A stretch of DNA of 49,701 nucleotides from a virus. Made by a program: the position numbers and the translations under genes. Below are positions 1 through 49,701 of this stretch, one piece after another. The notes under the pieces are model-generated. The model was not told the origin of the DNA, made no database searches, and worked only from the letters and a program-made list of their open reading frames with translations. The DNA lies in IMG/VR virus record IMGVR_UViG_3300027631_001302, positions 1 to 49,701 of that record; one strand, written 5' to 3'. The number at the start of each line of letters is the position of its first letter. Within the stretch, counting starts at the first letter, position 1.

Positions 1-14
1 AAATAAAATAGGTA

Positions 15-20
15 TATAAT
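15..20 (+). promoter_or_regulatory. candidate -10 box before the rightward genes
   Basis: The sequence TATAAT lies 24 bases before the first ATG and is followed by a good Shine-Dalgarno sequence, AAGGAG at 32-37, six bases before that ATG. The matching -35 region would fall off the left edge of the window. In DNA this AT-rich such a hexamer can occur by chance, so the promoter call is tentative. The ribosome binding site is convincing. Confidence 0.3.
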
Positions 21-43
21 GTATCAACCTTAAGGAGAAATAA

Positions 44-283
44 ATGAACATTAACGATCTTTCGATCTTATTCGCGGCTGTTGAACAAGCTGTTAAACGT
101 GGCACATTCAGTGTCTTTGAAATTGGCACAGTTGGACAGGCTGCTGAGCGTCTAGGAGCATTCTTAAAAGATGCACAGGCACAAGCTGAAGCCGCTAAGG
201 CTTCTGCAGAAGCAGAACAAGCTGCCGCAGGAGGTCAAGAACCTACTGAAGTCGCTCTTGAAGCTCCTGCTGAACAAGCCTAA
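44..283 (+). CDS. small alanine/glutamate-rich protein, unknown function
   Basis: This 79-residue protein starts at an ATG preceded by AAGGAG at a good distance. Residues 1-40 have a mixed composition with hydrophobic stretches. From about residue 42 to the end it is dominated by Ala, Glu and Gln (for example AQAQAEAAKASAEAEQAAA), which predicts a charged helix or coiled coil. There is no signal peptide, cysteine or membrane segment. It is followed after 13 bases by another small gene on the same strand, so the two are probably co-transcribed. Small Ala/Glu-rich proteins are common in tailed phages, both as virion accessory and as scaffold-like proteins, but I recognise no family. Confidence 0.75.
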   Translation: MNINDLSILFAAVEQAVKRGTFSVFEIGTVGQAAERLGAFLKDAQAQAEAAKASAEAEQAAAGGQEPTEVALEAPAEQA

Positions 284-296
284 TTAGGAATTAACT

Positions 297-878
297 ATGC
301 CTAAGTTTACTAAACACGTAGGGCAAGTTGTTAGCACAGGCAAGAAGTGTGTTGTGGTATTTAGAACAATACCTAACGATACATCTTCTTGTCTTGTTGT
401 GCTAACTGAGGATATTCCTACAAACTACCACGATGACTTAATCAACGCGGTTGAAAGTGATAGTGCTCAAGACGATGTCGACTTTTACAAGTATGCCCAA
501 CGTACTCAATTTCATGATGGAAGAACTATTATGCAAGGTTTACATTCAAGCGGTTGGTTAGTTAAATATCCGACAACCGAAATTATGATGTTACCTACAT
601 TAGAACATAAAATTCTTCTTAAAGATCTTAATACACAATTAGATCAAACAGGTAGAACAACCAGTGGTGATATCAGTCAATCAACACCAGAAGGCAAACC
701 AGCCGGTGTATTGGATGAAAAAGACATTGCTAATCAGATGCGTAGTCAGGCGGCTTTCTTCCGTAAGGAAGCAGAACGTTTACTTAAAGAAGCAAATGAT
801 ATGGATCCATCAGCGGTAACTGCCTCGCCCGTTGCTGAGGCTTCTAAGCCTAAGCGAGCATATAACAGAAAAAAGTAA
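297..878 (+). CDS. conserved phage-type protein of unknown function
   Basis: The product has 193 residues and is preceded by AGGA at 286-289. The first ~115 residues look like a folded domain rich in beta segments, beginning MPKFTKHVGQVVSTGKK and containing several hydrophobic strands. Residues ~120-150 form a polar linker. Residues ~148-170 form a charged helix (AFFRKEAERLLKEAND), and the protein ends in a basic tail, KPKRAYNRKK. The basic tail could bind nucleic acid or an acidic partner. It sits between two other short unassigned genes upstream of thyX. I do not recognise the family; the layout resembles unassigned genes of T4-like marine phages. Confidence 0.8.
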   Translation: MPKFTKHVGQVVSTGKKCVVVFRTIPNDTSSCLVVLTEDIPTNYHDDLINAVESDSAQDDVDFYKYAQRTQFHDGRTIMQGLHSSGWLVKYPTTEIMMLPTLEHKILLKDLNTQLDQTGRTTSGDISQSTPEGKPAGVLDEKDIANQMRSQAAFFRKEAERLLKEANDMDPSAVTASPVAEASKPKRAYNRKK

Positions 879-894
879 GTAAGGAACCCGAGTC

Positions 895-1218
895 ATGGCT
901 ATTAGGAAAAAGGATAGAAGTTTTGAAGAAATCCTTAAAGATGTTGTCATGGAAGAAGTTCCTATAGAATACATTACCCACATTCAACTTAAACTTATAA
1001 ACGGAGATGTTCTTGAATTTAATCAAGAAGAATTAGCTGGCTTAAAAGACGCAGGGGAAATTCTCAAAGCACAAGGCCTAGAGCACATGCGTGATAGTAT
1101 TCAAGACATTGAAGTTTTTATTGATAGCAGTAAAATTAAAAACCGTGTCATAAAGTATGTACGCGGTATATTAACCAGCCAATTTGGCGAAGAGAATGAC
1201 ACTAAGAACAGAAATTAA
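895..1218 (+). CDS. conserved phage-type protein of unknown function
   Basis: This is a 107-residue, strongly charged protein with no cysteines and no membrane segment. A Shine-Dalgarno-like AAGGAA lies about ten bases before the ATG. The central part, around IQLKLINGDVLEF at residues ~27-40, looks like a beta-hairpin, followed by acidic helices and a basic helix near the C terminus (KIKNRVIKYVRGIL). The last 23 bases overlap the start of thyX in another frame, which points to translational coupling with thyX. No function can be assigned from sequence alone. Confidence 0.78.
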   Translation: MAIRKKDRSFEEILKDVVMEEVPIEYITHIQLKLINGDVLEFNQEELAGLKDAGEILKAQGLEHMRDSIQDIEVFIDSSKIKNRVIKYVRGILTSQFGEENDTKNRN

Positions 1219-2077
1219 TTTTGAAACAGATAAAAACTATACTCCAGTATTGGATCATGGTTTTGTAGGTCTTGTTGACCATATGGGCAGTGATAACGCT
1301 ATCGTTCAAGCCGCCCGTGTTAGCTATGGCGCTGGCACAAAACAAGTTCAAGATGATAGAAACTTAATTCGGTATCTAATGCGTCACGAACATACTACAC
1401 CATTCGAAATGTGTGAAGTAAAGTTCCACATTAAACTTCCTATCTTCGTTATGCGACAACTTGTACGGCATCGTACTGCTAGTATGAATGAATATAGTGC
1501 TCGCTATAGTGTGCTTACAGATGAGTTTTATATTCCTGAACTAGAACAAATTCAAAAGCAAAGCACAACTAATAAGCAAGGTCGTGAAGACAGTGAATGG
1601 GGCTTTGAAGAAAAGCGTGGAGTGCAACACGCTTTTCAACGTAGCTTTCATAATGCTTTTAAAGAATACAAAACATTGTTAGGCAAAGACGATAGTGGAC
1701 TTGCACGTGAGTTGGCTAGAAGTGTGCTTCCGGTGGGCGGATATACAGAATTGTATTGGAAAGCTAACTTAAAGAACTTCTTACATATGGCTCGCTTGCG
1801 TATGGATCCACACGCACAATGGGAGATTAGAGAGTTTGCCGGTGCTATGTATGACTTGGTTAAACCTTTGTTTCCTGAAGCCTGTTCTGCATTTGAAGAC
1901 TATGCAGTTAATACAGTTAAGTTTAGTTCTAATGAATTTAAACTAGTTCAGAAGTTAGTTAATAAAGAACTATGGATTGACTTAGTTAAACAATACGGAG
2001 ACGAAAAAGCCCTAGCAAAAGAACTAGGGCTTGGACAAAGAGAACTTACAGAGTTTAAAACTAAATTAGGTCTGTAA
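1196..2077 (+). CDS. thyX: flavin-dependent thymidylate synthase
   Basis: ThyX makes dTMP from dUMP using methylene-tetrahydrofolate, FAD and NADPH, supplying nucleotides for DNA replication. The diagnostic ThyX motif RHRxxSxNExSxRY is present (RHRTASMNEYSARYS). Upstream residues RHEHTTPFE match the conserved RHxxxxPFE-type substrate and FAD-binding region. Length is about 293 residues, slightly longer than many ThyX proteins, with a lysine-rich C-terminal extension. I chose the ATG at 1196. A TTG at 1184 in the same frame would add four residues but lacks a ribosome binding site. The gene overlaps the preceding gene by 23 bases and its last 12 bases overlap the convergent gene on the other strand. 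ThyX is a frequent auxiliary gene of marine phages. A hairpin that can terminate the opposing operon is embedded near its 3' end. Confidence 0.97.
   Translation: MTLRTEINFETDKNYTPVLDHGFVGLVDHMGSDNAIVQAARVSYGAGTKQVQDDRNLIRYLMRHEHTTPFEMCEVKFHIKLPIFVMRQLVRHRTASMNEYSARYSVLTDEFYIPELEQIQKQSTTNKQGREDSEWGFEEKRGVQHAFQRSFHNAFKEYKTLLGKDDSGLARELARSVLPVGGYTELYWKANLKNFLHMARLRMDPHAQWEIREFAGAMYDLVKPLFPEACSAFEDYAVNTVKFSSNEFKLVQKLVNKELWIDLVKQYGDEKALAKELGLGQRELTEFKTKLGL
2004..2032 (-). terminator. intrinsic terminator of the leftward operon, inside thyX
   Basis: A perfect 9-base-pair stem (AAGCCCTAG at 2007-2015 pairing with CTAGGGCTT at 2024-2032) encloses an 8-base loop. Read on the - strand, the stem runs directly into a T tract (complement of AAAAA at 2004-2008), the classic intrinsic-terminator layout. 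It lies ~34 bases beyond the stop codon of the last leftward gene. On the + strand no T tract follows, so thyX transcription itself should read through. The stem is encoded by in-frame thyX codons. Confidence 0.7.
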
Positions 2078-2620
2078 AGGGTCTATACTGAGTTCATTAA
2101 TATGAACTCCTGCAGGCTGCGAGATTATCCATTTGATATAATCAGCAGCCTGTTTTGTTGGCATCGTCTTTCTGTCTGGATGTTTGTGTTGCACATTACT
2201 GAGAGTTCCAAAACTTATTAACGTTACTCTAGGATTGTCTGCCCATACGCCTGTTAGTGCTAAACTATTAGAATAGTCACGAAGTGCTTTCTTTTCAGCA
2301 TTGTATAACCAATCAGTGGCTTTCATAACTCTATCAGTTGTACTACCTACACAGATAATTAGAGTTTGCTTTCCTTCTGCTTTGAGTTTTTTGTATACTG
2401 CTTCTAATAGTAGAGTTTGATTAAACTTCCACAATGCGCTGTTAATAATAACTACATCATAGTCAACACTCATGTCAGCAAATGCTTGTTGATGATCGCC
2501 TTTAGTTAAGTCTAGCTTGTGCGTTGTTCTACTTACAAAGGTAAGTTCGTGCTCTGCTAGTTCTGTATTTATTGCTTCTGCTAATCCATATGCAGGATTG
2601 CCCGATATTAATATTTTCAT
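2066..2620 (-). CDS. short-chain dehydrogenase/reductase-like protein
   Basis: The product has 184 residues, shorter than typical SDR enzymes (~250). It keeps a degenerate glycine-rich nucleotide-binding start (ISGNPAYGLA, residues 5-14), a strand ending in INSAL at about residue 60 where SDRs have NNAG, a serine at 93, and a YNAEK (YxxxK) motif at 106-110, which is the SDR catalytic pair. The 13-residue Ser-Tyr spacing is typical of the family. It probably reduces or oxidises a small metabolite or sugar with NAD(P)H, but the first glycine motif is atypical and the protein may have lost activity. It is the last gene of the leftward block, three bases after the SGNH-like gene, and overlaps thyX tail to tail by 12 bases. 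Confidence 0.7.
   Translation of the reverse strand: MKILISGNPAYGLAEAINTELAEHELTFVSRTTHKLDLTKGDHQQAFADMSVDYDVVIINSALWKFNQTLLLEAVYKKLKAEGKQTLIICVGSTTDRVMKATDWLYNAEKKALRDYSNSLALTGVWADNPRVTLISFGTLSNVQHKHPDRKTMPTKQAADYIKWIISQPAGVHINELSIDPLQT
2090..2109. repeat. inverted repeat just after the thyX stop
   Basis: GAGTTCAT and ATGAACTC form an 8-base-pair stem with a 4-base loop, starting 13 bases after the thyX stop codon. It lies inside the 3' end of the opposing SDR-like gene. There is no T tract on either side, so it is not a canonical terminator. It could stabilise the 3' end of the thyX transcript or be fortuitous. Confidence 0.4.
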
Positions 2621-2623
2621 AAG

Positions 2624-3364
2624 TTATGTGTCTTTTTTATAGTATTTGGATCTATCAATTAATCGAGGTTTAATAAAATCATCTAATGATAGTTCTGTAT
2701 TATGTCCTGCTAATCGTTTTTTAACATATTCTAGTAAAACAAGATTATTTTCTATTGTCATATGTGCGGGCCTGCAATCTTTATATTTCATTATATCAAT
2801 GCTAAGAGATCGATTCTCCATATCACTGACTAGACTTAAATGAAAATCACTTTCTTTAAAATATCGATTATAAAAAGCAAAGATAACAATCATATCAGGT
2901 CTAATTTTTTGCATTTCTTCTATCAATTTGGCTTGACCTGCTTCGTAAATACAGTCCTGTAAAGTGTATAAGTAATGAGAATTGAGACTAGTTACAATTT
3001 TTTTATATTGAGGTGCGTGTCTTCTAACGGTTTCATCTAGATCTGTGAACATCCACTCTACTTGAGTATCTGACATCTTTGGACCAGAAATAAAATACGG
3101 CGTGTCTTCTATATAAAAATGATGACGATACGGACTTGTTGCTACAAAAATTACTTTATCATACCGTTTATGACTATCTTGGAATTTCTTATATGAATAT
3201 ACAAAATCAGAACCTTGTACTGCATGATTTTCAACGTCGTATAATTCCCTTAGAGATTCGTCATGAACCCATACTTCTGCGAGTTTATCATCAAACGGCC
3301 GTTCACTGGGCCAAGAAGCTTCACGGGCATAACTATCCCCATATATTGCTAACTTAGGTTTCAT
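2624..3364 (-). CDS. SGNH/GDSL-like protein, paralogue 1
   Basis: The start was set at the ATG at 3364, which gives 246 residues beginning MKPKLAIYGDSYA. GGAGA lies eight bases before it; a longer reading frame upstream has no support. The N-terminal strand ending in GDSY carries the nucleophile serine block of SGNH hydrolases. A C-terminal HMTIENN segment (His about residue 201) may supply the catalytic His. The tail has an FxKP...Y motif shared with the proteins at 4516-5277 and 5500-6222. SGNH enzymes are esterases and acyltransferases, often acting on glycans. The likely role is adding or removing acyl groups on a polysaccharide, but the substrate is unknown. It overlaps the preceding radical SAM gene by 11 bases. 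Confidence 0.7.
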   Translation of the reverse strand: MKPKLAIYGDSYAREASWPSERPFDDKLAEVWVHDESLRELYDVENHAVQGSDFVYSYKKFQDSHKRYDKVIFVATSPYRHHFYIEDTPYFISGPKMSDTQVEWMFTDLDETVRRHAPQYKKIVTSLNSHYLYTLQDCIYEAGQAKLIEEMQKIRPDMIVIFAFYNRYFKESDFHLSLVSDMENRSLSIDIMKYKDCRPAHMTIENNLVLLEYVKKRLAGHNTELSLDDFIKPRLIDRSKYYKKDT

Positions 3365-4523
3365 AGCTCTTATCTCCAGGGAATAACGGTAACTTAGTGC
3401 CAGGAGCACGTTTTGGAATCTTACTGTCGGCACTACTTACACAGCTCTTACCGCCACAGGGCATTGGCTTATCATATAACTTAAAGCCGGTTTCGATATG
3501 ACCTAAAGGTACTTCGCTACAGCTATAACTACGCTTTACTGTACCGTCGGGCTCGCGAATAATAATACTGCGATGTCCACTACTACATTCCCAACCGTGG
3601 AAGTTATTAAAGTTAAACGCATTAAATCGTTCAGCTTGATCCATAAACCAAGGATTGCCTTCTTTATCAACAAACTCAATTTGATAATGAGGATCAACAT
3701 TGACTTGCTTTTTACGACTAGGATCAGCTTTGTCAATCATATAAGTAGGCTTTGGACGTTGTACTAGTCCAGACTTTAATGCCTTTTCTTCTGTGTAAGC
3801 ACGTTGAGGCATACCATTATGTAACTTAGCCAACATATCCGGAGTGTATCCATCTACAACTCTACTTGCTGTAGGATCGCTTTGTGGCTTGAGCGTTACG
3901 TTAATACCTCTATTATGAAAGTACAAACTCAAGTCATATATCTCATTAAACTGTTCTGGTACCATAACCATGTTGATAGTTATTTGTGTGTCATACTCTT
4001 GACATAACACTAACTTGTCAGCAAACTCTTCTACCTTCTTATCAGTATCAACGTGTTCACGATGGCAACTTGCTGTAATACTAGCACGGTGAAAGTTCCT
4101 AACTGCTGGTACATATTTTTCTTCAAACCATTTCAGAGGACGACTCATATTACTAGTCATATGAACACTGGTATAGTTTGTATTATGTACATCATTGTTT
4201 AAATGATTAAGAATATCAATGTAGGCAGGATGGAATGTAGGTTCACCGCCACTTAGACTAAAGTGGAAACTATTGAATCCATTTTCTCTTGATTGACGTT
4301 TAATCTCATCTACAGTATGTAACATCAAAGGAGTAGGACGATGATCCTTAGTGTCACTGCGAGCATATGGCCAGCAATAGGAGCAACGATAGTTGCAGTA
4401 ACGTCCTAGTAGCCACGATACTGTAAACAGGTCGCGGTATAGCATTGTTCTTTGCCCTACTCTAACTAAGTCACTGTAAGGTATCTTAGTAAAGTCGTAT
4501 TCACTTGTTTTTAAATCACTCAT
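3354..4523 (-). CDS. radical SAM protein, third architecture (a)
   Basis: This 389-residue protein has the radical SAM cluster motif CxxxCxxC at C43, C47, C50 (YCNYRCSYCW) and the GGEP SAM-binding motif at 92-95. Four further cysteines in the C-terminal third (C313, C335, C356, C361) could bind an auxiliary iron-sulphur cluster, as in SPASM or twitch regions. Unlike most radical SAM proteins in this operon it has no N-terminal cysteine region. It most resembles the gene at 19476-20684 in having ~40 residues before the cluster motif and a motif of the CNxxCxYC type. It lies between two SGNH-like paralogues with overlaps on both sides, so it is probably coupled to them. The reaction is unknown. 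Confidence 0.9.
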   Translation of the reverse strand: MSDLKTSEYDFTKIPYSDLVRVGQRTMLYRDLFTVSWLLGRYCNYRCSYCWPYARSDTKDHRPTPLMLHTVDEIKRQSRENGFNSFHFSLSGGEPTFHPAYIDILNHLNNDVHNTNYTSVHMTSNMSRPLKWFEEKYVPAVRNFHRASITASCHREHVDTDKKVEEFADKLVLCQEYDTQITINMVMVPEQFNEIYDLSLYFHNRGINVTLKPQSDPTASRVVDGYTPDMLAKLHNGMPQRAYTEEKALKSGLVQRPKPTYMIDKADPSRKKQVNVDPHYQIEFVDKEGNPWFMDQAERFNAFNFNNFHGWECSSGHRSIIIREPDGTVKRSYSCSEVPLGHIETGFKLYDKPMPCGGKSCVSSADSKIPKRAPGTKLPLFPGDKSYET

Positions 4524-5277
4524 ATTCTTTTATATATAATCTTTTATCTTCTAAACTCGGTTTTTCGAAATCATCTATACTAACATCAAAAGTTCCAGTA
4601 TCTATCCATTCTTTTATTTTTCTATAAAAAATAAAATTATTTTTAATAGTCATATGACATAGTCTTTTATCCACAAAATTAAGTTTGTTGTATTCTGACT
4701 CAGATAAATTCCAATGCTCGTTTTCGAAATATAGTACTCGATCCAATCCAAAATTATTATCTGTACTTTGTACTGGAATAATCAATGTATTGTTATTAAT
4801 AGATGCAAAATTTTTAATATTGTCTATCATTAAATCGTGTACATATTTTTGAAAGTCAGAGTCTTCTAGATATATGAAATAATCTATAGCAGTTTCGAGT
4901 ATTTTAATGATTTCATGTTTATTAGGCACTTTTATTGAATCATATTTATGGTAAGTTTTGACTTTTTCTTCTGTGGAAGAAATGTTATTTATAAAGATAT
5001 CATCATGTTGTTGAAACTTTCCAAATCGTTCAGTTAGTAAAAATCTTCCAGGGTATGTAATTAAAAATATATTTTTATCGTACTCTGAATGAAATTTCCT
5101 ATACAAATCAATTGAATAATATAACGAACTGCCACTTTCGGCATGGTTAACTACTTCAAAATCCTGTCTTAGGAAATCCGGCCAGCCTTTTATATCTAGT
5201 AAATATTCTTGGTCGGTTCTTAAATCTAAATGTCTGCGATCTGCGGCAAAACTATCACCAAATATTCCAACCTTCAT
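4516..5277 (-). CDS. SGNH/GDSL-like protein, paralogue 2
   Basis: The product has 253 residues from the ATG at 5277, supported by an AAGGAAG sequence just upstream. This ATG overlaps the stop codon of the preceding small gene (ATGA). It begins MKVGIFGDSFAADRR, with the GDSF nucleophile block at residues 7-10. It then has a conserved NHAESGSSLYYS segment resembling SGNH block II (Gly), and a C-terminal CHMTIKNN segment with the likely His. It ends with the FEKP...Y tail motif of its paralogues. Residues 90-190 are rich in Ile, Asn and Lys. A glycan esterase or acyltransferase is the most reasonable guess; no signal peptide is seen, so it acts in the cytoplasm if at all. Confidence 0.72.
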   Translation of the reverse strand: MKVGIFGDSFAADRRHLDLRTDQEYLLDIKGWPDFLRQDFEVVNHAESGSSLYYSIDLYRKFHSEYDKNIFLITYPGRFLLTERFGKFQQHDDIFINNISSTEEKVKTYHKYDSIKVPNKHEIIKILETAIDYFIYLEDSDFQKYVHDLMIDNIKNFASINNNTLIIPVQSTDNNFGLDRVLYFENEHWNLSESEYNKLNFVDKRLCHMTIKNNFIFYRKIKEWIDTGTFDVSIDDFEKPSLEDKRLYIKEYE

Positions 5278-5507
5278 TCCACTTCCTTGTATATAAATTC
5301 GACATCTTTGCCTGGACCTGCTTCGCTGGGCAGGCCGCCATATTCTTTTATATACCAAGTAATAGCAGCCTTATACCATCCTGTACTATCGTGTCTGCTT
5401 TCTTTATTAAACTTGTATATGTTGTCGTTGGTTGCTTCCATACTGCTAATAATTCTAGCGGCTTCTAATTGCAACTGCCTCAAGGACATATCATTTAAAT
5501 TAATCAT
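5274..5507 (-). CDS. small protein of unknown function
   Basis: The protein has 77 residues if it starts at the ATG at 5507, which overlaps the stop of the upstream SGNH-like gene. An ATG at 5489 or 5534 is also possible and none has a clear ribosome binding site. The ORF fills the only space between two SGNH paralogues, and its stop codon overlaps the next start (ATGA), so it is probably real. The N-terminal half is a helix (SLRQLQLEAARIISSMEA). The C-terminal half has aromatic and glycine residues (STGWYKAAITWYIKEYGG). It has no cysteine. It is the only very short gene in the leftward block and so the only, weak, candidate for a peptide substrate; an adaptor for its SGNH neighbours is equally possible. 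Confidence 0.6.
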   Translation of the reverse strand: MINLNDMSLRQLQLEAARIISSMEATNDNIYKFNKESRHDSTGWYKAAITWYIKEYGGLPSEAGPGKDVEFIYKEVE

Positions 5508-6222
5508 GTTTTGTAAAATAATACTGTGTATCAAATTCTGGTTTTACTATATCATTGATATTAAAATCAACTGTTTGCTGTTTTGCATTAATTGCCTGCA
5601 AAATTTTATTTCCTAGCATTCTGTTATTTACACTTGTAAAATGACATTTTCGATTATCTCTGTGCAATTTCATGAATTTCGTTTCTTCTTCGTCGCTGGT
5701 AATTTCCGGATTTATTAATCTTAATTCTTTTCTCGATAGTTCAACTATACAATTATCGTCGCCCTCTATCCAAGTCTGTATAAAAAACATTCTTTCACGT
5801 GATTTTATATCTTTCATCATTAAATCATGTACAATTTGATCTTTTCTAGTATCTTTACAAAAAGCCCAATAAACACGAATTGCTTCTATTATTTTTCTCT
5901 GTTCCTCTGATCTAACCATATGATCTCTGATGACTTCTATTTGAGCAATAGAAGTTAGATAAAATGTTTCTGTATCAAATACTATTTCTTCTCTGCCAGG
6001 ACCCGTCATAACAAAAATAACTAACTTACATTTTAAATACTCAGGAGTATCAATGTAGTCTAAATATTTGTTATAAGAATAATATAACGAACTTCCACCT
6101 TGAGAAAAATTAGTTATATTATGACCGTGTTCTTTTAATACATCTATCCAACTTGTTTCTGACTGTATTAAAGATTCTATCGTATCGTCTCCAAAGCTGT
6201 CTCCAAAAATTGCAATGTTCAT
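5500..6222 (-). CDS. SGNH/GDSL-like protein, paralogue 3
   Basis: This is a 240-residue protein beginning MNIAIFGDSFGDD, with the GDSF serine block at residues 7-10. A block-II-like segment, FSQGGSSLYYSYNKY, follows at about residues 38-52. The C-terminal CHFTSVNN supplies the probable His, and the FxxxD/VKP...Y tail is shared with the other two paralogues. The regular NHA/FSQ-GSSLYYS spacing across the three shows that they arose by duplication. It starts one base after the stop of the gene upstream. Enzyme activity is inferred from the SGNH fold family only. The absence of a conserved block III Asn pattern that I can identify means a non-enzymatic role cannot be excluded. Confidence 0.72.
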   Translation of the reverse strand: MNIAIFGDSFGDDTIESLIQSETSWIDVLKEHGHNITNFSQGGSSLYYSYNKYLDYIDTPEYLKCKLVIFVMTGPGREEIVFDTETFYLTSIAQIEVIRDHMVRSEEQRKIIEAIRVYWAFCKDTRKDQIVHDLMMKDIKSRERMFFIQTWIEGDDNCIVELSRKELRLINPEITSDEEETKFMKLHRDNRKCHFTSVNNRMLGNKILQAINAKQQTVDFNINDIVKPEFDTQYYFTKHD

Positions 6223-6223
6223 T

Positions 6224-7657
6224 TTACTGTCCGAATATAATGAATTCCGGTGAGTTTCGTATCACCCCTTTTGACTCTGTTAGTACAAAATCTACATCTT
6301 TACTTATATGTGTTAATAATTCTTGTTCCATACGTAACAAATTATCTACTCCGCGAACTAATAAATTAGTTTCCCACGGGAATATATCACTGTACATAAA
6401 CAATATTCGTTTGGAACCTATCTTGTCTAGCATACGTTTAATTTTGCCATCGGAAGTTTCGTACATAAGATTTTGATCAACATAGTAGTGATTACAGTTT
6501 TTATATTTTTGCCACTGTTCGCACATATGTTCATAACTATCAAAGTAAGATAACAGCTCGTTCCAAAACTCTTTATAGTTTTGACCAAAATTAACCAACT
6601 TATTGTTAGTCATATATTCTAATGTCATATCCCAATTATCAATAAAACTCTTTCTTTGTTTAACTGCTTCCAAGGTTAAATCGTAGTGTACAATATTAAC
6701 TGGATGTTGATTTTTACAGACATTGCTAAACGTATATATAAAATCTTTAAACCCTTGTGTAGGATAAACAACTGTGTCTATATTTGCATAATTTTGTTCA
6801 TAACGTTCGATACCAATCGCAGGACTTAAACCTTCGCTGTTAAAAGCATTGAATGTTGTATTCATCATTCTCGACGCCATTTCAGTTAATGAACGCAATA
6901 AATTAAAATTTATACTGCTACTATTCGCAGTTTGTACAAATTCAACCGTTCTATTATAGACATCTATATTATTTTCTGGATATGTATATTCAGTTTCTTG
7001 GCGCATATTATTTGGAATATTTCTTACTTTTAAGTTGTTTTCTAAACTAACCTTTAGCATATTCCATCCATGCTTGAGCTCTACATTATTAGAGGTTTGA
7101 TATGTTTCGTTAGATTTTTCAATCCATAACGGTGTATAGTTATCGTGAATGTTTTCTTTACTACGATTAACTTTTGGCAAATCTTTAATGTTAGCACGAG
7201 TGTCAGAGCCCATCGAAGGTCTCCCGAGTTTATTCCAAGTATCTAAATTAATAATACAGGCTATAGGCCAAATAAAATACCATTTAGATTCCTCTGTGGC
7301 TACATTTCCAGCATTCCAGAAATTTACACTACTTACATCATCAATGATCTGTCCAGACACTAACCAATCGCCTGCTTTATTCATTGAGTCGATATGCTTT
7401 AACGCATTTATATAGTATTCGGGCTGGTTTCTAATCAGCAGGCCTTCCCAATTAATAAAACAGTATTTGTAGCCATGATCATAGGCAAAACTAATTGCTT
7501 GATCCGCTGTTGCAAAGAAAGTTTGTTCTTGTGCAGACTTACGTTCTATTCGTCGTTCGTAGTAATGTTTAAAACTTTTTTTAACCTGTGGAGATAAGTT
7601 TTTATCGTCCACTACTACCCATTTTACTATTTCTTTTGAATTATCTAAGAGATTCAT
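6224..7657 (-). CDS. unknown protein, HDNYTPLW family, paralogue 1
   Basis: The product has 477 residues and belongs to no family I can name. It is clearly related to the protein at 9528-11171. Both have a segment ending in xINLxxxxxLGRP (here IINLDTWNKLGRP), then RSxENxHDNYTPLWxxxS, then a GxNIPNxxR-like stretch and a tyrosine-proline-glutamate segment. About 100 residues on, both have an aspartate-containing strand followed by Lys-rich residues and IDNWD/IENWPG. The alternating strands and helices suggest two Rossmann-like domains, as in some glycosyltransferases. Each paralogue directly follows a 2-oxoglutarate oxygenase gene, here overlapping it by 17 bases, so the two products probably act together. 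Function unknown. Confidence 0.75.
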   Translation of the reverse strand: MNLLDNSKEIVKWVVVDDKNLSPQVKKSFKHYYERRIERKSAQEQTFFATADQAISFAYDHGYKYCFINWEGLLIRNQPEYYINALKHIDSMNKAGDWLVSGQIIDDVSSVNFWNAGNVATEESKWYFIWPIACIINLDTWNKLGRPSMGSDTRANIKDLPKVNRSKENIHDNYTPLWIEKSNETYQTSNNVELKHGWNMLKVSLENNLKVRNIPNNMRQETEYTYPENNIDVYNRTVEFVQTANSSSINFNLLRSLTEMASRMMNTTFNAFNSEGLSPAIGIERYEQNYANIDTVVYPTQGFKDFIYTFSNVCKNQHPVNIVHYDLTLEAVKQRKSFIDNWDMTLEYMTNNKLVNFGQNYKEFWNELLSYFDSYEHMCEQWQKYKNCNHYYVDQNLMYETSDGKIKRMLDKIGSKRILFMYSDIFPWETNLLVRGVDNLLRMEQELLTHISKDVDFVLTESKGVIRNSPEFIIFGQ

Positions 7658-8345
7658 CTTCTAGGTTCCACCATTCTTTATTTTTTTCTGCGTGTACAAT
7701 CATGTGATATCTATCTTCATTACTGTTATTTACTACTGCGTGATAGTATCCTATGTTAGGTAAAATTATACGTGGATTACTAGGAGCTTCTTTATTATGA
7801 AAAGGAAGTATCCCGAAACCATCTAAGTAAAAATTACAATTAACAGGATTGTTAAGAGCGATATTCATTGCTCCTATGCCATAGTGTCCGTCATGATGCA
7901 CATTAACAAACCCACCGGCACGTAGTTTCATTATTCTGATACGTGCCATCATTGGAAAATTAAAACTTTCTATAAAGGATTTAATTGTAGGAGTGAATAC
8001 GCTAACGTCTGTCCACTTATTGTGTGGACCAAAATTTTCAAAGCCATACGAAGTATTACTGCCTACGTGTACACTACTTAAACCGTGCAGACATAAACTT
8101 TCCCAACCGTCGTGCGATTCGTGTTTTCTATGCGTGATGAAATTCTCATTTAAACTTCTTGCTTCATCAAGCATTTTTGACCAATCTACTGTATTATTAA
8201 ATTTAGTGATAGGGCAGAAGGGAATAGCTTTTGAATTTGCATAATCTTTGGCTTTGGGAAATTTAGCTACATAATTATTTCTTAATTCAAATTCTTTTAA
8301 ATCTATACTGTTGTCCATACTAGGACCTGGATTTTCTATTTCCAT
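7641..8345 (-). CDS. aspartyl/asparaginyl beta-hydroxylase-like 2OG-Fe(II) oxygenase (1)
   Basis: A 234-residue member of the Asp/Asn beta-hydroxylase-type 2-oxoglutarate oxygenases. Iron ligands are visible as HxD in VHHDGH (H150 and D152) and a distal His in GYYHAVVNN (H202). The Arg expected to bind 2-oxoglutarate is in DRYHMIVH (R212). These enzymes hydroxylate Asp, Asn, Pro or related residues or small molecules, using O2, Fe(II) and 2-oxoglutarate. The start at 8345 has AAAGGA seven bases upstream. A second copy at 11171-11869 sits in the same position relative to an HDNYTPLW-family gene, which indicates duplication of a two-gene module. Substrate unknown. Confidence 0.85.
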   Translation of the reverse strand: MEIENPGPSMDNSIDLKEFELRNNYVAKFPKAKDYANSKAIPFCPITKFNNTVDWSKMLDEARSLNENFITHRKHESHDGWESLCLHGLSSVHVGSNTSYGFENFGPHNKWTDVSVFTPTIKSFIESFNFPMMARIRIMKLRAGGFVNVHHDGHYGIGAMNIALNNPVNCNFYLDGFGILPFHNKEAPSNPRIILPNIGYYHAVVNNSNEDRYHMIVHAEKNKEWWNLEDESLR

Positions 8346-8346
8346 A

Positions 8347-9531
8347 TTATTTTTCCTTTAGCAGTTTCATCCATTCTCCCGAGATAAGATAAAATGGTGT
8401 ATAATCTTTATATAATTTTCTATGCATTGCGTTTAAATCTTTTTCGTGAATCAACATAGGCACATCTAAAAAGTTTTCGTTGTGTTTAGAATCCATAAAC
8501 TCTATTACTTTGTTAAATTTGCGTTGGTCTGCATATTTTGTTCTAATATATTCCTTGGCCTTTGGAGAAATTTGTGTAATAGACAAATTCGATGGACTAT
8601 AAAGATAGTTTAAAGAACATTTAACTCCTTCAATGACTGTGAAAAAATGTAGTATCTCGTTGAGTAAATGTACATTAAAAACACTTATCGTTACTACTAT
8701 CTCTATCCCTTTAAATGTTGCTTTTAAATCTCTAAAATTCTTTCGCCAGGCTGCCCAATTTAATCCAGTTCTAACATATTCTGCGTGTTTGTATAACCCA
8801 TCCATACTAATATGAAGCTGTACATCTTTAAACTTTAATAAAAGTTCTTTTTGTCTATCATTTAATTTAACTGTTCCATTAGTATTATATTGTAAAGTAA
8901 CATCAAATTTATTAATTTTTTCTAAATGCTCTAGTACTTCCCACATACCCGATTGTAAAAATGGTTCTCCACCACTAAAGTGTATATAGCCGATGTGTTC
9001 TATATTATCCAACAATGACTTATAAAACACACCATCCATATCTATATATTTTCTTTCAAAGAATGATGGAGGCTTAACTGTATCGTTGTAAGAACCCACT
9101 TCTTTACCTAACAGATTAGACGACGATTCGCCGCAGATCCTGCAAGCTAAATTACAAATATTACTGAAATTAATATGCAAATAAGTTAAGGTTGGATTGT
9201 TTATATAATCTAGATGCTTGTTTTCTAGAGCTTCTACATTATGACTAAATCGTTGACTGTTCTCAAGATTCATAACACAACTTTTACATTTAGTGTATTT
9301 TTCAAAGTCTAAGCCGGCTTCTAAGAACTCTGATCTTAGTTCTCCAAATTTATCAAAGTTTTCTTTAAACGTTAAAGTTTGATCTAATTCAATTACATTT
9401 GTTTCAGTGTCCATGGCACAGCATGGGAGAAATGTAGACTTTCCTTTCCACTCTTTAATAAACATAGAACTAAAAGGTGCAACACATCTAACATTTTTAT
9501 AGCGTTCTCGATAGTCTGGGATATCGTTCAT
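8347..9531 (-). CDS. N-twitch radical SAM protein (1)
   Basis: The protein has 394 residues. The N-terminal twitch-type cysteine region has C16 (CVAPF), C37-C38 (PCC) and C82/C85 (CKSC). The radical SAM motif follows at C126, C130, C133 (ICNLACRIC), with GGEP at 187-190. The N-terminal cysteines could hold an auxiliary iron-sulphur cluster. The TIM-barrel-like body continues with the VxLHISMDG segment typical of these enzymes. It lies between the two oxygenase/HDNYTPLW pairs, overlapping the upstream gene by ATGA and two bases short of the downstream one. It probably acts on the same substrate as those pairs; the reaction is not predictable from sequence. Confidence 0.93.
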   Translation of the reverse strand: MNDIPDYRERYKNVRCVAPFSSMFIKEWKGKSTFLPCCAMDTETNVIELDQTLTFKENFDKFGELRSEFLEAGLDFEKYTKCKSCVMNLENSQRFSHNVEALENKHLDYINNPTLTYLHINFSNICNLACRICGESSSNLLGKEVGSYNDTVKPPSFFERKYIDMDGVFYKSLLDNIEHIGYIHFSGGEPFLQSGMWEVLEHLEKINKFDVTLQYNTNGTVKLNDRQKELLLKFKDVQLHISMDGLYKHAEYVRTGLNWAAWRKNFRDLKATFKGIEIVVTISVFNVHLLNEILHFFTVIEGVKCSLNYLYSPSNLSITQISPKAKEYIRTKYADQRKFNKVIEFMDSKHNENFLDVPMLIHEKDLNAMHRKLYKDYTPFYLISGEWMKLLKEK

Positions 9532-11171
9532 TCTTTAATTAGTATGTTGGTAATTCTAGTCTTTCTTTCATAGAAAGAATTATGCAGTCCTGTTATGTTA
9601 TTACCGATATAAATTGTTTTAGGCGGCAAGCGATCAAAGAAGTCAGACACAGACTTATATATTTTTTCTTTGTCAAATTGATGTTGATAAAATAATACTC
9701 TGTTATCTAAAATGTTACTAGCAAATATCATTTGATAATCATCCTTGCGTACAAGGTTAAAGTTATCCAAAGAGCGCGGAGCATGAACCAAGTCTGTACA
9801 AATATAAAACTGTCTAGCTTGTTTAATTTTTTCAAAATGTGCTTGAAACTCGTCTACTCCCCAAGTATCAATAATAGTAGAACAATATTTGTTTAAGTCA
9901 TTTCTCCATTTTTCAAGATCTTTGGGACGTTGTAGATTGATTAAATTGAAAAACATATTGCTGTTTTCGACATTGCCGTGCTGGTATAAAAAGTCGCCTA
10001 GCAAAATATGCTTTGGCCCTGGCCAATTTTCGATAAGCATTTTTTTATAAAATAAACTTGCGCTGTTAATATCAAAGTAGCAGATCTTATTTTGATCAAA
10101 GTTAAACAAATAACTCCACCAGTCACCTAGCCAACCTGAACTAACATTGACATAACTATCTACTTTATGTTGAGCTATGAAATCTTTAATGTTATCAAAT
10201 ACCTTAGTAGTAAATGCGCCATCTTTCCACACAGTAACGGGACAAACAGACTCGAAATTGTTTGGATATTCTTCGGTGTTAAAAATATATACAAAGTTCC
10301 ATCCACCATGAAAATTACCTAGTACTAGATCGTTTTCAGTTTCTAACATAACTAAGCTGTTGTCTTTTTCTGGATAATAAAACTTTTTGTTTAGCCTAAT
10401 TATGTTTGGCACATTACCGATATCACAACCGTTCTTTAATGCTTCGTTTATAATGTTAGAACCATAGCCGCACTTTAACTCTTTAGTCACTAACTCATCA
10501 GATGGTTTAACCCATAATGGTGTGTAATTGTCGTGGAAGTTTTCTTCACTGCGTTGACCTAAACAAAATTCTGAACTAGACATTTTATTGAATTTTGGTC
10601 TACCTAGTTGCTTGTACAATACTAGATTAATTGCAAAAAACTGCGGATGAACACTCCAATAATAATCAGCATCATCTTTTCTAGCGTTGTTGTCTAGTAT
10701 ATGACCCATCATTAACATATTTTTGTTTTGCTCAAAGTAAGGCCATACTGTTGTTAATGCAGTCTTTTCATTGAAAGTTGTTCCTGGCACAGAAACAACA
10801 AGTATAGACTTATTAGTTTCACAGGCCTTATTTAACAAACTATCAATGTCAGAATCAGTTATACAGTTATTATAAGTATCGATATGATTTGATACGTGAA
10901 CTAGTTCTAGACTATTCTTTGTAGTTTTTTGTGCTAGTTTAAACCATTCATCAGAACCATCACGCTCGCAATTATGATCCCATATTCCGTAAACACAGGT
11001 ATGAAAGCTAATGTATTCTAAGTAGTAGAACAGTTTTTTTGTTGGTACTGGATCGTTTAAGAAGTCAATTAAAAAATTAATTTCTTCATTAGAATGCAAC
11101 GTTTTATTTTTATCAGCGATTACATCGTTTTCTAAAAACGCTTTAATCTTTTTTTCTCTAGAGTTTTCCAT
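9528..11171 (-). CDS. unknown protein, HDNYTPLW family, paralogue 2
   Basis: This 547-residue relative of the protein at 6224-7657 is about 70 residues longer. Shared landmarks are FFAINLVLYKQLGRP, ENFHDNYTPLWVKPSD, a GNVPNIIR segment and FDIN...IENWPG. It also has a segment, YVNVSSGWLGDWWSYL, before the FDIN strand, which could be a Rossmann-type nucleotide or SAM loop, although it lacks the usual GxGxG pattern. It has no signal peptide or membrane helix. Its ATG overlaps the stop of the 2OG oxygenase gene by one base (TAATG), so the two are tightly coupled. A transferase acting in the glycan pathway is possible but unproven. Confidence 0.75.
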   Translation of the reverse strand: MENSREKKIKAFLENDVIADKNKTLHSNEEINFLIDFLNDPVPTKKLFYYLEYISFHTCVYGIWDHNCERDGSDEWFKLAQKTTKNSLELVHVSNHIDTYNNCITDSDIDSLLNKACETNKSILVVSVPGTTFNEKTALTTVWPYFEQNKNMLMMGHILDNNARKDDADYYWSVHPQFFAINLVLYKQLGRPKFNKMSSSEFCLGQRSEENFHDNYTPLWVKPSDELVTKELKCGYGSNIINEALKNGCDIGNVPNIIRLNKKFYYPEKDNSLVMLETENDLVLGNFHGGWNFVYIFNTEEYPNNFESVCPVTVWKDGAFTTKVFDNIKDFIAQHKVDSYVNVSSGWLGDWWSYLFNFDQNKICYFDINSASLFYKKMLIENWPGPKHILLGDFLYQHGNVENSNMFFNLINLQRPKDLEKWRNDLNKYCSTIIDTWGVDEFQAHFEKIKQARQFYICTDLVHAPRSLDNFNLVRKDDYQMIFASNILDNRVLFYQHQFDKEKIYKSVSDFFDRLPPKTIYIGNNITGLHNSFYERKTRITNILIKE

Positions 11172-11869
11172 TATTTGTTATAGTATTCTTTAAATTTATC
11201 CCAGCCTTTGATGACTTCGCGATTCCAAAAATCATTCTGCCATACTGCGCCATTGAAAATAATATGATAGCGTGGTTTGTCGCTGTTGTTGATTAGATAG
11301 TGTTCCCATTTGTTATCAAATAAAAACACGTCTCCATTTCTAGCAGGAATGCGACCCCAATGAGGAATAACAAAATCGCATTCATCTGGATTTGTAATGC
11401 TAAAGTGCAGAGTAGTTAACTTCATAATATCTCTAGTCAATGGATCGTCATTCTTTTTACGGTCATGATGTAAGTTAATAACTCCGCCTGGTGCTAAACG
11501 CATAATGCGAGTACGCTCTTGCTGTTTAATGCCAAGAACGTTGACAATGTAATCCATCATAAAAGGACATTTTTTACTTACTTCTGTAAAGATATTAGGA
11601 GCATCTTCAGCTGACGTCCAGCCTTCTTCTTTGGCATAGTATTCCCAGTTGTAGGGACGCTTTTCTAAACCATGAAGAATACTAACACTCCAGCCGCCAT
11701 TACTGCTATAAGGTCTATAATGTATCCAATCGTCTTCTTCCAGAGCTTCTACTTCCTGCAACATTTTTTCCCACGGAAGTTTCATATCTAACATTAACCA
11801 AGGCAGACCAGAGTCGTGTTTGATCCAATTTGCAAGTTCTTTATCGCTAGGAGGTTTTACTAATTCCAT
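11171..11869 (-). CDS. aspartyl/asparaginyl beta-hydroxylase-like 2OG-Fe(II) oxygenase (2)
   Basis: The start is set at the ATG at 11869 (MELVK...), because AAGGGA lies six bases before it; the ATG six bases upstream has no room for a ribosome binding site. The product has 232 residues with HxD in INLHHDRKK (H134, D136), a distal His in WEHYLINNS (about H190) and the 2-oxoglutarate Arg in PRYHIIF (about R200). The jelly-roll core also has RIMRLAPGG before the HxD, as in Asp/Asn beta-hydroxylases. It is distinctly diverged from the copy at 7641-8345, so the duplication is old or the two have different substrates. It is one of the few genes in the block with a real upstream gap (33 bases). Confidence 0.87.
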   Translation of the reverse strand: MELVKPPSDKELANWIKHDSGLPWLMLDMKLPWEKMLQEVEALEEDDWIHYRPYSSNGGWSVSILHGLEKRPYNWEYYAKEEGWTSAEDAPNIFTEVSKKCPFMMDYIVNVLGIKQQERTRIMRLAPGGVINLHHDRKKNDDPLTRDIMKLTTLHFSITNPDECDFVIPHWGRIPARNGDVFLFDNKWEHYLINNSDKPRYHIIFNGAVWQNDFWNREVIKGWDKFKEYYNK

Positions 11870-11886
11870 ATACATTCCCTTTTATC

Positions 11887-11894
11887 TATTTATT
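11887..11894 (-). promoter_or_regulatory. weak candidate late-promoter box
   Basis: AATAAATA on the - strand differs by one base from the T4 late promoter TATAAATA, and it sits in one of the few true gaps of the block, 18 bases before the 2OG oxygenase start. The predicted leader would be very short but still include the Shine-Dalgarno AAGGGA. The DNA is AT-rich, so chance occurrence is likely. Confidence 0.2.
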
Positions 11895-11902
11895 AGACAG
11901 CG

Positions 11903-13273
11903 TCAGGTTCCTCTAGACTTCATCATTTCTAGATTATCTAAATATTTTCGTTGAACATTCATATCTAAATAAGTTTCAAAATTATGTACAGCAATTTCTT
12001 TCCAAGTTTCATAGAGTTCATTACGTTGTTCAACTGTTAGATTTTTTAAAAATAATAGTTTTTTTGTTATATAATCTACTTCGTCTAACGTATGTTTTTG
12101 TGTAGGAAACTCTAGGCCAGGGTATTCTTTGAATCCATATGACTTTAGTATATTACCAATATCTTGCCCGCCATACGGAATAAAGGCGTGGCCGGATATA
12201 ATTGGTTGCATACATTTTTCTGTTATCATAGATGCAGTATTAGACATTAACGGCATTTCAATCATAAAAGAAGTTTCTAAAACAACCCAAACCATGAACT
12301 CTTTTTTATAGTAATCTAAATTTCTATTGTCTAAAACATCCTTGTCTAAAATTTTAATTTCATCTAATGTACTTATAGACTCGTGTGTTACATATAAAGT
12401 TCTTTTTAAATCGTCAGCCTGTGTACATAACGTATCGTGCCACTGTTTAAAAATTTTAGCTCCTGGTATTAGTCGGCTATATTCTCCAACATCCGTTAAG
12501 CCCATGCTATCTACTTTTAATTGGAATAATCCTCTGGTAAATCTTGGTTCACTAGACAAGGCTCTCCATATTTTTGTTTCTTCTGTTATTTTTCTAGATC
12601 TAATTACATCTATAGTTTCTTGTCTACGAGTATTCAGTGTTTGATTAAAATCGTGTCCGTGTGAATTATGAAAGAAAAAACATCCAGGAAACATTCCATG
12701 ATATACTTTAACTTTTCTCGGAGTGGTTATTCCGTGCCTATCATCCCAATTATCTGGATAATGTGTGCTGCCTACTATATAAAATTCTAATCTACATAAA
12801 TTTCTAAAGTATGCCTCGGAATGACTATTTGCGGCATCTAACGTACTAAACGTATCGTTTTCAAATAATTTTCTAGTAACTTGATAATAGTTGTTATCTA
12901 CTTCTAATGAACAATCTATTACAACTGGTATCTTATTAGCCACTAAAAAATCAGCGACTATTGGATCTAAAGCTAAAAAGTTATTGAATGTAAAATTTGT
13001 TATGTTTTGATAACAAGATACAAAATAATAAACATCAACATCGGCGGGCATACTACCGCTTGTTGTTACATTATTTACAAAATCTGCGCCCTTGATAAAT
13101 GTTATCTCATCCGACGGGTATTGCCACAGCATACGCTGTACTTCTGATAGCCAAGCTAGTTGCCTACCTTTTTTATCGAGTAAATGTCTTCTAAGTCTAT
13201 TGTAGATAGATTCTAGTAGAGTAACAGGACCGTGTTCATCTATATCTTCTACTAAGAATATAGCTTTTCTCAT
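11903..13273 (-). CDS. glycosyltransferase-like protein
   Basis: The protein has 456 residues. The C-terminal part (residues ~330-390) has the pattern of nucleotide-sugar binding in GT-B-type and fucosyltransferase/exostosin-like proteins: a hydrophobic stretch, MITEKCMQPIISGHAFI (about 349-365), then PYGG and LKSYGF. In such families the xTEKxxxxxxxG motif contacts the nucleotide-sugar. The N-terminal part has Rossmann-like strands (VVIDCSLEVDN, YIVGSTHYP) but no family I can name. No signal peptide or membrane helix. It overlaps the upstream UDP-sugar dehydrogenase-like gene by four bases (ATGA), which fits use of a uronic acid-type nucleotide sugar, an inference from context only. Confidence 0.65.
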   Translation of the reverse strand: MRKAIFLVEDIDEHGPVTLLESIYNRLRRHLLDKKGRQLAWLSEVQRMLWQYPSDEITFIKGADFVNNVTTSGSMPADVDVYYFVSCYQNITNFTFNNFLALDPIVADFLVANKIPVVIDCSLEVDNNYYQVTRKLFENDTFSTLDAANSHSEAYFRNLCRLEFYIVGSTHYPDNWDDRHGITTPRKVKVYHGMFPGCFFFHNSHGHDFNQTLNTRRQETIDVIRSRKITEETKIWRALSSEPRFTRGLFQLKVDSMGLTDVGEYSRLIPGAKIFKQWHDTLCTQADDLKRTLYVTHESISTLDEIKILDKDVLDNRNLDYYKKEFMVWVVLETSFMIEMPLMSNTASMITEKCMQPIISGHAFIPYGGQDIGNILKSYGFKEYPGLEFPTQKHTLDEVDYITKKLLFLKNLTVEQRNELYETWKEIAVHNFETYLDMNVQRKYLDNLEMMKSRGT

Positions 13274-14484
13274 CTAGTGTTTCCATAATGTATTACTGTA
13301 TGTTCAGCTGATTCAAATTTTCTCCATGGATCGACAACTACACTTCCTGATAATATTCTGCAATATAAATTGTCAACGTGCTTGGTATTTGTATATTTGT
13401 AAGTTGTGCTAGAGCTATGTGCCAAAAGAACAACTCCGTGAACTGCTTCTATATTGTCTCCAGTTAACGGGTCGATGTATGTTGGCTTATAACCGAATTC
13501 TTCACAGTAATGTCCAACTAACAAACTATAACTACCATCTAAATATCCTACGTTTGGTTTATATGCTTTACCGTGAATAAAGATAGACATTTCATTCTTT
13601 TCAGCTAAAGAGACTAATTCCTTGGCTAAATTCTTTGCTTGTATTTCTCTAGCATTCATTATAGTATCGAACAGATCATAGCCCAGATCAAGCTCTTTGG
13701 CCATATAGCGCAATGCAATATTATCTCTGGGGTGACATCCGCCGCCATCACCCATACCAGCTTTCATGTATTGTGGTCCCATGATTCGCATTGTACTTTT
13801 TGCCAATGCATCAGTTACTACATCAACATTAATGTTTCCTTGTTTAATAGAAACATCTTGTATCATATTCACTAGTCCAATCTTGGCACTGATAAAGGTA
13901 TTGTAGAAAACTTTAATACATTCACATTCGTCCCAAGTACCGATTTCATAGCGAGGATTGTTTTCCATTATAGTTTTATAAAAGTCAACTAACTCCTGAG
14001 CATCTCCAGTTACATTGCCGTCTTCTGTGCCAATCATAACCATTTCCGGATTAATCATATCCCATCCTACGCTACCCATGGCAATCAAATATGGATTATA
14101 TACAAATCTAGTGTTAGTAATTAAAGGCACAAACTCTCGACGAGTTGTTCCTGGCAATACTGTACTAATAAGAACTAGCAACTGATTAGCATTCATATAC
14201 TTGTTAGCTTCTGCTATACAATTTTTTACAATAGTATAATCAAAGTCTTTTGGAGTTAAATGACTAGTAGGTGCACGGCCATCGTAATCAGGATCGTGTG
14301 GTGTTGGTACTGCAATGAATACAATGTCTTTATATTTTACACATTGTTCGATTGAAGTTGATGTATATATATAATCACTGGTTCTTGGTAATAAGTCATA
14401 GCCAACAACACTATGGCCTTTCTTGGCCATTTCTTCTGCACAAGGTAAACCTAGTTTACCTATTCCAATAAATCCGATATTCAT
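13270..14484 (-). CDS. UDP-glucose/GDP-mannose dehydrogenase family protein
   Basis: This 404-residue, NAD-dependent dehydrogenase oxidises a nucleotide-sugar C6 alcohol to the acid in two steps, giving UDP-glucuronate, GDP-mannuronate or a relative. The N-terminal NAD site is GFIGIGKLGLP (G7, G9, G12). Other family landmarks are VPTPHD at 60-64, STVLPGTTR, the ECIKVFYNTFISAKIG helix (K191, N195), and the catalytic Cys in GGGCHPRDN (C250), where most members have GGSCFPKD. The C-terminal nucleotide-sugar-binding domain has GKAYKPNVGYLDGS. It is somewhat short (family ~430-450). It supplies a precursor to the glycosyltransferase-like gene downstream, with which it overlaps by ATGA; the same overlap occurs with the radical SAM gene upstream. 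Confidence 0.9.
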   Translation of the reverse strand: MNIGFIGIGKLGLPCAEEMAKKGHSVVGYDLLPRTSDYIYTSTSIEQCVKYKDIVFIAVPTPHDPDYDGRAPTSHLTPKDFDYTIVKNCIAEANKYMNANQLLVLISTVLPGTTRREFVPLITNTRFVYNPYLIAMGSVGWDMINPEMVMIGTEDGNVTGDAQELVDFYKTIMENNPRYEIGTWDECECIKVFYNTFISAKIGLVNMIQDVSIKQGNINVDVVTDALAKSTMRIMGPQYMKAGMGDGGGCHPRDNIALRYMAKELDLGYDLFDTIMNAREIQAKNLAKELVSLAEKNEMSIFIHGKAYKPNVGYLDGSYSLLVGHYCEEFGYKPTYIDPLTGDNIEAVHGVVLLAHSSSTTYKYTNTKHVDNLYCRILSGSVVVDPWRKFESAEHTVIHYGNTR

Positions 14485-15794
14485 TCAAATAACTTTCTAT
14501 ATTCTGGAGCGATATCTAATATACTGTGACCACGAGCTTGATCTAAATATTTTGTAAATTTAACAAACTCATGCAGTTTATCGCTATAATCTGCGCCTTG
14601 TGCATATTTAAGAATGCCACGCAAAATTGTTTCTGCTTTTTTACTTATATCTTCAGGATACTCTGATTTAAACTCGGCTATGCATTGTTCATAATACTCT
14701 GCTAGTTCTTGTTTAAGCTCAGGAGGTAGTATTCTAATATTAACACGCTTTGGGCCGTGTGCCACATGATGTGTTATAATAGGACGCTTCTTAGTGCTGT
14801 TAATCTTTTTAAATCCACTGCTCTGTAACTTCCACTTCATAAAGCGAGGAATATGCCAAACGTTGTACGCTGTTACTGTGCAGGCTAACCAAGCAAGTAT
14901 GTTTGGATTCTTTTCTGCATATTCATCTAGCTTTTGTAAGTTTTTGTATGCTTGGCTCCACTTCAAAGGCCAACGTTGATATTCTACTGTTTCGCCCATG
15001 CCATCCATACTACAGCCGACACGGACTTGTTTAAACTTTGTCCACATATCCAATACACGCTGTGGCAAGTTACTCATATTGGTGTTATATTCAATGACCA
15101 TCTGTTTACTTTGACCCATGTCAATACATTTTTGTAGAAACTCATAGTGACGTTCAATCATCATGGGTTCACCGCCTGCCATATAAACGTGCTTGATGTT
15201 AGGAATGTTTTCTTCTATTTGTTCCCAGAAGCTTTCGCTGTTGTGCCAGTCGTAGTCAGTGGTAGTCAAACGTCCGTTTTCATTACGGGTTAATTTAACT
15301 GTTCCGTGGGTATCTTTGTATTCATCGCTGCCATGATAGTCTGTCCATTGTTCATACCAAGTATGACTGTCAGTAGGACCACACATACGGCAAGCAAGAT
15401 TACATAAGTTACCAAAACGTAAGTCATAATATTCTAACTTTTTATTTTTAATTGTGCCATCTGGTTTGGTGATATAACGAGCTTCGTCAATATTAAACTT
15501 CCAATTTTCTAATTCGTATTGTCTACGGCTTTCAAGTCCGCTGGCTTCTTCTTGTTGGCAACGTCCGCACTCATTACTCCACTCACCTGCTAACATATTC
15601 TTACGAACTTCTTTCATCAGTGTTGCATTACGAGCAGATTCCATATTGTCACGGCCTGCATTGTAGGGAGTGCCATCTTCGTGTCTAACTACACCTTGAT
15701 TCTCTGTTACGTTGGCCTGACAGCAAATACGAATATCACCGTTATTACGCACGGCTTGAAAGTTCCATGGGATAGGGCAAAATGTAGTTGTCAT
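14481..15794 (-). CDS. N-twitch radical SAM protein (2)
   Basis: The product has 437 residues from the ATG at 15794, which overlaps the upstream stop (ATGA) and has GGGA eight bases before it. An in-frame GTG four codons earlier is less likely. N-terminal cysteine region: C6 (FCPIPW), C24-C25 (RICCQ) and C76/C79 (CGRC). Radical SAM motif: C131, C135, C138 (LCNLACRMC). GGEP lies at 207-210. It shares RxFGNLCNLACRMCxPxDS with the protein at 16854-18260, its closest relative here by eye. It lies at the left end of the radical SAM core, just before the sugar dehydrogenase gene. Substrate unknown. Confidence 0.94.
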   Translation of the reverse strand: MTTTFCPIPWNFQAVRNNGDIRICCQANVTENQGVVRHEDGTPYNAGRDNMESARNATLMKEVRKNMLAGEWSNECGRCQQEEASGLESRRQYELENWKFNIDEARYITKPDGTIKNKKLEYYDLRFGNLCNLACRMCGPTDSHTWYEQWTDYHGSDEYKDTHGTVKLTRNENGRLTTTDYDWHNSESFWEQIEENIPNIKHVYMAGGEPMMIERHYEFLQKCIDMGQSKQMVIEYNTNMSNLPQRVLDMWTKFKQVRVGCSMDGMGETVEYQRWPLKWSQAYKNLQKLDEYAEKNPNILAWLACTVTAYNVWHIPRFMKWKLQSSGFKKINSTKKRPIITHHVAHGPKRVNIRILPPELKQELAEYYEQCIAEFKSEYPEDISKKAETILRGILKYAQGADYSDKLHEFVKFTKYLDQARGHSILDIAPEYRKLFE

Positions 15795-16864
15795 AGATTT
15801 TCCCACTCTCTATTCTTGTGTAGAAACTTTCCTTTACCTGCACAATGCTTAATACAGGCAGGTGTAAATGTGTCGTTAGCCATATTCCAACGTTGTTCTA
15901 TTGTTGACATGAACTCGCCTTCTAATATTTCTTTTAGTGTTTTATGATTTAAATCATTAAAGTGAGGACCGTACTGTTTTAATGATTCTAGCCACTGTGG
16001 TTTTTTACGCAACAGGTCATCATAGAACATACAACAAGGCCAAACTGTTAATCCGCCCATGATATAAACTGTTCGGTCGTGTACATTAAAACATTTAATA
16101 TCATCAGTATAATCTGTTTTTTCTTGTTTAGGCTGTTCAGGAACAATCATTTCTAGCATATTTCTTTTTGCTAGCTGTTGACGAATCTTTGTATACTCGG
16201 CAATAGTCTTATCATCGAAGTTATGCTTGCCGCCCTGCTTAATATCGATATCATTGATAATGTTTCTAAAGGCTTTTACTGTGATAAAATTACTACAGCC
16301 CAACGCTTTAGCATAAGCTCTTGCATCTTCTAATTGATGTTGATTATGATTAAAAACAATAAAGGCCCAAACTGCTGTGCCACCAGTTACCATAAAAGTT
16401 TTTAGATTACTAATAACTTCGTTGTAGTTAACACCTACTCTATAGATATGATTAGTATCTTCTAATCCGTCTATAGCAAACGTTACTCGCATTGTACTAT
16501 TCTTTTCTTTAACACGTTGAGTTAGCGCACCCATGTCTTCCCAGAATTTTGTATTGCGTAAACCACCATTTGTATGTATCTCAAAAGTATTGTTACCAGA
16601 GCTTTGATTGTGTAAGTATTCTAAGATAGGAATGATGTCTGGATTAGTCATAGGATCACCAACTGCACCGTTAAATCTAAAGTGTTTGTTTTTTAAATCA
16701 TAACCGTCAAACACTTTTTTGATTTGTTCCAGTGAAATAAAATCCTGCGGAAAGTCTTCCATTTTAGGATTATCTAAAATTTCTGTTCTAGTACAAAGAG
16801 GGCAACGAGCATTACAGAGTCTGCTTATCTCAAACTCAAAACAACGTACTTCATCAAATGTCAC
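15791..16864 (-). CDS. SPASM-type radical SAM protein (1)
   Basis: The protein has 357 residues with the radical SAM motif near the N terminus, C17, C21, C24 (LCNARCPLC). The usual GGEP is replaced by GAVGDP at about 66-71. C-terminal cysteines C258, C277, C278, C337 and C341 (CFN, PCCMF, ACIKHC) match a SPASM-type region that would hold one or two auxiliary clusters. A central VFNHNQHQLEDA segment recurs as xxHNEHQ in the three sister proteins at 18260, 26912 and 28776. SPASM enzymes modify peptides, tRNA, sugars or cofactors; which applies here is unknown. It overlaps both neighbours, each an N-twitch radical SAM gene, so the two architectures are translated as pairs. Confidence 0.92.
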   Translation of the reverse strand: MTFDEVRCFEFEISRLCNARCPLCTRTEILDNPKMEDFPQDFISLEQIKKVFDGYDLKNKHFRFNGAVGDPMTNPDIIPILEYLHNQSSGNNTFEIHTNGGLRNTKFWEDMGALTQRVKEKNSTMRVTFAIDGLEDTNHIYRVGVNYNEVISNLKTFMVTGGTAVWAFIVFNHNQHQLEDARAYAKALGCSNFITVKAFRNIINDIDIKQGGKHNFDDKTIAEYTKIRQQLAKRNMLEMIVPEQPKQEKTDYTDDIKCFNVHDRTVYIMGGLTVWPCCMFYDDLLRKKPQWLESLKQYGPHFNDLNHKTLKEILEGEFMSTIEQRWNMANDTFTPACIKHCAGKGKFLHKNREWENL

Positions 16865-18260
16865 GGAATATATCCTTCATCTCAGGGAATGTAGTGTAGA
16901 AGTTAGTGCCACGTTGTTTGTCTAGTAGCTCTAAGTATTCTTTCATTTCTGGCAAACGACGACTCCAGTCTTCACTTTTAGCAAAGCGAACCATACCGCG
17001 AAGTCTATCAATACCGTAGTCAGCATTTAACCATTGTTCTTCTGTGACTTTACCTTTGTGCCATTCCGGAACACCAAGCTGCCAATTCTGTTTCCACCAA
17101 GGAATAAATTCTTCGTACTTGGCTTCGATTTCATCTTTGAACCACGTTGGCAATATCTTAACATTTAAGTGAGGTGGATGATAAACAAAGTGATAGTTAA
17201 CTCCGCCAGCACCAAATGGCCACATATTAATTTTCTTAAATCCGTGTTGCAATTTCCACTTTAAGAACTCTGGAATATAATAAATGTTCAATGCCTGTAC
17301 CGCACAGGCAATAGTGATTTCTACATTGCCAGGAGTATCATTGTCTAATTGTTTAAATGCTTCCAAGTTTCTTTCCCACTTACTTGGATAACGAATATAA
17401 TCATTGCGATCTTCAATGGCATCAACACTATAATGGAAACGTACTAATTTAAAATGACTCCATAATTCAAATAAGTCTTCACGCCATTCTACTCCGTTAC
17501 TGTTATAACGAATTTCCATGTCTTTGGCATAGCCGCGTTTGATACATTCTTCTAGAATAGCATAGTGCTCTTCAATAATCAAAGGTTCACCACCTGCAAA
17601 GTATAACTGTTTCATATTTGGGATCTGTTCCCATAACTGTTCCCAGAACTGAGGATTGTTTTTGTGCCAGTTATAGCTAGCACCGTTCTCTTGTCCTTTG
17701 CTACCCCATTGCATTGTATCTTTAAGCGTTTCGTTTTGTACGTTAGGATACATCTTTTGCCACTCAGGAATCCATAAACTACTGTCGTGAGGACTACACA
17801 TTACACAGGCCAAGTTACATTTAGTACCAAAGCGCATATCAATATATGCGATGTGCGGAGGAACCGAGCCGTCGTCTTGTGTTTCTGCTACTAGCTTATT
17901 AACATCAACACGTTTACTCCAATATTCAGTTTCCCATTGACGTTTACTACGATGTCCTTCACGTTCTTCTTTGTAACATTTAGTACAGCTAGGAGGTTCA
18001 GAACCAGCTAACATCTGCAAACGATTGTTCTTCATGTAGTCATTGTTCCAACTACTTAGAAAGTCAGTATGATTTAAGTTAGCTGGCTTGCCGTCTGCGT
18101 TTTTTAATACGCCTACTTCGCCTCCGTGAACTTTATCGTTTGTTGGGCCCACTGAACTGGCGTTAGCAGTACAGCATACTCGCATATGACCATTAGGTCG
18201 TGTGCTTAGGTGTATCCATGGTAGGATACAAAATGTTTTACTTGGTAATTCTGTTGCCAT
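16854..18260 (-). CDS. N-twitch radical SAM protein (3)
   Basis: The protein has 468 residues, among the longest of its type here. N-terminal cysteines are C11 (FCILPW), C29-C30 (VCC) and C92/C95 (CTKC); the spacing between the CC and CxxC pairs is long because of an insert at residues ~35-70. The radical SAM motif is C148, C152, C155 (KCNLACVMC), and FAGGEP follows about 85 residues later. A SVDAIEDRNDYIRYP segment in the barrel matches the SxDGxGETxEYxRxP pattern of its paralogue at 14481. The C-terminal 100 residues are Trp-rich. The start ATG shares one base with the upstream stop. Reaction unknown. Confidence 0.94.
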   Translation of the reverse strand: MATELPSKTFCILPWIHLSTRPNGHMRVCCTANASSVGPTNDKVHGGEVGVLKNADGKPANLNHTDFLSSWNNDYMKNNRLQMLAGSEPPSCTKCYKEEREGHRSKRQWETEYWSKRVDVNKLVAETQDDGSVPPHIAYIDMRFGTKCNLACVMCSPHDSSLWIPEWQKMYPNVQNETLKDTMQWGSKGQENGASYNWHKNNPQFWEQLWEQIPNMKQLYFAGGEPLIIEEHYAILEECIKRGYAKDMEIRYNSNGVEWREDLFELWSHFKLVRFHYSVDAIEDRNDYIRYPSKWERNLEAFKQLDNDTPGNVEITIACAVQALNIYYIPEFLKWKLQHGFKKINMWPFGAGGVNYHFVYHPPHLNVKILPTWFKDEIEAKYEEFIPWWKQNWQLGVPEWHKGKVTEEQWLNADYGIDRLRGMVRFAKSEDWSRRLPEMKEYLELLDKQRGTNFYTTFPEMKDIFRDI

Positions 18261-19483
18261 TATTTCTCAATCTTTTGGTTAATCTGTCTTAGTTCGTTGT
18301 CTAATGTTCTAGCTTTACTTCCACAATGTTTAGCACATCTATATATCCTAGGATTCACTTGATCTTTAGTTGTATTCTCTAAACTATCCAGTAAGTCATT
18401 GACAAAAAACTCATGATTTAAAATACTACTTAGCGTTCTGGAATTACAAAAATTCCAGTCATCTGCGTATTTCTTTTCATAATACTCTAAATTTTCAAAC
18501 TCTCTTATACGTTGATCTGCGTTAATTTCTTTACTACGTTCTAATTGGTGATGTTCAACTGAAGCATGATAAAAAGAACTAAAGTAACAACATTGCCAAA
18601 CTCTACTAGTATAGTCTATGTTAATCTTATTAGTATTTCTCCATTCGCAGACAATATCAGTTTCGTCAAAGTAACTATCTGCTGTGCCTTCAAAATAAAA
18701 CTTATCAGACTTGTTCGATTGCGTGACTGTAAAGAACTTACTATGCTCTGCACCGTATTGAACTGCTTCTGCACTAATGTTCTTTTTCTTTTGGAATATG
18801 TTATCTATAACACTAACAGTTTGAGTAGGAACACTACGCAAACGACTTCTGCGTATTTTAAATTGCTTAAAGCCTAAATCAATGCTCATTTCTTTTGCTT
18901 GAGATAATTGATGTTCGTTATGTGCAAAATTTATCATACTCCAAACAGCATTAGCACCCTGCGCTATTACAGCTTTGGAGTTTTCTATTACTTTATTAAA
19001 GTCGACACCTCTTCTGTATAGTTGATGAGTTTCATCATCTGCACCATCTAATGCAAATACTATTATACTATCTTTGCTGAAATTATCTACCACTATGTTA
19101 GCAAATTCAGCCCACCACTCAGTATTATGTAAACCACCATTGGTTTCTATCATTAGTTTAGTTTTGACGGGCAAACCATTGGCTATTCTATAGTTAGCCT
19201 GTGCTTCAATATTCTTAGCAATATTTTTTAAAATGGCAAAAAAATCAGGATGAGTAATTGCATCACCGTATGTGCCTGTAAAATTTACATATTTAAGATT
19301 ACGTGAAATATTTTCATCAAATATATTATCTATTGCAGATAATGGTAAAAGGCCTGCACTACCGATTTCTACGTATGGATTGATTAAATCGGTACCTTTA
19401 ACAAATCGTCCACAATCTAAACATCTACTATTACAATTACTAGATATTTCTATGTGGACGCAAATGTCTTTAAGGTCATACAT
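18260..19483 (-). CDS. SPASM-type radical SAM protein (2)
   Basis: This 407-residue protein has the radical SAM motif at C17, C21, C24 (NCNSRCLDC) and GTYGDA in place of GGEP. C-terminal SPASM-type cysteines are in CEWRN, WQCCYFSS and RCAKHCGSK. The INFAHNEHQLSQA segment marks it as a sister of the proteins at 15791, 26912 and 28776. It is longer than they are because of an insert around residues 230-280. Its start overlaps the end of the preceding radical SAM gene (19476-20684) by eight bases. The conserved position of the CC and CxxxC pairs argues that it binds at least one auxiliary cluster. Confidence 0.91.
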   Translation of the reverse strand: MYDLKDICVHIEISSNCNSRCLDCGRFVKGTDLINPYVEIGSAGLLPLSAIDNIFDENISRNLKYVNFTGTYGDAITHPDFFAILKNIAKNIEAQANYRIANGLPVKTKLMIETNGGLHNTEWWAEFANIVVDNFSKDSIIVFALDGADDETHQLYRRGVDFNKVIENSKAVIAQGANAVWSMINFAHNEHQLSQAKEMSIDLGFKQFKIRRSRLRSVPTQTVSVIDNIFQKKKNISAEAVQYGAEHSKFFTVTQSNKSDKFYFEGTADSYFDETDIVCEWRNTNKINIDYTSRVWQCCYFSSFYHASVEHHQLERSKEINADQRIREFENLEYYEKKYADDWNFCNSRTLSSILNHEFFVNDLLDSLENTTKDQVNPRIYRCAKHCGSKARTLDNELRQINQKIEK

Positions 19484-20684
19484 TGTATTGAACCCCAGAT
19501 ACGTGATCTAGAATTTTACTTTGGAACTTAACAAAACTAGAGCTCTTAGTGGCACATAATCCACAACCACAGGTTTTGTTTGGACAAATAATTGGTTCCA
19601 TGGCATTGTTATCTAACATTGTTTTTACTTTGTTAGTAAATGTTTTGTATTCACTGATCTTGCCCACTGCTCCATGTCCTTGGCCATACTGTGCTTGACA
19701 AGTTTGATGGTGGAAGATTTGATCTGTTTGACTTTCTAAGTGTAAGAAAAACCAATTAACTCCGCAGTACCAATCTTTAAATTTATTGTCTGCCAAGTAA
19801 ATTAATGATTCTTCTTCACCGGTTTCTGATAATCCACAACTTAATTCAACTTTATTACAGCAATGTCTGCCTAATACAGTAGTGGATTTTGTAGTGTCTT
19901 GTTTGATTTCAATGAAGACTTTTTTAACATCTTCTTTCATACGGCGACCAGGATAAACTTCTTCTTCACTCATCATCGACATTACTTTTGTCGGAGCCGT
20001 GCTTATTTTAGTCTTAGTAGCTTTAGTATTTTGTTTGCTCCAATAGTTTTGCAACCATTGGCTTTGTTCTGTACTATAGTCTAATCCATTGATAACTCTA
20101 GGAACAAACTTAATATCGTGTTCTTCCATGACTTCAATTAGATCTAAACATTCTTGCCAATAGCTATCGTATGGATGCATCATTAAATTTACACGAAAGC
20201 TCTTAACTGCTTTGTGCGTATCTACAACGTTTTGACGTACACGCTTCTTAATACTTTCATCGCTGTCACAGTGATAGCTTAGTGTAACACCACGGAAGTT
20301 TTTAGCAATGACATCAATTAACTTCGGATGATAACTACCGTTTGTAGTTACCATTGTATCAACTTGAAATTCAAAGTCTTTGAAACTTTCATTTAAGTAT
20401 TCAGCAAACTTTGTAAAATTAGGATTAGCAGTTGGCTCTCCGCCTGTTAAACTTAGTCCTGTACTTTGTTCAATACGATGCGGCATCATAATCTTCAAAT
20501 AATCTTTGATGAAGTCTACACCCTTGATTAGTTCTTCATAGCTAGGAAAAGGACTAGTTAAATCGTGTCTATCACTACCACAGTAACCGCAGTCAAAGTT
20601 ACAGCGTTTGCCCGTGTCCCACGTAATAATAAATTGATTACGATTTGTAGGATTCACGCTGTCATAAAATTGATTTGAGTTCAT
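19476..20684 (-). CDS. radical SAM protein, third architecture (b)
   Basis: The protein has 402 residues with the radical SAM motif C28, C32, C35 (RCNFDCGYC) and a canonical GGEP at 81-84. The C-terminal part is unusually cysteine-rich: HCCNK, SCGLS, YCGVN, TCQAQ and a final IICPNKTCGCGLC cluster. It could therefore hold more than one auxiliary iron-sulphur centre. The architecture, with the motif about 30-45 residues in and no N-terminal twitch, is like that of the gene at 3354-4523. It overlaps the upstream N-twitch gene by ATGA. The extra histidines (HHQTC) may also be ligands. No reaction can be assigned. Confidence 0.91.
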   Translation of the reverse strand: MNSNQFYDSVNPTNRNQFIITWDTGKRCNFDCGYCGSDRHDLTSPFPSYEELIKGVDFIKDYLKIMMPHRIEQSTGLSLTGGEPTANPNFTKFAEYLNESFKDFEFQVDTMVTTNGSYHPKLIDVIAKNFRGVTLSYHCDSDESIKKRVRQNVVDTHKAVKSFRVNLMMHPYDSYWQECLDLIEVMEEHDIKFVPRVINGLDYSTEQSQWLQNYWSKQNTKATKTKISTAPTKVMSMMSEEEVYPGRRMKEDVKKVFIEIKQDTTKSTTVLGRHCCNKVELSCGLSETGEEESLIYLADNKFKDWYCGVNWFFLHLESQTDQIFHHQTCQAQYGQGHGAVGKISEYKTFTNKVKTMLDNNAMEPIICPNKTCGCGLCATKSSSFVKFQSKILDHVSGVQYNV

Positions 20685-21928
20685 AGGTATTTTTTAAATC
20701 TTTCGTCTAGTTTAGATAAATCTGTTTTTCTTACTGAGTCCATAACGTTGGTAAATTCTTTGAATTGCGTTCTTGCTTCTTCTAAGTTTATTTTACGTTT
20801 CTTATCAAAGTTTTGTATAATGTTTTTAATATTGTCTGAATAAGTTTGCTCTGTGTATTTTAACTTAAAAGCATCCAGTTGAGCAAGTACTTCGGCAATA
20901 TCCGTGTCATCTAATATAGCAGTACTCATCCAATCTTGTTCGATTGGACTAAAGAATGGCTCACTCCAAATTGCATAGTTCTTTGATTTTATATCCATAA
21001 TGTATTCAAGGATATCAATGACATTGAATATACTATACGCTTGAATGATGAAACTAAAGCCTAGAATAACTTCTCTATTCTCGTAGCCACCTTCAAACAT
21101 TTTGGCGCAGTTTTTCTGTGTTGCTGACCAATGACTATTTGTTCTAACATATTCGTGAGTAGCACCCACACCGTCTAGACTAACACGCATTAAGATCTGT
21201 CTAAACTTACCAATTAATCGAGTAAAGCGTGGAGGAAAGTTAGTAGCATTAGTAGTAAAACTAATATCAACTTTCTTAGGGTTTCTGCTTTCTCTTAGAA
21301 CTTTTTCAAGTCCTTGATAAACGTCTTCTTGCATCAAAGGCTCTCCGCCTAAGAACTTAATTCTAAATGTATTCTCTAAAGGAATTTGATTAATAAATGT
21401 GTTAACGTCTTTGTTTTCAACGTATAGATATTCTTTGTTTGTGTGATACTTAATAGTTTTGTAAACTTCTTCGTGTTCGAATATCTCTTTGGCAATTTCA
21501 CTGCTACTGCTAACGTGACACATTCTACATTTAAGATTACATAAGTTACTGCCACGATAGTCTATGCTAATAGGACTTCCGTGTTGATTACCTGTATCAG
21601 CATTAAATGATACTTCGCCATATTCTTTTTCAAAACGACGTAGAATGTTAGCGTAGAACTCTCTGCTGTTTAATCCGCCTGCATCTTCAACTTCTATACA
21701 ACGTGTGCAGATGTCGTGTGGCTTACCATCTAACATATCCTGACGTAGAGATTTCATAAAATCTCCGTGCCAGAAACTATCGTAGTCAGTGAAGCTATAT
21801 TTCATATCGTCATCTGTTCTGCTTTCACAGCAAGGTCTCATTAAAGACCTTGTTTTGGAACCTTTGTAGTAAAAGTTAACGAATGGCGCTACGCAAAAAG
21901 GCTTAGGCTGTTGGTTTTGGTTTTCCAT
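20681..21928 (-). CDS. N-twitch radical SAM protein (4)
   Basis: This 415-residue protein has C12 (FCVAPF), C33-C34 (PCCES) and C74/C77 (CTRC) in the N-terminal cysteine region. The radical SAM motif is C130, C134, C137 (LCNLKCRMC), with a later FLGGEP. A MRVSLDGVGATHEYVR segment in the barrel matches the other N-twitch paralogues. The start overlaps the end of the upstream N-twitch gene by 26 bases. The RMCHVSSSSEIAKEI segment after the motif resembles the 21903 protein more than the 14481/16854 pair, suggesting at least two subgroups. Confidence 0.93.
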   Translation of the reverse strand: MENQNQQPKPFCVAPFVNFYYKGSKTRSLMRPCCESRTDDDMKYSFTDYDSFWHGDFMKSLRQDMLDGKPHDICTRCIEVEDAGGLNSREFYANILRRFEKEYGEVSFNADTGNQHGSPISIDYRGSNLCNLKCRMCHVSSSSEIAKEIFEHEEVYKTIKYHTNKEYLYVENKDVNTFINQIPLENTFRIKFLGGEPLMQEDVYQGLEKVLRESRNPKKVDISFTTNATNFPPRFTRLIGKFRQILMRVSLDGVGATHEYVRTNSHWSATQKNCAKMFEGGYENREVILGFSFIIQAYSIFNVIDILEYIMDIKSKNYAIWSEPFFSPIEQDWMSTAILDDTDIAEVLAQLDAFKLKYTEQTYSDNIKNIIQNFDKKRKINLEEARTQFKEFTNVMDSVRKTDLSKLDERFKKYL

Positions 21929-23315
21929 TAAATTGTGCTCCGGGTCTGCCGTGAGTTACTGTATCTGTTGTTTTGTTTGGATCGTATCTATCGAAGTAAC
22001 GTTTTAACATTGGCTCAATAGTCAATGTGTCTGTGCCTCGAATCTTGTTAAGAGCTAGCTCGGCTTTAACAAAGTCATTGGCATAAGTGCTGTTGCGCTC
22101 GTCTTGTGTTTTATCTAATTGACTCCACGCTAAGTCGAACCATTTAACTTCTTCAGGTGTCATCTCATATTCAGTGATACATTCTTGTATTTGCTGGCGA
22201 ATATAATCTTTATGATCATCATCTAACCAACTAACACTCAAATACCATGGATCAACAATAGGATTAAAAGTAACACCGTTGTGCTTACTGTATTGTCTGT
22301 GTCCTTCTAAGAACCATTTAACGTTTCTCTTAACTTGGAAAGCACTTACTGGTTGCCAAACGTGCATAATACCTGCCCATTTTAAGTTTGGTAAAGTAAA
22401 TATTCTATGGAATACTTCTTGTTTTTCTTCCCAGTGAGCTTTTCCATTTCCATCTTGGCGTAAAAAGTCATCGGTTTCACCAACACCATCAACGCTGATG
22501 TTGAAACTGATTTCTTTAAACTCTGTTAGTAGTTTATAAATCCTAGGAGGCAAACTTGTGCAATTAGTAATAAAGTGCAAACGCATCTTAGCCGCGTGAC
22601 CACCATCTACAATCTTTTTAATGATTGTATAAACACGTGGATCAATTAGACTTTCACCACCACTCATCTTTAATCTAAATACTTTACTAAAGTCTAGATT
22701 AGAAATAACGTCAAAGTTTGGATCTTCCCAATTAATCTGTTTAGCTTTCTTCATTGAGTGTTCACTGGTAGTAACCATATCCCAATGACTCCACTTTTGA
22801 ATTTCTGGATTAGCTAGAACTTCTTTTTCGATCTCTGTACTCCATAAGCTGTTACAGCTACGGCATTTTAAGTTACATAGTTTACTGCTACGTAGATCTA
22901 AGTCAACTGGCTTAGAATATTCTACAGTTCCGTGAATAGGACACCATTCGACTTCTTGTAGCTCTTCTGTGCCCATTTCTAATTCGTAGCGTCTAATAAA
23001 ATCAATACGGTCGCTTTTATGATAGATACCTTCACGTTCCCATCCACCACACCACCAGTCACAGCTCTCTGGCATTTTTCCGTCTAAGAATTCTTTGCGA
23101 ATATTTTGCATTGTTTCGCCTTGCCAAAATACTTCGTGTTGTTCTTTTAGACTTTTTGTATTATCCCAGCGACCAACAACGTGGCTCATACAGCAAAGTT
23201 TGTAGCCCCTATTGTTAGCATTAATGTAAGCATGCATAAATGGTGCCGGACAAAACTTCTTGTTTGGCATTAAATTCATTAATCGTTCTGCTTCTTCTTT
23301 ATCTGCGTTAGCCAT
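21903..23315 (-). CDS. N-twitch radical SAM protein (5), GGES variant
   Basis: The longest N-twitch member here, 470 residues. It begins with a ~20-residue charged lead, then C22 (FCPAPF), C41-C42 (LCCMS), C85/C89 (a CxxxC spacing instead of CxxC) and the radical SAM motif C147, C151, C154 (LCNLKCRSC). The SAM-binding motif is GGES (MSGGESLID) instead of GGEP. A C-terminal extension rich in Thr, Gly and Pro follows residue ~440. Internal starts at the Met codons 13 and 16 are possible, but the overlap with the upstream gene favours the first. The altered spacing may mean a different auxiliary cluster or substrate pocket. Confidence 0.92.
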   Translation of the reverse strand: MANADKEEAERLMNLMPNKKFCPAPFMHAYINANNRGYKLCCMSHVVGRWDNTKSLKEQHEVFWQGETMQNIRKEFLDGKMPESCDWWCGGWEREGIYHKSDRIDFIRRYELEMGTEELQEVEWCPIHGTVEYSKPVDLDLRSSKLCNLKCRSCNSLWSTEIEKEVLANPEIQKWSHWDMVTTSEHSMKKAKQINWEDPNFDVISNLDFSKVFRLKMSGGESLIDPRVYTIIKKIVDGGHAAKMRLHFITNCTSLPPRIYKLLTEFKEISFNISVDGVGETDDFLRQDGNGKAHWEEKQEVFHRIFTLPNLKWAGIMHVWQPVSAFQVKRNVKWFLEGHRQYSKHNGVTFNPIVDPWYLSVSWLDDDHKDYIRQQIQECITEYEMTPEEVKWFDLAWSQLDKTQDERNSTYANDFVKAELALNKIRGTDTLTIEPMLKRYFDRYDPNKTTDTVTHGRPGAQFNGKPKPTA

Positions 23316-24564
23316 TTATTGTTTTCATCCAATCTGAAAATGTTGCGCCAAGACACTCATATGTTTGGTCTCGCTCTTTGTCTAGTGTTGTTGTAATGTA
23401 TTTAAGTTCCAAGTTCTTTGATTTCTTTTCTTCCAGGCTAATAGCTAAAGAATCTTTGACATAGTTTTCAAATTCTTTGATTTGTCTATAATCAGTTTTC
23501 TTCCACAATTCTAAACCTTCTTTTAAAATGTGTTCTGGTAACCATTTAGCACTTAACTCACTGTCTACTGGACGCAAATTTAAATTGAAATCGAGTCTAG
23601 GAATATAATTAATATTACGCAACCATTCATATTTATCAGCATAACTTTTTAGATATGTATATAGTAATGGACTACTTAACCAGTTATATGCCGTTATAAC
23701 TGTGCTAGTTCTCATTCTAAAGTTAGGATTCTTATACATTTCGTTGGCATCAGCAAATGCTAAAAACTCTTCAAAACGTTCACACCACTTATCCCATTTA
23801 AAAGGATAACGAACATATCCATAGGCATCGCCATGACCATCTACGCTGACATTCATATCCACACCTTTAAAGTGTTTCAATCTACTTAGAATAGCATCTA
23901 CAAACTTAGTACCATTAGTAGTAATCAACAATACAATATTTTTACTATAGCCTTTTTCAATGGCCACATCCATTACTTCAATAAAGTCTTTGCTGATAAA
24001 AGGTTCGCCGCCAGTTATCTTAAACATTTCAATAGTAGGCAACAATTCAAGCACATAGTTCTTACGCTTTTCGCTGAGTTCAACAGAGTTTTTATTTTTA
24101 TAGTTTTCAAACTTTGCCCAATGTCTTGGTAATTTAAGTTCGTTTGTTTTGTACCAGTTAATAGTATCAACTAGTTGATTGCTACTACTAGGGTCGCACA
24201 TTCTGCAAGATAGATTGCAAGTACTATCAAAGCGCATATCTAAATATTTTACAACAGGTTCTGCATCAGCATCAACAAATTGTTTAAACTTATCAGCAGT
24301 ATAAGTATGTCTAAAACTTAGGCCGCCCTTGTCTTCCCTAACATAACAGACATCGCAGTATTTGTGTTTTTCACCGGCAACCATTGATTCTCTAATTGCT
24401 GTTAAATCCGGTCCGTTAAATGCTTCTACTATACTAACATTATCGTCTCTAACGGGAAAGTAATCTTCACTGTTACAGCAAGGTCTATATACACCACCTA
24501 CGCTGGCATTTACGTGTATCCAAGGCAATACACAGAATGTTGGAGAATCTACTGGTTGTTTCAT
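23308..24564 (-). CDS. N-twitch radical SAM protein (6)
   Basis: The protein has 418 residues with a standard set of cysteines: C11 (FCVLPW), C29-C30 (PCCNS), C70/C73 (CDVC), radical SAM C116, C120, C123 (TCNLSCRMC), and KITGGEP further on. The barrel segment DMNVSVDGHGDAYGYVRYP follows the family pattern. The charged helical C terminus (SLEEKKSKNLELK) is typical of this group. It overlaps the upstream gene by ATGA and the downstream one by eight bases. The FCVLPWIHVN start is closely shared with the 24561 and 16854 proteins (FCxxPWxH). Confidence 0.94.
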   Translation of the reverse strand: MKQPVDSPTFCVLPWIHVNASVGGVYRPCCNSEDYFPVRDDNVSIVEAFNGPDLTAIRESMVAGEKHKYCDVCYVREDKGGLSFRHTYTADKFKQFVDADAEPVVKYLDMRFDSTCNLSCRMCDPSSSNQLVDTINWYKTNELKLPRHWAKFENYKNKNSVELSEKRKNYVLELLPTIEMFKITGGEPFISKDFIEVMDVAIEKGYSKNIVLLITTNGTKFVDAILSRLKHFKGVDMNVSVDGHGDAYGYVRYPFKWDKWCERFEEFLAFADANEMYKNPNFRMRTSTVITAYNWLSSPLLYTYLKSYADKYEWLRNINYIPRLDFNLNLRPVDSELSAKWLPEHILKEGLELWKKTDYRQIKEFENYVKDSLAISLEEKKSKNLELKYITTTLDKERDQTYECLGATFSDWMKTING

Positions 24565-25694
24565 TTTAATATTTCTTTGTATTTAGAATTTATCGGAGTG
24601 TCTCTGATATGTTCTAAATGTTCTAGATATTTAATCATTGTTTGCTGATTTTCTTCGTCATAAGTGTTTGAATTAATAAACTTAATTACATAATCTCTAT
24701 TGTTTTGACGTTTTATGTAACTAGCTTGTTCAATGATTTTATCTTTATACTCTTTAGACAAATAAGAAACATTTAAATATTTTGGGCCAAACAAACAATC
24801 AAAATTTAGTAAAGTATTACCGTGATTACGTTCTACCCAATTTACTGTTTCCTGTATATTCAAAGCATTAAAAGCGTGAATAACAAAATGAAACTGAAAG
24901 TTATGTTTTCTTTGAGTACAGAAATCTCTCCACCATAGTGTATTCTTAGCCATCTTTGCCCAGTTTGTTCCGTGACGTACAAACTCTGCGGTATCTTCTA
25001 TTCCATCCAAACTAATAGACAACTGCAAGTCTTTAAGTCTTTCTAGATATCCTATCCATTTTTCGCTGGGCATCACAGTAGCATTTGTTACTATTTCCAA
25101 ACGCATATTTTCAATTCTGCCGTGCTGGTCTAATAGCTCTAGCAACTCCAAATTCCTAGGCTCCATAAATGGTTCGCCGCCTAATATCTTTACTCGTTCG
25201 ATTGAACTTACATCTATATTCAAGTATTCTTTATCAGTGATGACAAATTTTTCTTTGGCATCTTCTCTAAAGAAGTTTCTTCTTTTTAATTCTAAATCAT
25301 CTTCGTACCAGCTTGTGCTATAATTACTGGCGCAGGTCACGCATTTTAAATTGCAGGCATTGCTTAGTCCAACTTCTAAATAAAAAATCTTAGGGTTATC
25401 TAAATCTAGTTTATCTTTGTATGCTTCATTTAGTTGTTGTCTAAGACTACTTTTACCAGAAGCATCTTCGTTATAACATTTAGTACAGCCGGCGTGTGGT
25501 TGATCTGACAGCATAGTTTCGCGAAGATTGTTCATTTCTTGGCCAAAGAAAAAATCTTTGATAGTTGTTTTTTCATTTTTAATGAAGTCAACTGTACTAT
25601 AAAATCTACAGCAGGGTTTAAGTCTGCCTCCTACATTTTGACAAACATGAACCCAGGGTGCGGCACAAAAATATTTACTGTCCAGGTTGGGCAT
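24561..25694 (-). CDS. N-twitch radical SAM protein (7)
   Basis: The smallest N-twitch member, 377 residues. Cysteines: C10 (FCAAPW), C28-C29 (PCCRF), C70/C73 (CTKC), radical SAM C114, C118, C121 (ACNLKCVTC), with KILGGEPFME following. A further C18 lies between the first two landmarks. The barrel has LQLSISLDGIEDTAEFVRHG, matching the group consensus, and the tail (YLEHLEHIRDTPINSKY) resembles the FxxYxDxxRGxS ending seen in several paralogues. It overlaps the upstream N-twitch gene by 20 bases. Function unknown beyond radical SAM chemistry. Confidence 0.94.
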   Translation of the reverse strand: MPNLDSKYFCAAPWVHVCQNVGGRLKPCCRFYSTVDFIKNEKTTIKDFFFGQEMNNLRETMLSDQPHAGCTKCYNEDASGKSSLRQQLNEAYKDKLDLDNPKIFYLEVGLSNACNLKCVTCASNYSTSWYEDDLELKRRNFFREDAKEKFVITDKEYLNIDVSSIERVKILGGEPFMEPRNLELLELLDQHGRIENMRLEIVTNATVMPSEKWIGYLERLKDLQLSISLDGIEDTAEFVRHGTNWAKMAKNTLWWRDFCTQRKHNFQFHFVIHAFNALNIQETVNWVERNHGNTLLNFDCLFGPKYLNVSYLSKEYKDKIIEQASYIKRQNNRDYVIKFINSNTYDEENQQTMIKYLEHLEHIRDTPINSKYKEILK

Positions 25695-26919
25695 TTTTTA
25701 AATCTGCTTTTGTCATTTTATAATTATCATCAAAGTTTTGATTTTTAATAGAATCCATGCGGTCTACATAGTATAAAAATCGTTGATAATCTTCTTCAAC
25801 AGTATTTGTTTTTTCAAATAATTCTGTTATTTCATCATAAAACTGCCAACCTAGATGAACCTTAAGAGCTTTAGAGTTCATCTTTTCTAAGAATTCTTTA
25901 ATTTTTGCTAAGTCTTCTTTAATCTGCGGTAAAAATCTAGATTTAAGTATACTAGGATCTAAGTAAGTAGGATATTGAACGATAGTATGATGTATTCTAT
26001 CTGAAGGCAAAAAGAACATATCAAGAAATGAATCTTTTAAATCTAGAATTTGATAAGCACTAACTGTACAAGTAGTTTCTAATATTGTTTTTCTATTAAT
26101 GCCTTTAAAGACTTTCATGTTTTCTTTAAGCACATCCCAATTACCTGTTCTAAAATAATTGTAAATAGATTTACTGCCATCTACGCTGATTCTAATAGTC
26201 GACTCTTTAAAATGCGTTAACAACATAGCCAGTTCTTCGTAATCAACAGGTGTATTGAAATTGCTGATAATAGTAACATTCATATTATTAATATTAGGAT
26301 GTTTAATAATTTTTCTTAAAAATGCCCAGAATTGTTTTTGATACAAAGGCTCGCCGCCGGCAAAATCTAAACGTTTTACATTAGGAAAATTAGCAATCAA
26401 ATCATCAGCAACTGCTTCAGCTTCTTCAATGGTCCAATTTTGATTTTTAACTTCAGAAATTAATGGCGTAATATTATTCTTTTTATCATCATCTTCGACT
26501 GTGATGTTACGTACGATATCAGTCCAAGCACTACTATATTCAGGCATACAATGTAAACAGCTAAAATTACAGGTATTACTAAATCTAAATTCTAAGTACT
26601 CTAAGTTTGCAAAAGAGCTAGTACCATCTGGTTGTATACCTTCATTTAATTTGTCGTGCCAAAACACTTCATTTTGACGTTGACGATAACTAATGATATT
26701 TTTATTTTCTCTGTCTTCGCAGGATTTACAATGCGTATTCCAAACATCATTGCTTAACAAATTACGAAGATTTTTAAAACCTTCGTTGTTAAAAATTTTG
26801 CTGGGTAAAACATCTTTACTCTTTTGTGCTAATAATGTTTGACCACGTGGACACGCAGTAATTCGATCATTATTTTTATAATTTATGGCTGCAATAGCCC
26901 AGTGACAATCTTTAGACAT
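25675..26919 (-). CDS. N-twitch radical SAM protein (8), degenerate N-terminal cysteines
   Basis: The ATG at 26919 was chosen because a very strong GGAGGAG lies four bases upstream; the longer reading frame has no such signal. The product has 414 residues. The N-terminal region has C5 (DCHWAI) and a single C23 (ACPRG) where the paralogues have CC, then C64/C67 (CKSC). The radical SAM motif is C117, C121, C124 (TCNFSCLHC) and FAGGEPLYQ follows. The loss of one cysteine of the CC pair suggests altered or missing auxiliary-cluster ligation. It is the first N-twitch gene translated within the core, and its strong ribosome binding site may restart translation there. Confidence 0.92.
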   Translation of the reverse strand: MSKDCHWAIAAINYKNNDRITACPRGQTLLAQKSKDVLPSKIFNNEGFKNLRNLLSNDVWNTHCKSCEDRENKNIISYRQRQNEVFWHDKLNEGIQPDGTSSFANLEYLEFRFSNTCNFSCLHCMPEYSSAWTDIVRNITVEDDDKKNNITPLISEVKNQNWTIEEAEAVADDLIANFPNVKRLDFAGGEPLYQKQFWAFLRKIIKHPNINNMNVTIISNFNTPVDYEELAMLLTHFKESTIRISVDGSKSIYNYFRTGNWDVLKENMKVFKGINRKTILETTCTVSAYQILDLKDSFLDMFFLPSDRIHHTIVQYPTYLDPSILKSRFLPQIKEDLAKIKEFLEKMNSKALKVHLGWQFYDEITELFEKTNTVEEDYQRFLYYVDRMDSIKNQNFDDNYKMTKADLKNAQPGQ

Positions 26920-27973
26920 CAAACTCCTCCTGTGATATATGATTAGCTTTTGGTACTGACTTTTTGCCACAACTTACTGAGCAAGTTAATAACTTTGGAT
27001 TTACTGTATCATTAAAGTTATTTTGCCAACTAGCGGCTAAATCTTGTTGATACCATTGATTGTTCATTATTTCAGTTAATGAATGAGCGTGTAAATCGTT
27101 AAAGTCATTGCCGTGAATATCATAAACGTTTTTAAAAAATTGTTGTGCCTTTGCAGTAAAGTTTACTATTTCTAAATTAGACATAAAGCAACAAGGAAAT
27201 ATCCTTCCTTGGAAATTCATAAATATCATTCCTTCATTGCTGTAATGACAAGTAATGACTTCATCTTTTTCGGCAGCATATCCTGATTCAAAAATAGGTA
27301 TTTGTCTAAACTTAGAAGGTGTTTTTTTATCGCGTAACCTTTTAATTTCGATGGTGCTTAAATCAGAACTATAAGTTCTGTCTCTTCTAACTATAATTTT
27401 TTTAAATCCCATTTCTTTAGCAATACGTGTGCAAGCTTCGACTTCGTGTTCATTCCACGGAAATTGAAGCATTTGCCAAATTGCTAGGCCACCGTAATCA
27501 ATAAAAACTTGTGCGTGTTCCATGATTTTCTTATAGTCAAGATCTCCCCTATACAATCTGTGACTTTTTTCTAAGCCGTCTATGCTAAAACGAATTTCAT
27601 GTCTTTCAAATTTTGATAATGCTTCTGCTAAATCTATGTAAAAGAATTCATTACGAACAGCGGCGTTAGTATGTATTCTTACAAAGAAGTTAGTTCTTTT
27701 GGCACTGAATAAATTTAATATTTCTATAAATTTCGGATGGGCTAGTGGTTCATCAATAGTTCCGCAAAATTCAAGTTCATAAACATCATCAAATGCAGGA
27801 TCATCTATCAACGATTGTATAACATCTAAACTAATAAACGTAGATTCTGAAGTTGCAAGATCATATCTTGGAGTTAATGTCACTGGATCGCTACGTCTGC
27901 AACCAATGCAACTAGCATTACAGAAATTACTAAGTTCGAATTGAACTTTTTTTATTTTTTCTAAATATTTCAC
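26912..27973 (-). CDS. SPASM-type radical SAM protein (3)
   Basis: This 353-residue protein has the radical SAM motif at C18, C22, C25 (FCNASCIGC). The GGEP position reads CGTIDEP. C-terminal cysteines in CHYSN, FPCCFMSN and TCSVSCGKK match the SPASM-type region of its three sisters. The central segment is QFPWNEHEVEACTRIA (versus xxHNEHQ in the others), making this the most diverged of the four. The barrel start RFSIDGLEKSHRLYRG follows the group consensus. Its start overlaps the stop of the methyltransferase gene by ATGA. Confidence 0.91.
   Translation of the reverse strand: MKYLEKIKKVQFELSNFCNASCIGCRRSDPVTLTPRYDLATSESTFISLDVIQSLIDDPAFDDVYELEFCGTIDEPLAHPKFIEILNLFSAKRTNFFVRIHTNAAVRNEFFYIDLAEALSKFERHEIRFSIDGLEKSHRLYRGDLDYKKIMEHAQVFIDYGGLAIWQMLQFPWNEHEVEACTRIAKEMGFKKIIVRRDRTYSSDLSTIEIKRLRDKKTPSKFRQIPIFESGYAAEKDEVITCHYSNEGMIFMNFQGRIFPCCFMSNLEIVNFTAKAQQFFKNVYDIHGNDFNDLHAHSLTEIMNNQWYQQDLAASWQNNFNDTVNPKLLTCSVSCGKKSVPKANHISQEEFDV
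26924..26930 (-). promoter_or_regulatory. strong ribosome binding site fixing the start at 26919
   Basis: GGAGGAG on the - strand is separated from the ATG at 26919 by TTTG. It overlaps the end of the upstream coding sequence. It is the best Shine-Dalgarno match I saw in the leftward block, where most starts rely on overlap with the preceding stop. Confidence 0.75.
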
Positions 27974-28773
27974 GACATACTTCCTATACTTTGTATTGGT
28001 ATATAATCTAAATTAAAAATTGATTCTTTTTCTCCTAAACGCAAAATACTAGTATCAAAGGCAGAGCTATTTGCAATTTTTGTTGTTAACTCTGTTGCAC
28101 GTTCTTTCGTTTTAGCAAAAAATGCTTTACGTTTACCCCATATAACTGGAAATAATTTGCCTTCTTGAATTGCTAGTATAGTTGAATAAATTCGACCGAT
28201 ATGCTCAGAATCCCAATCATCTATAACAATAATTCCATTGTCATTGAGTTTTGGAATTATTGTATTTAAAATTTCGATACATTCTTTAGATCCGAAACCA
28301 AAATCTTGGAATATGATATCATAGCCTGTGCCCACTGTATTAAAACTTGTGTGCCAGGTTAGATCCAAATTCTTATTAGTTAATTTTAATGCTCTGCGTT
28401 TAATCCAAGCTGTTACTTGTTCGGCTGTGGTAATTATTTTTAATTCGTTATATTCTTCATAATTACAAAATTTTCTCAGAGGAGAATTACCGGTGATCCT
28501 TGGATTATTTAAATAAGGTCCTAGTTCTTCAATATCGTCGACTGTATCAAATTTAACAGTTTTACCTTGATCCTGTAAATATTCATTAATTGTAATTAAA
28601 CTGCCGCCAATGTACGTACCCAATTCTAGAAACTTTCCTTGTTCGGGAAAATAGTCTAATAGAATTGTAAAATATAAAATATCACAGGGATTTGATAACA
28701 TTCCGTAAATGTCTTCAATCTTATTTATTTTACCGCTATTGTTCCCGGTGTAATCATCTTTAGTTAGTGCCAT
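27970..28773 (-). CDS. class I SAM-dependent methyltransferase-like protein
   Basis: The protein has 267 residues. Residues 48-58 (FLELGTYIGGS) are motif I of Rossmann-fold methyltransferases, E/DxGxxxGxS, of the kind found in Methyltransf_24-like and sugar O-methyltransferases. A following acidic strand end (FDTVDD), a YDIIFQDFGFG motif-IV-like segment and GIIVIDDWDSEH fit the fold; the last, with its paired aspartates, resembles the metal-dependent O-methyltransferase pattern. It is the only non-radical methyltransferase visible and sits between two SPASM-type radical SAM genes, so it probably methylates the same product. Substrate unknown. Confidence 0.78.
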   Translation of the reverse strand: MALTKDDYTGNNSGKINKIEDIYGMLSNPCDILYFTILLDYFPEQGKFLELGTYIGGSLITINEYLQDQGKTVKFDTVDDIEELGPYLNNPRITGNSPLRKFCNYEEYNELKIITTAEQVTAWIKRRALKLTNKNLDLTWHTSFNTVGTGYDIIFQDFGFGSKECIEILNTIIPKLNDNGIIVIDDWDSEHIGRIYSTILAIQEGKLFPVIWGKRKAFFAKTKERATELTTKIANSSAFDTSILRLGEKESIFNLDYIPIQSIGSMS

Positions 28774-28775
28774 AA

Positions 28776-29945
28776 TTATTTAAATTGCTCGTCAAATGCG
28801 CTGAACTTTGTGCCACATATTTTAGCACACATAGCATTTTTACCTTCAGCACAACTAGGTTTGGTCCATGATTCAGGAATAATCTTTTGGAAGAAGTCGC
28901 CGGAAACTATTTCTTCAACGCTGTGATATTTAGCGTTTAAGTTCTCCACTCCTACTTGATTAATGTAAGTCCAGATTTGAGCACCTTGCGGAGTGTAATA
29001 CCAAACATACATCTGTCCCGCTGTCCAACAACACGGCTGTAACACGCCTTCGGCAGTTACATATAAATTCTTTTCTTTGGCTACTTTACAATCAATTACC
29101 GCAGTATCCCAAACTGGTTCCATGGGTTTTTTATTAGCAGGATCCAAGCTAAATCGTTGCGGACCTTGTAGCTGTGATAAGTTATCTACTTTTAAAATAT
29201 TATCTACTGTAACAACATTCTTAATACTGCCAAAGTCTTTGATCTTATCTAATACAGCATTGCGATATTTTGGATTAACTGGAGGTTGCAATAAAGTAGT
29301 TTGATCCTTGCGGCTTTGGCTTTGATGTTCTTCTTTGACTACACCACGTGTATTGCTAAAGAAACGTGCAGACTTTTTGTATTGAAACTTTTCAAAACCC
29401 ATTTGCTTACTTAGTTCTTCAGCTTCTTCAACTTGATGTTCATTGTGTGCAAATACAATAAAGTCCCAACGTGCTCTGCCGCCTGCTTCAATGAATGCTT
29501 TAATGTTTTCCATAATCTTATCCCAGACTGTACCTTGTCTGTATAAGTTATTAGTATCGTGTAAACCATCTAAGCCAAAGATAACATAACCTTTGCGGCC
29601 TATGGTACGTGCTAGTTCTGCCCACCATTCTGGCTTTTTCATACTGCCATTGGTATGCATACTTAAAAAGATGTCTTTGTTGTTTTCTCTAAAGTATTTG
29701 AATGCTTCTAATGTATCTTTAGCTACAGCAGGGTCGCCATAGTTACCGCACATATAGATTCTTTTTAATTGTTGAACAAAGCTAGTAGGAAATATACGTT
29801 CGATATCTTCTATGTATAGTTCTTTATTTTGTAAGTAAGGATTTACTTCGCCGCCATTTAAATTGCGAGCGCACATAGGACAGCTAGCATTACAGGCTTC
29901 TGTCATTTCTAAATGAACTACTTCTAAATCTTTATAATTATACAC
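28776..29945 (-). CDS. SPASM-type radical SAM protein (4)
   Basis: The protein has 389 residues with the radical SAM motif C18, C22, C25 (ACNASCPMC) and CGNYGDP in place of GGEP. The segment VFAHNEHQVEEAEELSKQMGF is the clearest version of the HNEHQ signature of this subgroup. C-terminal cysteines in IDCKVAK, QPCCWT, PSCAEGKNAMC and AKICGTK form a SPASM-type set. A ~60-residue insert around residues 200-260, rich in Lys, Asn and Val, is not found in the shorter sisters. It is the first radical SAM gene of the core in transcription order and overlaps the upstream glycosyltransferase-like gene by eight bases. Confidence 0.92.
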   Translation of the reverse strand: MYNYKDLEVVHLEMTEACNASCPMCARNLNGGEVNPYLQNKELYIEDIERIFPTSFVQQLKRIYMCGNYGDPAVAKDTLEAFKYFRENNKDIFLSMHTNGSMKKPEWWAELARTIGRKGYVIFGLDGLHDTNNLYRQGTVWDKIMENIKAFIEAGGRARWDFIVFAHNEHQVEEAEELSKQMGFEKFQYKKSARFFSNTRGVVKEEHQSQSRKDQTTLLQPPVNPKYRNAVLDKIKDFGSIKNVVTVDNILKVDNLSQLQGPQRFSLDPANKKPMEPVWDTAVIDCKVAKEKNLYVTAEGVLQPCCWTAGQMYVWYYTPQGAQIWTYINQVGVENLNAKYHSVEEIVSGDFFQKIIPESWTKPSCAEGKNAMCAKICGTKFSAFDEQFK

Positions 29946-30600
29946 TGACCCAGGCCTTAAATTTATTTTCTAACCAAGTAAAGTCATTGACATTCATTGC
30001 ATCGCCAGTATAACGACAGCCTTCACGTGCACCTTGTATAGCAAAGTAGCCGTGTCTTGCTTCTATACCAGCTTCGCACCACATTGTTAGTCTATCTTTG
30101 CTTTCTTGATCATTGTTATTTTTATTTAATCCAGCACTCAGTTTAACTGCTTCTCTAAATGCTGTTCGCCAAGTAGCATAGGGATTATAGTTAAATCTAT
30201 GTTGACTGGCAAGTATATCAATTTTAAGATAATGATCAGCAAGTGTAGTAGTCATATCAGGGCGTTCTAAACGTTCTGCTCCAAAGCAATCTTTGCTAAA
30301 CAATTTAATTCCACCGTGACCATATACTAGCCCGTTGACAGGATTCTTAGCTCTAAATACTGCTACACTTTTTGGTTTTAGTTCAATCTTTTTATCAAAG
30401 TTAAAACTATCAACAATCCAGCAATCAGCATCTACTACATAGAATCTATCTTCTTCACATATATCTGCAATATGCTTGTGGCTTTCAAAGATATTACCCA
30501 CTGCGGCAACTTTAACTGCGGCTGTAGTTTTAGTTTGTAAACGTTGCCAATTCTCTTCTAAATTATCTTCGTCTGTATGTAAAAAGTAAACTGGTATCAT
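29938..30600 (-). CDS. glycosyltransferase-like protein, DxD type (1)
   Basis: The ATG at 30600, one base after the upstream stop, gives 220 residues; a TTG nine codons earlier is less likely. It starts with IPVYFLHTDEDN, followed by a helix and VVDADCW, whose D57-x-D59 looks like the metal-binding DxD of GT-A glycosyltransferases. Conserved downstream segments are NGLVYGHGGIKLF (about 95-107) and WRTAFREAVKLS. The same three landmarks occur in the next two genes, 30602 and the C terminus of 31575, so they are one family. No membrane segment. It probably transfers a sugar in the cytoplasm; donor and acceptor are unknown. Confidence 0.7.
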   Translation of the reverse strand: MIPVYFLHTDEDNLEENWQRLQTKTTAAVKVAAVGNIFESHKHIADICEEDRFYVVDADCWIVDSFNFDKKIELKPKSVAVFRAKNPVNGLVYGHGGIKLFSKDCFGAERLERPDMTTTLADHYLKIDILASQHRFNYNPYATWRTAFREAVKLSAGLNKNNNDQESKDRLTMWCEAGIEARHGYFAIQGAREGCRYTGDAMNVNDFTWLENKFKAWVSV

Positions 30601-30601
30601 A

Positions 30602-31603
30602 TTAATATTTAGGTAATGTAAAGCCAAACAATGGCAATGCGCTGTGATTCAGCATAGCTGGCCAACCAAAGTTCTTTGGAGGATTAATGTTAACGTGTTT
30701 GAACCACAGACTTTGTTCTGCTGTTAGTTCTACTAATGGAATGTTTAATTCTTTGGCCAATGCTTCTCTAACTCTGTTACTATCTTCGTTGGGATCTTTT
30801 GTAAGTTCTTCGATGTCTTTCCAGTAAGCATTAAACCAATCGTAATCAGAGATAACACTTTGATCAAAGTTATTAATGTATAAGTTATACGCACCTAAAC
30901 GTGCGCCATAAATTGCCCAGTCACCATGGTCAACATCGCGGCCAACAGTCATCCAAGTTAGCCAACGTGCATAGTTGCCTGGATACATTTTGTGATTAAA
31001 TTCATCTACTTTAACTTTATGTCCTTGGTCAAGTCCCATTTTAACACCTTCGCGGAAGCCTGCTCTAAATGCTTGATAAGGAGTGGCATTGTTCATAACT
31101 GTGCCGTAGGTGTTATTCATTTGCTTGTAGTTTTCAAAGTCCCAGCAAAAGTCTACATTGTTATTGTCATCGTCTTTGTCTGCGGCTTCGTGTGTCTTCA
31201 TTGTTTTAACATAAGGAGCATACCATAGTTTAATGCCGCCATTGCCGTAGACCAAACCGTTGACAATGTTACGACTGCTCCAAGAGAATGTACTAGTTAA
31301 ATCTGCCTTTTCTACTTCTAGTTGTTGTTTCCATATAGCAGGATTAACTTGACAGTCAGCATCTACTGTAAAGAATCTATCATTGACTGCAAATTCTGCA
31401 CAGGCTTTATGTGCGGCATCAAAGCCTTTAACTCCGTGTACACGTTTAACCAAGTCTTTGTTAGGATGTCCAGCTTTGAGTAATTCAAAGTTGTCATCGG
31501 CATTAGGCTCGTCAAAGCTAAGGAATACTACAGGTATATCTCTAAGTTTAAGAGTAGTATTAGATTTGTTGCTATTAATGTTTATAGAATTTATCAAACT
31601 CAT
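30602..31603 (-). CDS. glycosyltransferase-like protein, DxD type (2)
   Basis: This 333-residue protein starts with an Asn/Ser-rich lead, then IPVVFLSFDEPNADDN (residues ~23-38), TVDADC with D81-x-D83, NGLVYGNGGIKLW and FRAGFREGVKMG. It has the same core as the 29938 protein plus a ~90-residue C-terminal extension (from about residue 240) rich in Asn, Trp and Pro. An acidic insert, DKDDDNNN, follows the GGIKLW segment. The start overlaps the upstream gene by 29 bases, with a GGATG four bases ahead. It is probably a GT-A-like sugar transferase. Confidence 0.7.
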   Translation of the reverse strand: MSLINSININSNKSNTTLKLRDIPVVFLSFDEPNADDNFELLKAGHPNKDLVKRVHGVKGFDAAHKACAEFAVNDRFFTVDADCQVNPAIWKQQLEVEKADLTSTFSWSSRNIVNGLVYGNGGIKLWYAPYVKTMKTHEAADKDDDNNNVDFCWDFENYKQMNNTYGTVMNNATPYQAFRAGFREGVKMGLDQGHKVKVDEFNHKMYPGNYARWLTWMTVGRDVDHGDWAIYGARLGAYNLYINNFDQSVISDYDWFNAYWKDIEELTKDPNEDSNRVREALAKELNIPLVELTAEQSLWFKHVNINPPKNFGWPAMLNHSALPLFGFTLPKY

Positions 31604-34118
31604 TTTTCATCCATTCGTAATTATTAATTAATTTCAGTGCTTCTAGATTATCGTAGTTTTCAGCACCATATTGTTTTCCTAACTCTGCTCCGTGTAAAGC
31701 ATATTCACCATATTGTCTGTCTGAGCCTTTGGTGGTCCAAACATCTAAACGTTGTTCTGTTTCAGCATTAAATTCAGCTTGTAAGCTAGAACTTAGTTTA
31801 GCACATTCACGGAAAGCACTACGCCAAGTTCCAAAAGCATCTGTGTTAAAGCCTGTTACATTACTTACTTTGTCGTGGAACTTTAGTTTACCTAATCCTG
31901 TGGTCAAGTCAACACGCCAAGTAGTAGCTTCTAGTAGCATATTGCGAGGGAATAGTTTAACACCACCATAGCCGTATTCTAAATCGTTGATAGGATTTAA
32001 ACTGGTCCACAGGTGTACGCAATCCATATCGAATACATTTGGCTTATAGTCAAACTTCCAGCTATCGATAATTTCGGCATCGCCGTCAACTACATAGAAC
32101 ATATCTGTTGTAGCAACTTCAGCGGCACGTTTGTGTGCTTCAAAAATACCTTTAACGTTTTTAACACGTTTAGCATCTGGGAATACTTCTAACAATCGAT
32201 ACCAGTTAGCTTCTGCATTAGGTTCGTTGTAGCTAATAAACACAACATCAAAGTCACTGAACATAACGCCAATCTTGCCAACTTCTTTTACACCAAGACT
32301 AGCTGTGTTAGGAAGAATCTTAGCTGCCCAAATTTCTTCTTTGTCGCTGTGTAAGTTACTGTCTAACATCCAAACGTGTTCATAGCTTAAATCGTAGTAA
32401 GGAATATGATCATTGATATAGTAATCAAGTTTAGGCAGATCTGGGTTAAGAATGATTCGTGGACTAGCGGTACCCATATCTTTAAGTCCAGGTTCTGGTT
32501 CGTTGGTATTAATCTTAATGGCCCAAATGTTATCATCTGTGGGATTAAATCTAGAATCTAAATACCAAACTAAATCGTTTTTCAATTCATAGTAAGGAAC
32601 TGTGTCTGCAAATTCAAAGTCAACATCAGGGATAGCAGGGTTGCGAATTATCTTAGGACCAACATAGCCCATATCTTTAACACCTAGCGTGTATCTCGGT
32701 GAAGTTCTAAATGCCCAAACTTTTTCTTCTAACGGATTAAATTTAGGATCCAAATACCAAATATGTTCGTAGCCTAGATCTTGATAAGGTGTATTAGCTT
32801 CAAAGTCGAAGTCTACTAAAGGAATATCTGTATTTCTAGTAAGTCTAGGTCTAGTCAAGCCCATGTCTTTAACGCCAATAGGATTAGCTGGGACAATACG
32901 TTTAACCCAAATGTTTTCACTATCGTAATTAAATTTAGGATCTAAATACCAAACAAGTTCGTAGTCAAAGTCGATATAAGTTGCTAGAGTATCAAACTCT
33001 AAATCTACACTAGGAATATCTTTGTTATATTCCACACGTGGGCCAACATAGCCCATATCTTTAACGCCAGATTCTGGGTCTAGGCTGTTAATGCGATATG
33101 CCCATACCTTATCGTTATTGAGACTAAATTCAGGATCTAAATACCATTCTAAATTATATGTTAGTTCGTAGTATGGAACAACTTTGCTGGGATTAAATTC
33201 TAATTCCGGAATATCTGGATTGTGTTCTATTTCAGGACTAACATAGCCCATGTTCTTAACACCACGAACATCTGATGTAGATAGTTTTACTGCCCATACA
33301 TCATCTTCAAAAGGATTAAACTTAGGATCTAAATACCAAACGTGTTCATAGACTAAGTCTAGAAAAGATACATTAATATCTAAATCATACTTAATATTAG
33401 GAATGTCTGGATTAAATTCTAGCTTGGGTTCAACGTCGGGGATTATAGAACCCATGTCTTTAAAACCCAGCGAATAGTCTGGAATAAACTTAGCAATCCA
33501 TATCTTATCGCTGAGTGTGCTATCATCTAAACACCATACTAAATCGTAGGCAAAGTCGTGATGATGATAAGGCAAATCAACATTAATACTATATTCTATT
33601 TTAGGTAAGTCTGGGTTAAAGTAAAACACAGGCTTTAGATAGCCCATGTCTTTGCTGCCGGTCATTAACAAATCTCTAGCACGGATTTTAGCAATCCATA
33701 CTTTTTCATCTATAGAATTAAACTCAGGATCGACATACCATACGTGTTCTGCGCCAGCATCTTCGATGTTAATTTTATAATCAAGAACTTTATTTTTTAA
33801 TGCGGCATTGATATATTTTACTTCAGGATTGAACTCTACTAGTTTTTCTATTTCGAGTTCACAGGGAATAAAATCCCATCCATAAGTCCAGTTAGCTTTA
33901 AACTTTTTAACTAACCATAAGTTGTCAATGCTCCATACGATACACTTATCGCTGGATACTGAGTCAACATCTATATAATCCAGGATCCACTCGTATTTAG
34001 GATTTACTATTACAAATTCGTCGTGAACTAATCCAAGTGCGTGTAATCTTTGATCAAATGTATCTGGATCTTGTTCCCACGTTACTTTTTCTACAATGCT
34101 TTTGTCTATTTTAATCAT
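31575..34118 (-). CDS. tandem-repeat protein with C-terminal glycosyltransferase-like domain
   Basis: At 847 residues this is the largest protein here. Residues ~50-610 hold about nine tandem repeats of ~65 residues. The key tryptophans (the W of VWYLD) lie at about 62, 127, 195, 261, 325, 390, 454, 518 and 583, a spacing of 64-68. Each unit runs VWYLDPKFN, then a VWAxKI strand, then GVKDMGYVGP, then NPDIP and a Y-rich end. Residues ~622-847 repeat the domain of the two genes downstream: FDVVFISYNEPNA, VVDGD (D678/D680), NDLEYGYGGVKLF, WRSAFRECAKLS. The repeats may bind a polymer, or act as a ruler or scaffold, while the C-terminal domain transfers sugars. The first repeat is degenerate. It overlaps the upstream carbamoyltransferase gene by ATGA. 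Confidence 0.85.
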   Translation of the reverse strand: MIKIDKSIVEKVTWEQDPDTFDQRLHALGLVHDEFVIVNPKYEWILDYIDVDSVSSDKCIVWSIDNLWLVKKFKANWTYGWDFIPCELEIEKLVEFNPEVKYINAALKNKVLDYKINIEDAGAEHVWYVDPEFNSIDEKVWIAKIRARDLLMTGSKDMGYLKPVFYFNPDLPKIEYSINVDLPYHHHDFAYDLVWCLDDSTLSDKIWIAKFIPDYSLGFKDMGSIIPDVEPKLEFNPDIPNIKYDLDINVSFLDLVYEHVWYLDPKFNPFEDDVWAVKLSTSDVRGVKNMGYVSPEIEHNPDIPELEFNPSKVVPYYELTYNLEWYLDPEFSLNNDKVWAYRINSLDPESGVKDMGYVGPRVEYNKDIPSVDLEFDTLATYIDFDYELVWYLDPKFNYDSENIWVKRIVPANPIGVKDMGLTRPRLTRNTDIPLVDFDFEANTPYQDLGYEHIWYLDPKFNPLEEKVWAFRTSPRYTLGVKDMGYVGPKIIRNPAIPDVDFEFADTVPYYELKNDLVWYLDSRFNPTDDNIWAIKINTNEPEPGLKDMGTASPRIILNPDLPKLDYYINDHIPYYDLSYEHVWMLDSNLHSDKEEIWAAKILPNTASLGVKEVGKIGVMFSDFDVVFISYNEPNAEANWYRLLEVFPDAKRVKNVKGIFEAHKRAAEVATTDMFYVVDGDAEIIDSWKFDYKPNVFDMDCVHLWTSLNPINDLEYGYGGVKLFPRNMLLEATTWRVDLTTGLGKLKFHDKVSNVTGFNTDAFGTWRSAFRECAKLSSSLQAEFNAETEQRLDVWTTKGSDRQYGEYALHGAELGKQYGAENYDNLEALKLINNYEWMKNEFDKFYKH
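32289..33971 (-). repeat. nine ~195-base tandem coding repeats
   Basis: The segment encodes the 64-68-residue repeats of the 847-residue protein. DNA-level similarity remains visible: for example GGATCTAAATACCA recurs around 32940, 33136 and 33325, and the KDMG codons recur as CCCATATCTTTAA-like strings. The middle units are the most alike, and those at the N-terminal end (right) are the most diverged. Confidence 0.8.
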
Positions 34119-35587
34119 GTTATAACAGGAACATTATACTTTGCGTAAAATGCTTCTGCGTCTGCTAAGTTATTAACCATTGGCTGACCTTTGATATTCA
34201 AGCTGGTGTTTAGTAGCATTGGGCAACCAGTAAGGCTGTGCCAATCTTCGAGAAGTTTTCTAAATCCAGGACTATCATTCTTGCTAACAGTTTGTACACG
34301 GCTAGTGCCGTCTTTGTGTATTATAGCAGGAAACTGCTCTGGTTGTCTACACTTTGCAACAAATTGCATGAAAGGACTTGCGGTTATGTTTACCGGCATT
34401 TCGAAATATTCGTGTACATATTCTTCCAAGATGGCAGGAGCAAACGGACGGAATTGTTGTCTACGTTTAATAGCATTTACTGTGTCTTTGATTGCTGGTC
34501 CACGTGGATCGGCTAACAAACTTCTATGTCCAAGTGCTCTAGGACCAAACTCTGCCTTACCTGATGCCACACCCACAATCTTATCTTTTGTAAGTACATC
34601 AATAAGTTCATTAACTGGATATGCTGTACCCATGTCTGTGCCAAGATATGCACCTGGCCAATTGACTTGCTCACCGAAGAAAGCCGCAACTGCACCAACA
34701 CTTGATCCAGCATCTCCTGGGTTTGGCATAATCCATACTTTATCCCAGTCGCCGGTTATTTCACTGTTAGCAACACAGTTAAGAGCACATCCGCCCATTA
34801 ATACAATATTCTTACTAGGTAGATTTGCTCTAGCCCATTTACTGATACCTTGCAATAGTTCTGTGTATATTTGTTGTGTTGCGGCAGCCAAGTCAAATGT
34901 ATCTTGTTCCGACAATAGGTCTAAACGCCAATCTGGACAGCCACGATGTAAGTTACGTTTAAACTTGATTTCTGGACCATTGATCACACTAAAGAAATCT
35001 TCGTATATAGCGGCTTTGTACTTGTTAGGATCACCATAAGCTGCCATACCCATTAGAATGTATTCTTCTTCGTTGGGTTTCAATCCAATGCGCTGTGTCA
35101 TCGAACTAAACCAAAGTCCAACACTATCAGGATATCCTTGTGTGTAAACTTTCTTTAAGTCGTTGCCTTGACCCTGCCATACAGTAAGAGTTTCAAATTC
35201 ACCGATGCTGTCAATAACAACTACTGTAGCATCTGAAAAGCCAGAGGTATAATATCCTGCGGCTGCGTGACTTTTATGGTGTTCACCTATAACCAAAGGC
35301 TGTGTTAGATTATACTTGGCAAGATATGATTTAACATCATTCTCTTTAGTTCTATCACCTTGACCAGCTGTGTATTGGCGGGCGGTTTTTAAGTCTGGAT
35401 TTTCATACCAAACGATTAAGTCTGGCAGACCGTATTGTTCAGCATCTTCAATGATACCTGCACAAAGATCTCCGTCGTTTTTAATTCCAGAATATCTTTC
35501 GCTGTGAGCTGCAAATTGTAATTGTTTATCATGCCAAACTGATACGGCAGCATCGTGACTGTTGGCACTAATTCCCCAAATGTTCAT
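34115..35587 (-). CDS. NodU/TobZ-type O-carbamoyltransferase
   Basis: These enzymes make a carbamoyl-adenylate from carbamoyl phosphate and ATP and transfer the carbamoyl group to a hydroxyl, often on a sugar. The 490-residue protein (family typically ~550-600) has the N-terminal GISANSHDAAVSV (H11, D12), the metal-binding-type GEHHKSHAAAGYY (103-107), GGCALNCVANS (265-275) of the Kae1-like domain, and EFGPRALGHRSLLADPR (346-362) plus FRPFAPAILEE of the YrdC-like C-terminal domain. Both halves are present, so it is probably active despite being short. Overlapping neighbours are the repeat protein and the GatZ-like gene. The likely job is carbamoylating a sugar of the glycan assembled by this operon. 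Confidence 0.93.
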   Translation of the reverse strand: MNIWGISANSHDAAVSVWHDKQLQFAAHSERYSGIKNDGDLCAGIIEDAEQYGLPDLIVWYENPDLKTARQYTAGQGDRTKENDVKSYLAKYNLTQPLVIGEHHKSHAAAGYYTSGFSDATVVVIDSIGEFETLTVWQGQGNDLKKVYTQGYPDSVGLWFSSMTQRIGLKPNEEEYILMGMAAYGDPNKYKAAIYEDFFSVINGPEIKFKRNLHRGCPDWRLDLLSEQDTFDLAAATQQIYTELLQGISKWARANLPSKNIVLMGGCALNCVANSEITGDWDKVWIMPNPGDAGSSVGAVAAFFGEQVNWPGAYLGTDMGTAYPVNELIDVLTKDKIVGVASGKAEFGPRALGHRSLLADPRGPAIKDTVNAIKRRQQFRPFAPAILEEYVHEYFEMPVNITASPFMQFVAKCRQPEQFPAIIHKDGTSRVQTVSKNDSPGFRKLLEDWHSLTGCPMLLNTSLNIKGQPMVNNLADAEAFYAKYNVPVIT

Positions 35588-36651
35588 CTGTATATAAAAG
35601 GATCTCGTTGGCGTAGTTCTTCTAAGCGTTTTTTTAATTTAATTTGAAACTGTACTTCTGGATGTTCGTGATCAAATGTTTTGTAAAGATCCAGAAGTTC
35701 TTTAATTCTTTGTTCCAACTTTGATTTAAATTTATCATAGTCGATACTAGCAATAATATCTTTATAAGTTTGGCTACTAAACAAATAATGTCCACTTACA
35801 TTGACAGCAACATCTTTATCTGTGACACCTTCTGGAACCCAACGTTGCCAGTAATTCTGATTATAAACTAAATCTGAGAATGTTGCCCACAATTCAGCAG
35901 AAGCAAATTCTTTTAACAATGTTGTTTGCATAACACCTAATTGCGGGGCAATATTCAAACTATCAATTCCTGCTTCTATTCTTTTTTGTATATCATCAGC
36001 AGTAAAATAATCAGCATTGTGTTCTTTAAACATAAAACCAGCGGCACGAATTTGTTCACCGATTGCTCGATTACGTTCTATATCAAATGTACCTGCTTGT
36101 CCGTCTTTGGTTAAACTTCCAGTTTGTGTAACAAAGAATACAACATTGTTTTTGTAAGGATTTAAAAATCCGAGCTGTACATCGATTCTAGCTAGACTGC
36201 TAGTAATATCAATACCAGTATTATCTTCGCTGCCAAACTCTAATTTAATATTAGGATTTAAATTTAATGCGTACTCAATTAACTGTTTTGCGTGGTGTAG
36301 TTGATTGTTTTTGATCCGACTAACATCAATATGAATTAAATCAAAGCCTGCGGCAATATCAGCGGCAATAGTTTTCATACAACGTTCGATGGCATCTTCG
36401 ATGCTGAGATTTTTATCTAAGTCACTAAAGTAAGGTCCGCAATGATCTCTGCAGAGCAATAAATTAGGATTTTCGTATTGTTTAACTTGTTCAGCAAGCT
36501 CTGCTGTTGTACAAACATATCCAGTGATATAATCAACTTGATTACGACTAGCAATAATCATCAAAGGATAATTGTTTTCTTTTGTATACTTTGCAAGTAT
36601 TTCTATAATTTCCTTGCTCATTGGTCCAAAGCCCAATTTAAACTGTTTCAT
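35584..36651 (-). CDS. GatZ/KbaZ-like tagatose-bisphosphate aldolase family protein
   Basis: The product has 355 residues from the ATG at 36651; upstream in-frame codons only extend into the preceding gene. It resembles the non-catalytic subunit of class II D-tagatose-1,6-bisphosphate aldolases (GatZ/KbaZ/AgaZ), a TIM barrel. Matching segments are PLMIIASRNQVDYITGY (GatZ has VLIEATSNQVNQFGGY), LLCRDHCGP (GGDHLGP) and AGFDLIHIDVSR (AGFSKIHLDAS). No catalytic GatY-type partner is visible in the window. It may therefore be a stand-alone aldolase or synthase acting on an activated sugar or keto acid. It overlaps the shikimate-dehydrogenase-like gene upstream by 14 bases and the carbamoyltransferase downstream by ATGA. 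Confidence 0.8.
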   Translation of the reverse strand: MKQFKLGFGPMSKEIIEILAKYTKENNYPLMIIASRNQVDYITGYVCTTAELAEQVKQYENPNLLLCRDHCGPYFSDLDKNLSIEDAIERCMKTIAADIAAGFDLIHIDVSRIKNNQLHHAKQLIEYALNLNPNIKLEFGSEDNTGIDITSSLARIDVQLGFLNPYKNNVVFFVTQTGSLTKDGQAGTFDIERNRAIGEQIRAAGFMFKEHNADYFTADDIQKRIEAGIDSLNIAPQLGVMQTTLLKEFASAELWATFSDLVYNQNYWQRWVPEGVTDKDVAVNVSGHYLFSSQTYKDIIASIDYDKFKSKLEQRIKELLDLYKTFDHEHPEVQFQIKLKKRLEELRQRDPFIYR

Positions 36652-37378
36652 ATTGTTTGCTTTCAATTTCGTTATATACTTGTTCGCTGGGTTTAATTCC
36701 TGTATAAATTTCAAATTGTTTTAGGAATTGTGCCCGATAAAATTCACGTCCAGATACATATTTAACTCTTGCAATCTTGCATTGTTCCTGTAATTCGTTA
36801 TTTTTAATTGCTAAATCTATAACAACTCTGGCCGCAGGAGGAATCTGCCCAATTTTGTAAGGACTTCCAAATGTACTCGTACCTAAAGCAGTACAATTAA
36901 TAATAACATCGCTGTATAAATACCGGTTATTCCAAGTTCCTGCTTTGATAGTACATACATTTAAATTTTCGTAATGATTTTCTTCTAAACACTTGACAAA
37001 CATACTTCCTATTGCACCTGCACCTAGTATAGTAATTTTATCACCTTTTCGAATTTCTTTACAAACAGATTCGACGCCAGCAAAGTCAGCATTGTATCCG
37101 TGAGTAATACCTTCATCTATCTTAATAGTATTACAACTATTATATAAATCAACGTAAGGATGACGTTTGTTTAATAAAGTAATCACATACCGTTTAAAAG
37201 GCATACTAATACTAATGCCGCTGACGCCTTCTTCTATTGCTTGTTTAATTGACTTTTCGACATCACTACAGGCCAAAGGTGTGTAACTTGCATCTATATT
37301 ATAATGTTTAAAGAATTCTGTGTAGAAATATTCACCGGTCTTTCCTGGATATTGACTTAAACTTATAAACTTTTTCAT
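36638..37378 (-). CDS. shikimate dehydrogenase-like protein
   Basis: This 246-residue member of the AroE/YdiB family is slightly short. Visible landmarks: GVSGISISMPFK with the catalytic Lys (K62), SCNTIK (N83) and GYNADFAG with the conserved Asp (D98) for the hydroxy-acid ring, then ILGAGAIGSMF (GAGxxG at 119-124) for the cofactor. All key residues of the shikimate pocket except the usual VTxPxK wording are kept, so it is probably an active dehydrogenase. No other aromatic-pathway gene is present. I suspect that it reduces a sugar-like or cyclitol acid for the glycan pathway, as do some AroE-family paralogues. ATGA overlap with the NTF2-like gene upstream. Confidence 0.85.
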   Translation of the reverse strand: MKKFISLSQYPGKTGEYFYTEFFKHYNIDASYTPLACSDVEKSIKQAIEEGVSGISISMPFKRYVITLLNKRHPYVDLYNSCNTIKIDEGITHGYNADFAGVESVCKEIRKGDKITILGAGAIGSMFVKCLEENHYENLNVCTIKAGTWNNRYLYSDVIINCTALGTSTFGSPYKIGQIPPAARVVIDLAIKNNELQEQCKIARVKYVSGREFYRAQFLKQFEIYTGIKPSEQVYNEIESKQYETV

Positions 37379-37713
37379 CTTTTGTATGCTCTTACTTCTT
37401 TTATTTTATTATCTTGGTCAAAGTCAATAACATCTACAATCGATCCTACGATTTTATTATTAATGATGACTTTTATTTCTGCTATGACTGTGTTTAAACC
37501 AACTGCCACTTTCTCTACATCAATTCTAATTGTGTCTATGCTGTTAAAAAATCGTTGATTAAAATTAATAACATTTTCTTTTCCAACAATCTGCACATCC
37601 CAGTCTGTTAGCATAACATTGTCGCTGAATAGAACTTCTAAACTGGCAGTGTCTTTTTTGCAAAAACTTTGAAAGTACATTAGTGCAATTTGACTTTGTG
37701 TAGGATTACTCAT
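37375..37713 (-). CDS. NTF2/SnoaL-like small protein
   Basis: The protein has 112 residues with the pattern of the NTF2-like cone fold: an N-terminal helix (SQIALMYFQSFCKKDTASLEVLF), a short turn SDNVMLTDW, a second helix after GKENVINFNQRFF, then long beta strands (TVIAEIKVIINNKIV, VDVIDFDQDNKIKEVRAY). SnoaL-like members act as isomerases, cyclases or binding subunits for small molecules. It starts by overlapping the nucleotidyltransferase-kinase fusion gene by eight bases and ends in an ATGA overlap with the shikimate-dehydrogenase-like gene, so it probably serves the same pathway. Confidence 0.75.
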   Translation of the reverse strand: MSNPTQSQIALMYFQSFCKKDTASLEVLFSDNVMLTDWDVQIVGKENVINFNQRFFNSIDTIRIDVEKVAVGLNTVIAEIKVIINNKIVGSIVDVIDFDQDNKIKEVRAYKR

Positions 37714-39241
37714 TGTCTAACTCCGCAAATAATTTAATGCCTAAATACCATAAGAACAGATCAAATGGTGCAGTATGTAATGGGCTCATATTCCAAAAGA
37801 TAATAGGAACCAGCATCTGTACCTTTTTATAATCATAACCTTCATTTACGATAAATTCTTTAAGTTTCTTTTGATATATTGCAATATGATCAACGTGCGG
37901 AACACTTAATGTAACCGAATCTCCATTAACTTCGACATCAAAGTTATGATTCTTAATGTTAGCATAGTTAATAACAAATCCACCAGATAGTTTAGCCAAG
38001 TCATAATAGATATCACCGTACTCAACCAAGCCGGCAAATTCGTGCCGCCAATCAATTACTTTAAACTCGCCTGCGCTGTTAATAACTGTATTATCGAAGT
38101 GTAGGTCGCCGTGAATAAATCCTGGCGCAACGGTTGTGCTTAGATAATCCCAATCTATCTTATCAAGATAATAACTATAATCTTTGACGTTAACATTGTC
38201 AATGTTAGTAACATTTTTTATGTTAGGATACTTTTCAAGGAACTTGTTAATACGTTGTAATGATTTTGTTTTATAAAACTCAGTGGCGGCGTCAGTAATA
38301 TCAGCATCTACTGGTTGCCAAACATCTTTCTTTAACCAAGTTAAGTAATCTGTAAATGCCACTGGGTTGTTAAACTCGTATAATGTTTGTCCTTCAAAAA
38401 AGTCATAGGCCATATAGTTACCTTGATACTTACAGTTATATGGACAGACTTCTGTATTAGCCAACGTCTTATCAAATTTCTTTTTAGCTACACTACTATC
38501 CAACCACCATTTAACTACACGATTGTTACAGATGTATGTTATTTCATCTTTTTTGGCAAAGTCAAACTTTTGGCTTTTACTCAGTGCTGTTTGATATTGT
38601 TCTGCACTACCAAAGTCTAGCCACGTGCTTAATACTGAAGTATCGCTGCCACGACGAATAATAGGAATATATTCAGTACCGTTATGTGCTTGTAAGTCTG
38701 CAAAGAACTGTGTGTAATTATAGATATACATTAGTCCAGTAAATGCTCGCCAGTTTGACGAAGTTTCTTCTTTAAACTTAATGTCGCGAATTTGAAAACT
38801 ATTGTTTAAATCAAACATAGTATAAAGATATGTGTCTTCTGTTGGTACGGTTTTAACAAAATAGCAATCATTGTCTTTAACTTTATCTATTACATATTGA
38901 TCAAAGTATGTATCGCAGGTTATATACCAAAATGGACCATCTACAACATCTTTACATTGTAACAAAGTATAACCTGTGCCAGACTTATCACTGGTCCAGT
39001 CATCTATCTCTACAAATTCTATGTGTCTATCACTGTAAGCAACTGCACAAAAATCACGTACCTGTTGACTAAGATAGCCTAAGGGAATGATAAATCTAGT
39101 ATCCTTGGGAAACTGTTCTATCATATGTCCAAGGATAGGTTTATCCTTGTACGGCAGTAATGCTTTGTTTAGATTTTTTGTATAATTTCCCATTCTGCTG
39201 CCTAGACCAGCAGTGGGAATTATTACAGTTTGTTTACTCAT
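37706..39241 (-). CDS. nucleotidyltransferase-kinase fusion (LicC/LicA-like)
   Basis: The 511-residue protein has two domains. Residues 1-~225 form a sugar/choline-phosphate nucleotidyltransferase: VIIPTAGLGSRMG (G12-x-G14-x-R16), NKALLP (K26), YITCD with the metal Asp (D110), and WLDFGSAEQY. Residues ~240-511 form an aminoglycoside/choline-kinase-like phosphotransferase with HGDLHFDN (377-384) and VIDWR (395-399), the metal site normally written DWE or DFE. It could phosphorylate a small hydroxylated molecule and then activate it as an NDP or CMP derivative. Such bifunctional enzymes occur in capsule and phosphocholine clusters. It overlaps the cupin gene by eight bases. Confidence 0.87.
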   Translation of the reverse strand: MSKQTVIIPTAGLGSRMGNYTKNLNKALLPYKDKPILGHMIEQFPKDTRFIIPLGYLSQQVRDFCAVAYSDRHIEFVEIDDWTSDKSGTGYTLLQCKDVVDGPFWYITCDTYFDQYVIDKVKDNDCYFVKTVPTEDTYLYTMFDLNNSFQIRDIKFKEETSSNWRAFTGLMYIYNYTQFFADLQAHNGTEYIPIIRRGSDTSVLSTWLDFGSAEQYQTALSKSQKFDFAKKDEITYICNNRVVKWWLDSSVAKKKFDKTLANTEVCPYNCKYQGNYMAYDFFEGQTLYEFNNPVAFTDYLTWLKKDVWQPVDADITDAATEFYKTKSLQRINKFLEKYPNIKNVTNIDNVNVKDYSYYLDKIDWDYLSTTVAPGFIHGDLHFDNTVINSAGEFKVIDWRHEFAGLVEYGDIYYDLAKLSGGFVINYANIKNHNFDVEVNGDSVTLSVPHVDHIAIYQKKLKEFIVNEGYDYKKVQMLVPIIFWNMSPLHTAPFDLFLWYLGIKLFAELDNE

Positions 39242-39674
39242 GTTCGTGATTTATTCTGCCGTGCGTACGACCTTGGTCATCTTGCAGTCTAATAACATCG
39301 TCTAGTTCAGTAGTACTAGTTTCCATAAATTCAAGATCTGTAGTTGATACAACTCTATGCACATAGCCAGGAGCCATATCAAACACAGAGCCTTCGCTTA
39401 ATGGAATTATTTCCAATGTTTTTTCATATTCTGCAACCTGTTCAACTGTCATTCCTTGTTCAAGAAACTTAGCAATATCGAATTTTTCTTTACTACGATA
39501 TAAAAATCCTGTGCCACTTAGAACATAATTTGTTTCGAATTTATATTCGTGTACTTGCAGACTAGTTCTATTGCCAGCTTTAAACATAATTCGTTTACTA
39601 GCATATGGAGTTCTAACGCCATCAGCTATCCAGAGTTCATAACCCCAGTGCTTGGTAACTTTTTTTATGTCCAT
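39234..39674 (-). CDS. cupin protein, phosphomannose isomerase type II-like
   Basis: The protein has 146 residues, a single cupin domain. The HWGYELWI start (residues 9-16), SLQVHEYKFETNYVLSG (H42, E47) and GYVHRV (H106) correspond to the metal ligands of type II phosphomannose isomerases (usual SxQxHxxRxExWxVxxG). In longer ManC-type enzymes this domain follows a GDP-mannose pyrophosphorylase; here the next gene is a different nucleotidyltransferase. It probably isomerises a phosphosugar or related compound. It overlaps the SGNH-like gene upstream by ten bases. Confidence 0.82.
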   Translation of the reverse strand: MDIKKVTKHWGYELWIADGVRTPYASKRIMFKAGNRTSLQVHEYKFETNYVLSGTGFLYRSKEKFDIAKFLEQGMTVEQVAEYEKTLEIIPLSEGSVFDMAPGYVHRVVSTTDLEFMETSTTELDDVIRLQDDQGRTHGRINHEHE

Positions 39675-40480
39675 TGATTTTCCTTTAATTTTGATAAGAT
39701 TAGATCATAAGCACGACGATGACCTTCTGCGCTGGTATGCCAACTTGGCAGGTCATCTGGATAATCTATGCTTAGTTGTCCCCAACTTAGTTCACAGATA
39801 TTTATAGAGTCTATGAACTTTTTATAGTAGTCTGGCTCGTGTGTTAGTATAATATGTTTGATTCCGGCACGTTTTAGTAGTTCGTGTGCCAATGACATCA
39901 AACCAATTGTTTGAATACGATTGATTCTAGATTCGTGTATAGTTGTTCCGTAATCATATAATGTTTTCATACGCTGTTTTGGTTCTTGTCTAAACCTTGC
40001 ATAGTAACCAGAATCCTTGTCTTGACTACCAAAACTTTCCCAATAGTCTATTACTCCCATGAGATTGTCTGTAAACATTGTTCCTCTGTAATCAGGATTG
40101 TTTTGCAAGGGATGTTCTAAGCGTACTTCCTTGTCAAAGACATGATATGTATGTTCTCCGTAAGGAGGATATTGATGATAGTTTACATCCTCTAATGTAA
40201 TTTCACCTCGGGGGAAATCGTAGTCTAAAGGAAACCAATCTACTCTATCATAGCTTGTATGACTAACAATCACCAAATCTGTTTTGTCTGCCAAATTTTC
40301 CACAGCATACTTAGCCTGTAAGTAGATACTAAAATTAGTGCTACTTCCTTTGGCTAAGTTAATAACTGATTTATCGAGTTCTCGACCTAACAGTTGTCCA
40401 TAAGGTTCTGTACTAAGGTCATGACAACCAATACCAATGTTAAAACTATCTCCGCATATTACAATATTTTTATTCTGCAT
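39665..40480 (-). CDS. SGNH-like protein, second group (1)
   Basis: The protein has 271 residues beginning with NIVICGDSFNIGIGC (GDSF at 10-13). A block-II-like NLAKGSSTNFSIY and a C-terminal SWHTSAEGHRRAYD (H248 and H254), in the position of the usual DxxH block, support the SGNH fold. It differs from the leftmost three SGNH paralogues in lacking the FxKP...Y tail. There is an IVSHTSYDRVDW strand at about residue 72. With the two genes upstream it forms a run of three SGNH-like proteins, each overlapping the next. The probable activity is acyl transfer to, or removal from, a sugar. Confidence 0.72.
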   Translation of the reverse strand: MQNKNIVICGDSFNIGIGCHDLSTEPYGQLLGRELDKSVINLAKGSSTNFSIYLQAKYAVENLADKTDLVIVSHTSYDRVDWFPLDYDFPRGEITLEDVNYHQYPPYGEHTYHVFDKEVRLEHPLQNNPDYRGTMFTDNLMGVIDYWESFGSQDKDSGYYARFRQEPKQRMKTLYDYGTTIHESRINRIQTIGLMSLAHELLKRAGIKHIILTHEPDYYKKFIDSINICELSWGQLSIDYPDDLPSWHTSAEGHRRAYDLILSKLKENQWT

Positions 40481-41291
40481 ATAACTCCACTATTTTAGGA
40501 AATAAAACTTCTTCTGCCCAGTACTTATGTCCGTCACGAAGTACGTGCATATGTGGAGCGTGTTCGAAACCTTGTATATTACAAACGGTTTGCATGGCAT
40601 CATGAAAGTAGATGCCTATATTCTTTTCGTGCTCTGTATTTTTTAACTTAGTTTCAAATGTAGCATAAACATCAATGTCTAATTCTTTCATCCAGACATC
40701 CCACCAAGCTGGCACAGCTTGGAAGAACAAATACTTAATACCTAAATTTTCTAATGTATTTTTCATTAAAAATTGTTGATGTAAGTATAAGTCCAAACTG
40801 CCTATTAAACTACTACCAGATGCAATATAATGCTTTTGATATTCTTCTACAGCTTTAACTACATCTGGTGCTGATTCTCTTTCCCACGAGTATAAGAAGT
40901 CACCGAATGATTGTGTTAAGTTAATTCTATGCCAGCCTCTGATTCTGTTGTCGTCTACATATATTTCGTGACGTTCTGCGCTGGTCCAACCCAATACAAC
41001 TACTAGATCATCTCGCTCTTCTTGCGTAAGTGATTGTATAAATTCTAATGTAGTTCTAATCATACGTTGATTGGAGCCGCCGCCAATGGCATCATTAATA
41101 ACTCTATTTGCGTTTAGTTTTTTGCTGAGGTAGGAAGTCCAGTTATACATATTATAATATTCTGCCATATTATAATCTTCTGGCTTGGTATCAATGGGTT
41201 GAGTCTCTGCCCAAGGTTTGAATAGTTCTTCTTCGTGTTCTAATTCAGAACCCACGGTCCAGCTACATCCGTTTGTGTATAAGATTGTCAT
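40470..41291 (-). CDS. SGNH-like protein, second group (2)
   Basis: This 273-residue protein begins MTILYTNGCSWTVGSE: the GDS serine block is replaced by GCS, keeping the Ser followed by an aromatic residue. INDAIGGGSNQRMIRT (residues ~65-80) matches block II, VVVLGWTSAERHE is a strand with a polar end, and the C-terminal MHVLRDGHKYWAEE holds the likely His. The NGCSWTxGSE start is shared in form with the next gene (NGDSWTFGSE), so they are paralogues. The aspartate-to-cysteine change may not matter, as the Ser is the nucleophile in this family. Confidence 0.7.
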   Translation of the reverse strand: MTILYTNGCSWTVGSELEHEEELFKPWAETQPIDTKPEDYNMAEYYNMYNWTSYLSKKLNANRVINDAIGGGSNQRMIRTTLEFIQSLTQEERDDLVVVLGWTSAERHEIYVDDNRIRGWHRINLTQSFGDFLYSWERESAPDVVKAVEEYQKHYIASGSSLIGSLDLYLHQQFLMKNTLENLGIKYLFFQAVPAWWDVWMKELDIDVYATFETKLKNTEHEKNIGIYFHDAMQTVCNIQGFEHAPHMHVLRDGHKYWAEEVLFPKIVELYAE

Positions 41292-42199
41292 AGTAAGTTA
41301 TTTTCTTTTATATATCTGTGCAATTCAGTGGCCCAAATTTTATGAGCTAGTGCGTTAGGATGCCAACCGGCACCAGGACCATCTGTACAATAAACAGGCT
41401 GTGTATTAGCATTATCAATAAACGATTTAAATGTACTGTTAGTTCGATCCTTTTTGTAGAACCTTGTTGGATCTATAGTATCCCATAAAGAAACGTAATC
41501 ATTTAATTCATGTTGACGACGTACTTCTTTACTGTCCGAATACATATAGCCATGAGCTTTTAATTGTCGTACTTCTTCGCCTATGTTTAGTTCTTCCCAG
41601 CAGTCAATGTTAGATTTTGGACTTTGATAAAACGCATTAAACTGTAAGTATTTTATATCGTGTCTGCGACAAAAGTTTTCAAACTGTAATGTATCTAAAA
41701 TAAATCTAGGAATGTATTCTTCTGGGTTCCAAAGATATGCTACATATAGTTCCCAAAACTTTTCTTGTTCTTTAGTTTCAAATGCAGGAACATTCGGCCA
41801 TACTCTAAAAGGCATAGAATGATTATCATCTTTGTACCAAAAACTATTACGCTCGGGACTTGACCAACCTATAACTACAAACAAGTCATCTGTAGGCAAT
41901 CCCTGTCTAATATAGTTGTTGCTAATATAACTGATTGTGCGTCTAAGTATACTGCCGTTGTCGTCTGCGGGCCAAGCTAAGTTTACTACGTTGGCATCTA
42001 ATAACTGTGCCAAATAACTTGGGTAAGTTTTAGGTACTCTATAGTAATCGTTGTTTTCGTAAAAGTCAAATTGACAAACGTGATTAGCATCAGGATGTTC
42101 AGCAATAATTTCAGGTGCTACTATTTCAGAACCAAACGTCCAAGAATCTCCGTTAGTTATTAAAGTAAGTTTTTTGTTAATAGAATTATACAAACTCAT
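41288..42199 (-). CDS. SGNH-like protein, second group (3)
   Basis: The ATG at 42199 overlaps the upstream stop (ATGA) and gives 303 residues; the reading frame upstream opens with TTG and is not supported. LITNGDSWTFGSE (GDSW at 17-20) is the serine block, VVNLAWPADDNGSILRRT (around 80-97) the second block, VVIGWSSPERNSF matches VVLGWTSAERHE of its paralogue, and GWHPNALAHKIWATE (H280, H286) ends the domain. The four matching landmarks show clear paralogy with the 40470 protein. A role in acylation of the surface polymer is likely but not shown. Confidence 0.72.
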   Translation of the reverse strand: MSLYNSINKKLTLITNGDSWTFGSEIVAPEIIAEHPDANHVCQFDFYENNDYYRVPKTYPSYLAQLLDANVVNLAWPADDNGSILRRTISYISNNYIRQGLPTDDLFVVIGWSSPERNSFWYKDDNHSMPFRVWPNVPAFETKEQEKFWELYVAYLWNPEEYIPRFILDTLQFENFCRRHDIKYLQFNAFYQSPKSNIDCWEELNIGEEVRQLKAHGYMYSDSKEVRRQHELNDYVSLWDTIDPTRFYKKDRTNSTFKSFIDNANTQPVYCTDGPGAGWHPNALAHKIWATELHRYIKENNLL

Positions 42200-43017
42200 C
42201 GATACCAATCCATACACATTTTCATAACCTGATCCCAATCATTGAGAGGATCTAATCCGCTGTCGTAAACATTTTGTCTAACTACGAACCAAGGAAAACT
42301 ATTAAAGCAAGTAGGATGTATTGCCATATCAACTGCGTTTTTATAAAGAAGTGTACCAGGACCGTAAAAGAATTCTGGTTCGCGTGAAGTTGAGAAAACA
42401 TCGTTTGAATACTTTTCCATTTTCTGTTTATGTATATTGTAAATATTTGCAATCAAGTCCATGGTCTTACTATCGCCATAATAAAACACATCATCAAAAT
42501 TGTTATAGTGAAACTCGTGTGGGAAACGAGCAACAGGTGTGCAACTATATAACATCAATGGGCTCATTGTATGAGCAATAAAATGTGTCTGCGGATGATA
42601 TATTGTATCAAGTCTAATTTTAATAACACAATCATACTCGAAGTCGTTAGCAAGTTCATAGTTTCGTTTCATATGAATACTTTTCATAAAACTATAAAAC
42701 ATACCATCAAAGGATCGTGCTGGATGTATTTTTTCACTAAATTCTTTCCAATTATCCATACAAAACACTACAGGATTATATGCATTAATCAACGCATCGC
42801 TAGTGCCTTCTTTTACTGGCTCATCATAGTATATATGTGTTTTTGTGCTTTCTCTATATGAGTTTGTATCCCACGTATGTATGAATACGTCACAACTCAT
42901 AGGTGCTCCAGTTTCAGGATGCGTTTCTCTGCTAAAAAAACGTTTAATGTTTTTTACGCCAAACTCCCAAGTTCGTGCTTGTCCACTAAAACAAAGTGCT
43001 ATTCTGTATGGCTTCAT
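42196..43017 (-). CDS. glycosyltransferase-like protein, SGQxR family (1)
   Basis: The first of four tandem paralogues as read from the left; 273 residues. Shared signature: an N-terminal strand ending in a SGQAR-type turn (residues 11-15, IALCFSGQARTW), then DVFIHTWD (43-50), a helix-rich middle, then KIRLD (133-137), which may play the part of the DxD or nucleotide-contact strand of GT-A enzymes. The sequence then runs through a YYGDSKTMDLIAN segment. I know no named family with certainty; the arrangement is like LPS-type glycosyltransferases. ATGA overlap with both neighbours. Confidence 0.65.
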   Translation of the reverse strand: MKPYRIALCFSGQARTWEFGVKNIKRFFSRETHPETGAPMSCDVFIHTWDTNSYRESTKTHIYYDEPVKEGTSDALINAYNPVVFCMDNWKEFSEKIHPARSFDGMFYSFMKSIHMKRNYELANDFEYDCVIKIRLDTIYHPQTHFIAHTMSPLMLYSCTPVARFPHEFHYNNFDDVFYYGDSKTMDLIANIYNIHKQKMEKYSNDVFSTSREPEFFYGPGTLLYKNAVDMAIHPTCFNSFPWFVVRQNVYDSGLDPLNDWDQVMKMCMDWYR

Positions 43018-43889
43018 ATTTTATCTTCTAGTAACGCTAATGCGTTAGGTAGTATATTATACTTGGCTTTTACTCTACGAGCAAGATCTAATAGTTCATC
43101 GTATGATAAATGTACTACTTGATCTACATAGTCAATACCGTGCCAATACAGTAGTTTGTCTGTTTCTACACATTTGAAATATTCATTGATTGGATCAAAG
43201 TTTACGGCAATCAATCGCAGAATACCAATATCAGCACATATATCATTAGGAGCATTGGTATCTATTTTTAGATTAATCAGTTCAATATTATTGTCCTGTA
43301 AGAAGTATGGAAGCTCCAAATGAGCAAAATATGTTTTTGTAATAGTTATCCAAGGCTTATACCAAGTAATTAATTTATCTGCTACCTGCGAATCACTTAC
43401 AGATAAAAAGTCATCTATACTGTTATTATCCATTACATTATTAACTGCCAAACTATTATATTTGGTTCTGTCAAGTATATCTTGGAAACTTATTCTATCA
43501 GAATAAATGTTATCTAAACGTAGCTTGACTACGTAGTCATACTTAAAGTTATGCTCTTGTTCGTATTCTTGTTTAAACTTTAAACTTTCTATCCACGAAT
43601 AAAACAATGGAGGTTCTGTTGGAATAGTCAGTGCTAGTTCTTCCCAATTTTCCATTTTAAACTTTTTGAACTTATAGATTTCGTGTAGCTTATCTATAGT
43701 AGTTCGATCTACTGTTATTTTATTCTCAGGAAATGACATACCGTGTTTAAAAAGTTTATCAGTATCTTTTAACCATGTGTGACAAAAGAAATCACATTGA
43801 TTCCAAAGTGGACCAATAAACTTTTTAATATTATCCACAGCATATAAAGCTGTTCGCACTTGTGCGCTAAAACAAATTGCTATTCTCAT
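43014..43889 (-). CDS. glycosyltransferase-like protein, SGQxR family (2)
   Basis: The protein has 291 residues with SAQVR at 8-12, CHTW at 36-39, and VVKLRLDNIYS with KLRLD at 122-126. The middle of the chain has PPLFYSWIESLKFKQEYE, matching the MFYSFMKSIHMKRNYE helix of the previous paralogue. The C-terminal half is more diverged and lacks the YYGDSKTMD stretch; it reads LSVSDSQVADKLIT instead. It is probably a sugar transferase with a different donor or acceptor. ATGA overlaps on both sides. Confidence 0.65.
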   Translation of the reverse strand: MRIAICFSAQVRTALYAVDNIKKFIGPLWNQCDFFCHTWLKDTDKLFKHGMSFPENKITVDRTTIDKLHEIYKFKKFKMENWEELALTIPTEPPLFYSWIESLKFKQEYEQEHNFKYDYVVKLRLDNIYSDRISFQDILDRTKYNSLAVNNVMDNNSIDDFLSVSDSQVADKLITWYKPWITITKTYFAHLELPYFLQDNNIELINLKIDTNAPNDICADIGILRLIAVNFDPINEYFKCVETDKLLYWHGIDYVDQVVHLSYDELLDLARRVKAKYNILPNALALLEDKI

Positions 43890-44668
43890 AATCCTCTTAA
43901 CCTATTAAGTTCTGCGATAGCTGGACCATCGTTAATATCTATATCTAATTGTTCATGTAAATCTCTATAATGATATAAACGATTTATCATCCAAGGTTTA
44001 CTGTATTCACCTCGATCGTCTAAGAACAACTTACAATGTTCTTGCCAATCTAATACGTGGCGTTCAGTAATGTTACTAGTAGCCAAACGTTCTTCCGCCC
44101 AAGCCTGCATAATATCCATTAAGCGTGGACTTGCAATCCATTTAATATCTTCTACTTTCTGCGGCCACACATTCCATATATCGCAGGTAGCAAGATATTC
44201 TTTTTGATCCATATACTTTAACTCATCTTCTATACTGTGATTAGAATCAAACAACATATCAAAGCGCATTTTAATAACACGCATATATGGAATACCATTA
44301 TATTGTTCTTGTTCACGTCGCTTACGCATTTCGTTAACTTGAATAAAACTGTAAAGCCAAGGAACGTTGTTATAAGGTTTTTTATAGAAATCTTCTAACT
44401 TATCAACAACCATTTCAACTGGATTGTATAGTTCTTTAATTTTATCAAATGTAGATTGTGGTACTGGAAACTTTTCGTTGACTAAGTTTGGATCACGCTT
44501 TAATAATCCCTGAGGAGGTATTGTATCTACATCCCAAGTATGTATAAAGATGTCGCCCATCTCTGCCCAAAAGTCTAAAAACTTTGCTATACTAGGATAA
44601 CACTTGACGCCAGTTCTAATCTGTCCACAGAACAGTATTGCGATTCTTCCGTTGTTAGGTGAGTTCAT
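43886..44668 (-). CDS. glycosyltransferase-like protein, SGQxR family (3)
   Basis: This 260-residue protein has CGQIR at 14-18, FIHTWDVD at 41-48 and VIKMRFDMLFDS with KMRFD at 133-137. The helix WLYSFIQVNEMRKRREQEQ is the counterpart of the FYS...K...YE helix in its sisters. The ATG is preceded by AGGCGG in a 14-base overlap with the upstream gene. The C-terminal third has a conserved-looking YSKPWMINRLYHY segment absent from the others. The likely sugar donor cannot be read from sequence. Confidence 0.65.
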   Translation of the reverse strand: MNSPNNGRIAILFCGQIRTGVKCYPSIAKFLDFWAEMGDIFIHTWDVDTIPPQGLLKRDPNLVNEKFPVPQSTFDKIKELYNPVEMVVDKLEDFYKKPYNNVPWLYSFIQVNEMRKRREQEQYNGIPYMRVIKMRFDMLFDSNHSIEDELKYMDQKEYLATCDIWNVWPQKVEDIKWIASPRLMDIMQAWAEERLATSNITERHVLDWQEHCKLFLDDRGEYSKPWMINRLYHYRDLHEQLDIDINDGPAIAELNRLRGL

Positions 44669-45461
44669 GGCCGCCTAAAAGTCCTTTACCTTGTTCATTT
44701 TTCTTTACTGCGTATTCATCTGTACGCATTACTTTAGGATCCGCTGTTTTACTTATATTGTTAATCATCATCATATTAATATAAAAAGCAAAAGGTATTT
44801 CTGGAGGACTATTGTCGTGTCCAAAAGGACTGATACCAATAACCGGTAACCAACGATAAAAATCTCCCAGCTTATCAAAGGTATTACTGTCACTGTAATA
44901 GTAAATGTCGCCTATTCTATAAAAAGGAAAGACGTCGGCTGGCCCGTTGTGACAACTGTATATAGTATTTGCTCTGGGATATTCAAACTCTGCAATCATT
45001 TGGTCTATTGCAAACTCTCCAAAGTACAAATCAGTTCTAAGTTTAAAACAAAGATCATATTGAAAGCCTTGCTCAATTTCGTATTCTCGTTTTAAGTGAC
45101 TAGCTCGCATTGAACTATAAAATTGGCTGCCGCTCCAATGTACAGGAGTGCCGCCGCTGATAGAATATCGTTGTCCTGCTTGGCGAATGTCTTCAATGAC
45201 TTTCATACTTTTAGCATGATTCTCTATCACGTGTTTCTTAGGTAATAGATGTGCGTGTAATCGTTCGAATTCTTCTCTGCCAACAGGTTGAGGAGTAAAG
45301 TCGTTGAGTATCTGTGGCAAACTGTTGAAGTCCCACATATGATAGAAATAGTCTACTTGAGCATTTTCAAATCTGCTGAATAGATTCTTCCAAGAATCAA
45401 CACATCGTTCCCAGGTACGAGGTTGACCAGCAATACAAACTGCTATTCTAATATTATCCAT
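44655..45461 (-). CDS. glycosyltransferase-like protein, SGQxR family (4)
   Basis: The ATG at 45461 (MDNIRIAVC...) was chosen because it fits the family N terminus and lies in an eight-base overlap with the radical SAM gene upstream; the longer frame is an out-of-frame run through that gene. The product has 268 residues with AGQPR at 11-15, YHMWD at 40-44 and KLRTD at 140-144. FYSSMRASHLKREYE is the common helix, and IYYYSDSNTFDKLGDFY corresponds to the YYGDSKTMD stretch of the 42196 protein, so these two are probably the closest pair. Confidence 0.67.
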   Translation of the reverse strand: MDNIRIAVCIAGQPRTWERCVDSWKNLFSRFENAQVDYFYHMWDFNSLPQILNDFTPQPVGREEFERLHAHLLPKKHVIENHAKSMKVIEDIRQAGQRYSISGGTPVHWSGSQFYSSMRASHLKREYEIEQGFQYDLCFKLRTDLYFGEFAIDQMIAEFEYPRANTIYSCHNGPADVFPFYRIGDIYYYSDSNTFDKLGDFYRWLPVIGISPFGHDNSPPEIPFAFYINMMMINNISKTADPKVMRTDEYAVKKNEQGKGLLGGHELT

Positions 45462-46845
45462 ATTTCCAAGTTTTATATAAATCTGCCATCTCTGGGAATG
45501 TCTGTAAAAAGTTTGTTCCTCTACGGCGGTCGTGTTCGTCAACAAAGTTAACAAAGTCTTTGTGATAAGCTGTTACTTTCTTATGTTCTTCTTTGTGAAT
45601 CATTAATTCATATATACGTTTAAACTTATCAGCTTCCCATTTAAAGAAGCCACGATTACTTGTACCATACCATTCTGGATGCTCTAAGTTTTCATACATA
45701 AATGTAACTTGTTCGTAGACTAACTCAGCATACTTATTAGGCATAATAAACAATGCTTGATGTCCAGGATGACGTAAGTAAGGAACATCAACAATCAAAG
45801 GTGCGTGAGTCTTGCCGTGGCCGCCGTATTGATTTTTAATGGCAAGCATATCCTTTAGGAAGTCTGTGTATCTAAACATACTCAAAGCATTGTATGTACT
45901 CATTACTGTGATAGTACATTCAGGAACTTCTGATAATACTCTATGAATATTTGATTTCCATTCTTCATAGTTCAATCCATCGCGAATGTATTCAGCCTGA
46001 GCTCCATATGTATCACAGCTAGTAAAGATTTTAAACTTCTTAACTTTCTTTTCGTTACAGATAATTTTAATCTTTTCTAAAAAAGTATTAAACAATTTTT
46101 CAGGAATACATAAGTTACTATTAATGCTGAGATGAATCTCTGGATTAGGATTCTCAATAATATAATCTAAAACTTTAAATGTATCTTTACTGAGTAATGG
46201 TTCACCGCCTGTAATACGAAAGTGTTTTAGTTCTGGATAAACATCAGGCCACCATTTCCAAAACGCATCAACATATGGGTTATATTGGTTATGTGGAATA
46301 GGCATTTGTCCTTCACGCTTCATCCAGCTAATGTCATTGTAGCTATTGCCTGTGGGATAAGCACCGTGCTTTTCAATTTCTTCCATCCAAGAGCTACTAA
46401 TCTGAGGACCACAGTAACTACATTTAAAGTTACATACATTACTGAAACTAACTTCAAGATAACTTGGATTTACATTTTGATCCCATGGCATGGTGCTTGT
46501 TTGATCGAAGTAAGGTTGTGCCCAAACGTCATAGCTTTTGTAGATTCTATCACTGATAGCATCAGGGCTACTATCTTCTACATTCCAGCAATAATCGCAC
46601 TCTTCTGGTCGAGTGCCTTCTAGCATTAGTTTACGTTGTTCTTTTTTGAACTTAGTGTTATGCAATGCGCTAGCGTCTATGACAATTTCTTCCAATGGAA
46701 TTTTATGTGCCACTGGATGGTGACAACTATGTGTATTGCCTAGTTGTAAGTGTAGCGTTACTTGTTTCCATTTTGCAATACAGAAGCTAGGGCTAACTGA
46801 ATTGATTTTATCTTTATATGCACCAATGTCTTTATTGATATCCAT
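45454..46845 (-). CDS. N-twitch radical SAM protein (9), CHH variant
   Basis: This 463-residue protein stands apart from the radical SAM core, among the glycosyltransferase-like genes. N-terminal region: C22 (FCIAKW), C41 followed by two His (SCHHP) where the paralogues have CC, and C83/C86 (CDYC). Radical SAM motif: C138, C142, C145 (VCNFKCSYC), followed by RITGGEP. The barrel has a ~15-residue insert before the SCDTYGAQAEYIRDG stretch. The Cys-to-His change suggests a different auxiliary-cluster ligand. The tail (RRGTNFLQTFPEM) matches the RGTNFYTTFPEM ending of the 16854 protein. It overlaps the unknown gene upstream by one base. Confidence 0.93.
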   Translation of the reverse strand: MDINKDIGAYKDKINSVSPSFCIAKWKQVTLHLQLGNTHSCHHPVAHKIPLEEIVIDASALHNTKFKKEQRKLMLEGTRPEECDYCWNVEDSSPDAISDRIYKSYDVWAQPYFDQTSTMPWDQNVNPSYLEVSFSNVCNFKCSYCGPQISSSWMEEIEKHGAYPTGNSYNDISWMKREGQMPIPHNQYNPYVDAFWKWWPDVYPELKHFRITGGEPLLSKDTFKVLDYIIENPNPEIHLSINSNLCIPEKLFNTFLEKIKIICNEKKVKKFKIFTSCDTYGAQAEYIRDGLNYEEWKSNIHRVLSEVPECTITVMSTYNALSMFRYTDFLKDMLAIKNQYGGHGKTHAPLIVDVPYLRHPGHQALFIMPNKYAELVYEQVTFMYENLEHPEWYGTSNRGFFKWEADKFKRIYELMIHKEEHKKVTAYHKDFVNFVDEHDRRRGTNFLQTFPEMADLYKTWKYG

Positions 46846-47423
46846 TATATTTTTCCAATTTTTTCCATTACTTCTGTTCGAACTGCAAACAATTCATCAT
46901 TAGTTGTTGCGTTTTTTATTCTCTTATCCATTTCTAAAAAAAGATCTTCTGTAGCAAACAACACTCTTCTCTTTTCATTAAATTCAAACTTTACAACTTC
47001 AGCCGCCTGTTCAGCTGGTAAGTCTTTGTGTTTAGCTGCCAACTTTAGCCAAATAAGATCTTCTATGTTTGAACCATTATAAGCATAAGCATCATTGTAT
47101 GTTAGTAACTCTACATAGTCGTCGTATCTTGTCACTGATTTAATAGTAGCTCTTTTTTCGTTTACTTTGTCAACTAATAATTTATGAATAGTTGTTCTGT
47201 TAGATTCTACAAGCGTTGGTTTAATCGCTGGTTTATTTAATAAAATAACTTTTTTATTTTTGTAACCGTAGTTCCAAGCATTTTGTAACGTAATGCCAGC
47301 GGGCAACTCTCCGTCGTATTCTGCAATGGCACTATGCTCATCATTGCCTAATGGTGAGTCTAAGTCTGTAGTGTACCAAAGTATTCTATCTGTTGCTAAA
47401 TCGACCAGCAGTCTAATCTTCAT
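46845..47423 (-). CDS. unknown protein, possibly phage tail-fibre accessory
   Basis: The protein has 192 residues. The first ~70 residues (MKIRLLVDLATDRILWYTTD ... TLQNAWNYGYKN) form short strands resembling the N-terminal part of some phage tail-fibre assembly or accessory proteins, but without a motif I can name. The second half is helical and charged, ending in a KRIKNATTNDELFAVRTEVMEKI-like amphipathic helix that may be a coiled coil. It overlaps the AMMECR1-like gene upstream by 11 bases. A chaperone or adaptor is possible; no function should be assigned. Confidence 0.6.
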   Translation of the reverse strand: MKIRLLVDLATDRILWYTTDLDSPLGNDEHSAIAEYDGELPAGITLQNAWNYGYKNKKVILLNKPAIKPTLVESNRTTIHKLLVDKVNEKRATIKSVTRYDDYVELLTYNDAYAYNGSNIEDLIWLKLAAKHKDLPAEQAAEVVKFEFNEKRRVLFATEDLFLEMDKRIKNATTNDELFAVRTEVMEKIGKI

Positions 47424-47994
47424 TTAAATCTCCTAATTTTATTAATTCTGTTGCAAATGTTTTATAAATCCTGATGTTTATTTCTTTATAGTTATCAGTA
47501 ATAATTCCACCTTTTGTTTTTGTTTCTGTTACAAACTTTTGTTTTGAGCCAAAATGTTTTTGCATAATAGCTAACATTATTGCTTCTTTACCATTGCAGG
47601 ATAGTAAAATACTATCATCTGGTTGTATAATATCTATCATTTCATCAAAGGATAAGTTTGAATGATCTGTAAACTCATGTAAATGATGAAGTTGTATACT
47701 ACATTTCTTAGCCAAGTAATTATTCAGTGGCGGATATCTCGAATCATTGAACGCAGAGTTATATGCATTTTTTTGCACAGACCAATGCAACGGTTGAGTA
47801 TTGCGAGTATTACCTTGACAACCTAAAAAGTCTGTGCCATTTTTAATGGAAAGAAATGTAGAACCAGGTCGACGCAATGTATCGTTAAAGTCAGTGGGTC
47901 GCAATAATATAGGTGCGTGATGATGGTATCCGTGTCTGATACTTTGCTTGGCAACATCTAACAATGTGTCATAATCACTGTTTGACAATATCAT
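47413..47994 (-). CDS. AMMECR1-domain protein
   Basis: The product has 193 residues from the ATG at 47994, with AAGG about ten bases upstream; a TTG three codons earlier is less likely. The AMMECR1 signature region is present: FLSIKNGTDFLGCQGN (residues 47-62; the family consensus is LRGCIG) followed by PLHWSVQKNAYNSAFNDSRYPPL, matching the family pattern PLxxxVxxxAxxAAxxDxRFPPL. In many bacteria and archaea the AMMECR1 protein is encoded with a MEMO-like protein and a radical SAM protein. Here it is in a radical SAM operon, but no MEMO-like gene is visible. Its biochemical role is unresolved in general. It overlaps the fusion gene upstream by 20 bases. Confidence 0.8.
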   Translation of the reverse strand: MILSNSDYDTLLDVAKQSIRHGYHHHAPILLRPTDFNDTLRRPGSTFLSIKNGTDFLGCQGNTRNTQPLHWSVQKNAYNSAFNDSRYPPLNNYLAKKCSIQLHHLHEFTDHSNLSFDEMIDIIQPDDSILLSCNGKEAIMLAIMQKHFGSKQKFVTETKTKGGIITDNYKEINIRIYKTFATELIKLGDLNED

Positions 47995-49627
47995 ATACAA
48001 CAATACCTTTATTATTTGTTACAATATACAACGATGTTCCGTCGTATGCCGGTGGCTGTGTGATATCGCAGGCTGCGATATCAACAGTATCTGTTATTTT
48101 ATCTAGAGACATCTTTTCTCCAGTATATTTGTCAATTGTAACAACTTGTCCATCTCTAGTAATATACAGTAAAGTTGCTCCTAAGTCAAGTGGTTTCCAA
48201 ATTGCTTCTTTACGTAATTGGCACAACCAAATTACTCTACCAGTTTTATATTCTATACAACTAACAACTCCTTGACTATTGGACATTACTACATATTCGT
48301 CATATATGTAAGGGTATTGATGACTTGAAGCAATGCCCATTCTTTTATGCCACTTAACTTCTAGTGTAGCCAAATCGATTGCATAAACATTGCCGGTTAT
48401 AGTAACACCGATTACTGTGGATTCGTCTGCGCTTACTACAGGCTTGCCTTTTACTTCGCCTCTAGTTGGGTATTTTTTAATAAGTTCTCCGGTGGTAGCA
48501 TTCATTATATGAATATGGAAATCGTTGCTACCAGTTATAACGTAATTGTGTTTTTTAGAATAAGTCGGAGTGCAAGGCACCATTCCTCGAGTCGGTGTTC
48601 TCCAACGTTCAAATCCGTTGTCCATATTTAAACACACAATGTCTCCGTCTCCGTAACCACCTGTGTCCCAGCCGAACTTATTCCATTCTGTGCCTATGAA
48701 CAATCTATTATTCTCTGGATCTAATTCCACGCTACTGTGTAAGTTTAAGTCTGCTTTCACAGTCCAAAACAATTCTCCTGTATCAACATCTGCACATTTG
48801 ACTGTGCCTTCATAGGAAGTCCAGTATGCTCTATTGTTGTGTACCTGTGTGATAGAAACATCACCCTTGGGCTGTGGACTTCTTGGTTTATGAATCCACA
48901 CCACATCGCCGGTATCCTTATCAAAGCAATAATGATCATTATTATCATTACCTACTAACAAATAATTATTATGTATAGTTGGTGTGCCTTTCCACGGCAT
49001 AATATCTCTACCGTCATGAAATGTATGTTTTCGCCATTTTAGATTTCCAAGAATTTTTGGAAGGAATCTATCGTCTCGTGTTAATCCGAAATCGTGACGT
49101 CTGAATACTGTTCTAACTGGAAAGCCTTTTGCATTATATCTTCTGGAACCATGCATTCTCCAAAAGTCTATTAAAGATACTGCACCTACTATGTTTAAAT
49201 CGTAGTCCTCTGATATTAAACCATTTTTAGCTTTTTCAAATGTTTTACCAGAATCAAATAAGTCATCTATGAATGCTGCTCGTAGTCCTCGAACCTGATG
49301 AGGAAATAGTCCTTCTACAAGTTTTTTAGTACCATGTTTTTTACGTTGATCTCTAACAAATAGTATGATAAGATTTTTTTTATCTTCTTCATAGGCAATA
49401 TGTTTAACTATATTAAGCAATGGCATTCCGCCTATACCTACACTAAAAATTATATCTGGATTTAGGTCTTTGATTTTATTCCAAAGTTGTCGGCCGATTT
49501 CGTTGGTTACTTCGGTGTCAGCACTTAGAAATAAATTTCTATTATCAAATCTATAAGTCCAATTTTGAGAGTCGTAGTCTTGGGCAAAATTAATCGAATA
49601 ATTTAAGACAACATTTTTGAGATCCAT
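47975..49627 (-). CDS. phosphoribosyltransferase-seven-bladed propeller fusion
   Basis: The protein has 550 residues. Residues ~40-185 are a type I phosphoribosyltransferase most like orotate PRTase: FSVGIGGMPLL (61-71), RDQRKKHGTKKLVEG (92-106) and the PRPP loop AFIDDLFDSGKT (118-129). Residues ~195-550 are a PQQ/BamB-like beta-propeller with seven recurring TGxxxW-type turns, including TGDVVWIHK, TGELFWTVK, NGFERWRTP, TGRVIWLCQ and TGEKMS. There is no signal peptide. A cytoplasmic propeller fused to a PRTase is unusual. The propeller may bind a partner or polymer, while the PRTase domain transfers or removes ribose phosphate on a base or related compound. It is the first gene of the leftward operon. 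Confidence 0.85.
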   Translation of the reverse strand: MDLKNVVLNYSINFAQDYDSQNWTYRFDNRNLFLSADTEVTNEIGRQLWNKIKDLNPDIIFSVGIGGMPLLNIVKHIAYEEDKKNLIILFVRDQRKKHGTKKLVEGLFPHQVRGLRAAFIDDLFDSGKTFEKAKNGLISEDYDLNIVGAVSLIDFWRMHGSRRYNAKGFPVRTVFRRHDFGLTRDDRFLPKILGNLKWRKHTFHDGRDIMPWKGTPTIHNNYLLVGNDNNDHYCFDKDTGDVVWIHKPRSPQPKGDVSITQVHNNRAYWTSYEGTVKCADVDTGELFWTVKADLNLHSSVELDPENNRLFIGTEWNKFGWDTGGYGDGDIVCLNMDNGFERWRTPTRGMVPCTPTYSKKHNYVITGSNDFHIHIMNATTGELIKKYPTRGEVKGKPVVSADESTVIGVTITGNVYAIDLATLEVKWHKRMGIASSHQYPYIYDEYVVMSNSQGVVSCIEYKTGRVIWLCQLRKEAIWKPLDLGATLLYITRDGQVVTIDKYTGEKMSLDKITDTVDIAACDITQPPAYDGTSLYIVTNNKGIVVYDIVKQ

Positions 49628-49668
49628 AAAAATACCTAGAAGTTAAAGTAGTATTTAACCCTAGGTAT
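49627..49668 (-). promoter_or_regulatory. leader hairpin with T tract before the operon
   Basis: On the - strand, 14 base pairs form from ATACCTAG and GTTAAA arms (49661-49668 with 49632-49639; 49654-49659 with 49642-49647), with a 1x2 internal bulge and a 6-base loop. TTTTT follows at once and then the ATG at 49627. It may be an intrinsic terminator for a gene beyond the right edge, or an attenuator. The AGG at 49635-49637, seven bases from the ATG, is the only Shine-Dalgarno-like sequence and lies in the stem, so the fold would hide it. Confidence 0.65.
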
Positions 49669-49694
49669 CTTATTTAATTTAGCGTAATAATTGT

Positions 49695-49700
49695 ATTATA
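49695..49700 (-). promoter_or_regulatory. candidate -10 box of the leftward operon
   Basis: TATAAT on the - strand lies about 70 bases before the first leftward gene, with a leader that contains the hairpin at 49632-49668. The -35 region is outside the window. Low-complexity AT DNA makes this a modest prediction. Confidence 0.35.
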
Positions 49701-49701
49701 C

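Follow-up and report, generated by a model that had tools for sequence, protein, structure and literature searches.

The locus analyzed here raises the question of why two pairs of neighboring genes, each coding for a putative 2-oxoglutarate (2OG) oxygenase and a protein with the motif HDNYTPLW, surround a single radical SAM gene in an uncultured virus, how this arrangement arose, and whether the paired proteins act together. The window, which is the whole stretch of DNA that was analyzed, is a virus record of 49,701 nt (IMGVR_UViG_3300027631_001302). Its reading frames bear out the gene order that had been proposed from the letters of the DNA, with one oxygenase–HDNYTPLW pair on either side of the radical SAM gene. 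All five genes overlap or abut in one run on the minus strand in the order oxygenase A, HDNYTPLW-A, radical SAM, oxygenase B, and HDNYTPLW-B:

11171–11875, minus strand: oxygenase A, 234 amino acids, PF05118-type 2OG-Fe(II) oxygenase with intact HxD...H...R residues
9528–11171, minus strand: HDxYTP protein A (HDNYTPLW-A), 547 amino acids
10356–11009, minus strand: GT-A-like N-terminal domain of protein A, residues ~55–272 (predicted structure)
10512–10535, minus strand: HDNYTPLW motif of protein A, residues 213–220
9597–10307, minus strand: class I SAM-methyltransferase-like C-terminal domain of protein A, residues ~289–525 (fold predicted for L078 of the same family, homologous by alignment)
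8347–9531, minus strand: N-twitch radical SAM protein, 394 amino acids, NF033640 (profile match)
7641–8345, minus strand: oxygenase B, 234 amino acids, same family as oxygenase A (homology)
6224–7657, minus strand: HDxYTP protein B (HDNYTPLW-B), 477 amino acids, L026/L028/L032/L033/L035/L038 subfamily
7124–7147, minus strand: HDNYTPLW motif of protein B, residues 171–178
6227–6982, minus strand: methyltransferase-like C-terminal domain of protein B (by homology)

The stop codon of oxygenase A overlaps the start of HDNYTPLW-A, and oxygenase B abuts the radical SAM gene with its start and overlaps HDNYTPLW-B with its end. The sequence-only reading was right in its N-twitch label, protein lengths (477 and 547 residues), and motifs; the end coordinate it had used, 11869, is an internal ATG within oxygenase A. 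The radical SAM protein contains CNLACRIC (CxxxCxxC) and passes the profile NF033640 ("N_Twi_rSAM") with 208.1 bits at a cut-off of 170. The members of the two pairs are homologous, with 30% over 131 amino acids around the motif for the HDNYTPLW proteins (E 2e-15) and 27% over 228 amino acids for the oxygenases (E 5e-22).

The HDxYTP Protein Family

Searches with the single sequences of the two window proteins retrieved 0 and 5 viral loci, so that searches with the motif and then with family alignments were needed. In IMG/VR, relatives are encoded at 448 loci, which belong mostly to marine uncultured phages, and a structure search retrieved related "uncharacterized" proteins of uncultured Caudovirales. 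Among 49 clusters formed at 72% identity, the motif reads HDNYTP in 23, HDDYTP in 18, and a close variant in 3, and is absent from 5. The motif originally described, HDNYTPLW, is present in the window, but the conserved core of the family is wider than had been seen from this locus and is better written HDxYTP, with N or D as the variable residue. The HDxYTP residues, R219, Y226, and D326 (protein B numbering) are near-invariant across the 49 clusters, and G72, G102, H103, and N137 are also conserved in the family. Tandem HDxYTP-family genes, one copy of which lacks the motif, were observed at L041:4250-7128 and L073:4135-7217.

The suggestion that these proteins form an undescribed family held against four libraries (Pfam, NCBIfam, PHROGs, and PDB sequences), in none of which profile searches found it. 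Scanning of 25 family members against Pfam, NCBIfam, and PHROGs gave no consistent or credible match, the family consensus gave nothing credible in Pfam at E values up to 5, and a search of PDB sequences with the family profile retrieved no relative. Weak Pfam matches of individual proteins (Ig J chain, DUF2286, and others) concerned one member apiece and were dismissed as chance. In 50,697 phage records, tblastn found no match to either HDNYTPLW protein or oxygenase B of the window, nor to either protein of the L084 pair, the most frequent one in the environment. The papers searched contained no description of a paired oxygenase–HDxYTP module. Family members also occur in a small number of bacterial bins, among them Rhodospirillaceae; such spread is rare, as only 2 of 190 genomes sampled from the class to which one carrier belongs had a member. 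A plasmid of the cultured bacterium Niveispirillum cyanobacteriorum (NZ_CP025613.1, L215:5512-6771) codes for a relative with a recognizable C-terminal domain and no HDxYTP. The HDxYTP family is real and unnamed.

Oxygenases and Their Association with HDxYTP Proteins

Both oxygenases belong with the Asp/Asn beta-hydroxylase family (Asp_Arg_Hydrox, PF05118), whose characteristic His, His, and Arg residues they and their relatives possess. Oxygenase A passes the profile with 44.7 bits at a cut-off of 22.6, and oxygenase B lies slightly under this cut-off with 21.6 bits. The residues H150, D152, H202, and R212, which are expected to bind iron and 2-oxoglutarate, are invariant across 16 aligned oxygenases, and the motif is present in 189 of 192 frames. 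The iron site of human AspH is a two-histidine HxG...H; the phage oxygenases carry HxD...H instead, and are further set apart from the PF05118 family by a GWxS.C.HG signature and an HDxYTP partner. Since the iron and 2-oxoglutarate residues are intact and the nearest solved sequences are hydroxylases (beta-hydroxylase and L-proline cis-4-hydroxylase), the phage oxygenases likely hydroxylate their substrates. A profile search gave no match to TET/JBP proteins at E values up to 1.

The association of the two proteins was assessed by running PF05118 and the family profile over whole records. In 16 of the 18 viral lineage representatives, a PF05118-type oxygenase was located within 600 bp of the HDxYTP gene or fused to it, compared with a mean of 1.3 and a maximum of 8 in 20,000 trials of random placement. 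These counts replace an earlier estimate of adjacency (17 of 22, with 4.4 expected) that was based on short flanks, in which the number expected by chance is inflated. When 80 loci were collected by the HDxYTP protein alone, the oxygenase was directly upstream in all 75 that had enough upstream sequence, most of which belong to one large clade. Conversely, the oxygenase alone collected 397 loci, and in 75 of the 80 best an HDxYTP relative adjoins it, sharing its strand in 65 cases and facing the other way in 10. The pair is present in 40 of 48 testable protein clusters, a value biased upward by the origin of about half of the clusters in the oxygenase scan. Five arrangements were found, in very different gene neighborhoods: the oxygenase gene precedes or follows its partner, in each case on either the same or the opposite strand, or else forms one chain with the HDxYTP protein, as in the two lineages L005/L037 and L013/L031 (fusions at L005:7689-9704 and L013:5660-7663). 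The trees of both proteins correlate as well (Mantel r 0.71, p 1e-4, for 18 pairs; r 0.45, p 0.002, for 13 representatives). A family occurring mostly without an oxygenase neighbor had been named beforehand as the outcome that would speak against joint action; the counts of 16/18 and 75/75 are the opposite, and adjacency far above chance together with the fusions supports the proposal that the oxygenases and HDNYTPLW proteins act together. The pairing itself is well supported.

Exceptions exist. No PF05118 gene was found in three partial records of the L003/L022-L024 lineage, where the HDNYTPLW gene sits among glycosyltransferase-like genes, and no oxygenase neighbors the HDxYTP-family genes in Rhodospirillaceae and "Marinimicrobia" bins, which indicates that the HDxYTP protein can exist without a partner or with another one. 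A product encoded near the unaccompanied HDNYTPLW gene of this phage lineage (L024:8871-9611) resembles a T4-type neck protein by eye, which hints at a virion-related role.

Origin of the Two Modules

The repeated gene order within one operon and the homology of the two pairs had suggested that a module was duplicated locally and then diverged. Phylogenetic analysis speaks against this origin: HDNYTPLW-B forms a clade with proteins of six other phage lineages (L026, L028, L032, L033, L035, and L038; support 100/99) that excludes copy A, and a tree in which A and B were forced together was rejected (AU p 0.01). Oxygenase B likewise shares 40–43% identity with its counterparts in that clade (L028-type phages) as opposed to 29% with oxygenase A. 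A tandem duplication inside this phage lineage thus appears improbable, and the trees and identities are better explained by two modules of separate descent that came together in one operon than by a recent tandem copy. The long branch of protein A makes its exact place and closest kin uncertain.

Radical SAM and Other Genes of the Window

Twitch-domain radical SAM proteins recur with the module elsewhere. In L026 the HDxYTP protein is fused to an N-twitch radical SAM domain, and in L028-type loci a relative of the C-terminal domain fused to an N-twitch radical SAM lies directly downstream of the pair. These proteins and the window protein at 8347–9531 all pass the cut-off of NF033640; compared with plain members of that family, the L026 protein adds an HDxYTP protein and the L028 protein a C-domain relative. 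The candidacy of the window protein as a special partner was rejected, as it is no closer to the downstream radical SAMs of L028-type loci than to other radical SAMs of the window, and its membership in the module is consequently indicated by its operon position only.

About 15 radical SAM frames were counted between 3354 and 46845, several of which pass or resemble NF033640. T4-like ocean phages rich in such genes are known from an earlier report, in which one environmental genome has 12 (PMC5332604). The radical SAM proteins at 3354–4523, 14481–15806, 16854–18260, and 28776–29945 have counterparts in L028, L038, L026, and L013 with identities of 96, 86, 74, and 63%, respectively. The HDxYTP proteins of L028, L038, and L026 are only 26–27% identical to protein B, and the oxygenases of L028 and L038 40–42% identical to that of its pair. 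This gap in identity could reflect either a strong contrast in divergence or gene swapping.

Elsewhere in the window, 31575–34118 codes for a protein of 847 amino acids with about seven repeats of ~70 residues ("YELVWYLDPKFNP..DKVWA.KI.P..P.GVKDMGYV.P"). A GT-like domain containing VDGDAEI comes after the repeats and shows a relationship to the proteins encoded at 29938–30627 and 30602–31603. No relation was detected between the HDxYTP family profile and these DxD-bearing GT-like proteins (29938–34118). Six small proteins (2624–3433, 4516–5358, 5500–6222, and 39665–42238) with GDSF/GDSW-type starts and H-rich C-termini resemble SGNH hydrolases by eye; three of them were scanned and gave no notable Pfam match.

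Predicted Folds of the HDxYTP Proteins

An AlphaFold model of the whole 547-residue protein A had a moderate overall confidence (pLDDT 69), but was good in the N-terminal domain, with values mostly of 80–97 in blocks around residues 101–260. Its N-terminal domain gave many matches to GT-A proteins at VIA Z 9–11, among them Manic Fringe (Z 10.9, 178 residues, 3.6 Å), the LH3 protein (PLOD3; Z 9.1–9.8, ~160 residues), and COLGALT1 (Z 9.1). The predicted domain resembles the GT-A glycosyltransferases in fold (Z 9–11 for Fringe and COLGALT1), but identity is ~7–11% and the DxD is missing: no conserved DxD was found among the columns conserved at 80% in the 49 clusters, and the conserved site is HDxYTP instead.

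The C-terminal domain was modeled for L078, another member of the family, from an alignment that included both window proteins, and reached a pLDDT of 95. Nearly all of its top structural matches (Z 9–12) are SAM methyltransferases, the best being an uncharacterized Leptospira protein (6ulo, Z 11.7), followed by NNMT, CheR, PNMT, and EgtD (Z ~9). The predicted domain shares with class I enzymes such as 6ulo, NNMT, CheR, and EgtD the fold and the acid after strand 2 at the usual ribose-binding position (D326 of protein B, invariant in 49/49 clusters). It differs from them in lacking the GxGxG of motif I, which is degenerate in the family (consensus ASGFK), and no Pfam methyltransferase matched it. 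Foldseek alone returned no PDB match under E 0.001 for either model, that of the N-domain protein or that of the C-domain. On the models, the N-terminal fold is predicted to be GT-A-like and the C-terminal fold class I SAM-methyltransferase-like; either domain could be non-catalytic, because no conserved DxD and no GxGxG are present.

Putative Function of the Module

We infer a hydroxylation-plus-tailoring unit in phage surface-glycan pathways, including its catalysis, step order, and substrate, with about even confidence. The PF05118-type oxygenase would hydroxylate a substrate using iron, 2-oxoglutarate, and O2. Its HDxYTP partner would bind the same substrate or recognize the hydroxylated product, and would then transfer a group to it or otherwise present it. 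The site of the GT-A-like domain would have been rebuilt around HDxYTP, given that there is no conserved DxD, and the C-terminal domain may contribute a class I SAM-methyltransferase fold, in which the glycine loop is degenerate and a single acid is invariant. Where phages are rich in radical SAM genes, the N-twitch enzyme may add a third step. In this phage as in others, the module is surrounded by many radical SAM, glycosyltransferase, and sugar-nucleotide-like genes, which points to a role in the synthesis or modification of a surface glycoconjugate, the product being expected on the virion or the infected host. More tentatively, and with clearly less than even confidence, the HDxYTP proteins may constitute a new class of transferases in which a GT-A fold, its DxD/nucleotide-sugar site swapped for HDxYTP, is joined to a methyltransferase-fold domain. 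Alongside a 2OG oxygenase, and in some cases a radical SAM enzyme, they would perform a hydroxylation-dependent modification that is not known from cultured phages.

The HDxYTP protein might also be no transferase at all, its GT-A-like domain recognizing the substrate or stabilizing the oxygenase in the manner of the LH3 accessory domain and its C-terminal domain binding SAM or a related ligand only structurally. The central domain of LH3 has a glycosyltransferase fold that has seemingly lost catalysis and adjoins the 2OG dioxygenase domain (PMC6082870). The matches of the phage domain to LH3 cover this region (residues 293–539), the phage domain lacks a DxD, and the fused proteins of L005 and L013 similarly combine, within a single chain, a 2OG dioxygenase and a GT-A-like domain that is not obviously catalytic. 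The resemblance to LH3 has limits: no sequence homology was detected, the oxygenase subfamily differs, the phage proteins possess a methyltransferase-like domain in place of the catalytic GT domain with DxxD, and the LH3-type fusion occurs only in the L005/L037 and L013/L031 lineages. Moreover, the near-invariance of HDxYTP, R219, and Y226 in 49 divergent clusters exceeds the needs of a pure scaffold, many unrelated GT-A proteins score level with LH3, and some members have no oxygenase, which makes a purely accessory role rather unlikely.

Simple co-travel of the genes in a mobile cargo block, with no biochemical link, would agree with the resemblance of these regions to gene-exchange zones, where a radical SAM protein of the window is 96% identical to that of L028 while the HDxYTP proteins share ~27%. 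It is very improbable given that the genes stay adjacent in five arrangements, two fusions among them, and in very different neighborhoods, and that their trees correlate. Phages use base hydroxylation and glycosylation, and methyltransferase-fold, hydroxylase, and GT-like domains acting on pyrimidines would be the same combination in outline as TET-type phage DNA modification. Such hypermodification of nucleic acid is nevertheless hardly to be expected here: the oxygenases match PF05118 and not TET/JBP, with beta-hydroxylase and L-proline cis-4-hydroxylase as nearest solved relatives, the C-terminal domain is nearest to small-molecule and protein methyltransferases (NNMT, CheR) rather than DNA C5 enzymes, and the neighbors are sugar and radical SAM genes.

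Implications

Uncultured phages, most of them marine, possess hundreds of loci coding for a family that has neither name nor profile and to which current annotation is blind, and no cultured phage in the collections searched carries it. With a known partner, predicted folds, and fusions of both proteins available in nature, the chemistry of the HDxYTP proteins is directly testable and could reveal a new way in which phages modify the surface of their virions or of their hosts.
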